This document shows, piece after piece, positions 1 to 64,000 of a DNA stretch of 64,000 nucleotides. The stretch lies in contig MU832012.1 in assembly GCA_029204225.1 (NCBI GenBank), positions 27,666 to 91,665 of the forward strand, written 5' to 3'. The position numbers and the translations under genes were made by a program. The number at the start of each line of letters is the position of its first letter. The stretch's first letter is position 1. This stretch comes from Diphasiastrum complanatum (taxonomy: Eukaryota > Streptophyta > Lycopodiopsida > Lycopodiales > Lycopodiaceae). The notes under the pieces are model-generated. The model did not search any database. It was not told the origin of the DNA and was given only the letters and a program-made list of their open reading frames with translations.

Positions 1-584
1 GGAGGTGAGTACAAGTCTAATGACTTCAATGATCTTTGTGATCAATGTGGGATTAAAAGACAATTTACGCAAGCTCATACTCCTGCTCTCGATGGTGTAG
101 TCGGACGATTGTGAAAAGTGCCAGATCTATGCTAGCTGAGATGAAACTACCAAAAGATTTTTGGTCAGAAGCATGTAGCACGACAGTCTATCTTCAAAAT
201 AGAAGTCCTACCATTGCCATACCAAAGATAACACTTGAGGAAACATTCACGAAGAAGAAGCCAAAGGTGAACCACTTGCGAATCTTTGGATGTAAGGCCT
301 TTGTACACTTTCCTAAGGAAGAGAGACGTAAACTTGATGTAAAAGCTATCAAGTGTATATTCCTAGGATATGATGATCGTGTGAAGGGCTATAGATGTTT
401 TGATCTAGTGGAAAATAAAGTCCATATAAGCCGTGATGTTATCTTTGATGAATCCAAGATGTATGAAGACGAGGATGCTGAGAAGATAGAGACATCCAGT
501 GGGAAAGATGGTATAGTGAGGATACCACCTGATGATGATCCATTCATTGACCTTCCAAGTGATGAAAAAGAGGATACATCTTAA
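1..584 (+). pseudogene. copia integrase, C-terminal half
   Basis: Positions 1-104 read GGEYKSNDF and QCGIKRQFTQAHTP, the second catalytic D/GGEY region of copia integrase. They stop short of the ERKNR motif that carries the catalytic Glu. From 102 the frame shifts to RTIVKSARSMLAEM and continues through FWSEA, FGCKAFVHFP and FLGYD, the typical end of the core and the C-terminal region. The deletion of about 13 bp removes the ERKN residues, so the enzyme would be inactive. The coding sequence ends at a stop at 582-584. Confidence 0.85.
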
Positions 585-755
585 GATACTACTACTCAAC
601 CTCAAGAGATAGGTTGGAGAGGTAGGGACAAACCTTTTGGTGCAAGAAGGATTGAAGTTGTAGGTGACAAGCGCAAGGAGAAGGATGTACCGTGAGATAC
701 ATTTTCACCAGGAAGTCGATCACCTGAGAGGAAGCTCCCTAAGTGGTTTGAGAGA

Positions 756-1335
756 TTGTTGGAGAGTTGCGACATGGATGACTTTCCAGGATCATCTAAC
801 CAGGGAGAGCTACGAAGATCAACAAGAGAGAAGACACAACCTGAAAGGTATGAAGCAAATTATGCTCTCTTATCTAGCATTATTCAAAGCAAAAAACCTT
901 TGACTTATAGTGAAGCGAAGGATGATGACATTTGGGTCAAGGCCATGGGAGAGGAGATGGAGTCAATTGCTAAGCATAGCACATGGGACTTAGTAGAACC
1001 ACCAGTTAGCAAGAAACCCATTGGTTGCAAATGGGTATACAGGACTAAGTACCATGCAGATGGAAGTATAGCAAAGCACAAGGCAAGATTGGTGATAAAA
1101 GAATATGTACAAAGTAAAAGCATCGACTATGAGGAGACCCTTGCGCCGGTTTGTAAGTGAAATACTCTACGTCTACTTGTTGCTTTAGCTTCACAGTTTG
1201 GTTGGCCTTTGCATCAGATGGATGTGAAATCTGCTTTTCTAAATGGTGAGTTAGAAGAAGAAGTGTTCATGGATCAACCTAAAGGCTTTGTAGCGAAGGG
1301 ACAGGAAAATAAAGTATGTCGCTTGAAAAAAAAAT
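756..1335 (+). pseudogene. copia reverse transcriptase, N-terminal part
   Basis: The frame reads WVKAMGEEMESIAKHSTWDL, GCKWVYRTKYHADGSI, KARLV and DYEETLAPVCK, the canonical opening of the copia RT domain (RVT_2). After a stop at 1158-1160 the same frame continues as LLVALASQFGWPLHQMDVKS, AFLNGELEEEVFMDQPKGF, up to a poly-A run at 1325-1335. The palm segment with the YVDD active site should follow here and is absent, so this is an internally deleted fragment. Confidence 0.85.
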
Positions 1336-1344
1336 AATCAAGAG

Positions 1345-2256
1345 ATGATAGACATGATCAAGAAAGACTTCATGGAACAATTCGAGATGACAGATCTCAG
1401 CCTGATGCATTATTGCCTTGGAGTAGAGGTGTGGCAAAAAGGACACGAAATGGATTTAACACAGGTGAAGTATGTCAAAGAGTTGCTGCACAAGTTTAGG
1501 TTGCAGGATTGCAAACCAATAAATACTCCTATCGAACCAGGTAAAAAACTTTCTAAGCTTGATGAGTCACAGTCATTTGATACTACACTGTATAGACAGT
1601 TAGTAGGGAGCTTGATTTACCTTACCACGACTAGACCAGATATATGCTATGTTGTTGGCATTGTAAGTCAATTTATGGCAGCACCTACGGAAACACATTG
1701 GAAGGCAGCTAAATGCATTTTCCGTTATGTGAAAGGCACTTCAGATTATGGCTTGATTTACAGGAAACATGATGGTTTACCTGAGTTGTGTGGCTATGTG
1801 GATGCGGATTGGGGAGGTGACTATGATGATCGTAGATCCACCACAGGGTATGTATTCCAGGTTTGTGGTAGCTGCTTTTCCTGGTCTAGTAAAAAACAAA
1901 GTACAATTGCTCTATCCACCACAGAAGCAGAGTATAAGGCAATGTGTAGTGCAGTACAGGAAGCTATATGGTTGAGACAAATCTTGGAAGAAGTTGGCAT
2001 GAAGCAGAAAAATCCCACGACATTACATAGCGACAGTCAGAGTGGCATTCAGCCAGCAAAGAATCCAGTGCTCCATTGCAGAACTAAACACATTGAGATT
2101 CAGTATCACTTTATACGTGAGAGGCTGCTGAGTCGTGAAATTCATGTTGTTCATTGTAGCACAGAAGAACAACTAGCTGATATTTTCACTAAGCCACTTG
2201 TTGGAGAAAAGTTTAATAAGTTCAGATCAAAGCTTTTTGTACTTAAAGTTTATTGA
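1345..2256 (+). pseudogene. copia RT C-terminus plus RNase H
   Basis: A 303-residue open frame starts just after the missing RT centre. It reads FEMTDLSLMHYCLGVEV, then the connection segment (YRQLVGSLIYLTTTRPDICY), then RNase H with DADWGGDYDDRRSTTGY, SKKQSTIALSTTEAEY, HSDSQS and TKHIEI, ending in the ADIFTKPL signature. The D, E and D residues of RNase H are visible. It is long and open because only the N-terminal side was deleted; no functional start codon is expected. Confidence 0.88.
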
Positions 2257-2311
2257 CTTTAAAACTATGTATATGACTGTATAAAAAGTAGACTCTACTT
2301 TAAGGGAGAGA

Positions 2312-2590
2312 GTTAGAATTAAAGTAGAATCACTGTGCTACTGTACTGTGGGTCCTATCAGTGGATAATGATCAGTTGGCCTCGCCACGAGGCAAGTCGA
2401 CGGGACACGTGTCCCGCCAACGGCAACTTGGATCATGCATGGGTTGCCTGAGTGAACAACTATATGTACAGTGTAATTTCATTTTGAGAAATACAGTTGC
2501 TATGTGAGCTTGTAGTGGAGAGTTCTATCTGTGTTACTGTGTAGCATGATCTATGTTCCTGTGCAAAGCAGGTTCTAAGTTCTAGTACAT
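2312..2590 (+). repeat. probable 3' LTR of copia remnant 1
   Basis: A purine tract (AAGGGAGAG) just upstream follows the end of RNase H and marks the usual start of a 3' LTR. The next bases GTTAGAATT look like a decayed TGTTAGAATT LTR start. The right end is placed near TAGTACA at 2589 by composition only. The partner 5' LTR is outside the window, so the boundaries are unverified. Confidence 0.45.
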
Positions 2591-2716
2591 ACTACATAGA
2601 TGAAATTTGAATCATGGTTCATGATGCACCAAGTTCCAACTTCCAACTGGCAAGTAATAAGTTATAACTACCAAGTACTTAGTACTTATTGGTAGCTAGT
2701 AGGCTGTAGCTTGTAA

Positions 2717-2985
2717 TTACAATTTACTAATTACATACATGAATAAATTCAAGTCTTCCATGAGTGCATCTTGATCCCTGAGATCAGGATAGACAGAGGA
2801 GACATAGGAATGCCATCCTTGCATGAGCTCTCGATAATGGAATTTATTTTCCTTCCTCCATAATGGATGAAGCAAGCCACGACATGTAGAAGTTGATGGA
2901 ACCACTCCCACCTGTCTAGAAATAGGCCTCTTACTTCTTCCAATCTGCAAACAATCAGGAGTGAAGTTTGAGAATTCAAGTCTTA
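2717..2985 (-). pseudogene. hAT transposase fragment, C-terminal part
   Basis: Two overlapping minus-strand frames together give a plant hAT transposase segment. One carries RWEWFHQLLHVVACFIH; the other continues PLWRKENKFHYREL and GWHSYVSSVYPDLRDQDAL. Plant hAT proteins of the DUF659 type have this order (RW-WFHQPLHA, FLHPLW, then YVNTVYPD). A one-base frameshift separates the two halves near 2870, so it is dead. It should follow the fragment at 6762-7060 on the same strand; about 3.8 kb of later copia DNA lies between them. Confidence 0.65.
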
Positions 2986-3209
2986 AGAACCCTGATTCCG
3001 ATTATGAATATCAAATTTGCAGATACTCATTACAATTTACTATCAAGTTTTAACTAAATTCTAATCATAAATGTCAATGAAAAATCAACTTTGAAACTTT
3101 CAATGAAGTAATATACCTATCAGGAGCTATGCTGGTGCAAGTTTAAAGCTGCTCTCTTTGATGGGAATCCATCCAATGATGTCCAGAACGTCAAGCGCTC
3201 TGATACCAC

Positions 3210-3632
3210 TGTTTGGACAAAGTCGGTCAGTGGCTCAGACCGCACTCTGCTGACCACTGTTTGGATTCTCACATAAATAAACCTAGATGAAATTCAATTC
3301 TGTCCTCGGATCTACTGCCTTCTGGATTAGAATCTACAATCCTCCAAGGTGTGGACAAACACTGTTGACCTATGTATAATTAGTTTATGCATTTAACAAG
3401 ACAACACTAGTGTGCGAAATAAGAGTAGAATCAGTTGCTAACAGAACATACAACTATCATACAATTAAACATCCGATAGTGTTCAAAACAAGAAACTCTT
3501 CTGCATAAACATCTATTGTATTATCAGAGAATTTCTTAAGCGCTGTTGTGATAGACCACACAGCGCACCGACGCGAAAGAAACTGTCTTTCGCAAATCAA
3601 AAACTTGTCGCGCTTACTAGCGGACTTCTTGA
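3210..3632 (-). repeat. LTR copy A of copia element 2
   Basis: About 420 bp that recurs at 5812-6246 in the same orientation. Shared landmarks are TTTGGACAAAG, CCTCCAAGGTGTGGA, AGACAACAC, and the right end CTTACTAGCGGACTTCTTGA. A primer-site complement (GCTCTGATACCA, 3197-3208) lies beside its left edge. This copy is fused directly to integrase codons on its right, so the normal 3' part of the element (RT, RNase H) has been lost at this junction. Confidence 0.75.
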
Positions 3633-3997
3633 TAGGCCATCATGCACCTTGCGGCTTCCATGAGAGTCCTATTCTTTCTTTCTACAACACCATTGTGCTG
3701 TGGTGTATAGGATGATGTCCTTCTGTGAAGGATTTCTCGATCATTGCAAAAATAAATGAATCGGTTTGAGATGTATTCTCCACCACGATCTGTCCTGATC
3801 TGTTTCATCTTGCTTTTTGTGCATCTTTCTGCCCAGTTCACATATTCTGTGAACTTGTCGAGTGCATCTGATTTGTTGTGAATGAAGTAGACTCGGGCGA
3901 ACTTACTGTAGTCTTCAATGAAGGTGATATAGTACTTTGGGCTTCCTATTGAGATCACATCAAAAGGTACACAGACGTCCGAATGTACCAGCTCCAA
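3617..3997 (-). pseudogene. copia integrase core (element 2)
   Basis: A 126-residue frame with the rve core: first catalytic Asp in SDVC, then TFIEDYSKFARVYF, second Asp in RTDRGGEYIS, and Glu in NGVVERKNRTL. All three acidic catalytic residues are present. The last residues come from the adjoining LTR, so the C-terminal half of integrase is replaced by a deletion junction at about 3632. Confidence 0.85.
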
Positions 3998-4010
3998 AAT
4001 CGTTGTTGTT

Positions 4011-4226
4011 CTATAGGAGTCTCTGGTAAATGGCGTTCTTCCCTCTCATGCACGTGTCACAGGTGGTCAAACTGTTTGCATTCGAGATGCTTACCCCTAT
4101 GATAGCTCCATATTGGCTTGCTTGATACAATGCCACTGAGTTCATGTGGCATAGTCGTCTGTGCCATAGAATGTCTGCAGAATCATGAGCTTGATGTGCT
4201 TGATCTGTCGGTAGGCACACCTTCAA
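4011..4226 (-). pseudogene. GAG-pre-integrase domain (element 2)
   Basis: The frame carries LWHRRLCHMN and CDTCMRGK, the His/Cys pattern of the GAG-pre-integrase zinc-binding domain between protease and integrase in copia polyproteins. It is broken from both neighbours by frameshifts. Confidence 0.75.
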
Positions 4227-4476
4227 ATGATACAGGTTGCCTTTGCACGATCAACGTACTGGTGCTAGCTTCAACGACACTACATGTTTCGTCTGAAAAC
4301 GTCACACGCATCCCAACATCTGCCATCTTTGCTACAGATAGCAAATCTTGTTGCAGTGTAGGTACGAAGAGAACATCTTCTAACGTCGGTCTCTACCGTT
4401 TGTGTTGAGCCATAGTGAACCAATACCATTATCTCAATGTTCTGATCCGTCTCCAAGAACTATGAATCTTGATGGA

Positions 4477-4815
4477 TCAGTACTTCAAAAACATTATTCT
4501 TTTTGATGTAACGAAGTGTGAGGTAGCTCCTGAATCAAGAATCTCCTCTTGTGTGTCAGATGCTACACACACGTTTGTACACAGATAGGCTATCAAATTT
4601 CCGTTATTTGATCTTTCTTCGCTCATCTTTGAGCTTTCTGGCTCTTCGATGTAAGAAGAACTATTATTGTTCTCCCGTTTCCCTTGAGGCGGCTTGTTCC
4701 TTGAGTTCTGGTAGCAATCCATGGCTGCATGACCCTTCTTGTGGTAATGGATACACTCAATCTTCGGATTGAGCCAACACGAATCGACAGTATGTCCTTC
4801 GCGTCTGCATCTCAC
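4477..4815 (-). pseudogene. copia zinc knuckle and aspartic protease start (element 2)
   Basis: The frame opens with a gag zinc-knuckle region (CRREGHTVDSC, and a second, decayed knuckle CIHYHKKGHAAMDC in which one Cys has become Tyr). It ends with LDSGATSHF, the catalytic Asp motif of copia aspartic protease. The open frame stops soon after that motif. Confidence 0.8.
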
Positions 4816-4860
4816 GCATGTTTTCTTGTCGTCATTCTGCTTCGGCTTTTCTTTGTTCTT

Positions 4861-5583
4861 CTAACTACCTTTGTTGGCTCCCTCTGATTGCTGGTCTCGA
4901 ACATGCCTTCGGTCTGACTCCCTCTTAGGCTTGAGCTGTTTCTTTGGCTTCTCCTTGTTGATGTAGAGAGCTTGGTCTGAAGCGTCCTTGTGATCAAGGT
5001 GCTCACGAGCTTCGAATTCTTCTCGAATCTCGATCACTGCCCTTTCTAGTGTCATTGTTGGATCCTTCGCTAGCAACGTTCGGGTTGTTTGGAAATATCT
5101 TGGTAAAGCTCTTAACAGGTAGATGAGATGTTTCTCTGCTGATGCTGCATTCTCTGTTCCGGCATTGTGTAATGAAAGGAACAGATCTTTCATCTTTCTG
5201 ATAAAGGAGGTAAGGTTTCTACCATCCCATCGTAGGTTTGTCAGCTGATCTTCAAGAAGCATAATCTGGCTATGTGATTTTGTCTGAAATCTGGTAAGGA
5301 GTGTATCACACGTCTCTCTTGCAATAGAGAGTGTCACAAGGTCAAGTGTTAGGCTATCTTTGATGGATGATGACAACACGGCTACTGCCTTGTCATTCTT
5401 CTCTCTCCATTTTCGTAGCTCTTTGTCTATGGTTGTAGGCATCTCTTCGGTGCCGTCTACCCAGGGCCATAGCCCTTCTCCCTTCAATATGAGAGAGGTC
5501 TTTACCTTCCATGCTAGGAAGTTCGACCCGGATGAGTCGAAGATTGTGCAGATCTTCAACTGTATGCTGTTGATTGATGCCAT
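4861..5583 (-). pseudogene. copia gag (UBN2 type, element 2)
   Basis: A 240-residue open frame starting with Met at 5583, about 110 bp downstream of the first primer-site motif, as expected for gag. It has the UBN2-type pattern: FLAWKVKTSLILKGEGLWPWVD, W.EKNDKAVAVLSSSI, RFQTKSHSQIMLLEDQL, and SFIRKMKDL. The basic tail leads towards the zinc knuckle, which lies in another frame. This gag frame is the best-preserved part of the element. Confidence 0.85.
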
Positions 5584-5692
5584 TGCTGTAGATTGTGTTC
5601 TTCAGCTGCTCTTCTGGTTTCTTGTTCTGAATGCTCGTCTCCTGGATCTGATAGCTCTTTAGCTATATCAGCTCTCGGATTTGAGCCTAGAG

Positions 5693-5810
5693 GCTCTGAT
5701 ACCACTGTTGAGAATCATGTGCTGAAACAATGTGCAAAATGTCAAACGCTCTAATACCACTGATGGGAATCCATCCAACGATGCCCAGAATGTCAAACGC
5801 TCTGATACCA
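5693..5810 (-). other. triplicated primer-binding-site leader of copia element 2
   Basis: The complement of the plant initiator tRNA-Met primer site occurs three times at about 50-bp spacing: GCTCTGATACCA at 5693-5704, GCTCTAATACCA (one change) at 5748-5759 and GCTCTGATACCA at 5799-5810. Each is followed by a related leader (GATGGGAATCC, GTTGAGAATCA). Only the copy at 5799 lies next to the LTR and would normally be used. Confidence 0.7.
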
Positions 5811-5811
5811 C

Positions 5812-6246
5812 AGTTTGGACAAAGTTGTTCGGTGGCTCAGACATGAACTATGTCGCGCTCTGCTGACCGTTGTTTGGATTCTCACAAAAATAAACCTAGA
5901 TGGAATTTGATTCTGTCCTCGGGACTACTGCCTTCTAGTTCAGAATCTACAATCCTCCAAGGTGTGGATAGACACTGTTGACCTGTGTATAATAAGTTTA
6001 TGCATTTGACAAGACAACACCAGTGTGCGAAATAAGAGTAGAATCAGCTTCTAACTGAACATACAACTATCAAATAATTAAACAGTCGATAGTGTTCAAG
6101 ACAAGAAACTCTTTTTCATAAACATCTATTGTATTATCAGGGAATTTCTTAAGCTTTGTTGTGACAGACACACAGCGCGTTGGCGCGAAAGAAACTCTGT
6201 CTTTCGCGAATTAAAAACTTGTCGCGCTTACTAGCGGACTTCTTGA
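5812..6246 (-). repeat. LTR copy B (5' LTR) of copia element 2
   Basis: Direct repeat of 3210-3632. Because the element is on the minus strand, this right-hand copy is the 5' LTR; its inner edge is beside the primer site at 5799-5810. The leading TG of the inner edge is changed to AG. Many single-base differences from copy A indicate an old insertion. Confidence 0.75.
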
Positions 6247-6255
6247 ACATTAGCT

Positions 6256-6761
6256 TACATTACTCACGCAATGCTCAACATGCATTGGTATACTACCGAA
6301 GCCTTACTATGCTACAACTTCTTAATTAAAGATTAAGATCTACATGTATGTAGAGAGCGGGACACGATTAGCTGATCAGGGGATTACAAGAATGGCTGAT
6401 TAGGCACGTCCCCAACGGTATCATGTCAGTCTCTGGAGGATGACATCCTCCTGGTACTTCCGCGATCTCATTTGTACTTTGACGCGTGGAGATTCGCGGT
6501 GTATCTTGACACGTGGAGATCCACCACCCCTTGGGACTTCGTGTCTTCTTATGCCTTTGGCCTTGCCATTGAGTCGCTTTGGGTCCACGAACATTTTACC
6601 TTCGTGTTCGCGTGGCCTTTCAGTCAACGAACGTTTGATTGTTATCTTCGGGTCTTCAGTCCTCAAAGTTTTTATGTTCGCGTCCACGCAGCTCCCTTGT
6701 CTTTCTTCGGGCTTGAGCTTTAAAGCTAGCAAAGCTTTGTGGCTTGAAACAATTTGTTTCT
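6256..6761. other. unassigned spacer between copia element 2 and the hAT relic
   Basis: A 114-residue open frame exists on the minus strand (6765-6421) rich in Lys, Arg and Pro, with repeated SPRVK motifs. The DNA contains short repeats (ACGCGTGGAGAT, ACACGTGGAGAT). I recognise no domain and do not call it a gene. Confidence 0.3.
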
Positions 6762-7060
6762 TCACTCTCTCAGCCTATCCATAAACTCATAGAGAAGGCC
6801 TAAAGTGGAACCCTCTCTATCAGTAAGGCACAACACACTATAGATAGGTTGCATGGATATGACAATGGCACGTGCATCATCCCAAAATGAAGTCCCCATC
6901 ACGATCGCCTCAGATCTCTTGGCCCTGGTCTCTCGTGATGGGCCCCACTCTGCCCAATGGTTTGAAACCATTGTTTGCCTCAGACTTGCATGCACTTTTA
7001 TGAGCCGCTCCAAAACAAGGAATATATAGGCAAACCTAGGATGAAAATCATGAAATAAGA
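6762..7060 (-). pseudogene. hAT transposase fragment, DUF659 region
   Basis: Minus-strand reading gives LERLIKVHASLRQTMVS, W..W, then SFWDDARAIVISMQPIY and a TLGLLYEFMDRLRE ending. This is the DUF659/central region of plant hAT transposases (RFAT..LMLERLLKVK.ALR, FWDDV...PIY.VLRL.D). The upstream text FHDFHPRFAYIFLV extends the match to about 7060. The continuation of the protein is the fragment at 2717-2985, so a copia element appears to have inserted inside the transposase. Confidence 0.65.
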
Positions 7061-7483
7061 CTGGTAATTGGTCATAGGCAATAGGCTATAGCGAAACCTA
7101 AAATTCTATGAGCATTGAAACTTGAAGCTAAAACAAAATTGCAATTTGGAAATGAAAAAATTGGAAACAGGTTGTTAGCTTGGAACTTGGAACTTGGAAC
7201 TTGAAACTTGGAACTTGGTTACCTATTGCAGCATTCTGCTCCATCGTGTGCAATCTCTAAATGTTTGATGATGTTTGCTTGCTAGTAGTAGATATATTTT
7301 GGCTGTCATTAGACATTATCTATTGTTCATAAATCAACATCAGATAAGCAGTAGCTATTTGTAGTTCGGAGGATGTCTGATCACGGAATGAAGCAGTAGC
7401 TTCAACCAAACAGATCGGCTCCATCTGATCCATCAGTGAATCGCGATTCATAGCTAACATTCGGTTATCTGATTCACACAACA

Positions 7484-8399
7484 GTGACTTTAGAGCGAGA
7501 TCGGATTCACAACAGTGGTTTAGAGCTGCCAGGTTTATTATGGCCCTGGGTGGACGACACCGAAGAAATGCCAGCCAGCAGCGACAAAGAACTTCGAGAA
7601 TGGAAGGAGAAGAACGACAAAGCAGTAGATGTCATCTCCTCTTCCATCGAAGACAACATTACCCTCGACCTTGCATCAATCTCTAATGCTAGAGATATGT
7701 GGAATACACTCATCAGCAGATTTCAGACCAAATCACGCAATCAGATAATGCATCTAGAAGATCAGGTTACCTATCTGAGGCAAAGATCTTACCAGCTTCA
7801 TCAGAAAGATGAAGAACCTATTCTTGTCGTTCCACAATGCCGGAACAGAGCAGGCAGTCTCACAAGAGAAGCAGCTCAACTATTTGCTAAGTTCCCTACC
7901 AAGATCGTTCTAGACTACCGGACCCTAGTGGCTAATGATCCCGCTATGACCTTTGACAAAGCAGTCATCGACATCAAGGAAGAAGTCGAAGCTAGAGAGC
8001 ACTATGACGACAAGAATGAATCTGATCATGCTCTCTACAACAACAAAGACCATTCGAAAAAAAAAGACTTATCCTAAGAGGGAGTCGACAAGAAGGCAGG
8101 ACCGAAGTCAGCAGAAAGAGAGAAATCAGGAAGGAAGATGGAAAGGAAGCAGCAAGAACAAGCAACAAGGCAACGACAAGAAGACATGCATCAGATGCAG
8201 ACATGAAGGCCACATGGTGGATAAATGTTGGCTGAATCCAAAAATCGAATGTATACATTGTCACAAGAAGGGACATGCAGCTATGGATTGCTATCAAAAT
8301 CCAAGGAACAAGAAGACAGAAGGCAGAAAAGAGAGCTCCAATAGTACATCATACGTAGAGGAACCGGAATCCTTGAAGATGGCCGAAGATGTCAAATGA
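7484..8399 (+). pseudogene. copia gag with two CCHC knuckles (element 3)
   Basis: The first frame (7484-8077) reads LLWPWVDDTEEMPASSDKEL, W..KNDKAVDVISSSIEDN and ISRFQTKSRNQIMHLEDQV. A frameshift near 8060 in an A-rich run moves the reading to the frame ending at 8399. That frame has two good zinc knuckles, CIRCRHEGHMVDKC and CIHCHKKGHAAMDC, and the linker SSTSYVEEPES seen also in element 2. The N-terminal 40 or so residues of gag are missing. Confidence 0.82.
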
Positions 8400-8947
8400 A
8401 AATGGATCTACGAATATGAGTATGGACCAGACGACAATGTATCGAGATACAAAGCCGAGCTAGTTGCATCGACTATACTGAAACCTTTTCTCCTGCTGTG
8501 AAGCACACATTTATACACATATTGTTTTCAAATGCAGTTGCCTACAGTTTGAAGATCCACATTGTAGATGAGAAGACAAGATTCCTACATGGAGAGCTGA
8601 AAGAAGAGGTCTACATGGACCAGCCACCAGATTTTACCTGCAAGTCATTTGTTGACTATGTCTGCAAAATGCACAGAAGCATCTATGGACTGAAACAGTC
8701 CGCCAAACAGTGGTACAAGAAGAAGATCCAAGCACTCAGATCCTTAAGCTTCCAACCTTTAATGGCTGACTATAACGTCTCTGTGAAAGTCATAGATGGG
8801 GAGATCATCATTATCGGTGTCTATGTAGACAACACCCTGATTCTGTCAAGGCGCGACAACCTGATTGCACAAGTAAAGGCAGATATTTCGAACCACTTCG
8901 AAATATCGGATCTAGAAGAAGCAAAGTGCTACCTAGGCTTGCAGTGA
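8400..8947 (+). pseudogene. copia reverse transcriptase (element 3), YVDN active site
   Basis: After one broken stretch (KWIYEYEYGPD, YKAELVA), an open frame from 8498 gives LKIHIVDEKTRFLHGELKEE, MDQPPDF, SIYGLKQSAKQWY and the active site region GVYVDNTLIL. Copia RT has YVDD here, so the second catalytic Asp is Asn and the enzyme would be dead. The frame ends after EAKCYLGLQ. Confidence 0.85.
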
Positions 8948-9571
8948 AGGTGGGAAATTATATCTACACCAATAAAGATACACTCATAAAATCATTGATG
9001 ATTTCGACATGATGGATTGCAAGGGAGTGAATACTCCAATGGTTCCTGGTACAATGCTGACAAATGAAGACTATCCCAGAGACGATGCAGAACGACAAGC
9101 AATGTAGCACAAGCCTTATAGAAAGCTTATCAGTTCTTTGATGTACTTGGCAGACAATACAAGGCCAGCCATTGCCTATGTAGTGTTCTGATTGAGCCAA
9201 TTCAGCATCAATCCAGGTCCGACACACTGGAAAATTGTCAAGAGGATTCTGCAATAACTACAGAACACAAAGGACTATGGACTATGTTATTGTTGAGATA
9301 TAGGATTCAAGGCTAAATCCTACGCGTACCTGAAGGATGATAGTAAAAGCATCTCAGGACGATGCACCATAGCAGTCGATGCAGGTGTTATTTGGATCAG
9401 CAGAAAGCAGACCACAATTGCCCAAAATTATTGTGTGAAGCATGCACACGATGGAGCAGAATGCTGCAACTTGTCCATATTATCAAAATCAAGTATACAA
9501 CACCAATTCCTTTGGGCACTGTTTGTTTCCCAGATCAGCGCGTCAACTCAAGAGAGGTGTTTTCTCTAATG

Positions 9572-9572
<1 letters not shown>

Positions 9573-9637
<65 letters not shown>

Positions 9638-9665
9638 TCTCCTTCTACTGCGCTCTTGCGCCTCG

Positions 9666-9712
<47 letters not shown>
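9573..9712. repeat. two (CT)n microsatellite tracts
   Basis: A CT run at 9573-9634 and another at 9666-9712, separated by about 30 bp ending in GCGCCTCGC. Long open frames here in all directions are low-complexity translations of the repeat and are not genes. Confidence 0.95.
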
Positions 9713-9713
<1 letters not shown>

Positions 9714-9899
9714 CCAAAAGGTGTGAAGAGACACCCCTCGAGACCACGCTTGTTTGTAAAAAAAAATTCTTTTTTTCAACAGTCGTTTCGAAACGGGATC
9801 ATTTCGGACAACCCATTTTGAACGCGTTTCAGGTTTGAAACGCGTTTCGAAGAAACATCTAGGTCACTACTTATTGGAGGACTAAGAACGCATCATAAA

Positions 9900-10500
9900 T
9901 GTGGGTTACTATTTTAGGAACATGTCATAAAGCTTGTCTTACTTGTGCAAGAAACCTCATGACATCATAAGGTAAAAGTTAAATGGACTTGTGTACAACA
10001 AGAACATAAAAGAAACACACATGAGTACTCCCTCAAATTTTTACATCACGAGGCAATCATACTCACTAATAGATTGTTTGAGCCATGAATAGATCGCGAA
10101 GGCTCCTTGGAAGAAGGTGCTTTTTGAGAGAAATCGATCACTCCACAAGGACACTTATGAAGGTTGGTCCTCCCCTTATGGTGGACATGTGGGATTGGCT
10201 ACTACAACCACTCTAATTTCAAAAGGGCCATTAAAAGGAAGGTATTCCCTTTCTGGTGGACACCCACAATGTCTAGTGAATGATGAGAAATTATGGGCGA
10301 ATGTGAGAGTGCACAAACATGGATGCAATAATTGAGACTAACCTAGTGCACGTTATGGGATCGAATGCGATCAAGAAGATGGTGTTATGAGACTACAATG
10401 TCAATGTCAAGAGATGCCATCTTGACCACTTGAGAAAGTTTTGACCTTGTCTAAGAATAGTAAGGTGACAAAATTCTCTTCATGCATGAGGATCCATGAG
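9900..10500. other. unassigned DNA with a short open frame
   Basis: A 72-residue plus-strand frame (10117-10335) contains YGGHVGLATTTTLISKGPLK and looks slightly protein-like, but I cannot match it to a family. Nothing else recognisable is present. Confidence 0.25.
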
Positions 10501-10619
10501 CATGCAAAGAAATACAAGCCATGCAGTCACGTAATATACATTCAGAAATAATGTTTCTTGGTTATAACAAACTCTTTTGCATGCATGAGACAACTGCATG
10601 TGGTAAAAATGGCCTGCAT

Positions 10620-10725
<106 letters not shown>

Positions 10726-10739
10726 CCATGCATAAGACC

Positions 10740-13630
10740 CAATTTAAATATAGGTCTTTAAGGAACTTTATGAAATTTCCATGCAGCACACAAAAATGGA
10801 AGATTTGGATAACATTTAAAGTTATAAGAATGACAAAAATCTTGATGATATTTATTACACTCATAATTGAAAGAGAACAGGCATTATATGTTCCCATTAT
10901 ATGAGTATTAGAAGACGGAACAGATGAGACCTTTTTCAAACTCAAAGTTACGTAATTTAGAACTTTAGCTTCCATTCTGATAACAAACCATGGACTCCAA
11001 AAGATTCTTCAATACGAAAAATGAACTTATTAATACTCGTAATTATAGATCTTAACAAGCAAGCATCTACTAAAAGAGGAGGACAAACTTTAGTGCCTTT
11101 TAGAAAAGGACTCATTCAAAAACGATGAGGGAATGATTGATGTATCTGCCGTTAACAATATGACCTAAAAACGGATCACAAAACTTTGTAAAAAATGAGC
11201 CACCACATGAACAAGGGCTATGAAGAATACGCATCTTTTTCTTTTCTGAAAGATTCTAACCAATATCAACATAATTGAAGACTTTGTGTCCCATAGTTTT
11301 AACATATTTCCAAGAAACCACTGGATGATTTCAAATTTTCTTCACACAAGGACATAACTTCAAGCTTTCTAAGAATAGAGCTCCAACCTATTCTGTCAAG
11401 ATCAGGCGAAGTAAAATTTGTGATGAGTAGATCTTTACTAGAGGTAAAAAGTTTAGTTTTAACATTAGCTTTGGAATTTATAAGGCAACTTAAAAGAGTT
11501 TTCAGTTGATAAAAGTGAGAATGTGAAATACCAAGATCTTGACAAGACATCATTATTGAAGTATAGAGCAACCGAAAAAGGTTGCATCTATTAAACATAT
11601 GAAGGGAGAACTTACCCAAAGACATAACACAATCCAAATAAAGTAACCTGCTTATTTAATCTCTATAAGCAAACGTTCTAGAGGCAACATTACTAGGGGG
11701 CAAAAAGTTAGGAGTATTAAATGTAGGACGAGAAGAAGGGGAGGGAGGTGTGATCACAGCTTGTGGAATGTAGCAATATGGAGGGGTAGATGATGTGATA
11801 TAGGTTTCCAAACTTTCAAACCATTGCAAATGTAAGGTGTAATGTTTTTAGGTGAGTGGGCTCCCACAACATGGAAGTATTTTTTTAGCAAAGTTTTTAC
11901 TCTTTCGTAACCGGGACTTACCCTTAATATTATAACCTCTAGGAAAAAAGGAGCGAAGAGTTCTCATCCAAAATGGTTCGCGAAGCCATGCTACCTTGAA
12001 AAACTCTTTAGAATTAGAAAAGTTTTCAACAATGTGCTCTATGGGAAAGACCCCAAAAGACTGGAAACCACATGTGGCTATAGCAATATTCAAAGGTTTT
12101 AACTCTTCTTTAAGAAACTTAGGACTATGCACTATTGTAGCTTCTAGAACATGTTCTTGAAAACATACAAAAGCAGACCCATAACTTTGGCCAAGATACT
12201 TTTATTTCGTATGTTATAAATGACATAAATAACATAGTCTCTACTACATATAACATAGCAAGGAGGCATAGGGTGAATCAAATACCCATGCAACATTTCT
12301 ACAACTACCATAAGAAACAGTGGCCTCAAGTCCATTGAAGCTACAGCTTTAAAGTGGAGGTTGTCTTTCAAGTTTATCTCTATTGAAGTCTATACCAATG
12401 CAAACTAAAGGTATGTTTGTTAATTGAAAGGCAAGATTATATTGGTAGGTGCGGTTGCATCGTAAACTGAAGGGCACAATTGCATCAAAGGACATGATTA
12501 GATTGTAAAGTGCAATGCATGGTTGCAACTTTGAGGAAAAGCAGTCATGTATTAAACTATCTCAATTTAAGAATGCGATGAATGCGAACTGAATATCTTA
12601 CACAGCACTTTGTTGAAGGTTGAAGATTGAAGGCTACAAGCATGATTTTCAATGCATCAGAACAATGTGGTCCAGGTTTGTGCTATGGATTGTAGCCATG
12701 GTCACATGGTCAAAAGACATTGGCCCAACGGCATATACTTATCCTTTGCCGTTATTAATCTTGGCAACGACATTGTTCAGCATAACCTGACCAGTGGGCA
12801 GGTATTGAACATTTCAGATCCTGGTATTACACCTTTTGACATTTTTTTATATCAGCCAGGTATGAATATCAACCAGTCTGGGTATTGCAAGAGTAATACT
12901 AGCCAAGTATCAACCTGAGGATAAGTATATAATTTTTTTGATGCCACACTGTTTTTAAGGGTAATATACATTTAATGAAAAGCATGATCGTTTTTTAATG
13001 CAATATGCATATGATTTGAAAGGCCAATACTTTGTTGGTGCCCCCAATTTTTGGGGGCACATGAAAAGAATTTATTACATGTAATTTTTGAATACCAAGA
13101 AAAGATAAATATCATAGGGCTGATACAAATGTTGATACCGGTCAGTATCTGCCCAGCACTGAACCTGACCCAGCTCAATCGAGGCTTGGTTAAAATTCGA
13201 TAAAGATCACCTAAACAGGGGGAGAAAGCCACCTTGGCCCGTCTATGTAATATGTTATGTGTTCTATGCTTTTATAACTGTTGCAATTATGTTGTATCCA
13301 TCATTCGCTTCATGTCTGTGGGTTTAACCTTACAATCTGAAGTTCCTTGTTCCTGATGTCTAACAAATAGATTCCAAGGCTTCCTATCATTATATTGTGT
13401 ATAGAAACAGCAAAGTAAGATAATTGAGCTTTTATTGACAGTGTCAAAACTTCCAGGAACAGAAGAACAATTAATCTGGACAACGAGCTATTCATGTCAA
13501 TTCCTAAGGACCCAGCATAACTGCATTTGAAAGTCACACATAAAAGATGATTTGCAAGGACAACAGTAAGACCAGTAAGACTACTATACACCTCTATATG
13601 AATCTTGGGTCTTGGAATACATCATTATCA
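10740..13630. other. unassigned intergenic DNA downstream of Prp5 copy 1
   Basis: AT-rich sequence with short open frames on both strands (for example 11299-11637 and 11848-12132 minus, 12652-12918 plus). None has a motif I recognise. Runs of partly protein-like text on the minus strand at 11850-12370 suggest an old mobile-element relic, without proof. Confidence 0.3.
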
Positions 13631-13729
13631 ATGCTGGACAATCAATGGGTTGACAATTTATCACCTACTTTCAGGACACTTCAGCATATAAGCACATGAA
13701 ACAAAATAGAATCAGCATGAACCACAGAG

Positions 13730-16700
13730 TTACAAGACGGAATACTTCCCAGGTTGTGCTGAACCTGGAAGGGATAGGGCTGACGAAGTTGATTCCTCAA
13801 GTATACGTTTCACCTCTGTTTTGGCTTTTTTCACTGATGTTTCCGTTGGTCCCTCAATAAACAAAAAGAGCTTTCGCTCACCCGGGGCTGGAATTTTTCC
13901 AGGCGGGAAGTATTGACCTCTTGTTGTAATAGCTGCACCTGTCCAATCACTTATCTGACCCAATGAATCTTTGTGAGTGACCTTCCAGCGAGCATGCTGT
14001 GGAAAATCATTAATTTCAAACTCGGCTTCATAGTGCTCAGGAATAGCTTCTGCCTGAATTTTCGCAAGACTGTGCTGCAAGTTCATGGCTGCTGCTAAGG
14101 CTGCTGCTCTGGCAGCTCCATTGTTCATGTTGCTAGCAGGACCAGCTAAGCCAGGAAGGCCAAGAGATTCTAAAGAACCTGGTGCTGCAAGCTGTGCCGA
14201 GAGAACTTTGCTAGATGCAGCTTGAGCCATTGCTGCAAGGGCAGCCTGAAGCTGTGGATTAGCTGCGCTGGAACCCGGAACTCCAGAGGTAGATGCAGCT
14301 TTAGCAGCAGCAGCAATGGCAGCTGCTGCTTGAGCCAAATCTCCTCCGGCCTTGCGTATACCTTCATTATCTGATTCAGAGTCAGACTTCTCTTCATCCT
14401 CTTCAAATCCATATTCTTTAGCCTGGGCTTTCTTAGCAGCTTTCCGGGCCTCATCTTCCTCTTCATTGAATTTGAATCCACTCCCTCCATAGCCACTGCC
14501 ATGTACCTGTTCACTTCCTTGCTTAACTTTTGAAAGAAAACTATCTGCCAGATTCTTCAAATCTTCTGGAATAACTTGTTCAGAAAGTTCCAAAGCTTTG
14601 ACCAGATCTGGTGCATATCGTTCTTCCTCTGTAGAAATGAATGTTACAGCAAAGCCTTTTCGTCCAGCTCTTCCAGTACGTCCCACACGATGAACATAAT
14701 CTTCATAATGATTGGGTACGTCATAGTTTACAACGAGCTCTAGATCCTTCACATCAAGGCCTCTAGCTGCTATGCTGGTGGCTATGAGAAGGCTACATAC
14801 ATTTGACTTGAAATCGGCAAGTGTAGACTCTCTGTCAGTCTGATCCTTCGCCCCGTGTAAAGAAAGGCATGGATAACCTGATTTAAGGAGATCCTTGAAA
14901 AGACTATCACATTTATCCTGAGAATGAACAAAAACAAGAATTTTCCCCTTCTCATACCACTCACCCAAGAGCTCTAATAACCTGAGAAAACGTTCACTGT
15001 CAGGTCGTACCTCTACATTCTGAGTTATATCTGTGTTTACTACGCTCCGACCTCCAACTTGGATCTCAATTGGCCTATCCAACACCTTGCGGGCTAGAAC
15101 CTCTACTTGTCTGGGAAAAGTTGCCGAAAACAGGACTGTTTGTCTATCAGGCCTTGTATTCTGCACGATTCTTGTGATTTGGGGTTCAAAGCCCATATCG
15201 AACATTCTGTCTGCTTCATCCAAGACAAGATAAGTCACCCGCCTCAAATTTGTGATCTTGCCAGAGCTGGTGCACAAAATATCAATCATCCTGCCAGGAG
15301 TGCACACTACAATTTCAGTGCCCCGTTTTAGCTCACTGATTTGCTGAGCTACTCCAGATCCACCATAAACGGCAACACAAGTCAAAGACATACCCTTGGA
15401 AAATTTCTTAATGTCACTGTAGATCTGCTGAACCAGCTCTCGTGTCGGAGCCATGATAAGTCCAATAGGTCCATCTCCTGAAGCTAGAGACGGCTGATCC
15501 ATGATATGCCTAAGCATTGGAAGGACAAAGGCCATAGTTTTCCCTGATCCAGTCTTTGCAATACCGATACAGTCTCTGCCACTCATAATGATGGGAAATG
15601 CCTGAGCTTGAATAGGCATAGGCTTTTCATACCCTAATTTCTTGATTACATCCAGAGCCTTGTTGCTGAGCCCAGTCTGGTTCCACGTTTTGATGGGCTT
15701 CGGCACATCTTTCCCTCTAACCTTCAATTCAAGCTCCTTGCGACAGACAGCTTCTTCGTCTGCGGTCATCCTTGAGATTTCTTTAACTTCTATGTAAAAA
15801 CTCTTACGGAAAGGCATGTAACTTACTTTAGAGTGATCAACAAGAGCTAGCTTCTCTGCTTTGCTCTTTTTCACCCTCTTCATAAAGTCATCATCATCTT
15901 CCTCGCCTGCATCCCCTTCCTCGTCATCTCCAAAATCATAATCAGAAGCTGAGTCCTCCCCAGGTATAATACGACCAACAGATTTTGAAACTCTTTTGGA
16001 AAATTTTCCATTTTTTTCCAAACCCTTCAACTCTTGCGCTCCCTTGATAGGAGCCTTTTGTGGCAAAAGTGATGGAGCTTCAACCACCTCCTCCTTGAGC
16101 TTCTCTACTTCCGGGAGCACCATGGCATTCATGAACGCATCAAGTGGATCCAGCTCCTCTTCATCTTGTTTATCATCCACTACAGCGACAGATGCCTCTA
16201 CATGATTAGGCTTAGGGTTTGAATTTTTATTCCCTTTTTTTGTGGCCACCGAGGGAAGCCAATCGTCGTTGTCAGCCATGACCATATCTCCATTTTCAAG
16301 AGCCATTATGTCACTGTTTCCGGTGGCACCATCCTTGGGGCCATCTTCATCATCTGATTCCTCCCCTTCAAGAGTCCAAGCTTTGCCGTTGGTAAGGAGA
16401 GCTGTCTCCTCGACGTTACCCCTCTTCTTCCTCTCCTCTTCATCCTTGCATCGTTTGCGCTCCTGCCACTCTTGCACTCTCCTCCGCCGCTTATCCATCT
16501 CCTCATCAAGCTTCCTTTGTTCCTCTTCAGCATCCACTGGTTCCGTATCTCGTTTAGACTGCTCGGGCTCCTTGTCCTCTCTCCTTGACCTTTTCCGATC
16601 CCCCCGATCTCCATCATCCTCATCTTTTCTGTGTCTCTCGCGTTTTTCCCGTTCTTTTTCTCTTCTTTCCTTTTCACGCTTCTTCTCCTTCTCCCGCTCC

Positions 16701-16993
16701 TTCTCCCTTTCCTTCTCTCTCTCCCTCTCCCTTTCCTTGGCCTTCTCCTTCCTTTCCCTAGCTCTCTCCCTTTCAAAGTTCTCCCAATCCCTATCGCTCT
16801 GTTCCTTCTCCCTTTCTTTGGCTTTCTCCTTCTCTCTCTCCTTCTCTCTCTCTTTCTCTTTTTCTCTTTCCCTCTCCTTGGACCTAGCCCGATCCTCCCT
16901 GTATCGATCTCGCTCCCTTCGTTCAATCTCCCCGCCTCTCTCTCGATCGCGCTTGCGCTCCCTTTCCCGATCACGATCCTTCTCCCTCCCCAT
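13730..16993 (-). CDS. RH42: Prp5/RH42-type DEAD-box RNA helicase, copy 1
   Basis: A single 1087-residue open frame. Residues 1-150 are a charged RE/RD/KE-rich tail (RS-like). DPLDAFM at 282-288 is the DPLD motif that in Prp5 proteins contacts SF3b of the U2 snRNP. An acidic patch follows (350-370). The helicase core has the Q motif (PIQAQ, 460-464), AKTGSGKT (479-486), PTREL (516-520), TPGR (565-568), DEAD (592-595), SAT (623-625), ARGLDVK (743-749) and HRVGRTGRAGRKG (768-780). An Ala-rich linker (885-970) leads to a KH-like C-terminal domain (about 985-1065). Prp5/DDX46 uses ATP to help the U2 snRNP engage the branch site; the Arabidopsis homologue RCF1/RH42 is needed for cold-time splicing. 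No intron interrupts the frame. The Met at 16993 is chosen because copy 2 starts identically. It is probably functional. Confidence 0.95.
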   Translation of the reverse strand: MGREKDRDRERERKRDRERGGEIERRERDRYREDRARSKEREREKEKEREKEREKEKAKEREKEQSDRDWENFERERARERKEKAKEREREREKEREKEREKEKKREKERREKEREKRERHRKDEDDGDRGDRKRSRREDKEPEQSKRDTEPVDAEEEQRKLDEEMDKRRRRVQEWQERKRCKDEEERKKRGNVEETALLTNGKAWTLEGEESDDEDGPKDGATGNSDIMALENGDMVMADNDDWLPSVATKKGNKNSNPKPNHVEASVAVVDDKQDEEELDPLDAFMNAMVLPEVEKLKEEVVEAPSLLPQKAPIKGAQELKGLEKNGKFSKRVSKSVGRIIPGEDSASDYDFGDDEEGDAGEEDDDDFMKRVKKSKAEKLALVDHSKVSYMPFRKSFYIEVKEISRMTADEEAVCRKELELKVRGKDVPKPIKTWNQTGLSNKALDVIKKLGYEKPMPIQAQAFPIIMSGRDCIGIAKTGSGKTMAFVLPMLRHIMDQPSLASGDGPIGLIMAPTRELVQQIYSDIKKFSKGMSLTCVAVYGGSGVAQQISELKRGTEIVVCTPGRMIDILCTSSGKITNLRRVTYLVLDEADRMFDMGFEPQITRIVQNTRPDRQTVLFSATFPRQVEVLARKVLDRPIEIQVGGRSVVNTDITQNVEVRPDSERFLRLLELLGEWYEKGKILVFVHSQDKCDSLFKDLLKSGYPCLSLHGAKDQTDRESTLADFKSNVCSLLIATSIAARGLDVKDLELVVNYDVPNHYEDYVHRVGRTGRAGRKGFAVTFISTEEERYAPDLVKALELSEQVIPEDLKNLADSFLSKVKQGSEQVHGSGYGGSGFKFNEEEDEARKAAKKAQAKEYGFEEDEEKSDSESDNEGIRKAGGDLAQAAAAIAAAAKAASTSGVPGSSAANPQLQAALAAMAQAASSKVLSAQLAAPGSLESLGLPGLAGPASNMNNGAARAAALAAAMNLQHSLAKIQAEAIPEHYEAEFEINDFPQHARWKVTHKDSLGQISDWTGAAITTRGQYFPPGKIPAPGERKLFLFIEGPTETSVKKAKTEVKRILEESTSSALSLPGSAQPGKYSVL

Positions 16994-16999
16994 AGCCGC

Positions 17000-17040
17000 T
17001 CGCTCTCTCTCTCTTTCTCTTCCGTTCTTTTTTTATGTAA
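17000..17040 (-). promoter_or_regulatory. pyrimidine-rich 5' leader of Prp5 copy 1
   Basis: On the plus strand the sequence just above the start codon is CT-rich (CGCTCTCTCTCTCT, TTTCTCTTCCG), which reads as a GA-rich leader on the coding strand. GA/CT leaders are common in plant housekeeping genes. A partial telobox-like AGCCCTAAAACC lies at about 17062-17073. The transcription start is not identifiable by eye. Confidence 0.35.
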
Positions 17041-17249
17041 AGCTTTGGCGAAGGCGCCCCAGCCCTAAAACCAAAAATGGATCTTATTATTATTACTTGT
17101 AGCCAAAACAATGTGATATAAAAGAATATGAAGTAGCTCTCCTTGCTTGTGCTGTTAATAAGACAAGGAGATCTCAGATCACACATACACAAAAATAGTG
17201 TCACACAAAAACTTGTTCCCTACCCACCATTTGGATTTGGAGACACACA

Positions 17250-17282
<33 letters not shown>
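17250..17282. repeat. (CT)n microsatellite
   Basis: About 30 bp of CT repeats ending in ATCTCTCTATCT, upstream of Prp5 copy 1. Confidence 0.9.
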
Positions 17283-17289
17283 AGGGAGT

Positions 17290-18640
17290 GTTTGATCTCC
17301 ATAGCACCCTTCCCGCGCTCCCCCCCAACCAATAGTACCATCATGGATTGCATTACGACCTATTATAGTAACATCTTGAACTTGAAACTTTGCAAAGTAG
17401 TTGAATTTTGGATGTGAATTTGTGCTTAAATCCTTATCTTCTATATATTTCGATTAGGGTTAGCAAATTCAAGCCTATTCTTGCTTAAGTTTGGTTATGT
17501 TTTTGGAGTGGGAAATTGGTGAACATCACCCTTGCTAACTTACGATTAGACCATTAGATTGTTGTGTATTTGTAGCTTGAAGTTGGGTGCAACAATTTGA
17601 TAGCTTTGTTGTTGTTTCAAGGTGAAGACTTGTTATACATTGTAAAAGCTTATGAGTGTTTTAGTTGTTTGGTGGGCTTCTAAAGTCCTGCTATTGTTTA
17701 CCAAGTCATTTCCAAGTATTTGCGTCATAGAAAGTGAGCCCTTCACTATTGTCTTTGGGCCTTTACTGCTCACACATGTGGATAGTACGACCTTTGGTGA
17801 CATGGCAACTCTCTTGCTAACCTTACCTCATCCCTCCGTCTTGTGCTTTTTTGCATCCAATTTGGTGCTCTCTAGCTAAAATTATCATCGTCGGAAGTTT
17901 GGCAATTTTTAGTATAAAAATTGATAAAATTTTGATGATTGCATGTCAAAAAGTAAGTACTAGGGTTTTTTTCTAGTGAAAAACCATTCTTATGTCACTT
18001 TATATGTGCTGGAACATAAGGCAATGAGTTACAGTGGTTTCAAAAATGAAATTCTATGCCCGGATGAAATTTCCATAAATTTTAGCTAAAAAGCAAAAAA
18101 TTGCAATTCAGAAGACAAATTACGAAAATAGAAAAATGATTTTGTAAGAAATCACTGCATGTCAGTATAACACATGCAAGATTGATCCAAAAGTCATGAT
18201 GAATTAAACATACTGATAGTGAATTGCGGATCGATGATGTAAATCAATTTTCACAGTTTCCAGTTTATATCAGGGAGAAGTAAAAAAATTCAATTACGTA
18301 AAATTTTAAAAATGAAAAGAAAATAAACTACTTTGATGTTTTCAAAATTCATTAATTATTGATTGATTGTAATTGGCTTGAAAAAGTGAAATGGCCTTAC
18401 TAAGTCTAATTTAGTCTAGATCTGATGTCATAGTTATTTTCACTTAAGTTGGAGAGATTTTGGATCTATCAATTATAAAAAATAATTTCTTGTAATAGGC
18501 CATGTCCTTGTCGAATATGGGTTTCCAACCTTCACCGTATTCGGAAAAAAAAAAAACTTGAGTTAGTTGACAATTGGCTAATAAAATGGAACAATTATTT
18601 CAGTCTTCACGGAATCCGAAAAGAAAAGAAAATTGAGAGC
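17290..18640. other. gene-free AT-rich DNA
   Basis: About 1.3 kb with only one short frame (17652-17879 plus) that has no recognisable motif. I see no repeats or terminal structures. Confidence 0.4.
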
Positions 18641-19520
18641 ATAGGTCTATTTTTCTATGGCAAAGCATCTCCATGGTGGCATGATTTGTAGCCAAAACAT
18701 GGAATGGTCTCCTAAAAGTGTTCGAAATATTGTTGTTGTGGTGGACGATTCAGATTATTATTAAAATTTATTAATTGCATAATGAGGACGAAGAGTTTGG
18801 ACTCTTTATCTCCACAATTTATGAATTTATAAAATAAGATCTTATTTGATTCAAATGGGCCCTTTGGCAGTCCATCCTAGATTTGCAAGCCGATTATCAG
18901 AATGAATGTAGATGAAATGTGTTTCAGACTTTTGCCGATGTTATTCAAATCACAAAAGCTTATGATTCCATAGTTGTGACATCTAGAAAGCAATTTCAAG
19001 CAAATCCATCACATCCAAACCTATGAAGTGGAAGAAATGAGTTCAAAAAAGGACTCGGTCTTATTTGGACATTGACGAAATCTTGCACATGACGGAAGAA
19101 ACTTGTGGCTCAAGTTATTAAGATGTCAACTAATCAAAATATGAAACTGTAAATCAACTTAATTCTTTTAGTACTACTTTTTTTCTCAATTTGATTTATT
19201 TCATTTGAAGTGCACAATGAAAAATCAAGAAACATGTATTCTAGTAGATAGTGGATCAACTCATACTTTTATTGATTTTTGTCTTGTGCAAAAAGTCACT
19301 GTAAAATCAAAGCCAACAAGCATAAATATAAGATATGTCCAACTTCAAGAGCAGAGTTGGAGACTTGGAAAGTTAAAATACCCAACCTCCCAATAGTGAT
19401 TCAAGATTATAGAGAATTAGTTAATTTTCATATTATAGACTTAGCATGAATTAATATTATTACAGGCTACGAATGGTTGTTTAAGAAATCTCCTTATATA
19501 GATTTTGAAAAGCATGTACT
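18640..19520 (+). pseudogene. Ty3/gypsy gag-protease relic
   Basis: Scattered gag-like text is followed at 19205-19396 by ILVDSGSTHTFIDFCLVQK. This is the retropepsin active site typical of plant gypsy elements: DSGSTHTFID, where most copia elements have DSGAS/TSH. Further on, GYEWLFKKSPYIDFEKHVL (about 19465-19530) resembles the GMDWL...IDF segment at the protease end. Many stops occur; no RT or integrase follows. Confidence 0.65.
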
Positions 19521-19721
19521 CCATTTAAAGAGGGAGATAAAGTAGTTATAATTTTTGGAGACAAATATGTATATCCATCTAAGACGGTTTCAATGTCCAA
19601 TGTAATGAAATTTTTTAATAATTCACAATATGAAGTTTATTTTTTGTTTGCAATGCCCATTTGGTTTTTTTTTAATGTACCTAAATAGTTGTGAATCTTC
19701 TAAAAAAATTTACTCATTAGA

Positions 19722-19942
19722 TCTAGATCACTAGGTTCGATTTGAGCTATTGTGTGCATAAGCTACGTCAATCCATGCAAGATCCCAAGGTCTTTCATTG
19801 GAAATCGGCCAAGAGAGTCTTGAGGTATATATCTTCAGCACACGATTATGGATTACTCTACAAAAGTGAAGATCTATCTATACTTGGCTACTCAGACTCG
19901 GATTTAGCATGCCAAAGTTATGAGCCTATCACCGCTGGTTGA
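19722..19942 (+). pseudogene. copia RNase H scrap
   Basis: A 66-residue frame reads MQDPKVFHWKSAKRVLRYIS, HDYGLLYKSED, GYSDSDLA. This is the connection/RNase H start of copia polyproteins (HWKAAKRVLRYIKGT.DYGL, GY.DADWA). The fragment ends abruptly at 19942 with a stop; nothing else of the element remains. Confidence 0.8.
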
Positions 19943-20430
19943 CTACCAAGGCCACACACATCATCATTCTGTTTTCAGTTTCTCAAGCAAACCCAAATAA
20001 AAAAACAAATGAATTTCCTAAGTCAACATTGAAATCGATTTCATATTTACAATGCACAGTTAAAAACAATATGAAATTTTCACTAATTTTCCTTGTTACA
20101 TAGTCCCAATCCAAGCTACAACGAAAATGTTATAAGTGTTTAAAAGTTAGTTTTAGTGATTGAAATGGGAGGAAAAGCCACCTCACAGACTTAAAGGACG
20201 ACACTCATTCAAATCCATTGAACTTAAAACTTGAAGAACGACACCCACCCAGTTCCCGTATAATATTAAGGAACACGGGCATGGCATAACTTACCTTTGT
20301 CTCTTCATTTTCTCAGTTTGCGCTCACGCCGAAATCTTGAGATTCTAGTAAGTAAAAAAAAATTAAATCAGATTTCATGTTGAGCATCGCTTTGCTTGTG
20401 ACTTTGGCTCACAATAACCTGCTACCAGAC

Positions 20431-20722
20431 TTATGTTGAGCATAAGTCGAGACTTGACCTATGCTCAGCATAGGTTTGCTCTCAACCTATGTTGAGCATG
20501 GGTCAAGAGCCGACCTATGTTGAGAGCATAAGAAGACCTATGCTCAGCATAGGTCGGCTCTTGACCCATGCTCAAAAGCAAACTTATGCTGAGCATACGT
20601 CTTCTCCCGCAACATAAGTCAAAAGCACTTATCTTGACTTACGCTCGAGATGATGAGCATTGGTCTTCTCCCAACTTATGCTCAGCATAAGTCAAGAGCG
20701 GACCTATGCTGAGTATAAATTC
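20431..20722. repeat. cluster of palindromes built on a TATGCTSAGCATA core
   Basis: At least seven near-palindromic copies of a 13-19 bp motif lie within 290 bp, for example ACCTATGCTCAGCATAGGT (20535-20553 and 20457-20475), TTATGTTGAGCATAA and TTATGCTCAGCATAA (20676-20690). In addition, 20492-20524 pairs with 20543-20575 as an inverted repeat with one mismatch and an 18-nt loop. The cluster sits at the broken end of the minus-strand copia at 20639-22687. Confidence 0.85.
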
Positions 20723-21344
20723 GCTCTGATCTTCATGGAATATAACATCTCTACTTTCAATCATTTGAGAAGTAGAGAGCACAAAGACTCTATAAGCCTT
20801 TTTGGTGGATGAATATCCAACCATGATCCCTTTGCAAGAGCATGGATCATCCTTCTTCCTTGTTTCCAAGGTAATATGTGCAAAGCAAATAGTGCCAAAT
20901 ACTCTAAGGTGATCAACCTTAGGCTTCTTTTTGAATAAGACCTCATATGGTGTCCTTTCTCCAAGAGCCAGATGTGGGAGCATAGCTATTGCAAAGATAA
21001 TTTGCACAATTTATAGCCTCTCCCCAAAATTCTTTAGACAAAGATGCTTCAATCCCTATGGCTTTTGCACATTCACATAAGGATCTATTCTTCCTCTCGA
21101 CCACTCCATTTTGAGATGGTGAGTAAGCACAACAGAACTCCCTCTTTATACCTTCTTGCTCACAACAGTCATGGAATTTGTTGGAGATATACTCTCCTCC
21201 TCCATCACACCTCAAAGCCTTGATCTTCAATGAGAATTGCTTCTCAACATATGATTTGAATATAAGGAAGTGATCATACACCAAATATTTAGAAATAAGA
21301 ATATATAGCCATGTATATCTTGTGAAATCATCAATAAAAGTCAC
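20639..21344 (-). pseudogene. copia integrase (element 4)
   Basis: Two overlapping minus frames. The first (21344-20943) reads FIDDFTRYTWLY, RCDGGGEYISNKF and SQNGVVERKNRSLCECAKA, giving the two Asp and the Glu of the rve core. The second (21007-20639) carries LGERTPYEVLFKKKPKVDHL, RVFGTICFAHI and GYSSTKKAYRVF, the C-terminal part. A single frameshift near 20970 separates them. The Lys-Pro-Lys spacer and FG motif are typical of copia. Confidence 0.88.
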
Positions 21345-22168
21345 AAAGCAAGTGCTCCTCCCTTGCTTTGAGATGATGAGAAGTGCACATCCGAGTGTAT
21401 CAACTCCAAAGGATGTGTGTTTTTGATGGACGATCTTTGATATGATTTCTTGTGTGATTTTGCAATAGCATAAGCCTCACATGGCTTGATCTCCTTGGAG
21501 AGATTCTTTTCTAAGCCAATAGCCTTGGCTTCTTTGCACATAGAAAGCATGAATTTGTAGTTGGGATATCCCAACCTCCTATGCCATAACTCCTCCTTGG
21601 AAAGCTGTATGCCTCCAAATCTTGATCCATGTGCAAGGATCTCATCATTTCTCTTGATACAAGTATCAATATTGAATTTCACATCAAGGCCACCATCAAT
21701 AAGTTGGCCAACATTTACGAGGTTCTTTTTAAGATTAGTCACAAAAAGAACCTTGTTGAGAGAAAGAACTATAGAAGATGAGGTCTTCAAGGGAATACTC
21801 CCTATGCCTTCAATATTGGTCATAGTCTTCTTAGCTCCTCCATAAGGCATAATAGATGTAAAGGATGCCTTGGAGCTACACATATGTGAAGATGCTCCAC
21901 TATCAATGTACCAAGATCCATCCTTCTTGAAAGGTGTAGATGAAAAACTAGAGACCAAAAGAGATCCCTCTCCATCACTTGCAATAGAGTCTTCTTTCTC
22001 ATTTGAAAGTTGGCTTGTTTGAATTGATTCTTCTTCTTGAAGCAATTTGTAGCATAGTGCCCCATTTGTTGCTTTCTCTCTCACTATAGGATCCAATAAT
22101 GGTGTACTACCAACTCCTATGCAAGATCTTGCAACAAAGTGTGAGATGGACCTCACTAGCTTTTCCAA
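21341..22168 (-). pseudogene. copia protease and GAG-pre-integrase (element 4)
   Basis: A 275-residue open frame with WYIDSGASSHMCS (aspartic protease active site), LVNVGQL, ELWHRRLGYPN (GAG-pre-integrase) and CEAYAIAKSHKKSY. In the last motif the second Cys of the usual C..C pair has been replaced. It ends just before the integrase, which starts in another frame. Confidence 0.88.
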
Positions 22169-22675
22169 TCTCTCTTGATCTAGATCAATCTCACATCAAT
22201 TGATGAAGTATGGGCTAAGTTTGGGTCAAGCTATCTTTGGCACGTGTGAAACACTCCAAGAATCTACAAATCACTCAAAACAAGCCAATTTTATGAAAGA
22301 AAGTGGCTATGAACTCAAAATAATGACTAGATCTCAAGAAAATGAGATGGGCAAGCCTAGAATTGAGATTTTTGATCAAACAGGCATGATAGAGTCAAAA
22401 GTAAAAGTGTCCAACCAGGTTGGGTGCCCTACCCACCTTGAATTAAATGGATTATAACTTTTGATTGGGAGATCCAATCTATGGGTTGTCCTTCACATGT
22501 GTCTAAGCAGGAAAATCCGTACAATATCAAAAATGATTCAATCCTTATGATGATGAACCCTTTTGATCCAAATTTGCTTGAGATAGCATGGGAGATGCAA
22601 ACTACTCTCTCTAGGTCTTGATTTTCATGAAATTTGTGAAACTTTGGATGAAACAAGCATCAAACACTTAGGTAG

Positions 22676-22687
22676 GCTCTGATACCA
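22676..22687 (-). other. copia primer-binding site (element 4)
   Basis: GCTCTGATACCA on the plus strand is the complement of TGGTATCAGAGC, the site pairing with initiator tRNA-Met. It is followed at once by TGTGAATTTTCACAC, the edge of the 5' LTR. Confidence 0.88.
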
Positions 22688-22785
22688 TGTGAATTTTCAC
22701 ACATGTGGGAATGCTCTAATGTGTGTCCTCGGGTAGAAAGAGAAAGAAATACTAGCAAAACTTGATTGCACTCAATATGACTCAA
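22688..22785 (-). repeat. partial 5' LTR of copia element 4
   Basis: LTR edge TGTGAATTTTCACACATGTG beside the primer site. The sequence remains LTR-like to about 22785, where the protein-like methylase segment begins. No second copy of this LTR is in the window. Confidence 0.5.
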
Positions 22786-23399
22786 AAACTCACTCCTGGT
22801 GGTGCGCGTCTCTGTAATGAAATCAAACATCTCACAATCGGTTACTTCTCTACTGATGGGAAGAGATCCTTGTTGCACTACAACGCTGCAAGGAACATAG
22901 ATTTTGGAAATCATGATTTTTTTGCAGTGACAAAAAAACTAAAAAATCCGATGATTGGGGTTCTATGGCTTGTCCATATCAAAAGCCACAAGAACTTGTA
23001 AATAAACTAGTTGAAACGTTTTCTCATCCAGTTACTGGTAGTGGCACTACTAGTGCATGTGTTGTCCAAAAAGGCAGACCTGTTGCGGCCGTAGAATTAG
23101 ATGAGAGTTTAGCAAATTTTGTTAAGATGAGGTTAGCTGGTATATCAGTTTTGCCTGATGAGTTTCAAGAGGAGGGTAAGTTGGGCCCCTATGAAGACGG
23201 TATTGCTCCATTTGTTAAGGAGCCTCAACCACCTGCCAGTGGTATTGTTGGTGATGAAGGAGATCTGGCCGAGGTGGTTGAGCAAAGATATAATGTAACT
23301 GAAGAAGAAGTTATTCAGGATGGGACAACAACTCCAACAGATACAGGGGTTGGAAAGGTGGTTTCTCCAGATTCAAGTGATCAAGTTGAAAATTTTTGA
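22786..23399 (+). pseudogene. fragment of a bacterial-type DNA N4/N6 methyltransferase
   Basis: Two overlapping frames. The first (to 23001) reads TPGGARLCNEI, HYNAARNIDFGNHDFFAVTK. The second (22965-23399) reads ACPYQKPQELVNKLVETFSH, then TGSGTTSACVVQKGRPVAAV and ELDESLANFVKMRLAG. This matches the C-terminal half of the N-4/N-6 DNA methylase fold: QKP.EL...L, then the SAM-binding GSGTT, then GR..A.ELDE. About eight residues just before GSGTT (usually GD.VLD.F) seem deleted, and a frameshift lies near 22950. The last 75 residues are an acidic tail with no motif. The catalytic DPPY/NPPY motif is not seen. It is a pseudogene; source unknown (transposon, virus or bacterium). Confidence 0.6.
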
Positions 23400-24720
23400 C
23401 TCTTTGAGAAATTTTGACTATCTTATTAAAGACATTCACAACAAAATATTATTTTTCAAAGAAATTTCTTTTATTCAAGAGATTATTGCATTTTTGTAAA
23501 AAAAATGCTCATTTTTTAGGTTGTTTTAATTATCATTTATTGTTAAATTACAACATCTATTAGAAATTAAGCATAACTTTTTAAATTCTAGATTGTTTAG
23601 TTTACTTGATTGTTAAAATACCAGTATCAAATTACAAACAAGTTATCAAATTTATATCAAAATAGTTTCTTGTTGATTTTTAAATATATATATATTATTT
23701 TTGAAATTTTACAAGCACTCACTTAATTTAACAACTATTTTTCATAATAACAAATTGCACACAAATAATGTTTTTATTTTCTGAGCCATTTCAATGTAAA
23801 TTTTTTTTAAAAAAATTGCAATACTCTGTCCAAATTTTAAATATTTGAAAAATATAGCATCTTGCAAAATAACTAAATCATTTCTAAATTTAGGATTCGA
23901 AAATTATCTGAATTTTACAAAATCATAAGTTCTTTGAAAAAAAAAAGGGTCCTGCGCCATTTCTAGTTTCATAAGATTTCGTGTTTATTTCACTTAGGAC
24001 GTTGGTGTGCTATGTTTGGAGACTACGAAAAATGTTCTAAAATAATGTTTTTAACTCAAAATAAAGTTCTCAAATGTGTCATAATACCTTTTCTATCTTA
24101 TAATTTGAACTTCTCAACCTATTAAATATGTAATGTATTTCACAAAATTACGATTTAATATCTTAAAAGTGGATATTGTTTATGGTGATGATGGTTTGAT
24201 ACCTGAATTGCCATATAGACTAAACAGTTTGGTACTTGCTAATATCACATAGACTATACAATTTGTTTTACATGAGAAAGTTGAATGGTTGTGAATGATT
24301 CACATGATATAGTGGCCCATGTTATGGCATCCAAGCCTTTTGTGGTAGTAGAAAACGAAATGCTAATTTTAATACGTGACTAGAAAAAAAAAAAGTTTCA
24401 CATTGCTTTGTAAAACAAGCTATTTCATGGCATGAAATAACTAATGTAAATAGGCCTACTACTCAATGTGGGAACATGCTCCACACATGTGTGATTTACA
24501 TATATACATGAAAATGTAAAATCATCAAACTAGATTTTGCATTATTTTCACAAAAACAAAGTAGGAAAGAAAAAAAAGGCTAACTAATCATATGTAACTA
24601 GAAGGCTAGCCTTTTGTTGCTCTCAGGACCGTTGAAAATAGCAAAACCAAAAAAATATACATGCCCTCCTATTTATTGAAACATCTAGAGGTTTTGAACT
24701 ACAAGACTCTAAAGGGGTTT
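23400..24720. other. gene-free AT-rich DNA
   Basis: About 1.3 kb of very AT-rich sequence with poly-A and poly-T runs and no open frame of note. I see no terminal repeats. Confidence 0.5.
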
Positions 24721-24935
24721 ATATAACTTGGATGTGGATATTTTTAAGAATAGGATTTACCAACAATATGGGTGAATACAAAGTATTAATACTCAAATTA
24801 CAAATGAATCTAGCTAGTGATAGAAAAATTTCTACTATGAGAGTGAAAGGCGACTCACAACTAAATTTAAAATGGATGTACTACATAAAAAAAATAAAGT
24901 GGTTTTTTCATGTAAAATGGATGCACATCCCATGA
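24721..24935 (+). pseudogene. gypsy-type RNase H scrap
   Basis: The frame reads FTNNMGEYKVLILKLQMNLA and VKGDSQLNLKW. Plant Ty3/gypsy RNase H has TNN.AEYEAL..GL and V.GDSQLV here, so the identification is fairly safe despite decay. The fragment is isolated. Confidence 0.65.
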
Positions 24936-24975
24936 CCAAAAAATTTATAAAGCTTGAGCAAACATCTACAAAGAT

Positions 24976-25200
24976 CTAGACTAAATTATAAGCTTTTACA
25001 TTCATTTCCACAAGAATAAAGGTAGCTATCTTGGTAAGGTGATCAACTATTACACCAAGAGCATCATTACCTTTCAATGTCTTGGAAAAACCAACTAAGA
25101 AATCCATTGAAATATTCTCCCACCTTTTAGACGGAATTTCCAATGATAGCCATAGTCCTCCAACTTTTAAGTGATTAACTTTAGCCACGTGGCACTATTA
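24976..25200 (-). pseudogene. gypsy integrase scrap
   Basis: The minus frame reads GGLWLSLEIPSKRWENISMD, FLVGFSKTLKGNDALGVIVD and HLTKIATFI. This is the start of the gypsy integrase core (L..P..W..ISMDF..GLP....G.D.I.VIVDRLTK.AHF) with the first catalytic Asp retained. It is opposite in orientation to the RNase H scrap 40 bp away, so the two are from different insertions or an inversion. Confidence 0.8.
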
Positions 25201-28200
25201 AGACTTAGTATAAGATTCTATGAAAGGTTTCCTCTTTGGCAAGAAGAATCTCCTTATGTACCCAATCCAATGTTCTATGTATACTCTAGTGACCAACCCA
25301 AGATGCATCATGACATTTAAATAAGATCTTAGTTTGGATAATAGGGTCACTTGATCGACACACTTTTCCAACACACAGTAACAATGCGTATAGCCAAGGG
25401 GGGGGGGGATCTTTTATTTTTTTAAATTGGTTATAATCTGAACACCTTGCCATTTAGATCTTATTGTATTATGTGCCCCCGTTAGTACTTTTTGTCCAAC
25501 AAGAATAAATATGGATCCTTCTCACACAGCCCCATTAACGAAAGGTAGAGAGATCTATGAAAATCCTTGTGAAAGTGGAATCATTAATTTCACAAATATG
25601 ACACTAACTATTTGTAGCTTAATTCTCAATTCTTATGATATACCGAACTTCAAATTCAATTTCTTGCATCATCTCAACCCAAAATTGTAACAATATTCTT
25701 AGCTCTCACTCAATATCTAACTCACAAAGAATTCTTGGAGATACTTGAAAACAGCTTCTCGATTGGAACATATTTAATTACCTTGAATAATCTATGTTAA
25801 AAGGAAATGGACCACACAAAAATTATGATCATCCGAAGCAAGCATTTGAGAAAATATCTGATTTGATATCTCATACACAGTACACCTTCAGTTTATAATG
25901 CCAATTCATAGTGTACATATAGAGTTAGAGATACACCAATAAACAAACAACATCGATGAATAGCATTCACACTGTAAGTTTACATGACTAATCAGATCAT
26001 CTTCATTTGACTTCATTAGTACGATCATTTTGAATAATTGAAATGCCCAAGAAGTGAAATTTGCCTCTTGGAAGATTAATTTTTGCTAGTGTCAAAAGTA
26101 TCTAGTCCCAACAATCAACCAAAAACACCCAATATCATGAAAACCCCACAATAGTCATGACAATACAAAATGAATAGGAGAAACTACAAAGAATGTTCAG
26201 CAAAACATTGAGTGAGAACGTTGAAATCAACTTCTGACTTTTCAAGTTTTGGCAACAAATTAGAAAGAAAAACATATTCTTCCAAAGTATTTTGCACAAA
26301 AGAAGTGCCAAACTTTGAACAACCAATAAGAATATCAAGTGCCCTAATGTCATGCTGAGATATGAATCTTTCAGGTAGAAAGAAATCTACAATAAGGCCT
26401 CATGGATACCAAGCCACAAACTTAGGCCACTGCAAGGCTCAAAGTCGAACATTGATCTAAAAAATTGTACGATAGTTGGAATGACATCACTAGCAGGCCT
26501 CACAATATGCATAGCATTTGTAGTGGAGAGAAAACCTATATGTGAAAAAAGCTACTAGTGTAGTGTGCACACAAGGCACAAAAGTGCTCCAAAACAACAA
26601 GTTGTCCAACCCAAAAATCCCCATGTCAAGTAACAACAAAAGGGATATCAGTAACATAACCTGCTTGAAAAGCATGACTAAAATATTCCTGAAAGAAATG
26701 AACAAAAAGAACGAGTTGGGAAAGTGGACCCTGTGAAATAGATCCTCGATATACAAATTGGCACTAGTAACATCCACTCGCAAAACAACCCAATAAAGCT
26801 GAAAATCCAAAAAGCTCTAGAGCATGAATGATAGCTTCACATCCTCCTAGTGTAGCAACACAAACAGGCATGAAGAAAGGTGAACATGAAAGGCTTGGTG
26901 TAATTGAAAACAAAATGTCCGAGAAACTAGTTTGTATGAGGCCTCACCCACCTCAATCAAATGCACACCATCGGCCCACTTGTCCAAAGCTAATAAACGA
27001 GCAGCACCCAAGAAATGAGTAATAGGACAACTCCGCCTGCAAGTTATCAAAGAGCACACCTAGAATAGTAAATTAAAGGCTTCGGCAAAATTGTCCAGCG
27101 GAAAGAATTCACGAAAATGCTCACCATCCTTGAAGGATCAATAAGGAAGATATGAGGGCCAGAAGAAAAAAAAAAAGAAAGCCTAAATAATAAGTTGGAA
27201 ATCATAACTGAGCAAGCTCAACTTTTTTTCACATTGGCATGCAAATGAAGTGATTCCATTGTGTAGACAGTAGCATAAAAGGGAATAGCAGGAACTGAAG
27301 GGACAAAGGCACAAGTCACATGAGAAGATTTCCCAGCTTGTCCAAGCAAAAGACATCGACATAAGTGACAATGTTGAATGGATAGGCACAACAAAGACCC
27401 AATCAAACTTGAACTCTCTTTCGCAACACGTGCATAGCACCGAAGGAAATGCCCTTCTTGTAGATTATATTAATCACCTAACATAAAATGCCAGATTCTA
27501 ATACAAGTTTCATTACGACCTACATCACCATTCCTAGGAGAGAAAAATAAGCATGGCAAGATGGATTGGATACTAAACGAGATAAAGACAAGCACACAGC
27601 TCTAAAGCAAAGTACAAATGGAAGCAGATCATAAAGGCAAGGATGAGGGAAAGAAAATGTAGATGGAAAACAGCCAAAATATCAAGGGAACATACCCATT
27701 CCCAACGGGAGGTGAAAGTGGAGCGGGATGGCTACTATAGGTAAGGCTAGTCGCTGACAACAAGTCGTGCATGCATGACATGCATTCTGAATAAAAGCAG
27801 AGTCTCTTGAAAATTTATAAGAAAGAAACGTCATAACTAAGCAGAAGAAGCTTGTATCCAGCCAAAACGAAATAGTAATTCTACTGAAGAGAATGATGGC
27901 AGGAGAAAAGTTTACGGCTCTTTTACATTGAAATATTCCACCAGATTCTGATAAGTTCTAGAAACACAAACAAATTACACTTAACGACTCAAACAGCCTG
28001 TTTATGTTATTCCAAAAAAGAAAACAAAGTGGGCACTTGAAATGCAAGAATTACACAACATGAGCTAAGTCACCAGCTGCAAAAAATGATTTGAAAGAAA
28101 TGATACCAAAATAGAGATGTGTAACATTAATATTACGTTTTGGTTGCTTCACTTCTTGTTTGGTACTAATTACCATCCACTAACCCCGTTTGGCAGATGC

Positions 28201-28640
28201 TAGTGGACTGATATTTCACCAACTCACCAATCGGTTGTTTGCAACTTGGTATTTCCTATATTGCTCGAAAAGGCTGCAAATTGTTTCTATCTCTAAATGA
28301 TATTTCCAGCAGCTACAAGCTCAAAGTAAAAATCTAGCAGCATGATCTAAAAAGAAATACAACATTGACGACGACTAATCATAAGAACTAACCTTAATTG
28401 CAATCGATAATGAAGTTTCATTATCTCATGTACTTTTCACAACCAATTATGCTTTTTGGCTTGTCACCTTCTAGCCACAATAGCTGAAAGTAATGCTATC
28501 AGTACAGGATCATAAAAGCTTAACTTATTTCACCTGCACAAATAGTAAACCAAAAAGAACAACCCATTTGCACCCTCCACAAAAATCCAACCTGTTCCTT
28601 CAAATGTGACATTTTACAGAGATGTAGCCATCACCAGAAA
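25200..28640. other. unassigned DNA between the gypsy scraps and Prp5 copy 2
   Basis: About 3.4 kb. Short frames on both strands (26135-26353, 26490-26810, 26847-27059, 27183-27440 minus; 26542-26736 plus). Minus-strand text such as LGAARLLALDKWADGVHLIE and TCAFVPSVPAIPF has some protein character, which may be an old pseudogene, but I cannot name a family. A G-tract lies at 25401-25409. Confidence 0.3.
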
Positions 28641-28760
28641 GCTAAGTGGAGCGAGGTTTCCGATGGACTGTCAATGGGTTGGCAAATTATCTGCTACTTT
28701 CAGGGTACATCAGCATACGAGGACACGATGACAATATACAAAATAAGCATGAAGCCCAGG

Positions 28761-31700
28761 TTACAAGACGGAATACTTCCCAGGTTGTGCTGAGCCTGGA
28801 AGGGATAGGGATGCCGATGTTGATTCTTCAAGTATACGTTTCACCTCGGTTTTGGCTTTTTTCACTGATGTTTCTGATGGTCCCTCAATAAACAAAAAGA
28901 GCTTTCGCTCACCTGGGGCTGGAATTTTTCCAGGTGGGAAAAATTGACCTCTTGTTGTAATAGCTGCACCTGTCCAATCAGTAATTTGACCCAGTGAATC
29001 TTTGTGAGTGACCTTCCAGCGCGCATGCTGCGGAAAATCATTGATTTCAAATTCGGCTTCATAGTGCTCAGGAATGGCTTCTGCCTGAATTTTTGCAAGG
29101 CTATGCTGTAAGTTCATCACTGCAACTAAGGCTGATGCTCTGGCAGCTCCGTTGTTCATGTCGCCAGCAGGAAAAGCTAAGCCAGGAATGCCAAGAGATT
29201 CTATAGAACCTTGAGAAGCAAGGTGTCCTGAGTGAGCCTTACCAGATGCAGCTTGAGCCATTGCTGCAAGGGCAGCCTGCAGCTGTGGATTTACAGCTGT
29301 ACTGGAACCTGGAATTCCAGTGGTAGATGCAGCTTTAGCAGCAGCAGCAACAGCAGCTGCTGCTTGAGCCAAATCTCCTCCAGCCTTGCGGATACCTTCA
29401 TTATCAGATTCAGAATCAGATTTCTCCTCATCCTCTTCAAATCCGTACTCTTTAGCCTGGGCTTTCTTAGCAGCTTTTCGAGCCTCGTCTTCCTCTTCAT
29501 TGAATTTGAACCCACTTCCACCATAGCCACTGCCATGTGCCTGTTCACTTCCTTGCTTAACTTTGGCAAGAAATCTATCAGCAAGACTCTTCAAATCTTC
29601 TGGAATAGCTTGTTCAGAAAGTTCCAAAGCTTTGACCAAATCCGGTGCATATCGTTCTTCTTCTGTAGAAATGAATGTAACAGCAAAGCCTTTTCGTCCA
29701 GCTCTTCCAGTACGTCCCACACGATGAACATAATCTTCATAATGATTGGGTACATCGTAATTTATAACGATCTCCAGATCCTTCACATCAAGGCCTCTAG
29801 CTGCAATGCTTGTGGCTACGAGAAGGTTACATACATTTGCCTTGAAATCTGCAAGGGTAGACTCTCTGTCAGTCTGGTCCTTGGCCCCGTGTAAAGAAAG
29901 GCATGGATAACCTGATTTAAGGAGATCCTTGAAAAGACCATCACATTTATCCTGAGAATGAACAAAAACAAGAATTTTCCCCTTCTCATACCACTCACCC
30001 AAAAGCTCTAATAACCTGAGAAAACGTTCACTATCAGGTCGTACCTCTACATGCTGAGTTATATCTGTGTTTACGACACTCCGACCTCCAACTTGGATCT
30101 CAACCGGCTTATTCAACACCTTGCGAGCTAGAACCTCTACTTGTCTGGGAAAAGTTGCTGAAAACAGGACTGTTTGTCGATCAGGCCTTGTATTCTGTAC
30201 GATTCTTGTAATTTGGGGTTCAAAGCCCATATCAAACATTCTGTCTGCTTCATCCAAGACAAGATAAGTCACCCGCCTCAAATTTGTGATCTTGCCAGAG
30301 CTGGTGCACAGAATATCAATCATCCTGCCAGGTGTGCATACTACAATTTCGGTGCCCCGTTTTAATTCACTGATTTGCTGAGCTACTCCAGAGCCACCAT
30401 AGACGGCAACACAGGTCAAAGACATCCCCTTTGAAAATTTCTTAATGTCACTGTAGATCTGCTGAACCAGCTCTCTTGTTGGAGCCATAATAAGTCCAAT
30501 GGGTCCATCTCCTGAAGCAAGAGGAGGCTGATCCATTATATGCCTAAGCATTGGAAGGACAAATGCCATAGTTTTCCCTGAACCAGTCTTTGCAATACCA
30601 ATACAGTCTCTGCCACTCATAATGATGGGAAGTGCCTGAGCTTGAATGGGCATAGGCTTTTCGTACCCTGATTTCTTGATTACGTCCAGAACCTTATTGC
30701 CGAGCCCAGTCTGGTTCCACGTTCTGATAGGCTTTGGCACGTCTTTCCCTCTAACCTTCAACTCAAGCTCCTTGCGACAGACAGCTTCTTCATCTGCAGT
30801 TATCCTTAAGATTTCTTTAACTTCTATGTAAAAATTCTTACGAAAAGGCATGTAATTTACTTTAGAATGATCGACAAGAGCTAACTTCTCTGCTTTGCTC
30901 TTTTTCACCCTCTTCAGAAAGTCATCATCATCTTCCTCGCCAGCATCCCCTTCCTCATCATCTCCAAAATCATAATCAGACACTGAGTCCTCCTCAGGTA
31001 TAATACGACCAACAGTTCTTGAAACTTTTTTGGGAAATTTTCCATTTTTGTCCAAACCCTTCAACTCTTGTGCTCCCTTCATAGGAGCCTTTTGTGGCAA
31101 AAGGGATGGAGCTTCAATCACAGGTGCCTCTTCCTTGAGATTCTCTACTTTCGGGAGCACCATGGCGTTCATGAACGCATCAAGTGGATCCAGCTCTTCT
31201 TCATCTTGTTTATCATCCACTATAGCCACATATGCTCCTACGTAATCAGGTTTAGGGCCAGGAATTTTGTTCACTTTTTTTGTGGCCAGTGAGGGCAGTG
31301 GCTCGTCGTTGCCTGCCATCTCCATATCTCCATTTTCAAGACCCATTATGTCAACGTTTCCTGTGGCGCCATGGGCATTTTCCCCATCTGATTCCTCCCC
31401 TTCAAGAGTCCAAGATTTGCCGTTGGTAAGCAGCTCAGTCTCCTCAACGTTACCCCTTTTCTTCCTCTCCTCTTCATCCTTGGATCGTTTGCGCTCCTGC
31501 CACTCTTGCACTCTCCTCCGCCGCTTATCTATTTCCTCGTCAAGCTTCCTTTGTTCTTCTTCAGCATCCACTGGCTCCATATCTCGTTTAGACTGCTCGG
31601 GCTCCTTTTCCTCTCTTCTTGACCTTTTCCGATCCCCCCGAACTCCATCATCCTCATCTTTTCTGTGTCTCTCGCGTTCTTTGTCTCTTTTTTCCTTTTC

Positions 31701-32012
31701 ACGCTTCTTCTCCTTCTCCCTTTCCTTCTCTCTCTCCCTCTCCCTTTCCTGGGCCTTCTCCTTCCTTTCCCTAGCTCTCTCCCTTTCGAAACTCTCCCAA
31801 TCCCTATCGCTCTGCTCCTTCTCCCTTTCTTTGGCTTTCTCCTTCTCTCTCTCCTTCTCTCTCTCTTTCTCTCTCTCTTTTTCTCTATCCCTCTCCTTGG
31901 ACCTAGCCCGCTCCTCCCTGTATCGATCTCGCTCCCTTCGTTCAATCTCCCCGCCTCTCTCTCGATCGCGCTTGCGCTCTCTTTCCCGATCACGATCCTT
32001 CTCCCTCCCCAT
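28761..32012 (-). CDS. RH42: Prp5/RH42-type DEAD-box RNA helicase, copy 2
   Basis: A single 1083-residue open frame, a close paralogue of the gene at 13730-16993. Domain order is the same: RE/KE-rich tail (1-145), DPLD (275-278), acidic patch, AKTGSGKT (474-481), DEAD (587-590), SAT (618-620), ARGLDVK, HRVGRTGRAGRKG (763-775), Ala-rich linker and KH-like C-terminal domain (about 980-1060). All motif residues are intact. By eye about nine residues in ten match copy 1; changes cluster in the N-terminal tail, the 200-340 linker and the Ala-rich segment. The core changes are conservative, as expected if both copies are selected. Similarity at the nucleotide level continues about 90 bp past the stop codon (to about 28667) but fades within 15 bp upstream of the start. 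Same orientation as copy 1, 11.8 kb away. Confidence 0.95.
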   Translation of the reverse strand: MGREKDRDRERERKRDRERGGEIERRERDRYREERARSKERDREKEREKEREKEREKEKAKEREKEQSDRDWESFERERARERKEKAQEREREREKEREKEKKREKEKRDKERERHRKDEDDGVRGDRKRSRREEKEPEQSKRDMEPVDAEEEQRKLDEEIDKRRRRVQEWQERKRSKDEEERKKRGNVEETELLTNGKSWTLEGEESDGENAHGATGNVDIMGLENGDMEMAGNDEPLPSLATKKVNKIPGPKPDYVGAYVAIVDDKQDEEELDPLDAFMNAMVLPKVENLKEEAPVIEAPSLLPQKAPMKGAQELKGLDKNGKFPKKVSRTVGRIIPEEDSVSDYDFGDDEEGDAGEEDDDDFLKRVKKSKAEKLALVDHSKVNYMPFRKNFYIEVKEILRITADEEAVCRKELELKVRGKDVPKPIRTWNQTGLGNKVLDVIKKSGYEKPMPIQAQALPIIMSGRDCIGIAKTGSGKTMAFVLPMLRHIMDQPPLASGDGPIGLIMAPTRELVQQIYSDIKKFSKGMSLTCVAVYGGSGVAQQISELKRGTEIVVCTPGRMIDILCTSSGKITNLRRVTYLVLDEADRMFDMGFEPQITRIVQNTRPDRQTVLFSATFPRQVEVLARKVLNKPVEIQVGGRSVVNTDITQHVEVRPDSERFLRLLELLGEWYEKGKILVFVHSQDKCDGLFKDLLKSGYPCLSLHGAKDQTDRESTLADFKANVCNLLVATSIAARGLDVKDLEIVINYDVPNHYEDYVHRVGRTGRAGRKGFAVTFISTEEERYAPDLVKALELSEQAIPEDLKSLADRFLAKVKQGSEQAHGSGYGGSGFKFNEEEDEARKAAKKAQAKEYGFEEDEEKSDSESDNEGIRKAGGDLAQAAAAVAAAAKAASTTGIPGSSTAVNPQLQAALAAMAQAASGKAHSGHLASQGSIESLGIPGLAFPAGDMNNGAARASALVAVMNLQHSLAKIQAEAIPEHYEAEFEINDFPQHARWKVTHKDSLGQITDWTGAAITTRGQFFPPGKIPAPGERKLFLFIEGPSETSVKKAKTEVKRILEESTSASLSLPGSAQPGKYSVL

Positions 32013-32040
32013 AGCCGCGTTGCTTTGTTTTTGCTCTCTG

Positions 32041-32066
32041 CCCTAAATCCGAAAAAACCCTAAACC
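32041..32066 (-). promoter_or_regulatory. telobox-like element upstream of Prp5 copy 2
   Basis: AAACCCTAAA at 32055-32064, about 45 bp upstream of the start codon, with CCCTAAATCC at 32041-32050. AAACCCTAA (telobox) is a known element in promoters and leaders of plant genes for translation and RNA processing. Copy 1 has only a partial match, so the upstream regions of the two genes differ. Confidence 0.5.
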
Positions 32067-32440
32067 ACAAAATTGTGTGCACCCAATCTGCTGACTGTAA
32101 ATCTGAAAGCTTCCATACGTGCTGCTGCTGCTGACTTCAAAAATTTGCAAGCAGAAAAGCATACATCTGCGAAGCTACAGATTTCTGCAGATTTGCACGC
32201 TTTGTGCAAATCTACTAACAAAAGAGCGTATTTACAGAGAAAACAAGCACATTAAAAGCATGAAGTAGCCGGATCAAATCAATCAATCAAAGAAAAAAAT
32301 GCTAAGAGCGATGGTGTCTTCCCAAAGCCCTCCAACGATGTGTGACACCCATTTCTATGGCTATGCAGCAGCGTTTTCTTGAATATTTGCATCAGGTACA
32401 CCGGTTAGTCATAAGACAAATAAAAAGGACAAAAAAAAAC

Positions 32441-32441
32441 A

Positions 32442-32480
<39 letters not shown>
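32441..32480. repeat. (TA)n microsatellite next to a Helitron 3' end
   Basis: About 40 bp of alternating AT, directly followed by AA and the CTAG terminus of the Helitron-like element. Helitrons insert between A and T, so the tract is a plausible target. Confidence 0.9.
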
Positions 32481-32483
<3 letters not shown>

Positions 32484-32486
<3 letters not shown>

Positions 32487-32512
32487 GGGCTGAGTGCCCG
32501 TCGTTGACAGGC
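32484..32512 (-). other. Helitron 3' terminus A (hairpin plus CTAG)
   Basis: Plus-strand reading: CTAG (32484-32487), GGCTGAGT spacer, then GCCCGTC-GTT-GACAGGC (32496-32512), a 7-bp stem with one mismatch and a 3-nt loop. On the minus strand this is hairpin, spacer, CTAG, host T. Confidence 0.7.
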
Positions 32513-32614
32513 AATGGCGGCCGATCTAGGTGACGGCCGATGATCTGGAAATTCAATATGTTGTTGACGGGTGATGACGACCGATCTAGGTGACGGCCGA
32601 TAATCTTGTGAATC

Positions 32615-33175
32615 TTGGGAAAAATTCGAGTCTTGGGAAAATTCGAGTCTTCGAAAAATCATCGAGTTCTTTGTAAAAATTCAAGTCTTTGGAAAAATTC
32701 GAGTTTTCAGAAAAATTTGAGCCTTTGGAAAAATTCAAGTCTTTGAGAAAAATTCGAGTCTTTGAAAAACATTCGAGTTTTCGGAAAAAATTCGAGTCTT
32801 TTGAAAAAAATCAAGTCTTTAAAAAAAATTCGATCCTGTGGAAAAAAGAATTCGAATCTTTGGAAAAAATTCGAGTCTTTGGAAAAATTTGAGTTTCCAA
32901 AAAAATTCAAGTCCTTGAAAAATTCGGGTCTTTTGAAAAATTCGAGTCTTTGGAAAAAATTCGAGTCTTTGGAAAATTTTGAGCTTCCGGAAAAATTTGA
33001 GTCTTCCGAAAAATTTGAGTTTTTGAAAAAATTCAAGTCTTTGGAAAAATTTGAGTCATTAAAAATTCGTTCCTTTGGAAAAAAAAATTCTAGTTTTTGG
33101 AAAAATTCGAGTCTTTAAAAAATTTGATGCTTCGGAAAAAAAATTCGAGTCTTTTGAAAAAAAAATTCGATAACT
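32615..33175. repeat. AATTCGAGTCTTTGGAAAA minisatellite (element A)
   Basis: About 560 bp of imperfect tandem units of 14-19 bp built on AAATTCGAGTCTTTGG. Long frames on both strands (32689-33118 plus, 33036-32707 minus) are Lys/Phe/Glu/Ser repeats arising from the array and are not genes. The same array occurs inverted at 41040-41525. Confidence 0.92.
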
Positions 33176-33796
33176 CGCATAATTCTGATTTTTTGGTATC
33201 AAAAAATTACGGATTTTCCAAATCAATCTCGTATCGAAAATTTCTAATTTTGGATATCGAAAAGTAACGGATTTTTTGAGTCAATACGATATCGAAAAAT
33301 TCTGAAAAATGCGAGTCGAGTTTCTACTATAAAAAATTCGAGCCTTCCCTTTTTTGTGATTTTTTCAAAGATAAGTATAAACAAGTTTTCAAGGGCACCC
33401 AATGTCATCGTTGTTAAAAAGAGATTTTCCAACCCTGGATGGGATTCGATCGAGGCGAAAATTATCCGAACGTGTTTAACCTTGGATCATAAGTTTTTGG
33501 TTTTTAGCAGTGAAGAAGGGATGGTGTGTAATTTTTATGACGACGGGGTGGGCTTAGCTTTAGGTTTGATGGTAGGGGGCATGTGTGCTTACTTTTTAGG
33601 CTTAACAGATGACATTTTTGGTTTTTAGAGTTGACTAAGGACTCCGGAGGTGTGTGTAGTTTTTAGGGGTTTAAATTTTAGATTGAAATAGCAAGAGGTT
33701 ATCAAGAGATGGTACATAGAGCAATGATGAAGAGAGAAATTTTTGGTATGTCTTACTTTTATTGTATGATCTATCTATAATGATTGAGTCAAGAGA

Positions 33797-33797
33797 G

Positions 33798-33845
<48 letters not shown>

Positions 33846-34015
33846 GAGATGTGTGTCACATATCTCGCTTAGAGAGAGAGATGACAGCAAAAGTCCGAGT
33901 CAGAGAGAGGCCGAGAGAGTGACTTCGGACATATCTCGCACATCTCATATCTCAAACAGCTCGCACATCTCGCATATCTAGCATATCTCGCACATACCGC
34001 ATATCTCGCTTGTTG
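33797..34015. repeat. (GA)n tract and ATCTCGCAT minisatellite
   Basis: A GA run at 33801-33842 is followed by repeats of CATATCTCGCACATCTCG-like units to about 34015. Both are simple repeats inside Helitron-like element A. Confidence 0.85.
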
Positions 34016-34104
34016 TGTACATCTCACATTTTTGGAAGTGTGTGTTCATGTGAGGCAAGGTAGATACAACATAAGAGCAAGAAATAAATACACAGCGGAG
34101 GAAG

Positions 34105-34230
34105 AGTAGAACTCCGGCTCTTCTTTTATATAAAAAATATGTACATCCCAAAATTGCTAAGAGAATTACTGGTACTATCAATCCCGCTATAACACCTTCC
34201 CTCGACTGATGAGTTTTCCCGATAAGTATA
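34105..34230 (-). pseudogene. captured transmembrane exon (type I-like)
   Basis: Minus-strand text: FSDILIGKTHQSREG, then the hydrophobic AGLIVPVILLAILGCTYFLY and basic KRR. This looks like a single membrane span with a cytoplasmic stop-transfer end, as in receptor-like proteins. A TGTGTGCAG just upstream could be a 3' splice site. I cannot name the parent gene. Confidence 0.4.
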
Positions 34231-34701
34231 TCGGAAAAGCCTGCACACAGAAGACCAAAAAGTAAATATGACAGTGGGCATTCCATCTAAAATTTCTATT
34301 TGCACCAGCCGTATACATGAAACTTCTCAAAACATCAAACAAGGAGTAGAATGCTTGTAACAAAGACCTTTGAATCTGCCATCAATACATTCATCGTTTG
34401 TTTGAAGGCTAGAGCCATACTCTCTACTATTTTAAACATTGACAGAAAGTGTGTTTTTCCTCGCTATGATACATTCAAGTGCATTCCATAATGATTACCA
34501 TATCCCTCGTAGTAGAATATGGTCGTCACTCAATTGTAAGAAAGACATTTTCACATCTGATTGTAGGAAAGGCACTTACACTCGATCCCCAGAAAGATAG
34601 TGACCCATCAATGGGATCAAAATGAATGTTGCAAAAAGTAAGAAGTCCAAAACATAATAGTTTTTTTTCATACTTTTCACATTTCATTATAGAAAAGTCA
34701 A

Positions 34702-35262
34702 TTACACAAGTTGGGTTTCAAAGAATGCATGAAATTTTGTGAGAGTACCGAAGAAAAGCCGCCTGTCTGCCACCACATCCTGGTGAGCTGCCAGTGGAGG
34801 CGGGTAGATTTGTTGGTGGTATGAAGACCGCATGGAAGGCACATGGGTTTCTGCCTGTGGTGGCTGCGGCCTCAAATTGGAGGTATGCAGCCCAGAGCTT
34901 GGAGGCAGACGAGAGGTCTGCAGATCCAGCAGAGTACTCTCAGGGCTCTCGGCGAACAATTGCATCCCAGCAACAGAAGCCTGCGAGGGAACAGCCGCAA
35001 GCTGCGCAGACAAAGAGGGCGGAAGCAGCTTCCGAGCCTGCACTATTCCTGGAACGGAAGCGCTTCTGGAAGCCACAACTCCTGTCTACGCATCCGCCAT
35101 TGGCATTGCCACATACGGGACACCTCCATGGTTGATCTGCGAATGCGGTTGTAGATTTACAATAGGAAAGAGGAGGGGAATTTGCTGCCATAAAGGGGAA
35201 GGGATTTGATGATTGAAGGGAAGGAAGGAGAGGGGGGGGGGGGGCACCTCCAGCGGTGGTTG
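34702..35262 (-). pseudogene. Pro/Gln-rich coding fragment of unknown origin
   Basis: Minus frames 35328-35086 and 35076-34702 give text rich in Pro, Gln, Ser and Ala ([48 protein letters not shown]). The DNA is GC-richer than the surroundings, which supports a captured coding segment. No domain is recognised. Confidence 0.4.
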
Positions 35263-35264
35263 AG

Positions 35265-35455
35265 GGTAGTCGGCCAGATCAGGGCATGTGGCTCGTTCGA
35301 GGTGGCAGCTGTGGAGGCGTACTGCCATCCCGAAACGTAGATAGTGTCAAGATACTTCGCCATCTGCGCAACTTGCATTAGATCGAGCGATCCCAAGGTG
35401 CGAGAGCACGCCTTGTTGGCCTGGTGATTCTTGAGTATGTGCCTAAATTTCGAGA
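35265..35455 (-). pseudogene. isocitrate lyase exon fragment
   Basis: Minus-strand reading: [20 protein letters not shown], then [20 protein letters not shown] and STAATSNEP; after a 2-base shift, PDLADYP. Plant isocitrate lyase (glyoxylate cycle, isocitrate to succinate plus glyoxylate) has [15 protein letters not shown]...TSNEPGPDLADYP at this place. About 60 residues are present out of roughly 570; the catalytic KKCGH lies elsewhere. Beyond DYP the sequence is unrelated, as at an exon or capture boundary. It lies on the same strand as Helitron-like element A and is best read as captured cargo. Confidence 0.85.
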
Positions 35456-35631
35456 TGGCAGAATCCAGAACTTTTAGCAGATTGTTCAAAGCCCCCTCCC
35501 CAGCAGTTTCGAGAACAGTGCAGCTACCCAAGGTGGCCCCTGACAGTAATTCATGGATTTATGCAGTCAATCATCTATGTAATAAATTATAAGACTTGGA
35601 CCAACATAATCAACTGAAAGCCCACAAGCAA

Positions 35632-35985
35632 TCAAATTAAATCAGTGGAATTATCTGGTTTGCAAGGAACAAATGGAATCCAGGATCTGAGTATAGGCAT
35701 CACCAAAAGCTTCATTGGCCCATTTATACAGTGGAAACCCGCATCACATGCGAAAAAGTTTGGCCTGAGTTCTGACAGGATAAACTCAAAGCCTTCCTCT
35801 CCTTGAGAGCTGTCAGCTACTTCGTATGAATCGTTGAAATCACAGTTTAGAAAGTGGTCAAAGTCTTTGAGCAAGTGCACGTTGTGGTAAATTGTAAAGT
35901 TTCCCAAGAGCTATTTTTCTAGTAGAATACTGCCATCGAAGATAACATCATCATCTATTGTCAGAGAGCTACTTTATAAGTAATA
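35632..35985 (-). pseudogene. captured coding fragment, unknown family
   Basis: The minus frame reads SLTIDDDVIFDGSILLEK, a stop, then LLGNFTIYHNVHLLKDFDHF and LRPNFFACDAGFHCINGPMK. The protein-like text on both sides of one stop shows a real exon, now broken. I do not recognise the family. It probably belongs with the exon at 36103-36350. Confidence 0.45.
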
Positions 35986-36102
35986 CCAATTCATAAAAAA
36001 TTCAAGTTTCAGGAAGCAGTATTGCTGAGACTTTTGAGGATGCATATGTGTGAATTGATGCTAATAAGTTCTGTAAACAGCTAATTGAGTTGGGAGATTT
36101 AC

Positions 36103-36350
36103 CGAGGGAATCGCCCATGTAGAAGGTGTTGTATTCATTGCCCACTCTGTGTAGTTGACTCCATACTTCCAACCAAATTCTCCTCCAACTTTGATCTCTG
36201 TCAAGGGTAGGCTGCCATGGCTGATAGAAGATGATCACGATAATGATCAGCGCACTTGTAGATGCACACAGCCTCACGGCCAGCCATCGAGCACCCAGCA
36301 GGATCAGAGAGACCCGATCGAAAGAAAGATAGAGAGCCTGCGGGTTGGGG
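36103..36350 (-). pseudogene. captured first exon with membrane anchor, unknown family
   Basis: The minus frame reads LGARWLAVRLCASTSALIII, VIIFYQPWQPTLD, then EYNTFYMGDSLG, with a candidate 5' splice site (GGTAAATC) straight after. This looks like a short N-terminal signal anchor and lumenal stem. The first part of this segment (to about 36237) is shared with the copy at 42044-42373, so it belongs to the 5' end region of the Helitron-like family. Confidence 0.4.
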
Positions 36351-36478
36351 GGGGAAAATTTTTGAAATTTACTTTGTGTGTGTACATGTGTCCGCCCAAA
36401 AAGGCTTGTATGTGTTATTCTTTTTACCATTTTTTTAAAAACGCTTTTTTTTCTTTGCAAGAGCTTGACATTTTTTGC

Positions 36479-36568
36479 GGGTTAATTTTTTGACGGCAAC
36501 CCTTACACTCTCTCTCTATAATATATTCTAGAGAGAGAGTGTAAGGGTTGCCGTCAAAAAATTAACCC
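36479..36568. repeat. 39-bp perfect palindrome joining two element 5' ends
   Basis: 36479-36517 and 36530-36568 are exact reverse complements (outer end GGGTTAATTTTTTGACGG) with a 12-nt AT-rich loop. Similarity between the arms continues in diverged form for some 200 bp further out. Each arm is the start of the shared 5' segment also found at 42044. Confidence 0.95.
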
Positions 36569-36741
36569 TGTGCTGCCAAAATTGTCACACTCTGCCCGCA
36601 AAAAATGTCACTCATTTTACAAAGAGTTTTTTAAAAGCTAAAAAAACGTTTGAAAAAGAATGGTAAAAAAACAACACATGCCCATCTTTTTTTTTTCTTT
36701 GTCACACACATTTCAATTTTTCAATTTTTTTCCCACAGCGA

Positions 36742-36762
36742 TCTCTCTCTCTCTCTCTCTCT
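36742..36762. repeat. (CT)n microsatellite
   Basis: About 20 bp of CT in the 5' region of element B. Confidence 0.85.
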
Positions 36763-37356
36763 ATGGCTGGCGCCTTCCACTGCTGCTGTGATCGTGACGG
36801 CTAGTGTTGATCGCTCGCTTCTACTGGTCTACACCCTAAAACACATGAATTGATGTTCCATGTGATGCATCTAGAGAAAGATCCAAGAGCTTTGGATGCC
36901 AGAATACAAGAGCAAAAGTAGATTGTTGCTCAACAGCAGGCGGTATTGCAACATGCAACAGTCGCCATTGCTGTTTTTTGCCCCACCTTCTATGTAGCAT
37001 CCTTGCCCTACATCAAAATATGTGGCGAAATCGAGCTTCAGACTCGGCTAACAGCTCCCGGATTACCTCATATGCACCATCTGCGCCCTATCCAGATTCA
37101 AGCAGCTATGGCAACGAGCAATAGGAGGTGTTGGGATCGAGTTCTAGGAAGTGGAATCCTTCAAAACTAAAGGCTTCACCATCTCGACTCTCTTCCTACC
37201 TAATAGCCTACTTAACTCAGTGTTCGTTTCTAAGGATTAGGTGACAGGTTCCCAACCAGTTGGCCAGTTTGTCAAAGATTTTGATTTCTAAAATTCAGAA
37301 ACCATCATTCCATTCATAAATTTCCTATGACCAGATTACAGTGTAGGTAGCCCGAT

Positions 37357-37800
37357 TTGTTTGAGTCTAATGTCTCTTATCTTGTTGACTTCATAACCAA
37401 TAAAAGTGCTCGTGTTATTGTTGTTAAGCATCTTAATGCCATGGGCGTTCCTACAGAGATTGGCATGAAATTGATAGGCCATACATCTAGAGAAGGTTAT
37501 ATGCGGTATAACACTGATGCGGAAGGAATTCAGATGCGGGCATTGCAGAATGTGGCTTCGGCTATACCTGGTACTGGTGGAGACGTTTCTTGGCAGGTTG
37601 CACATGATTTTGAGAGGAAAAGATATGAAGATGTTTTCATGTCTTGCAAATCTGATTCTGGAAATAAGTTCTTGCAATTTGCAGTTTTGCCGTGGAGGAT
37701 TGTTTAAACAATGATGTTGTATCTTCTCTTTGTATTTGTGGCTGCTGTGATAGTCCTTGTGAGTGTACACATTGCCTTGATGACTATGGTGGTCATCTGA
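37357..37800 (+). pseudogene. Crypton/KIAA1958-like tyrosine recombinase, C-terminal fragment
   Basis: The frame reads NKSARVIVVKHLNAMGVPTE, then LIGHTSREGYMRYNTDAEG. This fits the C-terminal catalytic box of the tyrosine recombinases in Crypton elements and their domesticated relatives (NHSGR/NHSAR, then GH.S, then the Tyr nucleophile). Visible catalytic residues: Arg of SAR, His of IGHT, Tyr of the YMRY segment; the first His (N-H-S) is replaced by Lys. After a frameshift near 37690 a Cys-rich tail follows (SLCICGCCDSPCECTHC). The N-terminal half is absent. Cryptons cut and paste DNA through this recombinase; this copy is a broken remnant inside Helitron-like element B. Confidence 0.6.
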
Positions 37801-38679
37801 AAGTCTTCATGCTGAAGCAGATGCTTTAATCTAGAAGAATATGAAGTTCCATAATTAGCTTTGGTTGCACTGTGAAGGATTATCAGATTTGGGACATTGT
37901 GTTTCATGTTTGTGACTGGTGGTAAAACTCCTTTTTGTACTGATAATGGAGAGTGGCGACAATATAAGCGTTTGAATTTCAAATGAGTCTGTTTATCTGT
38001 TGCATTTGTGATTTTATATTGTCCATCTGATGTATTTTTATACGTACTATATTTTCTGAGTATACGGAAGGGGGGGGGTAGGAGCAGGGGCGGAAGTTTA
38101 TGGAAAATTATTTGTCCTGCGGTTTCTTCAGAAACCGTAGGCATGGCTAATAACGTGGCCAATTGCCTACACCCCTGTAAGAACGGTGGCCTAAATTACT
38201 TGCCATACTATTTCAAAGAGAGATAGAATAAAAATGATACATAAATTGGGGTGTCTTGCAGCTCTACATGTGGTTCATTAGGGGGAAAAGATAGGAAGTT
38301 CATTATCCCATTTCACAAAAGAAATCAAAGGCCCCCATGTGGCAGATGATGTGGCATAAAAATGCTGACTTGGGTAAGTGAAGATGTTGGGCACTACTCC
38401 CGATAACTTCACTATTGTAGGGCCACTATTTTCTAGAAGACCTTGAGATTTGAATTTCTAGGTGGGAGAATATCATGTTGGTTGTTAGCATTCATCGGCT
38501 CTCATTCTTCGTTCATTCTTCTTCTTCAGAGATCTCTTTGGTCTAAGGGGAGATGTGCTCTTGGGTATCTCTGGCCGAGTATCTTGAGGATTCGTCAGAA
38601 TCAGCCAATATCATCTCACCCCTAATGTGTTGCAAGGCCCACTGCAACCCATGTTGAATGATATTGCTCCGCTCTTGCA

Positions 38680-39420
38680 TTGGCATCTTTGATTGTCACT
38701 TGGAAAAGCGTAGATCCTCGTTCGCTTGCATTAAACCAAGTGCTTATTGTTGCTGGTCTTTACCACAAAAACTATTTTTCTCAAATTGCCAAAATCTTTC
38801 ATTCATTATCAAAGATTAATGTGATTGGAAGCCAGAAGATAGTATTTGACAGTCTGAACAGACAGTATGATTTGTTTAAAAAGCAGCACAATGATATATT
38901 GCAGCAGAAACACGAATATCAGCGCATGTAGAGTGCTGAGCTGCGCAATGAAGCTCATTATCTAAGACGAAAGCTAGATGCAACCAACGATGAAATCCAG
39001 AGGATACAAATTGAAAGAAATGAAAAAGAGAGAACAATTGCTGAGACTACCCAGAAGCTGGATAAATTGCAAAGCTACAAGATGAAACTTTACAACAGAT
39101 TGCTACAAGATGATACTATGTTATGGAGTATAGCTATAGAAGATTCTTCAAAAGCTTTCTTGGTCAACGATAAAGATCGTATTGATCCAGAGGTATTAAA
39201 GAACTCCTAAAAAAAGCAAATATAAGAATATGAACGGAAAGCGCTAAATCCAATTGTGGATCGCGCTGAGCAGTTGCAATCTGAGAACTTCCAACTCCAG
39301 GATCAGATAACTCAATTGCACACCAGAGGTTTGCCTTCAAGCTAGACATCTAATTGTGCAATCCGGACAGATGAAGACCTCCTTGGTATTGTGACGTTAT
39401 TGAATGAAGCTGAAGGTATA
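38680..39420 (+). pseudogene. coiled-coil coding relic, unknown family
   Basis: One plus frame, broken by three stops, reads NQVLIVAGLYHKNYFSQIAK, IVFDSLNRQYDLFKKQHNDI, LRRKLDATNDEIQRIQIERN and EYERKALNPIVDRAEQLQSE, then DEDLLGIVTLLNEAEG with a GT right after. Heptad-like spacing suggests coiled coil. I do not recognise a family. Confidence 0.45.
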
Positions 39421-39989
39421 AATCTTGCCAAGCCTAAAACAGAAAAACACCAACCCATGCATGGTTCTTCAAAATGAGTTCTATTTTTTATTTGAGCAGT
39501 TTCAAAAAATTTTACCTCCTTACCTAGCCCAAAACTTTGTTGGAAAATAAATTTTGCTTTTTTGTGTGGGTTACTAGGTTGTAGGTATTCAGAATGGAAC
39601 ACTTGCTGGACTCGCCAACAGTTCTATTACTTGTGGCATACTCTCACTACCTACCAGAAGGGCATCATAGCATTAGGTATTCTCCAAGGCCATTTTTCTG
39701 TCACTCTTGGGTATGAGACCTATATCACTGGGGGATTGTCTTTGTTTGCCTTGAATTATTTTAAAGAGATTGAACTCCAACTCCTTCCCACGCGACCTAA
39801 GGTTGAATAATGGTTTTTCAGTAGTTGGTTTTCTCTGAATTCATTGCCCGTCCATAGCTCAGATATAAGTCTGAATTACTATTGCTAGCAAGACAAAGCT
39901 ACTGCTTAGATCTATATGAGTGGCTGACGAGCTGAATATTTTGTGTCGTGTGGCTGTTCTCATTGATTTCGATTTCTGAAGAATCCATA

Positions 39990-40228
39990 AAGAATGGAAA
40001 TGACACATTTTATCCAGGGAAGTCTATTTGATTGATGGTGTGGATGAATTGCTAAATAGAAAACCAACAAAGTTGTTCTACAAAAATGAGAATATATATA
40101 AGGCCAAAAGAGAGAACAAAAAATCTCCATGCTACACACTTGATCTAGAATTTGGAATGATGGAGCCAATTCCCAGAAGAGTTGATTTCTTGTATTTTGG
40201 ACATGAACATTTTGATACAAAAATATGA
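39990..40228 (+). pseudogene. short protein-like frame, unknown
   Basis: Plus frame with VYLIDGVDELLNRKPTKLFY and ACYT/CYTLDLEFGMMEP-like text ending at 40228. It has normal amino-acid composition but no known motif. It lies in element B between the coiled-coil relic and the minisatellites. Confidence 0.25.
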
Positions 40229-41039
40229 ATGATAGTGAGTAGTTTACAAATCTATAATAATATGTGTGGTTGATCTTTAATGGTATAATTTGGAAACTAT
40301 TGAATGCACACAAAATGATGCTGATCATGAGCAGTCATCATGTGTATTTTGCATAAATTACAACATATACTTGGTAAATCTTGATTAATCAGCTGCATTG
40401 TATATTCCTAAATACCCATAGAAATATGATCTATCTTCTCAATCGATGATCTTCGCATTTGCTTTTTGCAACGCTGAAAAATGCTATCATATAAAACATC
40501 AAAGTACACTCCAGTTCCGTCATGGTTAATGATGAACAGTATATGATCTGCTTCCAAAACTGTGTGGTACCTAAAAGAGAAAGCCTTTTGTCAGAGTTTG
40601 AGTCATCCACTGTAATTTAATAGAATTAGCGCAGTATAACTGGAAAATGCAGCTCCTCAAAAAATGAAGGTTAAAAACAATGCTAGAGATAGAGCGCAGT
40701 GGGGGACAAATTAGATAGAGCACATAAAAGATTAGTAAGAAAAAAAATCAAATCCAATCCTGACAACTATATGTACTTATACGAAAACTAGAAAAAGAAA
40801 GCTAAAATTTTTAGCAGAAAATCGAAAAAATCCAGTATTGAATTTTTTCGATCCAAAGATCAAAATTCAGAATCAGAATTTTTTGATACCGAATCGACTC
40901 GAAAAAAGCGTAATTTTTGGATATCCAAAATAAAAAAATTTCGATACCCAGAATTAGAATTTTACGAGATGTGATCGACTCAAAAAACCCATAATTTTTC
41001 AATACTCAGATTCAAAAATTTTTGATACGAGATCAGCTC

Positions 41040-41525
41040 GAAAAATCCATAATTTTTTTAAAGACTCAAATTTTATCCGAAAACTCGATTTTTTCAAAAG
41101 ACTCGAAATTTTTAAAGGCTCAAATTTTTTGAAAGACTCGATTTTCTTTCCAAAGACTCGAATTTTTTGCAAGACTCGAATTTTTTCAAAAGATTCGAAT
41201 TTTTCCAAAGACTCGAATTTTTTGAAGGCTCGAATTTTTCAAAATGATCAAATTTTTTTGAAGGTCCGAATTTTTCGGAAGACTCGATTTTTTCAAAGAA
41301 TCGTATTTTTTTGAAAGACTCGAATTTTTCTGAGGACTCAAATTTTTCAAAAGACTCAGATTTTTCCATAAGTCTTAAATTTTTCCAATGTCTCAAATTT
41401 TTTTCGAAGACTCAAGTTTTTAAAAGGCTTGAATTTTTAAAGTTTCGAATTTTTCAAAAGGATCGAATTTTTTTCAATGACACGAATTTTTCCAAAGGAT
41501 CGAATTTTTTCGAAAGATTCGAATT
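41040..41525. repeat. CAAAGACTCGAATTTTT minisatellite (element B)
   Basis: Reverse-complement counterpart of the array at 32615-33175, with the same unit (GACTCGAATTTTTCCAAA). Open frames on both strands are array artefacts. Confidence 0.92.
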
Positions 41526-41529
41526 TTCA

Positions 41530-41905
41530 AAATGCGAAAGTACTCTTAAGATTGTAGAGGTGCCCTTAGAAAAATGTGAAGGTGCACTTAGAAAAATGTG
41601 AAGGTGCACTTAGAAAAATGTGAAGTAAAAAATGCGACACTGCCCTCCAAAAAATGCGACACTGCCCTCCCACTCCCAAATAATGCCACATTGCTCTCCT
41701 GAAAAATGCGACACTCCTCTCCAAAAAATGCGACACTCCCCTTCCACTCGCGAAAAATGCGACACTGGCCCTGTTGAAAAATGCAACACTACACTTCAAA
41801 AAATGCGACACTACTCTCCCACTCCTGAAAAATGCAACACTGGCCTCTCGAAAAATGCAACATTGCCCTCTGAAAAATGCGACACTGCCCTCTCCCTCCC
41901 CCTCT
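41530..41905. repeat. two further minisatellites (GTGAAGGTGCACTTAGAAAAAT and AAAAAATGCGACACTGCCCT)
   Basis: At 41560-41625 a 22-bp unit is repeated about three times exactly or nearly so. From 41630 to 41905 a unit of about 20-35 bp containing AAAAAATGCGACACT is repeated about ten times. Neither array is present in element A, where the order passes from the first minisatellite to the terminus. Confidence 0.9.
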
Positions 41906-41993
41906 CAAAAAATGCTTCCTCCCTCCCGAACAATGCCCGTCAACGAGATACTCAATTTCCAAATCATCGGCCGTCACTAGATCGGCCGCCATT

Positions 41994-42022
41994 GCCCGTC
42001 AACGACGAGCACTCACAACTAG
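41994..42022 (+). other. Helitron 3' terminus B (hairpin plus CTAG)
   Basis: GCCCGTC-AAC-GACGAGC (41994-42010), spacer ACTCACAA, CTAG (42019-42022), then T. Same architecture and nearly the same sequence as the terminus at 32484-32512, in opposite orientation. Confidence 0.7.
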
Positions 42023-43039
42023 TATATAATATAAAGATATTTTAGAGAGAGTGTGTAAGGGTTACCGTCAAAAAATTAACTCTGTGCCGCCAAAAATGTC
42101 ACGATTTGTCCGTGAAACATGTCACGCATTTTACAAAGAAAAAAACTAAAATACATTTTAAAAAATAAGGTAGAAAAATAACACATACAAGTCTATTTTT
42201 TTTTTCTTTTGGATGGACACATGTACACACACACAAAGTAGATTTGAAATTTTTTCCCCCCGAACCCATGCGCTCTCTATCTCTCTTTCGATTGGGTCTC
42301 TCTAATCCTGCTGGGTGTTCGATGGCTGGTCGTGAGGCTATGTGCATCTACATGTGCGCTGATCATTATCGTGTGAAAGGTTGCACTATAGGTCTGTGTC
42401 TATGTCTCTATCTATCCACGATAATAGTGCATTGGCATTGCAATTTTCTTCTCATTGATCGATCTGATCATCTGAATAGCTTGAAAGATTTGTTGGTTTC
42501 TAGGAGTGTTTGTGATATACAATAAAAATTATGATGCATTTATTCCAACATAAAAAGGAAGGAGTAACGCCTCAAGAGGAGATGAAGTAGGACAAAGGCC
42601 ATGAGCAGGTGGGTGAGGGTATTGCCTTGGGTGCAAAAGGTGGCGCTCTGGTGAGTTAAATCCATTGCCAAAATTCCAAGATGGTGTGAATTATCTCAAG
42701 CCTCAGATGTTCGTCTCACATTGTTGAGTTGTCTTAGATGTTCATCTCACATTGTTGAGTTCTTTCTCGCACATGTGACGAATGCGTTTTATGACTCTAG
42801 AATGTAGTGATCTGTAATCAGAGATTAATTTCAAATTTGTAATCTGTGTCGCTGTGATGTAGGAGCACTAACGCTTTTAGAGATTAGAATTTCTGTTCCA
42901 CTTCAAATCTGACCAAAGTGTATCACTTGTGCTACGAAGTCTCAGACCACTTTATTCAAAGGTATTGCTATTACCGTTGGAAGAAAACATTAAGTCCATT
43001 TCTAAAATTAGCAATCCTATAACTAACACAACGCATTTC

Positions 43040-43165
43040 ATCCAGTATGAAAAACATGAAGCCAAGAAAGATCCGGAGCATGCTCACAAGCACAAAGTGG
43101 AAGAAGAACTTGCTGCAACGGGAGGCGTATTCATTGCATCCGACTTTTCATATCAAGTTGCAAAA
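43040..43165 (+). pseudogene. ASR (ABA/WDS) gene exon fragment
   Basis: The plus frame contains [20 protein letters not shown] and ELAATGG, the signature core of plant abscisic acid, stress and ripening proteins (ABA/WDS domain). These are small hydrophilic stress proteins that bind zinc and DNA. Only about 30 residues match; the N-terminal His-rich part and the C-terminal GFAFHEHHEK-type end are missing. The frame continues with unrelated text to 43180. It is on the same strand as element C and is best read as captured cargo. Confidence 0.85.
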
Positions 43166-43334
43166 AGTAGTTCGAAATGAAATCTAGACAAGTTGAAACA
43201 TGTCCAACCTTTATCTGTGGAACATTTTTCATATGAATCTGTGATTCGAGTGCTGTAGGAATGAGAACGTCATAGGCCATCTCCAATATTCCGTCTCTTT
43301 CTCTAATCTATTATAGCACATTGTCTTAGTCAAT

Positions 43335-43650
43335 TTCATTACAAAGAAAACTAGATGAGATAGAAACAAACATGATCAAATTGTCTAATCATCCAGAGGC
43401 AATACCAAAAAATTTATTCTATCTGTTGGCATGCAACAAACCAGGTGCTAGCTTTGAGAGAAGTAGAAGTAACTTGGAAAGAAGAATTATTGAAGCTCAC
43501 AGTTCTGGTAGCTGGAAACCCAGTGACTGTCCTATTCATATTGAAGTAATCTTTTAACTTTGGAATATCTAAACCTTCCCTTGACTCATCAACTATTCCA
43601 CCATTATCTAAACCTTCTCCCTATTTCTCAACATTGTCTATACGGCTCTC

Positions 43651-43712
<62 letters not shown>

Positions 43713-44143
43713 GAAAACTTCAGGGTGGCACAAGTGAATCATAGAGCAAATGCATCATCTCTTTTCTCCAACCTTACATGATACATAAATTTCTTCCAGA
43801 TGGTGGTCCAGGTGCTCGACACACTACAGAATGCATCTCAAAATTTAATGATGGTTTTGCCAAAATCAATACCTCTGAGATACAATTTGATTCTAACTTA
43901 AGGATTTCTGATAACATTTTAATATTATCTGAGACTGTCGATGGTCTATATCATATGTATAAACTGCTCGAGGAGTTTAATTTACAAAAAGAAAAAGAAA
44001 GAAAGAAAAAGAAGCTCACTCCAAGGCTGCAAAATCCTTCTAGGTTTTTGATATTGAGCAGCGGTCGACATAGTCTGCAATACGAGCATATCCCTGTGAG
44101 AACAGCACTAAAGTCAAAACTGTTTTGTGGTTTTTTTGGTTGA
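43335..44143 (+). pseudogene. two protein-like fragments, possibly exons of one captured gene
   Basis: Fragment one (about 43345-43550) reads KLDEIETNMIKLSNHPEAIP, LFYLLACNKPGASFERSRSN and ends at a GT. Fragment two (about 43775-44000) reads FLPDGGPGARHTTECISKFN and NILILSETVDGLYHMYKLLE. A CT microsatellite and a CTTCAG-G acceptor-like site lie between. I do not recognise either. Confidence 0.3.
43653..43709. repeat. (CT)n microsatellite
   Basis: About 57 bp of CT repeats in element C. Confidence 0.95.
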
Positions 44144-44149
44144 AAGTAG

Positions 44150-45120
44150 CGGCATTTCCCAAAGAGCTCGAAACTTCATTACTACCTTAGCCAAGCTTAC
44201 CTCAAGTTCAGCCTCAGTATCAGTTGGAGTTACCGATGCCGTAAAATCTCATGTGTGAAAGAAAGTCACATTGTTAAAAGTTAAGTTTTAATTTGAACCT
44301 TCTAAGTCTATCAGCCTTAGAACTTCAAAAATACCAAACAGCCATAAAGCCTTCACAATAAGATAAAGAAATTACGTTATCTATATAGTATTACCAACAT
44401 CTTCAAATCTGTTGCAATCAACAAGCCCCTCTTCAATAGAAATCTGAGTAAAACACACAACAAGCGCTATTCTAAGGTTTTTCGAATCTATTGCTATTTT
44501 TCAGATCTATAGTGCCAAATGCAGTCATATCACACCAAAAAGATATCAATGACATTACATACCTCAATGGGAGTCAAATCAATCGGTAATTTCACATCTG
44601 GATTCTGCTGTAGTGCCAATTGTAGTCATACCACGGTAATAATTGACATCATCCACAAGCATCCTGAAGCTGATCACATGGAAATGAATCTATAATATAT
44701 GTACTGAAAGATGGTGTGAAAGCTATCTTTAAGCATATGGTTCCTGTTGCGTAATGTGAAATCGGCTCATAACAAATTTGGTCATTTGCAAGCTATAGTT
44801 CATGTCAAAGGCCTGCGAAGGCCTACTTGCCTTTCATCATTCCTATCCTTCAGTGTGGCGGACATGGATGGCAATATCAACATGCTCCTTTCAATGGGTG
44901 CTGAACTGGATCACCAAATCAAATATGAAACACATAGAAACGTATGCCTCTCTTGCATTATTAGTAAGGTGTGTTAAAAGGTTGAACACCCCTATTTTTA
45001 ATGCAACAATTGATAGGATTTACAGTTTAGCTGTTAGCAATTGATATCGATTAGTATTTTCACCCAGTTCAGAATTGGATCAATTCATTGTTCAAACTGC
45101 AATTCATGGTTTGCCAGTGC
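44150..45120. other. no recognisable gene
   Basis: About 1 kb of AT-rich DNA. Short plus frames at 44747-44977 and 44802-45044 overlap in two phases and carry no motif. Confidence 0.4.
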
Positions 45121-45155
45121 TGCTACACACACATACACATGTCCATTGATTTTTG

Positions 45156-45220
45156 TACACACACACACACACACACACACAATCTCTCCCTATGACACAT
45201 ACAAACACATTCTCTCTCAC

Positions 45221-45301
<81 letters not shown>
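45156..45301. repeat. (CA)n and compound (CT)n(CA)n microsatellites
   Basis: CA at 45156-45182, CT at 45226-45272, CA at 45272-45301. The compound CT-CA order is the same as at 10622-10724. Confidence 0.95.
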
Positions 45302-45305
<4 letters not shown>

Positions 45306-45559
45306 ATATCGCTATTTTTACTCCATAAGCGTTTCTGGATGGACCATTTGGGTACACACACAAAATAACTTGGAATCTAACCAACACAATCTTACATCGA
45401 GGATGCCGCTAAGCAAAAAGAAGCAGCACCATCCAAGCATCTTTATAAGAGCTTTGCAATCTGTGCAAGCTAAAAGTTATCGCACAAGGTATTGCAAATT
45501 TGCAACTATTGATTCTGGTTCCGCCGCTTTACGTTGATTGAAAGGCCGTGGAAATGTGA

Positions 45560-45990
45560 CAAGAGAATTTCTTCCAAATTCGGCCAAATCGTCGAATGTA
45601 AACCGTCGGACGTAAACCTTGTCAAAAAATTCAACCCAATGGTGAAAATCCGACCTGATGGTACAAATTTGACCCAATGGTAAAAATCTGACCCAATGTC
45701 ATCCTTGTCAAAAAGAGATTTTTCGACCCTGGCCAAATTTGGTCAAATTGGTCGACTTTGGTCGATTTGGCCAAATTGGTTAAATTGGTCGAATTTGACC
45801 GAATTGGTCGAGTTGGTCGAATTTGGCCGAATTGGTTGACTTGGCCGAATTTGGTCGAATTGGTCGAATCTGGTCAAATTTTGGTCGACTTGGCCAAATT
45901 TGGTCCAATTGGTCGACTTGGGCTAGCTTGGTCGAATTTGGTCAACTTTGGTCAAATTGGTCGAATTGGGCCAAGTAGAGGGTTTGTGTA
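45560..45990. repeat. TTGGTCGAATTTGGCCGAA minisatellite
   Basis: Imperfect tandem units of 9-13 bp built on TTGGTCGAATT, densest at 45730-45980. A plus frame across it (45758-46069) is a repeat artefact. A 42-bp stretch at its left edge (45691-45732) resembles 33397-33438 in element A. Confidence 0.85.
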
Positions 45991-46004
45991 TTTCGAGTTG
46001 GTAC

Positions 46005-46316
46005 AATTTATGACAAGTGGTTTTGAGTGTTATTTTGGTTGTCGACAGACATTAAAAAGTAACCAGTAATACTTATATTTGGGTGTGTTGTGTTGATAAT
46101 TTTCAGAACAACAATTTGGCCTCTGTCAAATCGAATGAAACGCGTTTTACAGATGAGATGTTATCAGAGTAGTACAACAGTACTACACTCTGGCTGATTA
46201 AGGTGTCAACAGAGAGTCGAGAAATGTTCGATGTATTCACGATTGTACAGACAATTAATTAATCGTGTTCGTGAACTGTTCGTTTCTAGACAGACATCCT
46301 CAACAACTAAAGTCCA
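46005..46316 (-). repeat. partial LTR (left) of the gypsy element
   Basis: Matches 49095-49406 base for base apart from scattered changes, from AATTTATG to AACTAAAGTCCA. It lacks both true LTR ends: its left side abuts the TTGGTCGAA minisatellite and its right side abuts integrase flank. Confidence 0.85.
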
Positions 46317-46418
46317 TTTTTTGTGAAGTCACACGAGCTTAAGCTAGTTCTTCAATATTAGTCAACCTTTCGTTTATACATTCTGCATCTATTCGTTGAG
46401 CTTGAATACGAGAAATTT

Positions 46419-47048
46419 TCATCTCAAATTCAATTGGCAAAATAGGATGCATACCATATGTAAGAAATATGGTGTCTGCTTCGTCGTGATTGTTTCTGTG
46501 TTGCGATAAGCCCAGAGAACTGATGGTAGTTTTTGATCCCAGTCCGTTGCATGTGCAATAGTAATTTTGTTCAGGATCTTACATAAAATTCCATTAGCTC
46601 TTTCTGTCAACCCGTTTGCTTTTGGATTATACGGTGTAGTTTTTCTGTGTTTGATCAGAAAATATGTTGTCAGCAACCGTATAGTGTCATTTAGAAAATG
46701 TGTACCTCGGTCACTTACTAGTTCAAGTGGACAATTATGTCTTGTAATTATATCCTTGAATAAGAACGTCACGACAGTTTTCGCATCATTTCGTTTCGTC
46801 AACTCTGCGTCAACGTTCTTTGTAGCATGATCCCTTGCAACTAGAATATAATGACATTTCGTATGTTGGGTCATAGGTTTGATTGGACCAACAAAGTCAA
46901 TCCCCCACTTTTCAAATGGTGCAAGAGGCAGGATTGGTGTCAACGGCCAATTCATTGCTTTTGTAGGCTTACCAGATCTCTGGCATGGATTACATGAACG
47001 AATAAAGTTTGATACATCCTTGAACATTGTTGGCCACCAATACTTGGC
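46419..47048 (-). pseudogene. gypsy integrase
   Basis: The open frame has CNPCQRSGKP (Cys pair of the HHCC finger), WGIDFVGPI (first Asp), SDRGTHF (second Asp) and NGLTERANGILCKIL (Glu), so the DDE triad is intact. YNPKANG precedes the Glu, and WAYRNTETITTKQTPYFL follows. It ends at FCQLNLR where related integrases continue. The N-terminal His pair is lost at the deletion junction. Confidence 0.9.
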
Positions 47049-47075
47049 AGTCGATATCTTATTAATTGTGTTTTT

Positions 47076-48920
47076 TTAGGGCAAAGTGTCCTCCAACATC
47101 TTCTGAGTGCAAGGCTTTAACGACCTTTTTAATGTCTTCAATTTCGAGACATCTTCGTAGTTGATGGTAGCACCAAGCTTGTACAGAACATTGTTAATAA
47201 TATCAATAACAGCACTAGACAATTTCGTCTTCGTGATTTCGTCGTCCCCTTCCTCGAAAGTGACCACCTTCTCTGCAGTAACTGACTGAAGTTCAGCGTT
47301 GATAATTTCTTTTGCTTCTGCTAAGATATCTTTTGCAAATAACTTTGCAGCATCGCGGTCATAGTCGGGGTCATCTTTAAAATCTTCCTTAGTCGTAGAT
47401 TTGTTCGTTGTTTTACTAGAAGATTTCTTCTTCGAGGACTTTCTGTGCTTCGTCAAAGATTTCTGATCAGGTTTCGAGGAGCTTTTGTTTCTCAATGTGA
47501 CTTTGAATAATTTCTTCACGTCACTTGGCCAGGACTGATCTTTTGTCTTTGCCAATTTTTCTTCAATAACGTCAATTCTTTGCACAACAGCATTAGTCGA
47601 AGCTTTCACTTTTGAGTCTGCAACAGCTGGTGTTGCTACATACTGATATTTGGGTCGCGGCTTCTGTGGTTGAGGGCAGTTAGGATACTTGTGACCAGGC
47701 TCTCTACAATTTGAGCATAATGGTACATAACCAATCGGCTTTCGCGGCTGAGGACAGTCAAGTGAAAAATGTCCCGTCTCTCCACAGTTATAGCAGTTGC
47801 TCGACACTAGTTTAGTCACGGTTTGAGACTTCGTTGGTCCAACAAATTCAGGAGAATTATGTCTTCTTGGTGCGAACTTGGATCTGTCCTGCTGGGCTGA
47901 TGCTGCAGTACCCTGAACATAGTTAGTAGTTGCATCATTTTGAAAAATAAAAAGTACCTCATGGGTAGGATCTTTAATATATTTGACATTCACAATGGTG
48001 CAGTCTTCTTTACTGTGTCCTGAAGTTCCACATTTTGTACGCCACATTCCTGAGTTGGAAGAAGACGCTTTAGGTCTTTTATCTGCAACTTCAGAGATCT
48101 GCACTTTCAAATCATTAAACTTTTTATTAAGGTCAGTCATATTACTCTTCCAAAGCTTTTCAACTTTAAAAGTTGACGACTTATCCTCGACAACTTTCGT
48201 GTCGTCCTTTCGTTTAGTTCGTCGTTTATTCTTTCTCTCTCCTTTGTCAGCTTTTGATTCTGATGAATCGTTGCTTTCAGATTTCAAGCTTGAAGAACTG
48301 GTACTTGAATCAGAATCTAAATCATCATCGTTGTCACTAGAATCAGTCTTCGACCTGCGAGATTTCTTAGTTGATCGTCGCTTTCGTGCTAGTTTCGAGG
48401 TCTCGAAATTTTTGGCACTAGCTACTACTGCTGCTAAGGAGGTCATGTCCCCTTGTCTGCAATACTGATCAATCTTTGGTGGTAAACTAGCCGAAAACCA
48501 TTCGATCTGCATATCAACGGGATGTACACCGGTTAGTTTTCCTATGAGATTTTTAACCTTTCGTGTATATTTGCGAAGGGATTCTTTACTCTTCTTCTGA
48601 ACATTGTTCAAACATTTGAGAATTCTCGATTTGTAACTGATTTTTCTGAACTGGTTCAGAAACACATCTTTCAGCAAGTACCAGGTTCCTACACGGCCTG
48701 GTTCAACTTGACTATACCAGATGCGCGCCTGCTTTCTTAGCAGACCAGGGAAGATTCGTAGTTTGTCTACGTTAGTACCTTCGTTATTTGAATTAGCTAT
48801 TCACTCAAATTGTGAGACATAGCTATTTGCATCATTGAAAGAAGTCCCTTTAAAATAATTGTATTTAATTTTTGATATAGGAGTGAAACGTGCAGCAGGA
48901 CCCTCTGTACCAAAGCTCAT
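47076..48920 (-). pseudogene. gypsy gag with two zinc knuckles
   Basis: A 533-residue open frame (48677-47076), preceded in the same frame by about 80 more gag residues beyond a single TGA at 48798-48800 (MSFGTEGPAARFTP, YNYFKGTSFND, ARIWYSQV). Together these give the Retrotrans_gag domain with WYS...W. A Ser/Lys/Asp-rich linker follows, then two knuckles, CYNCGETGHFSLDC and CSNCREPGHKYPNC. The C-terminal 200 residues are Lys-rich and then helical. Apart from the one stop the frame is intact over nearly 1.9 kb, so the element is fairly young. Confidence 0.88.
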
Positions 48921-48974
48921 TAGGCTAGAGATGGAGATGGATTTGTCAAATTTCTTATAACTTTCCTAAACTAT

Positions 48975-48990
48975 CCCCGGCAACAACGCC
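48975..48990 (-). other. gypsy primer-binding site
   Basis: Minus-strand GGCGTTGTTGCCGGGG beside the 5' LTR. Plant Athila/Tat-like gypsy elements have TTTGGCGCCGTTGCCGGGG here; two bases differ. Confidence 0.75.
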
Positions 48991-49002
48991 AAAAATTGGT
49001 AT

Positions 49003-50239
49003 ATGTCGTACTATACCAACAAGGTTAATATAGATTTTGTAGCAAATAGTGTCGTTCCCACAGAGGACAACGTTAGAAAGTTATGTTTTTGGTAAAATTT
49101 ATGAAAGTGGTTTTGAGTGTTATTCTGGTTGTCGACAGACCTTAAAAAATAACCAGTATTACTTATATTTGGGTGTGTTGTGTTGATAATTTTCAGAACA
49201 ACAATCTGGCCTCTATCAAATCGAATGAAATGCGTTCTACAGATGAGATGTTATCAAAGTAGTACAACAGTACTACACTCTGGCTGATTAAGGTGTCAAC
49301 AAAGAGTCGAGAAATGTTTGATGTATTCGTGATTGTACAGACAATTAATTAATCGCATTCACGAACTGTTCATTTCTAGACATAAGTCCTCAACAACTAA
49401 AGTCCAAATTAATGGTTAAAGAACACGAATGGTTTCAGAGCACGTTAGAAACTTATGTCAAGGACAATTAGGAAAATAGATCAAAGACTCAATTCTTCAA
49501 ACAGGGACTGTCATCTCATATGTATACATACAGCTTTATTCAATGATCGTGCTAGACTGTACCAAAGATAGTTGTTATTCGAGTGCCGAAAAGAAAGTAT
49601 TCGCGACAGACGAATAAGATGGTTTTAAGACAGTTCTTTAGAGCATGTTTTACGGATACACAACAAACGACTGTAATGCACTAGAGAGTCTGTCTGATCA
49701 GAGAGTAATTCATGTAATGCGTTAGAGATTGTTAGTAGACTCACACTCAACAGTGCAGAGAACAGAGATAAGAGAGAATAACTCACAGAATTCTATTCAC
49801 TTCTTCACTCTCTTACATATGCATAAACTCTTCTCTCTCGATGCTCGAGACTGAAGTGTGAGATCTATATATGTTCTACAGGGTGAACAAACATACCTCT
49901 TAAACAACATGTGCGTCGCTCCCACGAAAGGTTCTAGTTAACAATTAGACTATGTATACGTTCAATTATACCATAAAAGGTATATTTAACTAAGAGTTAA
50001 AACTGCTTTAGTTTAACATGTCTTTTCGTATCTAGTCATTTCGTGTGGACGCCCTAGTAAAGGTTATCCAAGGCAATGTCCTTCCTATTAAAGGTCTTGT
50101 CCTTAATTACAAGACAAGTACTTAAGAGATATATTCTCAAAAAATGACTTAGGCCTTCTCATGATTTATACTTAACCAGCTCATATCTTCATTTTCGAGT
50201 ATATCATGCCATATTTATGTTGATATTCAATTTTTAACA
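49003..50239 (-). repeat. 5' LTR (right) of the gypsy element
   Basis: Inner edge TGTCGTACTATACC about 12 bp from the primer site. Contains GTCGTTCCCACAGAGGACAA, a sequence common in plant gypsy LTR ends. The outer edge is placed near AACA at 50239, where copia RT text begins; that boundary is uncertain. Confidence 0.6.
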
Positions 50240-50242
50240 ATA

Positions 50243-50492
50243 AGGTGGCATCACACATGGACATTAGAGCCACTGCCAGAAAATAGAAAAATAGTCGACT
50301 GCAAGTGGGTATACAGGAAAAAGATGAAATCAAATGGCACCATTGGCCGCTACAAAGCAAGGCTTGTCGCGAAGGGCTACACGCAGAGATATGGTGTTGA
50401 TTAGTTCGACACATATTCGCCCATGGTCAAGATGACAAGCATAAGGCTACTCCTTGCATAGCCACACATCACAATCTAGAAATTCACCAGAT
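50243..50492 (+). pseudogene. copia RT scrap (older insertion)
   Basis: The frame reads WHHTWTLEPLP, DCKWVYRKKMKSNGTIGRYK, ARLVAKGYTQRYGVD, a stop, FDTYSPMV; after a one-base shift, HHNLEIHQ. This is the start of the copia RT domain and it breaks off exactly where the next element's LTR starts. Confidence 0.88.
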
Positions 50493-50493
50493 T

Positions 50494-51366
50494 TGTTAAA
50501 AATTGTAAAACATATCTATCATCTGTTGTTAATGTTTAAGGGATCCTACCCATGTAAATATATGTACATATCCAAGGTATGTGAATTGAGCACATATCCT
50601 TGTAGAATAGGGCGAGTTTGGATTAGGTAGATCAAATTCCAGTGACATGCATAAAGTCTAGTTGGTCTAGTATGATATGCAATAATGTTGACAATGTCTA
50701 GTTTGACATGCATATAGAGATTCACATGGAATTGGTCAATTATGACCTTGTAGAAACTCGAGCCACAATAAATGCATAATGTCCTAAGTTTCCATAGTGA
50801 CATGCAAAGCATGCGATCACTCTAATGGACACATGCATGTAGATTTGTACATGGCTAGTTGAGAAATTGCCATTTGGAGAAAGTAGCTAGAAGTTAGGTG
50901 CAACCTATGCATGCTAGCAGTTAGGTGTCAAGTTAATAGCTGTTTGCACTTGAGTAGGTGTAGGATGTGCATTGAATGCAAGGAGTACCACAAATTTTGG
51001 CTCTCCTATATATGTACATATCATTCTCATTCACAAAGTAATGAAGAACCAAAGTTTTGTAGCTATCTCATGCTTGGTTGGATCTAAACTGTTTTTTCTT
51101 GTTATCTCTCTAGCTCTCTCTCTCTCTCTCTAACTCGTGTTGAGGCTAATGCTTATGCATTGTAATCTTGTACTTTTAATCATTCTTTGATTCATTGCTA
51201 TCATAGTCTATTGATTAGCATGCTAGATTGCGAATTAGCCATATCTTCTGAACTAGATCTTGTTGAACAATCTAGAATCAGGGTACTGTGCCAATCACAA
51301 AGCTTAATCAAGATCAGTCACTCTTGTGGACATTCCCCACACGTGTGAATTCTGGAATTTTCAACA
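50494..51366 (+). repeat. 5' LTR of copia element 5
   Basis: Starts TGTTAAAAATT and ends AATTTTCAACA, which are near-perfect inverted ends with TG..CA termini. The right end touches the primer site TGGTATCAGAGCC. Length 873 bp. Contains a short CT run at 51116-51132. Confidence 0.75.
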
Positions 51367-51380
51367 TGGTATCAGAGCCT
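51367..51380 (+). other. copia primer-binding site (element 5)
   Basis: TGGTATCAGAGCCT, exact complement of the 3' end of plant initiator tRNA-Met, immediately after the LTR. Confidence 0.92.
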
Positions 51381-53540
51381 CACTAAGCTTTGCATGCTAA
51401 TTTCCCTGATAGTACAAGAAATTGAGAGATAAACAAGCAAAAAAAAGCCGTTTTTCATCTTTTCTAACATTTCTCTGAAGTGTAATTGGATCAAATCGGA
51501 CCTGAACTGAATTCTCAGACCTGAATTAAGGTAGTACGGAATTCTGGAATTCTGCACGTGTGAAAATCAAATATTTTCAGTCCCTTTGTTCTCCTTACTT
51601 ATAGATCCAAAAGTAGCAGTGTTGTTGTGATTGAGAAAGGGAGAGAAAGAAAGAGTAAGCTATCTTCATTGTGGATCATAGTGTTAATGATTCGTAGTAT
51701 TAATGGTTGTAGTGTTAATGCTTAGGGTTAATGGATGTTAGAGTTAGATGTGGATCTTCCATTCATGCTGAAATCTAAGATATGCTATCGCTCTCATGAG
51801 AACAAACTTACGCGTGACAACTAACTTCATCTCCTTGATGCTAGATTACTTAGATCTTGGGTTGAGGATAGGCTAGAAAAGAAACCCACTATAGACTCCT
51901 CACTCAGATTTTGGCCTCCTCACTTAGTTTTTGGCCGAGATACATCTCTAGCTCTCATTTAACAGTGTGCAAAAGAGCGGAAGATTTTGCGTTACGCCCC
52001 ATTTAAGGCTGTGACTTACATTGTTGCTCTTGTTCCATTACAAGCATTGAATGTAATATATAAGCAACACTTCTTCATCATTTGTGTTTAATATAGATGT
52101 CTGTGTGTTGTGATTTGATTACATCATTCTATTTGCTTGTTTAGCTCGTTCACTCAGTCATGGACTTCTCTGACTCCTCAGCATCTAATCGGACGACGGC
52201 TGTCTCTGACGCCTGAGAAACAAGCGCAATCCTTGATACCAATTAGACAGATTAGAAACCAATTAGGTTCAGGATCTACCGGCACTGACCCTTTCGGAAG
52301 GATATTAGGTGATCATAGAACCTCAATCTGTATTTTTAAAACTTTGATTGGTGCACCTTCCAAAGCTGAAATTGAGGAGTTTTCATCAACACTATAACAT
52401 AAGGTCAAAGAAAACAATGTATTACACCATGCTTCAGTCCTCTACCATGCTTATTCCATCAAAGCACCGTATGGTATCCATGGATGAAGCCACCTCAAGC
52501 ACTACTTTGATCTTTAGACTTCCTCAAGCGAACCTAAGTCATCATGTGTGCATGAGCGATGGTGAAGCAAGCTATGAGCTACATGACTCGAGGGAAATGA
52601 AGACACAAGAGAAGCTAAATCATTTTCTTTGCTATGAACCCCCAGTGTTTATTTAGAATGTCAAGAAATCAAAGATTCTAAGGGAAAAGAGATTGGCAGT
52701 CAGTTAATCCATTCATGAAACCATCTTCATTTTGCAATTGGATTTGGATCAAATACCAAAAATTTGCAAGTGAAGGCATATAGAATGTGTTGCATATAGG
52801 AATCTAGTGATTAATTGGATTCTTTTTGTGGCATTATAGAGTGTTTTTTTATAATGACTGAGACAAGCAAGAGAATTCTACCTTGTAAAAGAAGTAAGCT
52901 CTTTATACTGATTTTGAAATAGATTTCGGATATCTATTACAGTATTGTTTTTGGTTATGTTGAGATTCTTAATGTTTTTTTTGGTTCAGTGAATATTCAT
53001 GAGGCATTTCAGACATATGAAATTTTCATTCACTGGGTGTTATGTGGATTGGTATTCTTTGTAACACTTAAAGGGCATTTGAGAATTCAATGGATAGAAG
53101 TATCTCATGAATTTGGTTGTGAATCTAATCCTATTTTGAGGTATAGGATAGCCAGATAGTCTTTTTGACTGTTTGGTAAATAGATCTAGAAGCAGAGAAT
53201 TCTTGGAGAGAAAGCCGGTGGTATGGGACATCAGTGATTCCAAAGGAAATATTTTGTGCAAGATCTATAGGCCGATGGTTAGTGATTATTTTAATGGTAA
53301 TATCAATACTGAAATCCATTGGCTATTTGTTCAAGGTATTTTGAAAAATATGAGATATAGATCCAGATCCCAAATGGTATCTCAATAATTACAAAATCTG
53401 GAGGCCCTTAAATCTATTTCTGTTTTATGTTTTAAACCTTTTCTTTTTATAAATTTCTTAAATACGAGACTTTGGATTGAGATTCATATAATTCCTTCTA
53501 GTGTAGAACTATGTTCAGTAGGATTGATTATAGTTCGAAG
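51381..53540. other. unreadable internal region of copia element 5
   Basis: About 2.1 kb where gag, protease and integrase are expected. Frames at 52137-52397 and 52348-52656 overlap in different phases and show no family motif. The region is either heavily decayed or replaced by other DNA. Confidence 0.35.
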
Positions 53541-53559
53541 GTTTGCATGGCAATGACAA

Positions 53560-55090
53560 CAACCTGATCACTTCATCCCTCAGGCGTTTATAAGCCACAA
53601 CAAACCTGCCTTTGTTGCGAAAGCTCTATCACTATCAGCAAATGCAGACAAATGGAAAGCTGCTAATGAAAAACAAGACTTGGAGTCTTGTTAGTCCTCC
53701 TGTAGGAATAAAACCTATTGACACAAGTGGATCTTCAAACGAAAGCTCAAACTAGATGGATCTATATCCAAATGGAAAGCTCGATTGGTGGTTAAAGGTT
53801 ATGAACAAGTTTATGGGATAGATTACACTGACATCTTCAGTCCAGTGGTAAAGCATCAATATATTCGAACCTTACTGGCTATAGTTGTTGCAGAGGATTT
53901 AGACATTCATCAGATGGACGTCTAGACACATTCCTTCACAGATACATACAATAAGAAATTTTCATTTATCAATCAAAAGGTTACGTCCTTCAAGGTCAAG
54001 AACATTTGGTATGCAAATTACAAAAGGCACTTTATGACCTAAAGCAAGCTTCTAGAGCCTGGTATGAATGAATCAATCACTTCTTGTTGCAGCACGATTT
54101 TACTACATGCTCTGTAGACTCAAATGTGTATCTCAAGACTAAAGGCTCAAGCTATGTAGTAATAGCCTTATATGTCGATGATTCTTTAATCATCAACAAC
54201 TCAACTCAGTTATTGCATGAGACAAAGTCTCTACTACCACAAGAATTTGAAATGACTGATTTAGGGCCAGTTCATTACTTACTTGGTATGGAGATCACTA
54301 GAGATCACATAAGCAGAAGGATTACTGTAAGCCAAGAAGCATATCTGAACAATCTACTTCACAAATATGGCATGGAGGACTGTAAGTTGATAGACACACC
54401 AATGGATCCAAGATCCAAGCTATCTAGAGACATCTGACCCAAAATTGATGCAGAACAGCGGGAGATGAGCAGATATCCTTATTAGTCCATCATTGGATCG
54501 ATAATGTACTCTATGATTTGCACATGTCTTGATCCAGCTTATAAAGTAAGCACACTGTCGCAATCTATGTCCAATCCAGGCCTACAACATTGGAAGGCTC
54601 TACACCGATTAATGAAGTACATTCAAGTGATGAAGCGTTATGCTTTGCATTATAACGGAAATATAGATTACCTATACAGATTTTGATTGGGCAGGAGACA
54701 TTGATACCAGAAAGGCCACATCTAGATAAATCTGTTGCCTTGCATGAGGACCCAAACAGCAGAAAGTAGAAATGCATTTCATTCTCCTCTACAGAATCTG
54801 AATACGTTGTAGCTACATCAATAGTAAAGGAGATCATATGGCTTAGAACATTTCTTTAGAATCTACAATTTTTGCAAATCGGCCCCACTGTACTTCAGTA
54901 CGACAATCAGAGTTGTATAGCTCTATCTCTGGACCCACGAAATCATGCTAGAACCAAACACATATAGGTTTTGTTTCATTTTCTTAGAGGGAAGGTTCAA
55001 AACAAAGACTTTGTACTAAGCTATTGTCATACAAACAATATGTTGGTTGATATTCTGACAAAACCATTGTCAAGGGAAAAACATAACTAA
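53560..55090 (+). pseudogene. copia RT and RNase H (element 5)
   Basis: Text starts near 53560, passes WKARLVVKGYEQVYGIDYTD, IHQMDV and then an open frame 54084-54437 with VIALYVDDSLIINN (intact YVDD), FEMTDLGPVHYLLGMEI and EDCKLIDTPMD. The connection and RNase H regions continue with stops (GSIMYSMICTCLDPAY, LQHWKALHRLMKYI, STESEY) to ILTKPLSREK at about 55080. Many stops and shifts show an old copy although the RT active site survives. Confidence 0.88.
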
Positions 55091-55430
55091 CATATTGAAC
55101 TATGTTCTTATACATAAACATGGGCTATAAACTGATAGATTCTTCTATAATCTGCATATGTTACCCACATAACTCACTGAGAATCTTGTAACTCAACTAC
55201 AAAAGAACTTTATTTCTCATGAGTCAATAGCATATTTGGGAAGTGAATAATTCCAAATCCATAAATTTTCCAGCCATCAAACTTTTATTAGACAAATTTT
55301 TTTCACCCAATCCACCTACATCATATCTTAGTATTCAAACCAAGATTAAGTCAACTTATAAAGACATCTTTGGACATAAGGTTAAGATTAAAGCTTTATT
55401 CCCACCTGATCCAATCCATAACAAAATGGT

Positions 55431-55985
55431 TTTCATGTGCTATACCTCTCAATTTAAGCCAAGCAAGCTAGGACAAGGAGGCAATCACCACACCCATGTT
55501 GAAGAGAACCAAAGATGAATAATAACCACAAGCTTCCACAAAGATCATATCAAAGTGAATTTCAAGAGGAGATGGATTCCATAATGGAGAGTGAGGAGCA
55601 CATGGATTCATGTGATGGGGCACATGAGACCTAGCAAGATCAAGATCCCAAGGCTCACATTCACAAAGGAGGAAGAGGAGATGGAGCTCCTAGTTCTCTC
55701 AATTGCAAATGAGCCAAAAGATTCCAAAAGTGATGTCTCTTGCCTACTTATAGACAAGTCCCCTAACTTAACTAAACATAATTATCTTAAAGATAGTTAG
55801 CCCTTGTTAAGTCTTATTAAATGTATTTGGGCCCTTGTTGGCCTATTATCCTGATTAATTACTTTGGAGGGCCCAAAGAGGGAACTGCCTTGTTCTATAG
55901 GCTAATAGCTCCTTTTGGGCCTACAAAGCTTACAATGGATATTCTAATGTGTTGATAAGCACCGATGTTCTAGTAGTACATGATA
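55431..55985 (-). repeat. 3' LTR (left) of the gag-only element
   Basis: Starts TTTCATGT, a one-base variant of TGTCATGT in the other LTR, and ends AGTACATGATA. The adjoining plus-strand CTCCCCCTAC (55986-55995) is the complement of the polypurine tract GTAGGGGGAG, as expected beside a 3' LTR. Internally near-identical to 58854-59398. Confidence 0.88.
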
Positions 55986-56601
55986 CTCCCCCTACTTACA
56001 TTTTTGTCCTCAAAAATGAAGACGCTCATTCAATGAATTTGAATGCCCATTCAAGTAGTCTTGAAGAAAATGTCATGTCCAGCAACTTGCTCCATAGTTG
56101 TAGATCCAAGGCTATTTGAATAAAATCCATTTGATAGCTTTAATCTGCAACTAAATTTTCCATTGAGGAGAAAAAGATGTCCGAAGAAGAGATTGATGAA
56201 ACACCATATTGCTTTTTGACAACCAAATCACAATATCCTCTTTTGTCTGCTTCCTCGACATCATAACAAATTGGATTATCTATCCAATTCCTTTAGGATC
56301 ATGTTTTACATTTGCATCTGGCTGTGCTGGCCTGAAGATTTTGTCATGTTATTTGATAGTTACTTTGTTGTTCAATCCAACTGCTTCGACGATAACCATG
56401 AGCCTTGCATATGAATTGTTAAGATCCCACATGAAGGAATCATTGTCATGATCAATTTCCAATATAAGAACCAATATGTTTTGATTGATCATCTCTGAAA
56501 ATAATGACTCTGAATGGAGATTCATGTCTAAGGATATCGAGTGAATGAGATACTTTCAAAGAGTGATGATATCTCTTTCACTCAAAGTCTCTACAAAAAA
56601 T

Positions 56602-58380
56602 CTAGATTACATCACCATGTTCAAAAATATTGATATCTCCAATATTATGAAGCACAAACTGGAAACTTTGATATAATGGATCTTTGATTGTTTGTCCCAT
56701 CTCATAGCTAGGACAATTTCTAGCTTGTATATTACAAGTTTCACCACATTCCGTTGTGCACTCTATACTGAATATGAAACATTCATATAGATCAGTTTTA
56801 TTCTTGTCTGTTAATTCCATTTCACAAGAAGTCTTAGACAAGTCTTTTGGTTGAATGTGATGCAACAATTCTTGTGATCTCAAGGAAGATGAGGTCCTTG
56901 AGTGATTTGCTTCATTGACATCTTCATTGCCTGAATTGGCCTTTGTACTGCTCAATTGAAGCTCAATATTGAAAACAAAAATATTGTCCTCATAATTCTC
57001 CACATTGTCTTCCTTATCACCGGCTGATTTTCGATGTCCTTGCATTGACATATTATTTGTAGTTAAAATTTTCTTGCTGGATTTAAATGGAGAATTACAT
57101 TTATGTTGCCGATCCTGTGTACATTCCATAGCACTGCATAAATGTTGATTGGCCATCTCTTGTGAATTCAATGGGAAATCAAGAGCTGTTGATGAAGTTG
57201 GTTGGTCTATTTGCTGAACGGGCTTTCCCATTGTTGATAGTTGCACTTCTTCATCATGTTGCACTTCCAATTCATTCAATGATGATATTGATGAAGAATT
57301 ATCTTTATCATCATTTTGTACTTCCAATTCATCCTCTAATGATGTTGATGATGATTTATCACAATTATTTGGCCTATCATTTTTCTGGATTCCTGGATTA
57401 ACAGTTTTTGCCACTTGAATCTTAGGCGCTTTGTCCTGATCCTTCAACTTTTGTAAGTGTCTTATAATGTTTTGGATATTCAACGATCGACATATCTCCA
57501 AAGTGCGCTTTAATAAATTTAAGTATTCAAATACAGTTGCACATTAACGCTTGTTCAGTTCATGTTCTATGATATGAACATGAGATTTTAGGTCAGATAG
57601 TGACATTATCCAAGTCTCCTGATATATATCCTTAGATAAACAAGCTCTTATCTCAGGCTTCAAGCCTAAAATAAAGTGTATTGTGTTGAATTCCTCCACC
57701 GAATATTCATATTTGTCCATTATGTGTTGGAAGTCATTGTGATAAATCTCAGCACTAGACATTTGTTGGGTAGAATGCCATACTTGGCCATCTGTACATT
57801 CAAATTTTTCAATGCATTTTTGTACAAAGGTTGGCCATTTATTAGTGGTAACATTAGGTTCTTCACACTGCATCCAATATTGCCACCAGACTTTTGCAGA
57901 CTCATCAAGGTATGTTCTTGCAAATTGAATCTTGTCATGGTCACTGCTTGGATGTGATTGAAAATATCTGTGAAAGTTGTCCAACCATACTCTCATATCC
58001 ATATGAGCAATTCTACCATCAAACTTGTGAAAAACTATTTCCACCATAGGCTGGGAAGATTGGTCCATATAAGGATATTACTAATGATGATTGACGTGAA
58101 TTCAGCTCCTCAATGTCATTGTCACTGCTATAAGCACCACCACTTGGATTATGTTGACTGATCTGGTAAACTTGTTGATCATCGTAATCATCGAAATGTT
58201 TTTCATTATGTTCCACATAGTCTCTATATGACACATGTTCGCACTGATTGGATTCGTTGCACTGTTTGGATTGCCATCGTTGTGCTCACAATACTGATAT
58301 TCAAAATCTTAGTTAGATTGATCTTTGTATTTGGAGTCACTGTCGTCTATGTACTCAGAATCGGAATCCACATCCATCTT
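56602..58380 (-). pseudogene. gag-like ORF of the gag-only element
   Basis: Main frame 58068-57544 carries a Retrotrans_gag domain: FDGRIAHMDMRVWLDNFHRY, FARTYLDESAKVWWQYW, and FIL/GLKPEIRACLSK. A single stop at 57544-57546 is followed in the same frame by ATVFEYLNLLKRTLEICRSL and 299 more residues (to 56602), acidic and Ser/Asp/Asn-rich with no zinc knuckle or protease motif that I can see. Upstream, the N-terminal part (about 58380-58080) is in another frame. So one long ORF of about 590 residues has been broken by one stop and one frameshift. Confidence 0.75.
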
Positions 58381-58837
58381 GACAATGGAAGGACTTGTAG
58401 ATTATGGTATACTGAGCTGAAGTTTATGATAACTTTTTGAATACTAATCCAAATGACCTGCCATATGGATCAAATTAAAGCTAGGACAATGCTCTAAAAG
58501 CCTAGGTAAAAAAATCAGGATAAAAGACTCCAATCAAATCTGAAAAATTCAAACAAAGTGAAAACAAATATGTAATCACCTATTTTGACAGCTTTTGGAA
58601 AAGTTGCAATAACTTTTGCATCCCTTACCCAAATTGCTTGCAAATTGGTGCAAATGAAAGCTAAAAGAGGTCTACAAGTCTTTGGAATCAAATTAGAAAT
58701 AACAAACGAAGTTATATGCTAAAAGTGAGTCTGAACAGACTTGAAAACTCAAAAGTTAGAAATTAGCAAAAGGAAAGCTACAAAACTCTTCACATGAAAT
58801 GAGATTCATGTTGAATCCAATGATTATTGGATCTTAA

Positions 58838-58849
58838 GCTCTGATACCA
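58838..58849 (-). other. primer-binding site of the gag-only element
   Basis: GCTCTGATACCA is the complement of the initiator tRNA-Met primer site, 4 bp from the LTR edge at 58854. Confidence 0.88.
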
Positions 58850-58853
58850 CAAA

Positions 58854-59398
58854 TGTCATGTGCCATACCTCTCAATCCAAGCCAAGCAAACTAGAATAAG
58901 GAGGCAACCACCACAACTTTGTTGAAGAGAACCAAAGATGAAGAATAACCACAAAGCTCATATCAAAGTGAAACTCAAGAGGAGATGGATTTCATAATGG
59001 AGAGTGAGGAGTACATGGATTCATGTGATGGGGCACATGAGACCTAGCAAGATCAAGATCCCAAGGCTCACATTCACAAAGGAGGAAGAGGAGATGGAGC
59101 TCCTAGTTCTCTCAATTGCAAATGAGCCAAAGGATTCCAAACGCGATGTCTCTTGCCTACTTATAGACAAGTTACCTAACTTAACTAAACATAACTATCT
59201 TAAAGATAATTAGCCCTTGTCAAGTCTTACTAAATGTATTTGGGCCCTTGTTGGCCTATTATCCTTATTAATTTCTTTGGAGGGCCTAAAGAGGGAACCG
59301 CCTTGTTCTATAGGCTAATAGCTCCTTTTGGGCCTACAAAGCTTACAATGGATATTCTAATGCGTTGGTAAGCACTGATGTACTAGCAGTACATGACA
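58854..59398 (-). repeat. 5' LTR (right) of the gag-only element
   Basis: 545 bp with perfect 8-bp inverted ends, TGTCATGT and ACATGACA. Direct repeat of 55431-55985. The two LTRs differ at scattered sites plus a small block of about 10 bp near the plus-strand left side. Confidence 0.92.
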
Positions 59399-59399
59399 A

Positions 59400-61756
59400 T
59401 GGTACTTGGTAAGCCAATCAATGGAACCTGAATTTAATCATTACCACTATCTATCCATTATCATGAATAACTCATAGCTCAATACCCCCTAAAACTCCTC
59501 TGGTTCCATATTATTTGCAACAATCCCTAGGACTGCCATTACCTCCTCCCTCAGAATCTTCGATTCCTCGTAATTCTAAATGAACACTGGGGAAAGGAAC
59601 CCATTTTTCAAAGGCAGTTAAATATAATTTCAAAAGCCTAAATTTCCAATTGTATTTTCACTTGTTATCACTTATACTTCAAGAATTAAAAGACAATTAA
59701 AGTAATTGGATCACTCGGTCAACCAATCATCTACCCCTCAGGCTTCAATCACTTCCTCCCTTTTCGGATGTGATTCAAACTGAAAGCCCCAAATTTGGTA
59801 AGGAGAAAACCTAAACTTGAATTAGTAGAATCTCTATCTACTGGTCAATCATACAGTTTCGATTGTTCCTTAGTTAATTACCACACTCAACTAATGAAAA
59901 ATCTACATATAGATTGGAATAGAACTCGTTCCAATAAGACTTACGTTATTCTCGGCCAATATTGACCATATAACATCAAAATTTGTTCTATTTAGTTGAC
60001 AAATCCCAAAATCTTCAACTAAAAGTGAAAAGTACTGTGACCTTATGAAACTGACTAATTTAATATCAATAAGATTATTCACTTTATAAGTTATTTTTCT
60101 TGATCCAAAAACTGACGAATTTGAACAATCCAAAACATCCACGGTTCTTTCAAAATTTTACATAATTAGGATTTTCAAATTCTGTTTGATATGGCCAAAA
60201 CTGTGAAACTTGATTTAAAGCATTGACTAAGCAGTTTTATAGTTGTCATCCCATCTTGAAAGGATTTCAAAACATTCGGCATGCATCAGACATGACATTC
60301 AATGACCTCAAAAAATCAAATTTTCTTACGTAAAATGTCTGATAACTAGGAAATTTGCTTTTCGATTTGCTTATTATATAACTATATTCAAGCATGAAAT
60401 TACAGTGATCAACCTACTATACCACCTTGTATCATGCATCCAAACATGCATACAAACATGCATACATGTTCATCTACACATTTTCAACACTGGAAAAGCA
60501 CTCTACAATTCAACATGCATGCATGCAATCGAAACATTTCAAAAAAATTTCAAATTTTACTCTAAAAATTGCCAAACTTTCGATGGCCATAACTTTTGCT
60601 ATAGGGCTCTGATTTGGTTGTTTTAAGGCATAGTACAGAGGGAGAGGAAGTTAGCAAGAAACTTGCCATGTCACCCTGCCACCTAATCTTCACACGTGCG
60701 AGTTGTAACAGACTGAAATTGTAGTACGAGGGAGCACTTTCTATAGGTGGTATTCTAAAAAATCCAACTCCAGCCCAATATGCATCCAATCAGAGGTTAC
60801 AAGCACTCTTATAAGGTTCATCAGATAGGCATAGAGGCTTCTATCAGGTCCATCAAGCAATCATAGGCTCATATCATGCAAATTGCACTATGGAGTCCTT
60901 CAACAAAACTTCAAGATATTGGTGTGAGCCCCCCAACTCCAAATTGGGTGCATGATGGCTCAAATTAGAGGCAATCCATCATATATTTCAGCTCGTAAGA
61001 AAATCCAACAGGTTCAAACCACCTATCGAGAGTTATTCAAGCTCAAAAAACCTTAAAAATACAATATTTTTTGACTTTTTGAGACCCTTAATCGTGTCCA
61101 ATCCTAACCAAACTTCATGAAAGCCTTATAACAACATCATTACACCTTTGAAAATATGCATGCAAAATATCAGTCATGGATTTTATGAATATCACCAAAA
61201 CGATTGAAAAAATCACCAAAAAAATCATGCTCTTTTGACCATTTTTTAATTTTTTTTTGCAAATTCTGGTGGATCAAACTCACATGCAAGTGCAATCAGG
61301 CCATACCTACTGTAATTCAATTACGTGCAAGCACTAAAAGTTTTGATTTCAGTCCATCATGGTTCATATAGCCCATTTCTAGCCCAAAATTACTAGATTT
61401 TGACCAAAAATCACTATCTTTGACCATAACCGTGGCATGCAATCATTAGATCAATCATAATGATTGGAAAACAGCAATTACAATTTCAAAAAACGTTCAT
61501 GAACAGTAGCTTTGATGAATTTCAAGTCAAAACATTGAATACTAGCTCAAAAACCGTTAAAAAATCCATAAATTTTCATCATTTTCTATGGAAAATTTCC
61601 ATAATAATGATTATTAGGCTGAAATCAAACCAAAATCAAAGAAGCCACATACTTGGAGGTCAATTCCACCACCAAGAAGTAAAAAGCAAGGAGGAAATAC
61701 CAAAAAGCTGGGAAAAAGCAAAAAGCAACTCAACCTTCTGATCGATGCAAAGCCTT
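59400..61756. other. no recognisable gene
   Basis: About 2.3 kb of AT-rich DNA. Repeated CATGCATACAAACATGCATA words occur at 60437-60470. Short frames have no motif. If the LTR at 61770 is real, the left part may be the decayed interior of that element. Confidence 0.35.
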
Positions 61757-61768
61757 GCTTTGATACCA
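61757..61768 (-). other. variant copia primer-binding site
   Basis: GCTTTGATACCA is the complement of TGGTATCAAAGC, a common variant of the initiator tRNA-Met site. It lies 1 bp from the candidate LTR at 61770. Confidence 0.6.
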
Positions 61769-61769
61769 C

Positions 61770-61993
61770 TGTAAGGATCACCACATGAAAATCTATCTAT
61801 TCTTGCATAATAGCAATCAAACACCATGCAAGTGCTCCATAAGTCCAATTATAGGTCTGGGCCCTCATAAGATTATTAATTACATTACCGGCCAAGTTCG
61901 GAATGGCGTGGCATAACTAACAACGTTATACATTGGAGTACCGACTATCCATGTCAGGAATTATTCCAAATCCCACATACTGGACATGGACGT

Positions 61994-61997
<4 letters not shown>
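61770..61997 (-). repeat. candidate short LTR
   Basis: Begins TGTAAGGATC next to the primer-site variant and ends GTAACA before a TA tract. About 228 bp. No second copy is seen in the window, so this rests on the primer site and the TG..CA ends. Confidence 0.4.

Positions 61998-62039
<42 letters not shown>
61998..62039. repeat. (TA)n microsatellite
   Basis: About 42 bp of alternating AT directly after the candidate LTR. Confidence 0.95.
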
Positions 62040-62041
<2 letters not shown>

Positions 62042-62520
62042 TGGGTGGGCGGGGAAGAGACAGTCGCGCTCCCCAAGCATGCCTTGCTATCGCTTTGTTG
62101 CAAGTTAACATGCCAAAGTTTGATACTGTTTTCAGATTTTTTTCAGGTGTTTGCATCCCAAAAAAAAGTTCCAACAAAGTGAAGGGAAAGGTAAAGGAGA
62201 GTTTATCGATCAATAGTAGGTTGCTCTGCCCATTGGCAGTTCATTTATTATCCTATTATTGACATATCTGCCTTAATCTTCAGTTTCCATCATTATTTTG
62301 CTACTTTTATGGATTCTAAGAGTTTGCATGGACCCAAAATCTTTATAGTTACTACTGGTTTTTTTTAAGCTACCTCCCTCTATCTCCTTCTTCTCTCTCT
62401 TTCTCTACTAATGATGGTGGAATGTGTGGCTAGGGGATAGGATTGGGAGTTAGTGTTATTTTTGTGGGAAAAGCAACTAAAAGTAGGCAACTGATCATAG
62501 TTAGAGACCTATCCTAGTGG
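62040..62520. other. no recognisable gene
   Basis: Contains GGTGGGTGGGCGGGGAAGAG at 62040-62059, then AT-rich DNA with a short CT-rich patch near 62380-62405. No supported coding frame. Confidence 0.4.
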
Positions 62521-62526
62521 GTAAAA

Positions 62527-62746
62527 AGATAAGTATATTGTTGATTTAACTCATTATAAAATGATCTACATATTATTTGATGTGATTAATTATTTTAGTG
62601 TAAGATGTGTCATCAAACACTTGTACTTATATTAGTTTAATGCTAATCTAATACAATGAATAATAAGATAAGTATATCATTGATTTAACTCATTATAAAA
62701 TGATCTATATATTATTTGATGTGATTAATTATTTTTTGTGTAAAAT
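62527..62746 (+). repeat. two copies of an 80-bp segment, 139 bp apart
   Basis: 62527-62606 and 62666-62746 share AGATAAGTATAT, TTGATTTAACTCATTATAAA, ATGATCTA and GTGATTAATTATTTT with few changes. It is a local direct duplication in AT-rich DNA. Confidence 0.85.
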
Positions 62747-62749
62747 ACA

Positions 62750-64000
62750 TGTACGCTTTTTATGCTATCATATTTGCGATTATATGTACATTTGATGATT
62801 GTGTGTTGTGTTGTAGAAGTAGAGTGGCATTTGTGATTATTATGACTAGTCAACATCCTCGTCTACATTGTGAATTATATAACATTGTAGCTTCCTTGAA
62901 ATGCCATCTTGCACTAACCTCAAAATATGCCTCTCACAATACGCACATCAAACAATTCTGCCATTCAATAACAAGATACTGATACTTTAGAAACATGTGA
63001 ATTTTGGAGATAGTTTCTATCATACAATTCCATAAATTCAATCCATTCACCAACATAATTACAACATGAAGAAATGAATAGCAATCTCATTTAGTGGGGA
63101 AAAGTTCAAAAACAAAATCGATTAAGCATGATCTCCAAATCACGAATGGGTACATGTTTTTCTATTCATGTTTTTATCCATAATCTCATCAAAAAATTTG
63201 TATTAAATATCAACACTTTCAACATGACTATTGATGAAAATGTTCATGGTAATAATGATTTTGTTGCACTACTCAAAATTTTGAGACTTGAACATTTGAA
63301 ATTTTACAATCATATACACAAATAATTACGACTCTCACAATCTCACCATTCATGATTCACAATTTCATAATTGAGTGTTCAAGATCATTACACACAAAGT
63401 ACTCACAAACACCATTCAGTATCAATCACAAATTTCATAATCATTGTTGAAAAAAGAATTCACTACAATTTTTTTATTTACATAGTTCATGGTTCAATAT
63501 TCATGGAAGTCACAATTTTTCACAGAGTTCATGGTTCTACATTCACAAAAGTCACATTAGTATTCACGATTCAATATTTATGAAAGTCACAAATTTAGGA
63601 TTCACAAAAGTCGCAGTTCAGAATTCATGAAAGAATGCTCTCATAATTCAAGAGTCATAATTTCACAATTCAATATTCACAACTCCACAATTTTACAATG
63701 TCTCGTCACTATGTAGTCTTGAAGACCCTAGTTTGAAAGGCCCCCAATGCATCCAATACAAGAGACATTCTGTTTTTCATTCACAAATACATCAAACTAG
63801 AGTCACGGGAACTACTATCACAGTCATCATATACTAATGTTCATCAAAATTCCATAAATATTTGAAATCTAAATAGCAATCATATGTCATTTAGTAGGTA
63901 ACCATAAGGTAGCTCCAAACAAGGATAAAGTTTTAAGGTAGTTTTGACCATGTTGAGCAAATTTAAGTTAGAAAATATAAAAAAATATAAAAATAAATGT
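62750..64000. other. AT-rich DNA with imperfect TTCACAAAAGTCACA repeats
   Basis: Between about 63380 and 63690, short words such as ATTCACAAAAGTCAC, ATTCATGGAAGTCAC and TTTATGAAAGTCAC recur about eight times at irregular spacing. No coding frame is supported. The end of the window shows nothing else. Confidence 0.4.

Follow-up and report, generated by a model that had tools for sequence, protein, structure and literature searches.

Head-to-head and head-to-tail Helitron-like elements at a TA-rich target in Diphasiastrum complanatum, probably assembled by serial insertion

How two Helitron-type 5′ ends come to face each other almost without spacing, while the corresponding 3′ ends point outward, is the question raised by a locus of the lycopod Diphasiastrum complanatum. 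The stretch analysed (the window) comprises 64,000 nucleotides and contains three copies of one Helitron-type 5′ segment, two of them head to head and the third behind the right-hand CTAG. On the alignments with copies elsewhere, these belong to three separate elements of one Helitron-like family, here termed E1, E2 and E3, the main ground for separateness being a complete 1,214-bp member elsewhere that has both ends of E2. Leftward-facing E1 occupies 32484-36514 on the minus strand, with ends placed by pattern and alignment. Rightward-facing E2 occupies 36515-42022 on the plus strand, its extent resting on the 1,214-bp relative and on larger relatives with common cargo. Abutting the 3′ end of E2 is the start of E3 (42023-42373, plus strand, by pattern and alignment), which the preliminary description had overlooked. 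No family 3′ end was found for E3 by pattern search of the window, nor on reading 42601-46100 and 49000-52500. The three stand before a DEAD-box gene, on its upstream side, probably at a single TA-rich target; a TA microsatellite (32441-32483, from sequence reading and a repeat search) lies next to the E1 3′ end, with a host A at 32483 directly before it.

The two outward 3′ ends of Helitron type that had been described at 32484 and 42022 are present, each with the hairpin pattern and CTAG (32484-32487 for E1, 42019-42022 for E2). A 21-base hairpin pattern, built from genome copies of the family, matches at 32492-32512 (minus) and 41994-42014 (plus) with one mismatch each and in 0 of 100 shuffles. 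The hairpins themselves lie at 32496-32512 in E1 (minus, by pattern match and fold) and at 41994-42010 in E2 (plus, by pattern, fold and genome copies, with one stem mismatch). Folded alone they reach −3.9 and −5.9 kcal/mol (z about −1.4), values equalled by 18 and 20 of 200 shuffles, so that support for them comes from conservation among copies, their folding energy not going beyond that of shuffles. The matching terminal sequence, earlier put at about 95 bp, measures 87% identity over 94 bp between right and left terminus, and the minisatellite family reported near both ends is indeed a single one: its 18-bp unit lies inside the E1 3′ end (32613-33161, repeat search) and, in reverse complement, inside that of E2 (41051-41527, repeat and inverted-arm search), the inverted arms being 75% complementary over 150 nt.

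Copies elsewhere were sought with both ends. For the 3′ end, 40 of 1,478 candidates were scored and loci taken for the best 30, which were collapsed by eye to 21 via common flanks; L019 and L022 were counted apart despite similar flanks, and every locus was kept for the 3′-end counts. For the 5′ segment, 40 of 762 candidates were scored, giving 51 match rows and loci for the best 8. Both queries ran a few bases past the element. Among the 21 collapsed loci, the end is CTAG in 20 and GTAG in one, a T follows directly in all 21, and the hairpin, 12 nt before the 3′ end with CTAG included, has its 7-bp stem complete in 13 and at least 6 pairs in 19 (G-T accepted as a pair). Copies stop at CTAG, and the complete 1,214-bp copy, which shares 36527-36762 and 41625-42022 with E2 at 91%, joins matching 5′ and 3′ parts; the refuting check proposed in the preliminary description thus favours the reading as an element. 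E2 cargo recurs at 90-97% in five fetched copies, two being duplicates of each other. Inner stretches of E1 recur at loci L013 and L019; the 3′ ends there best match the E2 terminus, so that family members exchange parts.

The family 3′ ends at the 21 loci lie in TA-rich flanks, a sample biased towards such flanks by the 11 flank bases in the 3′ query. Taken with the absence of any Rep/helicase-type Pfam match in the 10 pieces scanned from E1 and E2, this could suggest a different TA-targeting DNA transposon, for instance a Mutator-like one, with ends that merely resemble CTAG; MuTAnT elements do target TA microsatellites, which flank them (PMC4486113, in the passages cited here). According to the same passages, MuTAnT elements end in long inverted repeats and duplicate 9 nt of their target, neither of which is seen here. 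The ends of the 1,214-bp copy differ from one another and, by eye, form no long inverted repeats; hairpin and CTAG occur at one end only; a T stands behind the end at every one of the collapsed loci; and E1 bears what its domain match marks as a captured host gene fragment, from isocitrate lyase (35286-35456, minus strand and so in E1 direction; Pfam PF00463, E 3.3e-20; PDB 7ebe, E 6.3e-16). Such a transposon is accordingly a very improbable source.

At the junction of E1 and E2, the 5′ segments had been said to meet in a palindrome, and an inverted repeat near 36515-36530 bears this out. A 22-base 5′ pattern occurs without mismatch at 36488-36509 (minus) and 36538-36559 (plus), in 0 of 100 shuffles, and with 2 mismatches at 42052-42073 (plus), right behind the E2 CTAG. 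The palindrome spans 36460-36593 (self-match 84% over 140 columns), and in the predicted fold the strand reaches −34.5 kcal/mol (z −14) with a 10-base AT loop. With an eroded centre the exact 5′ ends are uncertain, at about 36514-36520 for E1 and 36515-36527 for E2. The limits of 36517 and 36530 previously assigned probably fall short of the full 5′ end of the family, given that some copies at other loci have a TA-rich leader, TCTATATATATAAA..., on the outer side of the 5′ segment. The locus is also represented by a near-identical contig, C1322 (gene-side flank 98.8% over 3,439 columns), in which the centre of the palindrome is missing; the centres thus differ between it and the window contig, C494.

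Perfectly opposed 5′ segments around a centre of some 10 bases, with outer ends that match, are what might be expected of one Helitron doubled when replication went wrong, or switched strands, at its 5′ end, the halves having then diverged and changed cargo. That origin, offered in the preliminary description as one possibility, appears very improbable. Over its first 150 bp (gap columns set aside throughout) E2 shows 97.2% and 94.4% identity with two copies from other chromosomes and 78.6% with E1, its 5′ region being nearer to loci L003 and L008 than to its neighbour, and on these identities the inverted dimer was rejected. At its 5′ end E1 resembles E3 (82.2%) no less than it does E2, the cargo of E1 and E2 differs, and the next 5′ segment comes head to tail. 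For the E2-E3 join, a rolling-circle concatemer was likewise set aside, with 83.2% identity in the first 150 bp and a single match, of 183 bp, in all.

Two outward CTAG ends, correctly placed, had also led to the suggestion that the pair moves as one 9.5-kb element. Rolling-circle transposition requires that one strand supply both a 5′ start and a 3′ end. In a pair whose two outer ends are 3′ ends, no outer 5′ end is available. In the 51 match rows from the 40 scored candidates (of 762), an inverted partner of the 5′ segment occurs only at C494 and C1322, the latter with matching gene-side flank. No support was found for this composite unit, and it is very improbable, the least likely of the alternatives.

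Insertion of the elements beside each other, the other possibility raised earlier, is supported by the E2-like copies elsewhere, the dissimilarity of E1 and E2, and the complete relative. The stack is probably the outcome of serial insertion, at one TA-rich target, of separate, dissimilar, non-autonomous members of a Helitron-like family. The E1-E2 pair is best explained by separate adjacent insertions, as known from maize, without recourse to a new kind of double element. From the preliminary description, Helitron-like ends, relatedness of the pair (common family ends, unlike interiors with different cargo) and adjacent insertion stand; the inverted dimer and the mobile 9.5-kb unit are not supported. 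An empty site was not found at the window locus; the left flank occurs in 3 places, the window and two contigs, with the E1 end in all of them. In the order that we infer, E3 would have inserted first, facing right, then E2, also rightward, so that its 3′ end adjoins the start of E3, and E1 in the leftward direction, with the 5′ ends of E1 and E2 adjoining, mobilisation presumably being by Rep/helicase encoded elsewhere.

Within serial insertion, there is about an even chance that the route involved re-use of the 5′ end itself, the alternative being plain preference for TA-rich sites. A canonical insertion would read A/TC...CTAG/T (slashes marking junctions), with AT renewed at the element's own 5′ end. 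AT being its own reverse complement, a later element could enter there in the same direction, giving a head-to-tail CTAG/TC join, or reversed, giving GA/TC, a spacerless head-to-head palindrome whose centre may erode afterwards. Such erosion must be assumed here, for the GATC centre expected of spacerless insertion is absent at the E1/E2 join in both C494 and C1322. Outside the window locus, 2 of 5 distinct 5′-end loci (L003/L004 and L005) clearly begin with A/TC, and L006, L007 and L008 do not do so clearly; in the window the 5′ TC is eroded. At L024/L032 the join is CTAG/TCTATATATATAAAG, with TC directly after CTAG, and the E2-to-E3 join in the window is similar. In 5 of the 21 collapsed loci from the best 30, the window included, a second family end stands no more than about 60 bp away; two of these five close pairs, L020 and L035, are arranged tail to tail, which 5′-AT re-use does not account for. 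The broader proposition that a Helitron 5′ end is a self-renewing A/T landing site at which copies stack either way, with many such stacks in this genome, is tentative and rather less likely than not to hold; under it the window, head to head at E1/E2 and head to tail at E2/E3, would be one such stack.

Precedents exist for parts of this arrangement, as far as the cited passages go. In maize BAC AF466202 two adjacent dissimilar Helitrons with a CTAG/TC join were ascribed to two insertions (Du et al. 2008, PMC2267711). As in the window, dissimilar neighbours carry different gene fragments and CTAG is followed directly by the next 5′ end; the detailed description is of head-to-tail order only, though the abstract says head-to-head, whereas the window has a true head-to-head pair in addition and three 5′ ends in the region. 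Tandem Helitrons of Myotis bats (Pritham and Feschotte, via PMC2267711) also show head-to-tail joins with no host base between, but are read as repeats of one element, while E2 and E3 are only 83% alike near the 5′ end. Phytophthora Proto-Helentron (PMC4067079) shares 3′ CTAG and inserts between A and T, as the window elements may also do; with the leader ignored, the TTCTAG start observed here would agree with its 5′ TT. Its Rep/helicase is known. Helraiser/Helibat (PMC4778049) has 5′ TC, 3′ CTAG, a hairpin some 11 nt short of the terminus and an A/T target, and it favours AT-rich DNA, most strongly towards the 3′ side. The window family resembles it in 3′ CTAG, hairpin spacing and AT-rich surroundings; Helraiser is an autonomous reconstructed element, and the passages cited describe no stacking. 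Helitrons are reported to insert near other Helitrons (Yang and Bennetzen 2009, via the review PMC12477314). A literature search of limited depth found no description of head-to-head stacking via 5′ A/T re-use. If true genome-wide, such re-use would provide a simple, testable reason for Helitrons gathering together, and also explain how they seed palindromes. The locus clearly shows that Helitrons cluster in a plant other than maize; one of them carries a captured isocitrate lyase fragment, and their head-to-head join has different centres on two contigs.

Two weaker or more peripheral coding traces may be added. A tyrosine-recombinase-like stretch in E2 (37393-37521, plus; PF00589, E 0.098 and 0.044, under the Pfam cut-off) had no PDB match at E ≤10 and was dropped as a recombinase candidate. 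Beyond E2, a 28-residue fragment of an ABA/WDS-induced protein (43037-43120, plus; Pfam PF02496, E 3.8e-11) follows the start of E3 at a distance of about 1 kb and may belong to that element.

The outward-facing hairpins with CTAG ends that the preliminary description placed at 32484 and 42022 were recovered by pattern match, its matching termini are 87% identical over 94 bp on self-comparison of the window, the 18-bp minisatellite is common to both ends, and the opposed 5′ segments reappeared on folding and pattern match. The 5′ segment occurs a third time, starting immediately past the right CTAG (self-comparison and pattern match), the order being one leftward element, E1 (32484-36514), followed by two rightward ones, E2 (36515-42022) and E3 (from 42023). 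On their own, the 3′ hairpins of E1 and E2 do not fold notably better than shuffled sequence (18 and 20 of 200 shuffles equal them). On the gene side, E1 ends roughly 470 bp upstream of a minus-strand ORF (28761-32012), presumably a DEAD-box helicase by its motifs. Two long minus-strand ORFs, 13635-16999 and 28664-32018, are 90.9% identical over 3,383 columns, and by their motifs we take both for DEAD-box helicases; judged on sequence they are a tandem gene duplication, with the E1 end near the second copy. An ORF at 22965-23399 has a weak DNA-methylase-like match, below cut-off (PF01555, E 0.28).

The genome searched comprises 1.74 Gb in 5,176 contigs. Scoring 40 of 1,478 candidate 3′ ends gave 30 loci, collapsed by eye to 21; within this selection the base after the end is T in all 21, the terminus is CTAG in 20 (GTAG in one), and the stem has 7/7 pairs in 13 and at least 6 in 19, G-T counted. 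The flank opens TATATA in 18 of 21, versus 0.7% of 5,780 window sites between A and T, a match favoured by the query's 11 flank bases. Elsewhere, 5′ ends show an A joined to TCTATATATATAAATAT ahead of TCTAGAGAG or TTCTAGAGAG in L003/L004 (duplicates of one locus) and L005, L024/L032 reads CTAG joined to TCTATATATATAAAG, and L006, L007 and L008 are not clear; a TC start with TA-rich leader is therefore the likely family 5′ end. L027 and L028 have, some 120 bp inward of the 3′ end, a second terminus-like sequence, possibly an older one, and L030 (1231-1602) has an E3-like 5′ segment (71%) about 370 bp ahead of its 3′ end, perhaps making it a very short complete member.

Over the first 150 bp past the leader, not counting gap columns, E2 is nearer to L003 (97.2%) and L008 (94.4%) than to E1 (78.6%), and E1 carries an isocitrate lyase fragment. 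The E1-L003 identity of 91.1% (76 gap columns) can be weighed against this, and is taken as an alignment effect; E1-L008 is 76.1% (32 gap columns), E1-E3 82.2% and E2-E3 83.2%. An inverted dimer of one element, one of the origins proposed for the pair, is rejected. About 1 kb past the E3 5′ end lie 28 residues of an ABA/WDS protein. Among the matches listed (40 of 762 candidates scored), an inverted partner of the 5′ segment occurs only on the window's contig, C494, and on C1322. What the window holds is not a new double transposon but a cluster of elements of known type.

The E2 5′ end and cargo recur at 90-97% in L003 and L004 (contig C10), L006 (C11), L007 (C7) and L008 (C4), with no second family end upstream in the fetched flank of any of these. 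L003 and L004 are without E2 37247-39509; L006-L008 are without 37354-38789, with 68 different bases in its place (in E2 that stretch contains a weak recombinase-like piece). C10 also has a complete copy, 1,214 bp long, near 14.86 Mb, with E2 36527-36762 and 41625-42022 at 91%. Three inner E1 stretches occur in E1 orientation in L013 and L019 (C4) at 86-94%, and the terminus there is best matched by that of E2, so that family members exchange parts.

The gene-side flank and first part of E1 are also on C1322 (98.8%) and C2330 (99.4%), near-identical contigs (loci L002, L009, L040 and L041), possibly segmental copies or haplotypes. The C1322 cluster was read in three pieces (L002, L009, L041); on C2330 the reading covered the gene side plus roughly 1.45 kb of E1. 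The AT-rich centre between the 5′ segments, some 10-12 bases in C494, is absent in C1322. Palindromes lose sequence at their centre, and assembly error may also be the source of the difference.

In a small sample of best matches, 5 of the 21 loci, counting the window, have a second family end within about 60 bp past the 3′ end. The two ends stand head to tail in three of these (the window, L024/L032 and L036/L038) and tail to tail in the other two (L020 and L035); at one further locus (L014-L016) a facing 3′ end is about 270 bp away. For a CTAG/TC join between two dissimilar maize Helitrons, Du et al. (PMC2267711) offer consecutive insertion, which is extended here to both directions. Insertion in the same direction would give the E2-E3 join, and reversed insertion that of E1 and E2; the host A is at 32483. 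The GATC centre expected from the latter is not seen there in C494 or C1322, so erosion must be assumed. Tail-to-tail pairs need TA-rich targeting of the ordinary kind; a precedent is Helraiser, which prefers AT-rich DNA on the 3′ side (PMC4778049).

Direct repeats at 45998-46316 and 49089-49406 (92.8% identical), and at 55433-55983 and 58856-59396 (92.0%), are probable retroelement long terminal repeats; E3 may have been cut off by the first pair.
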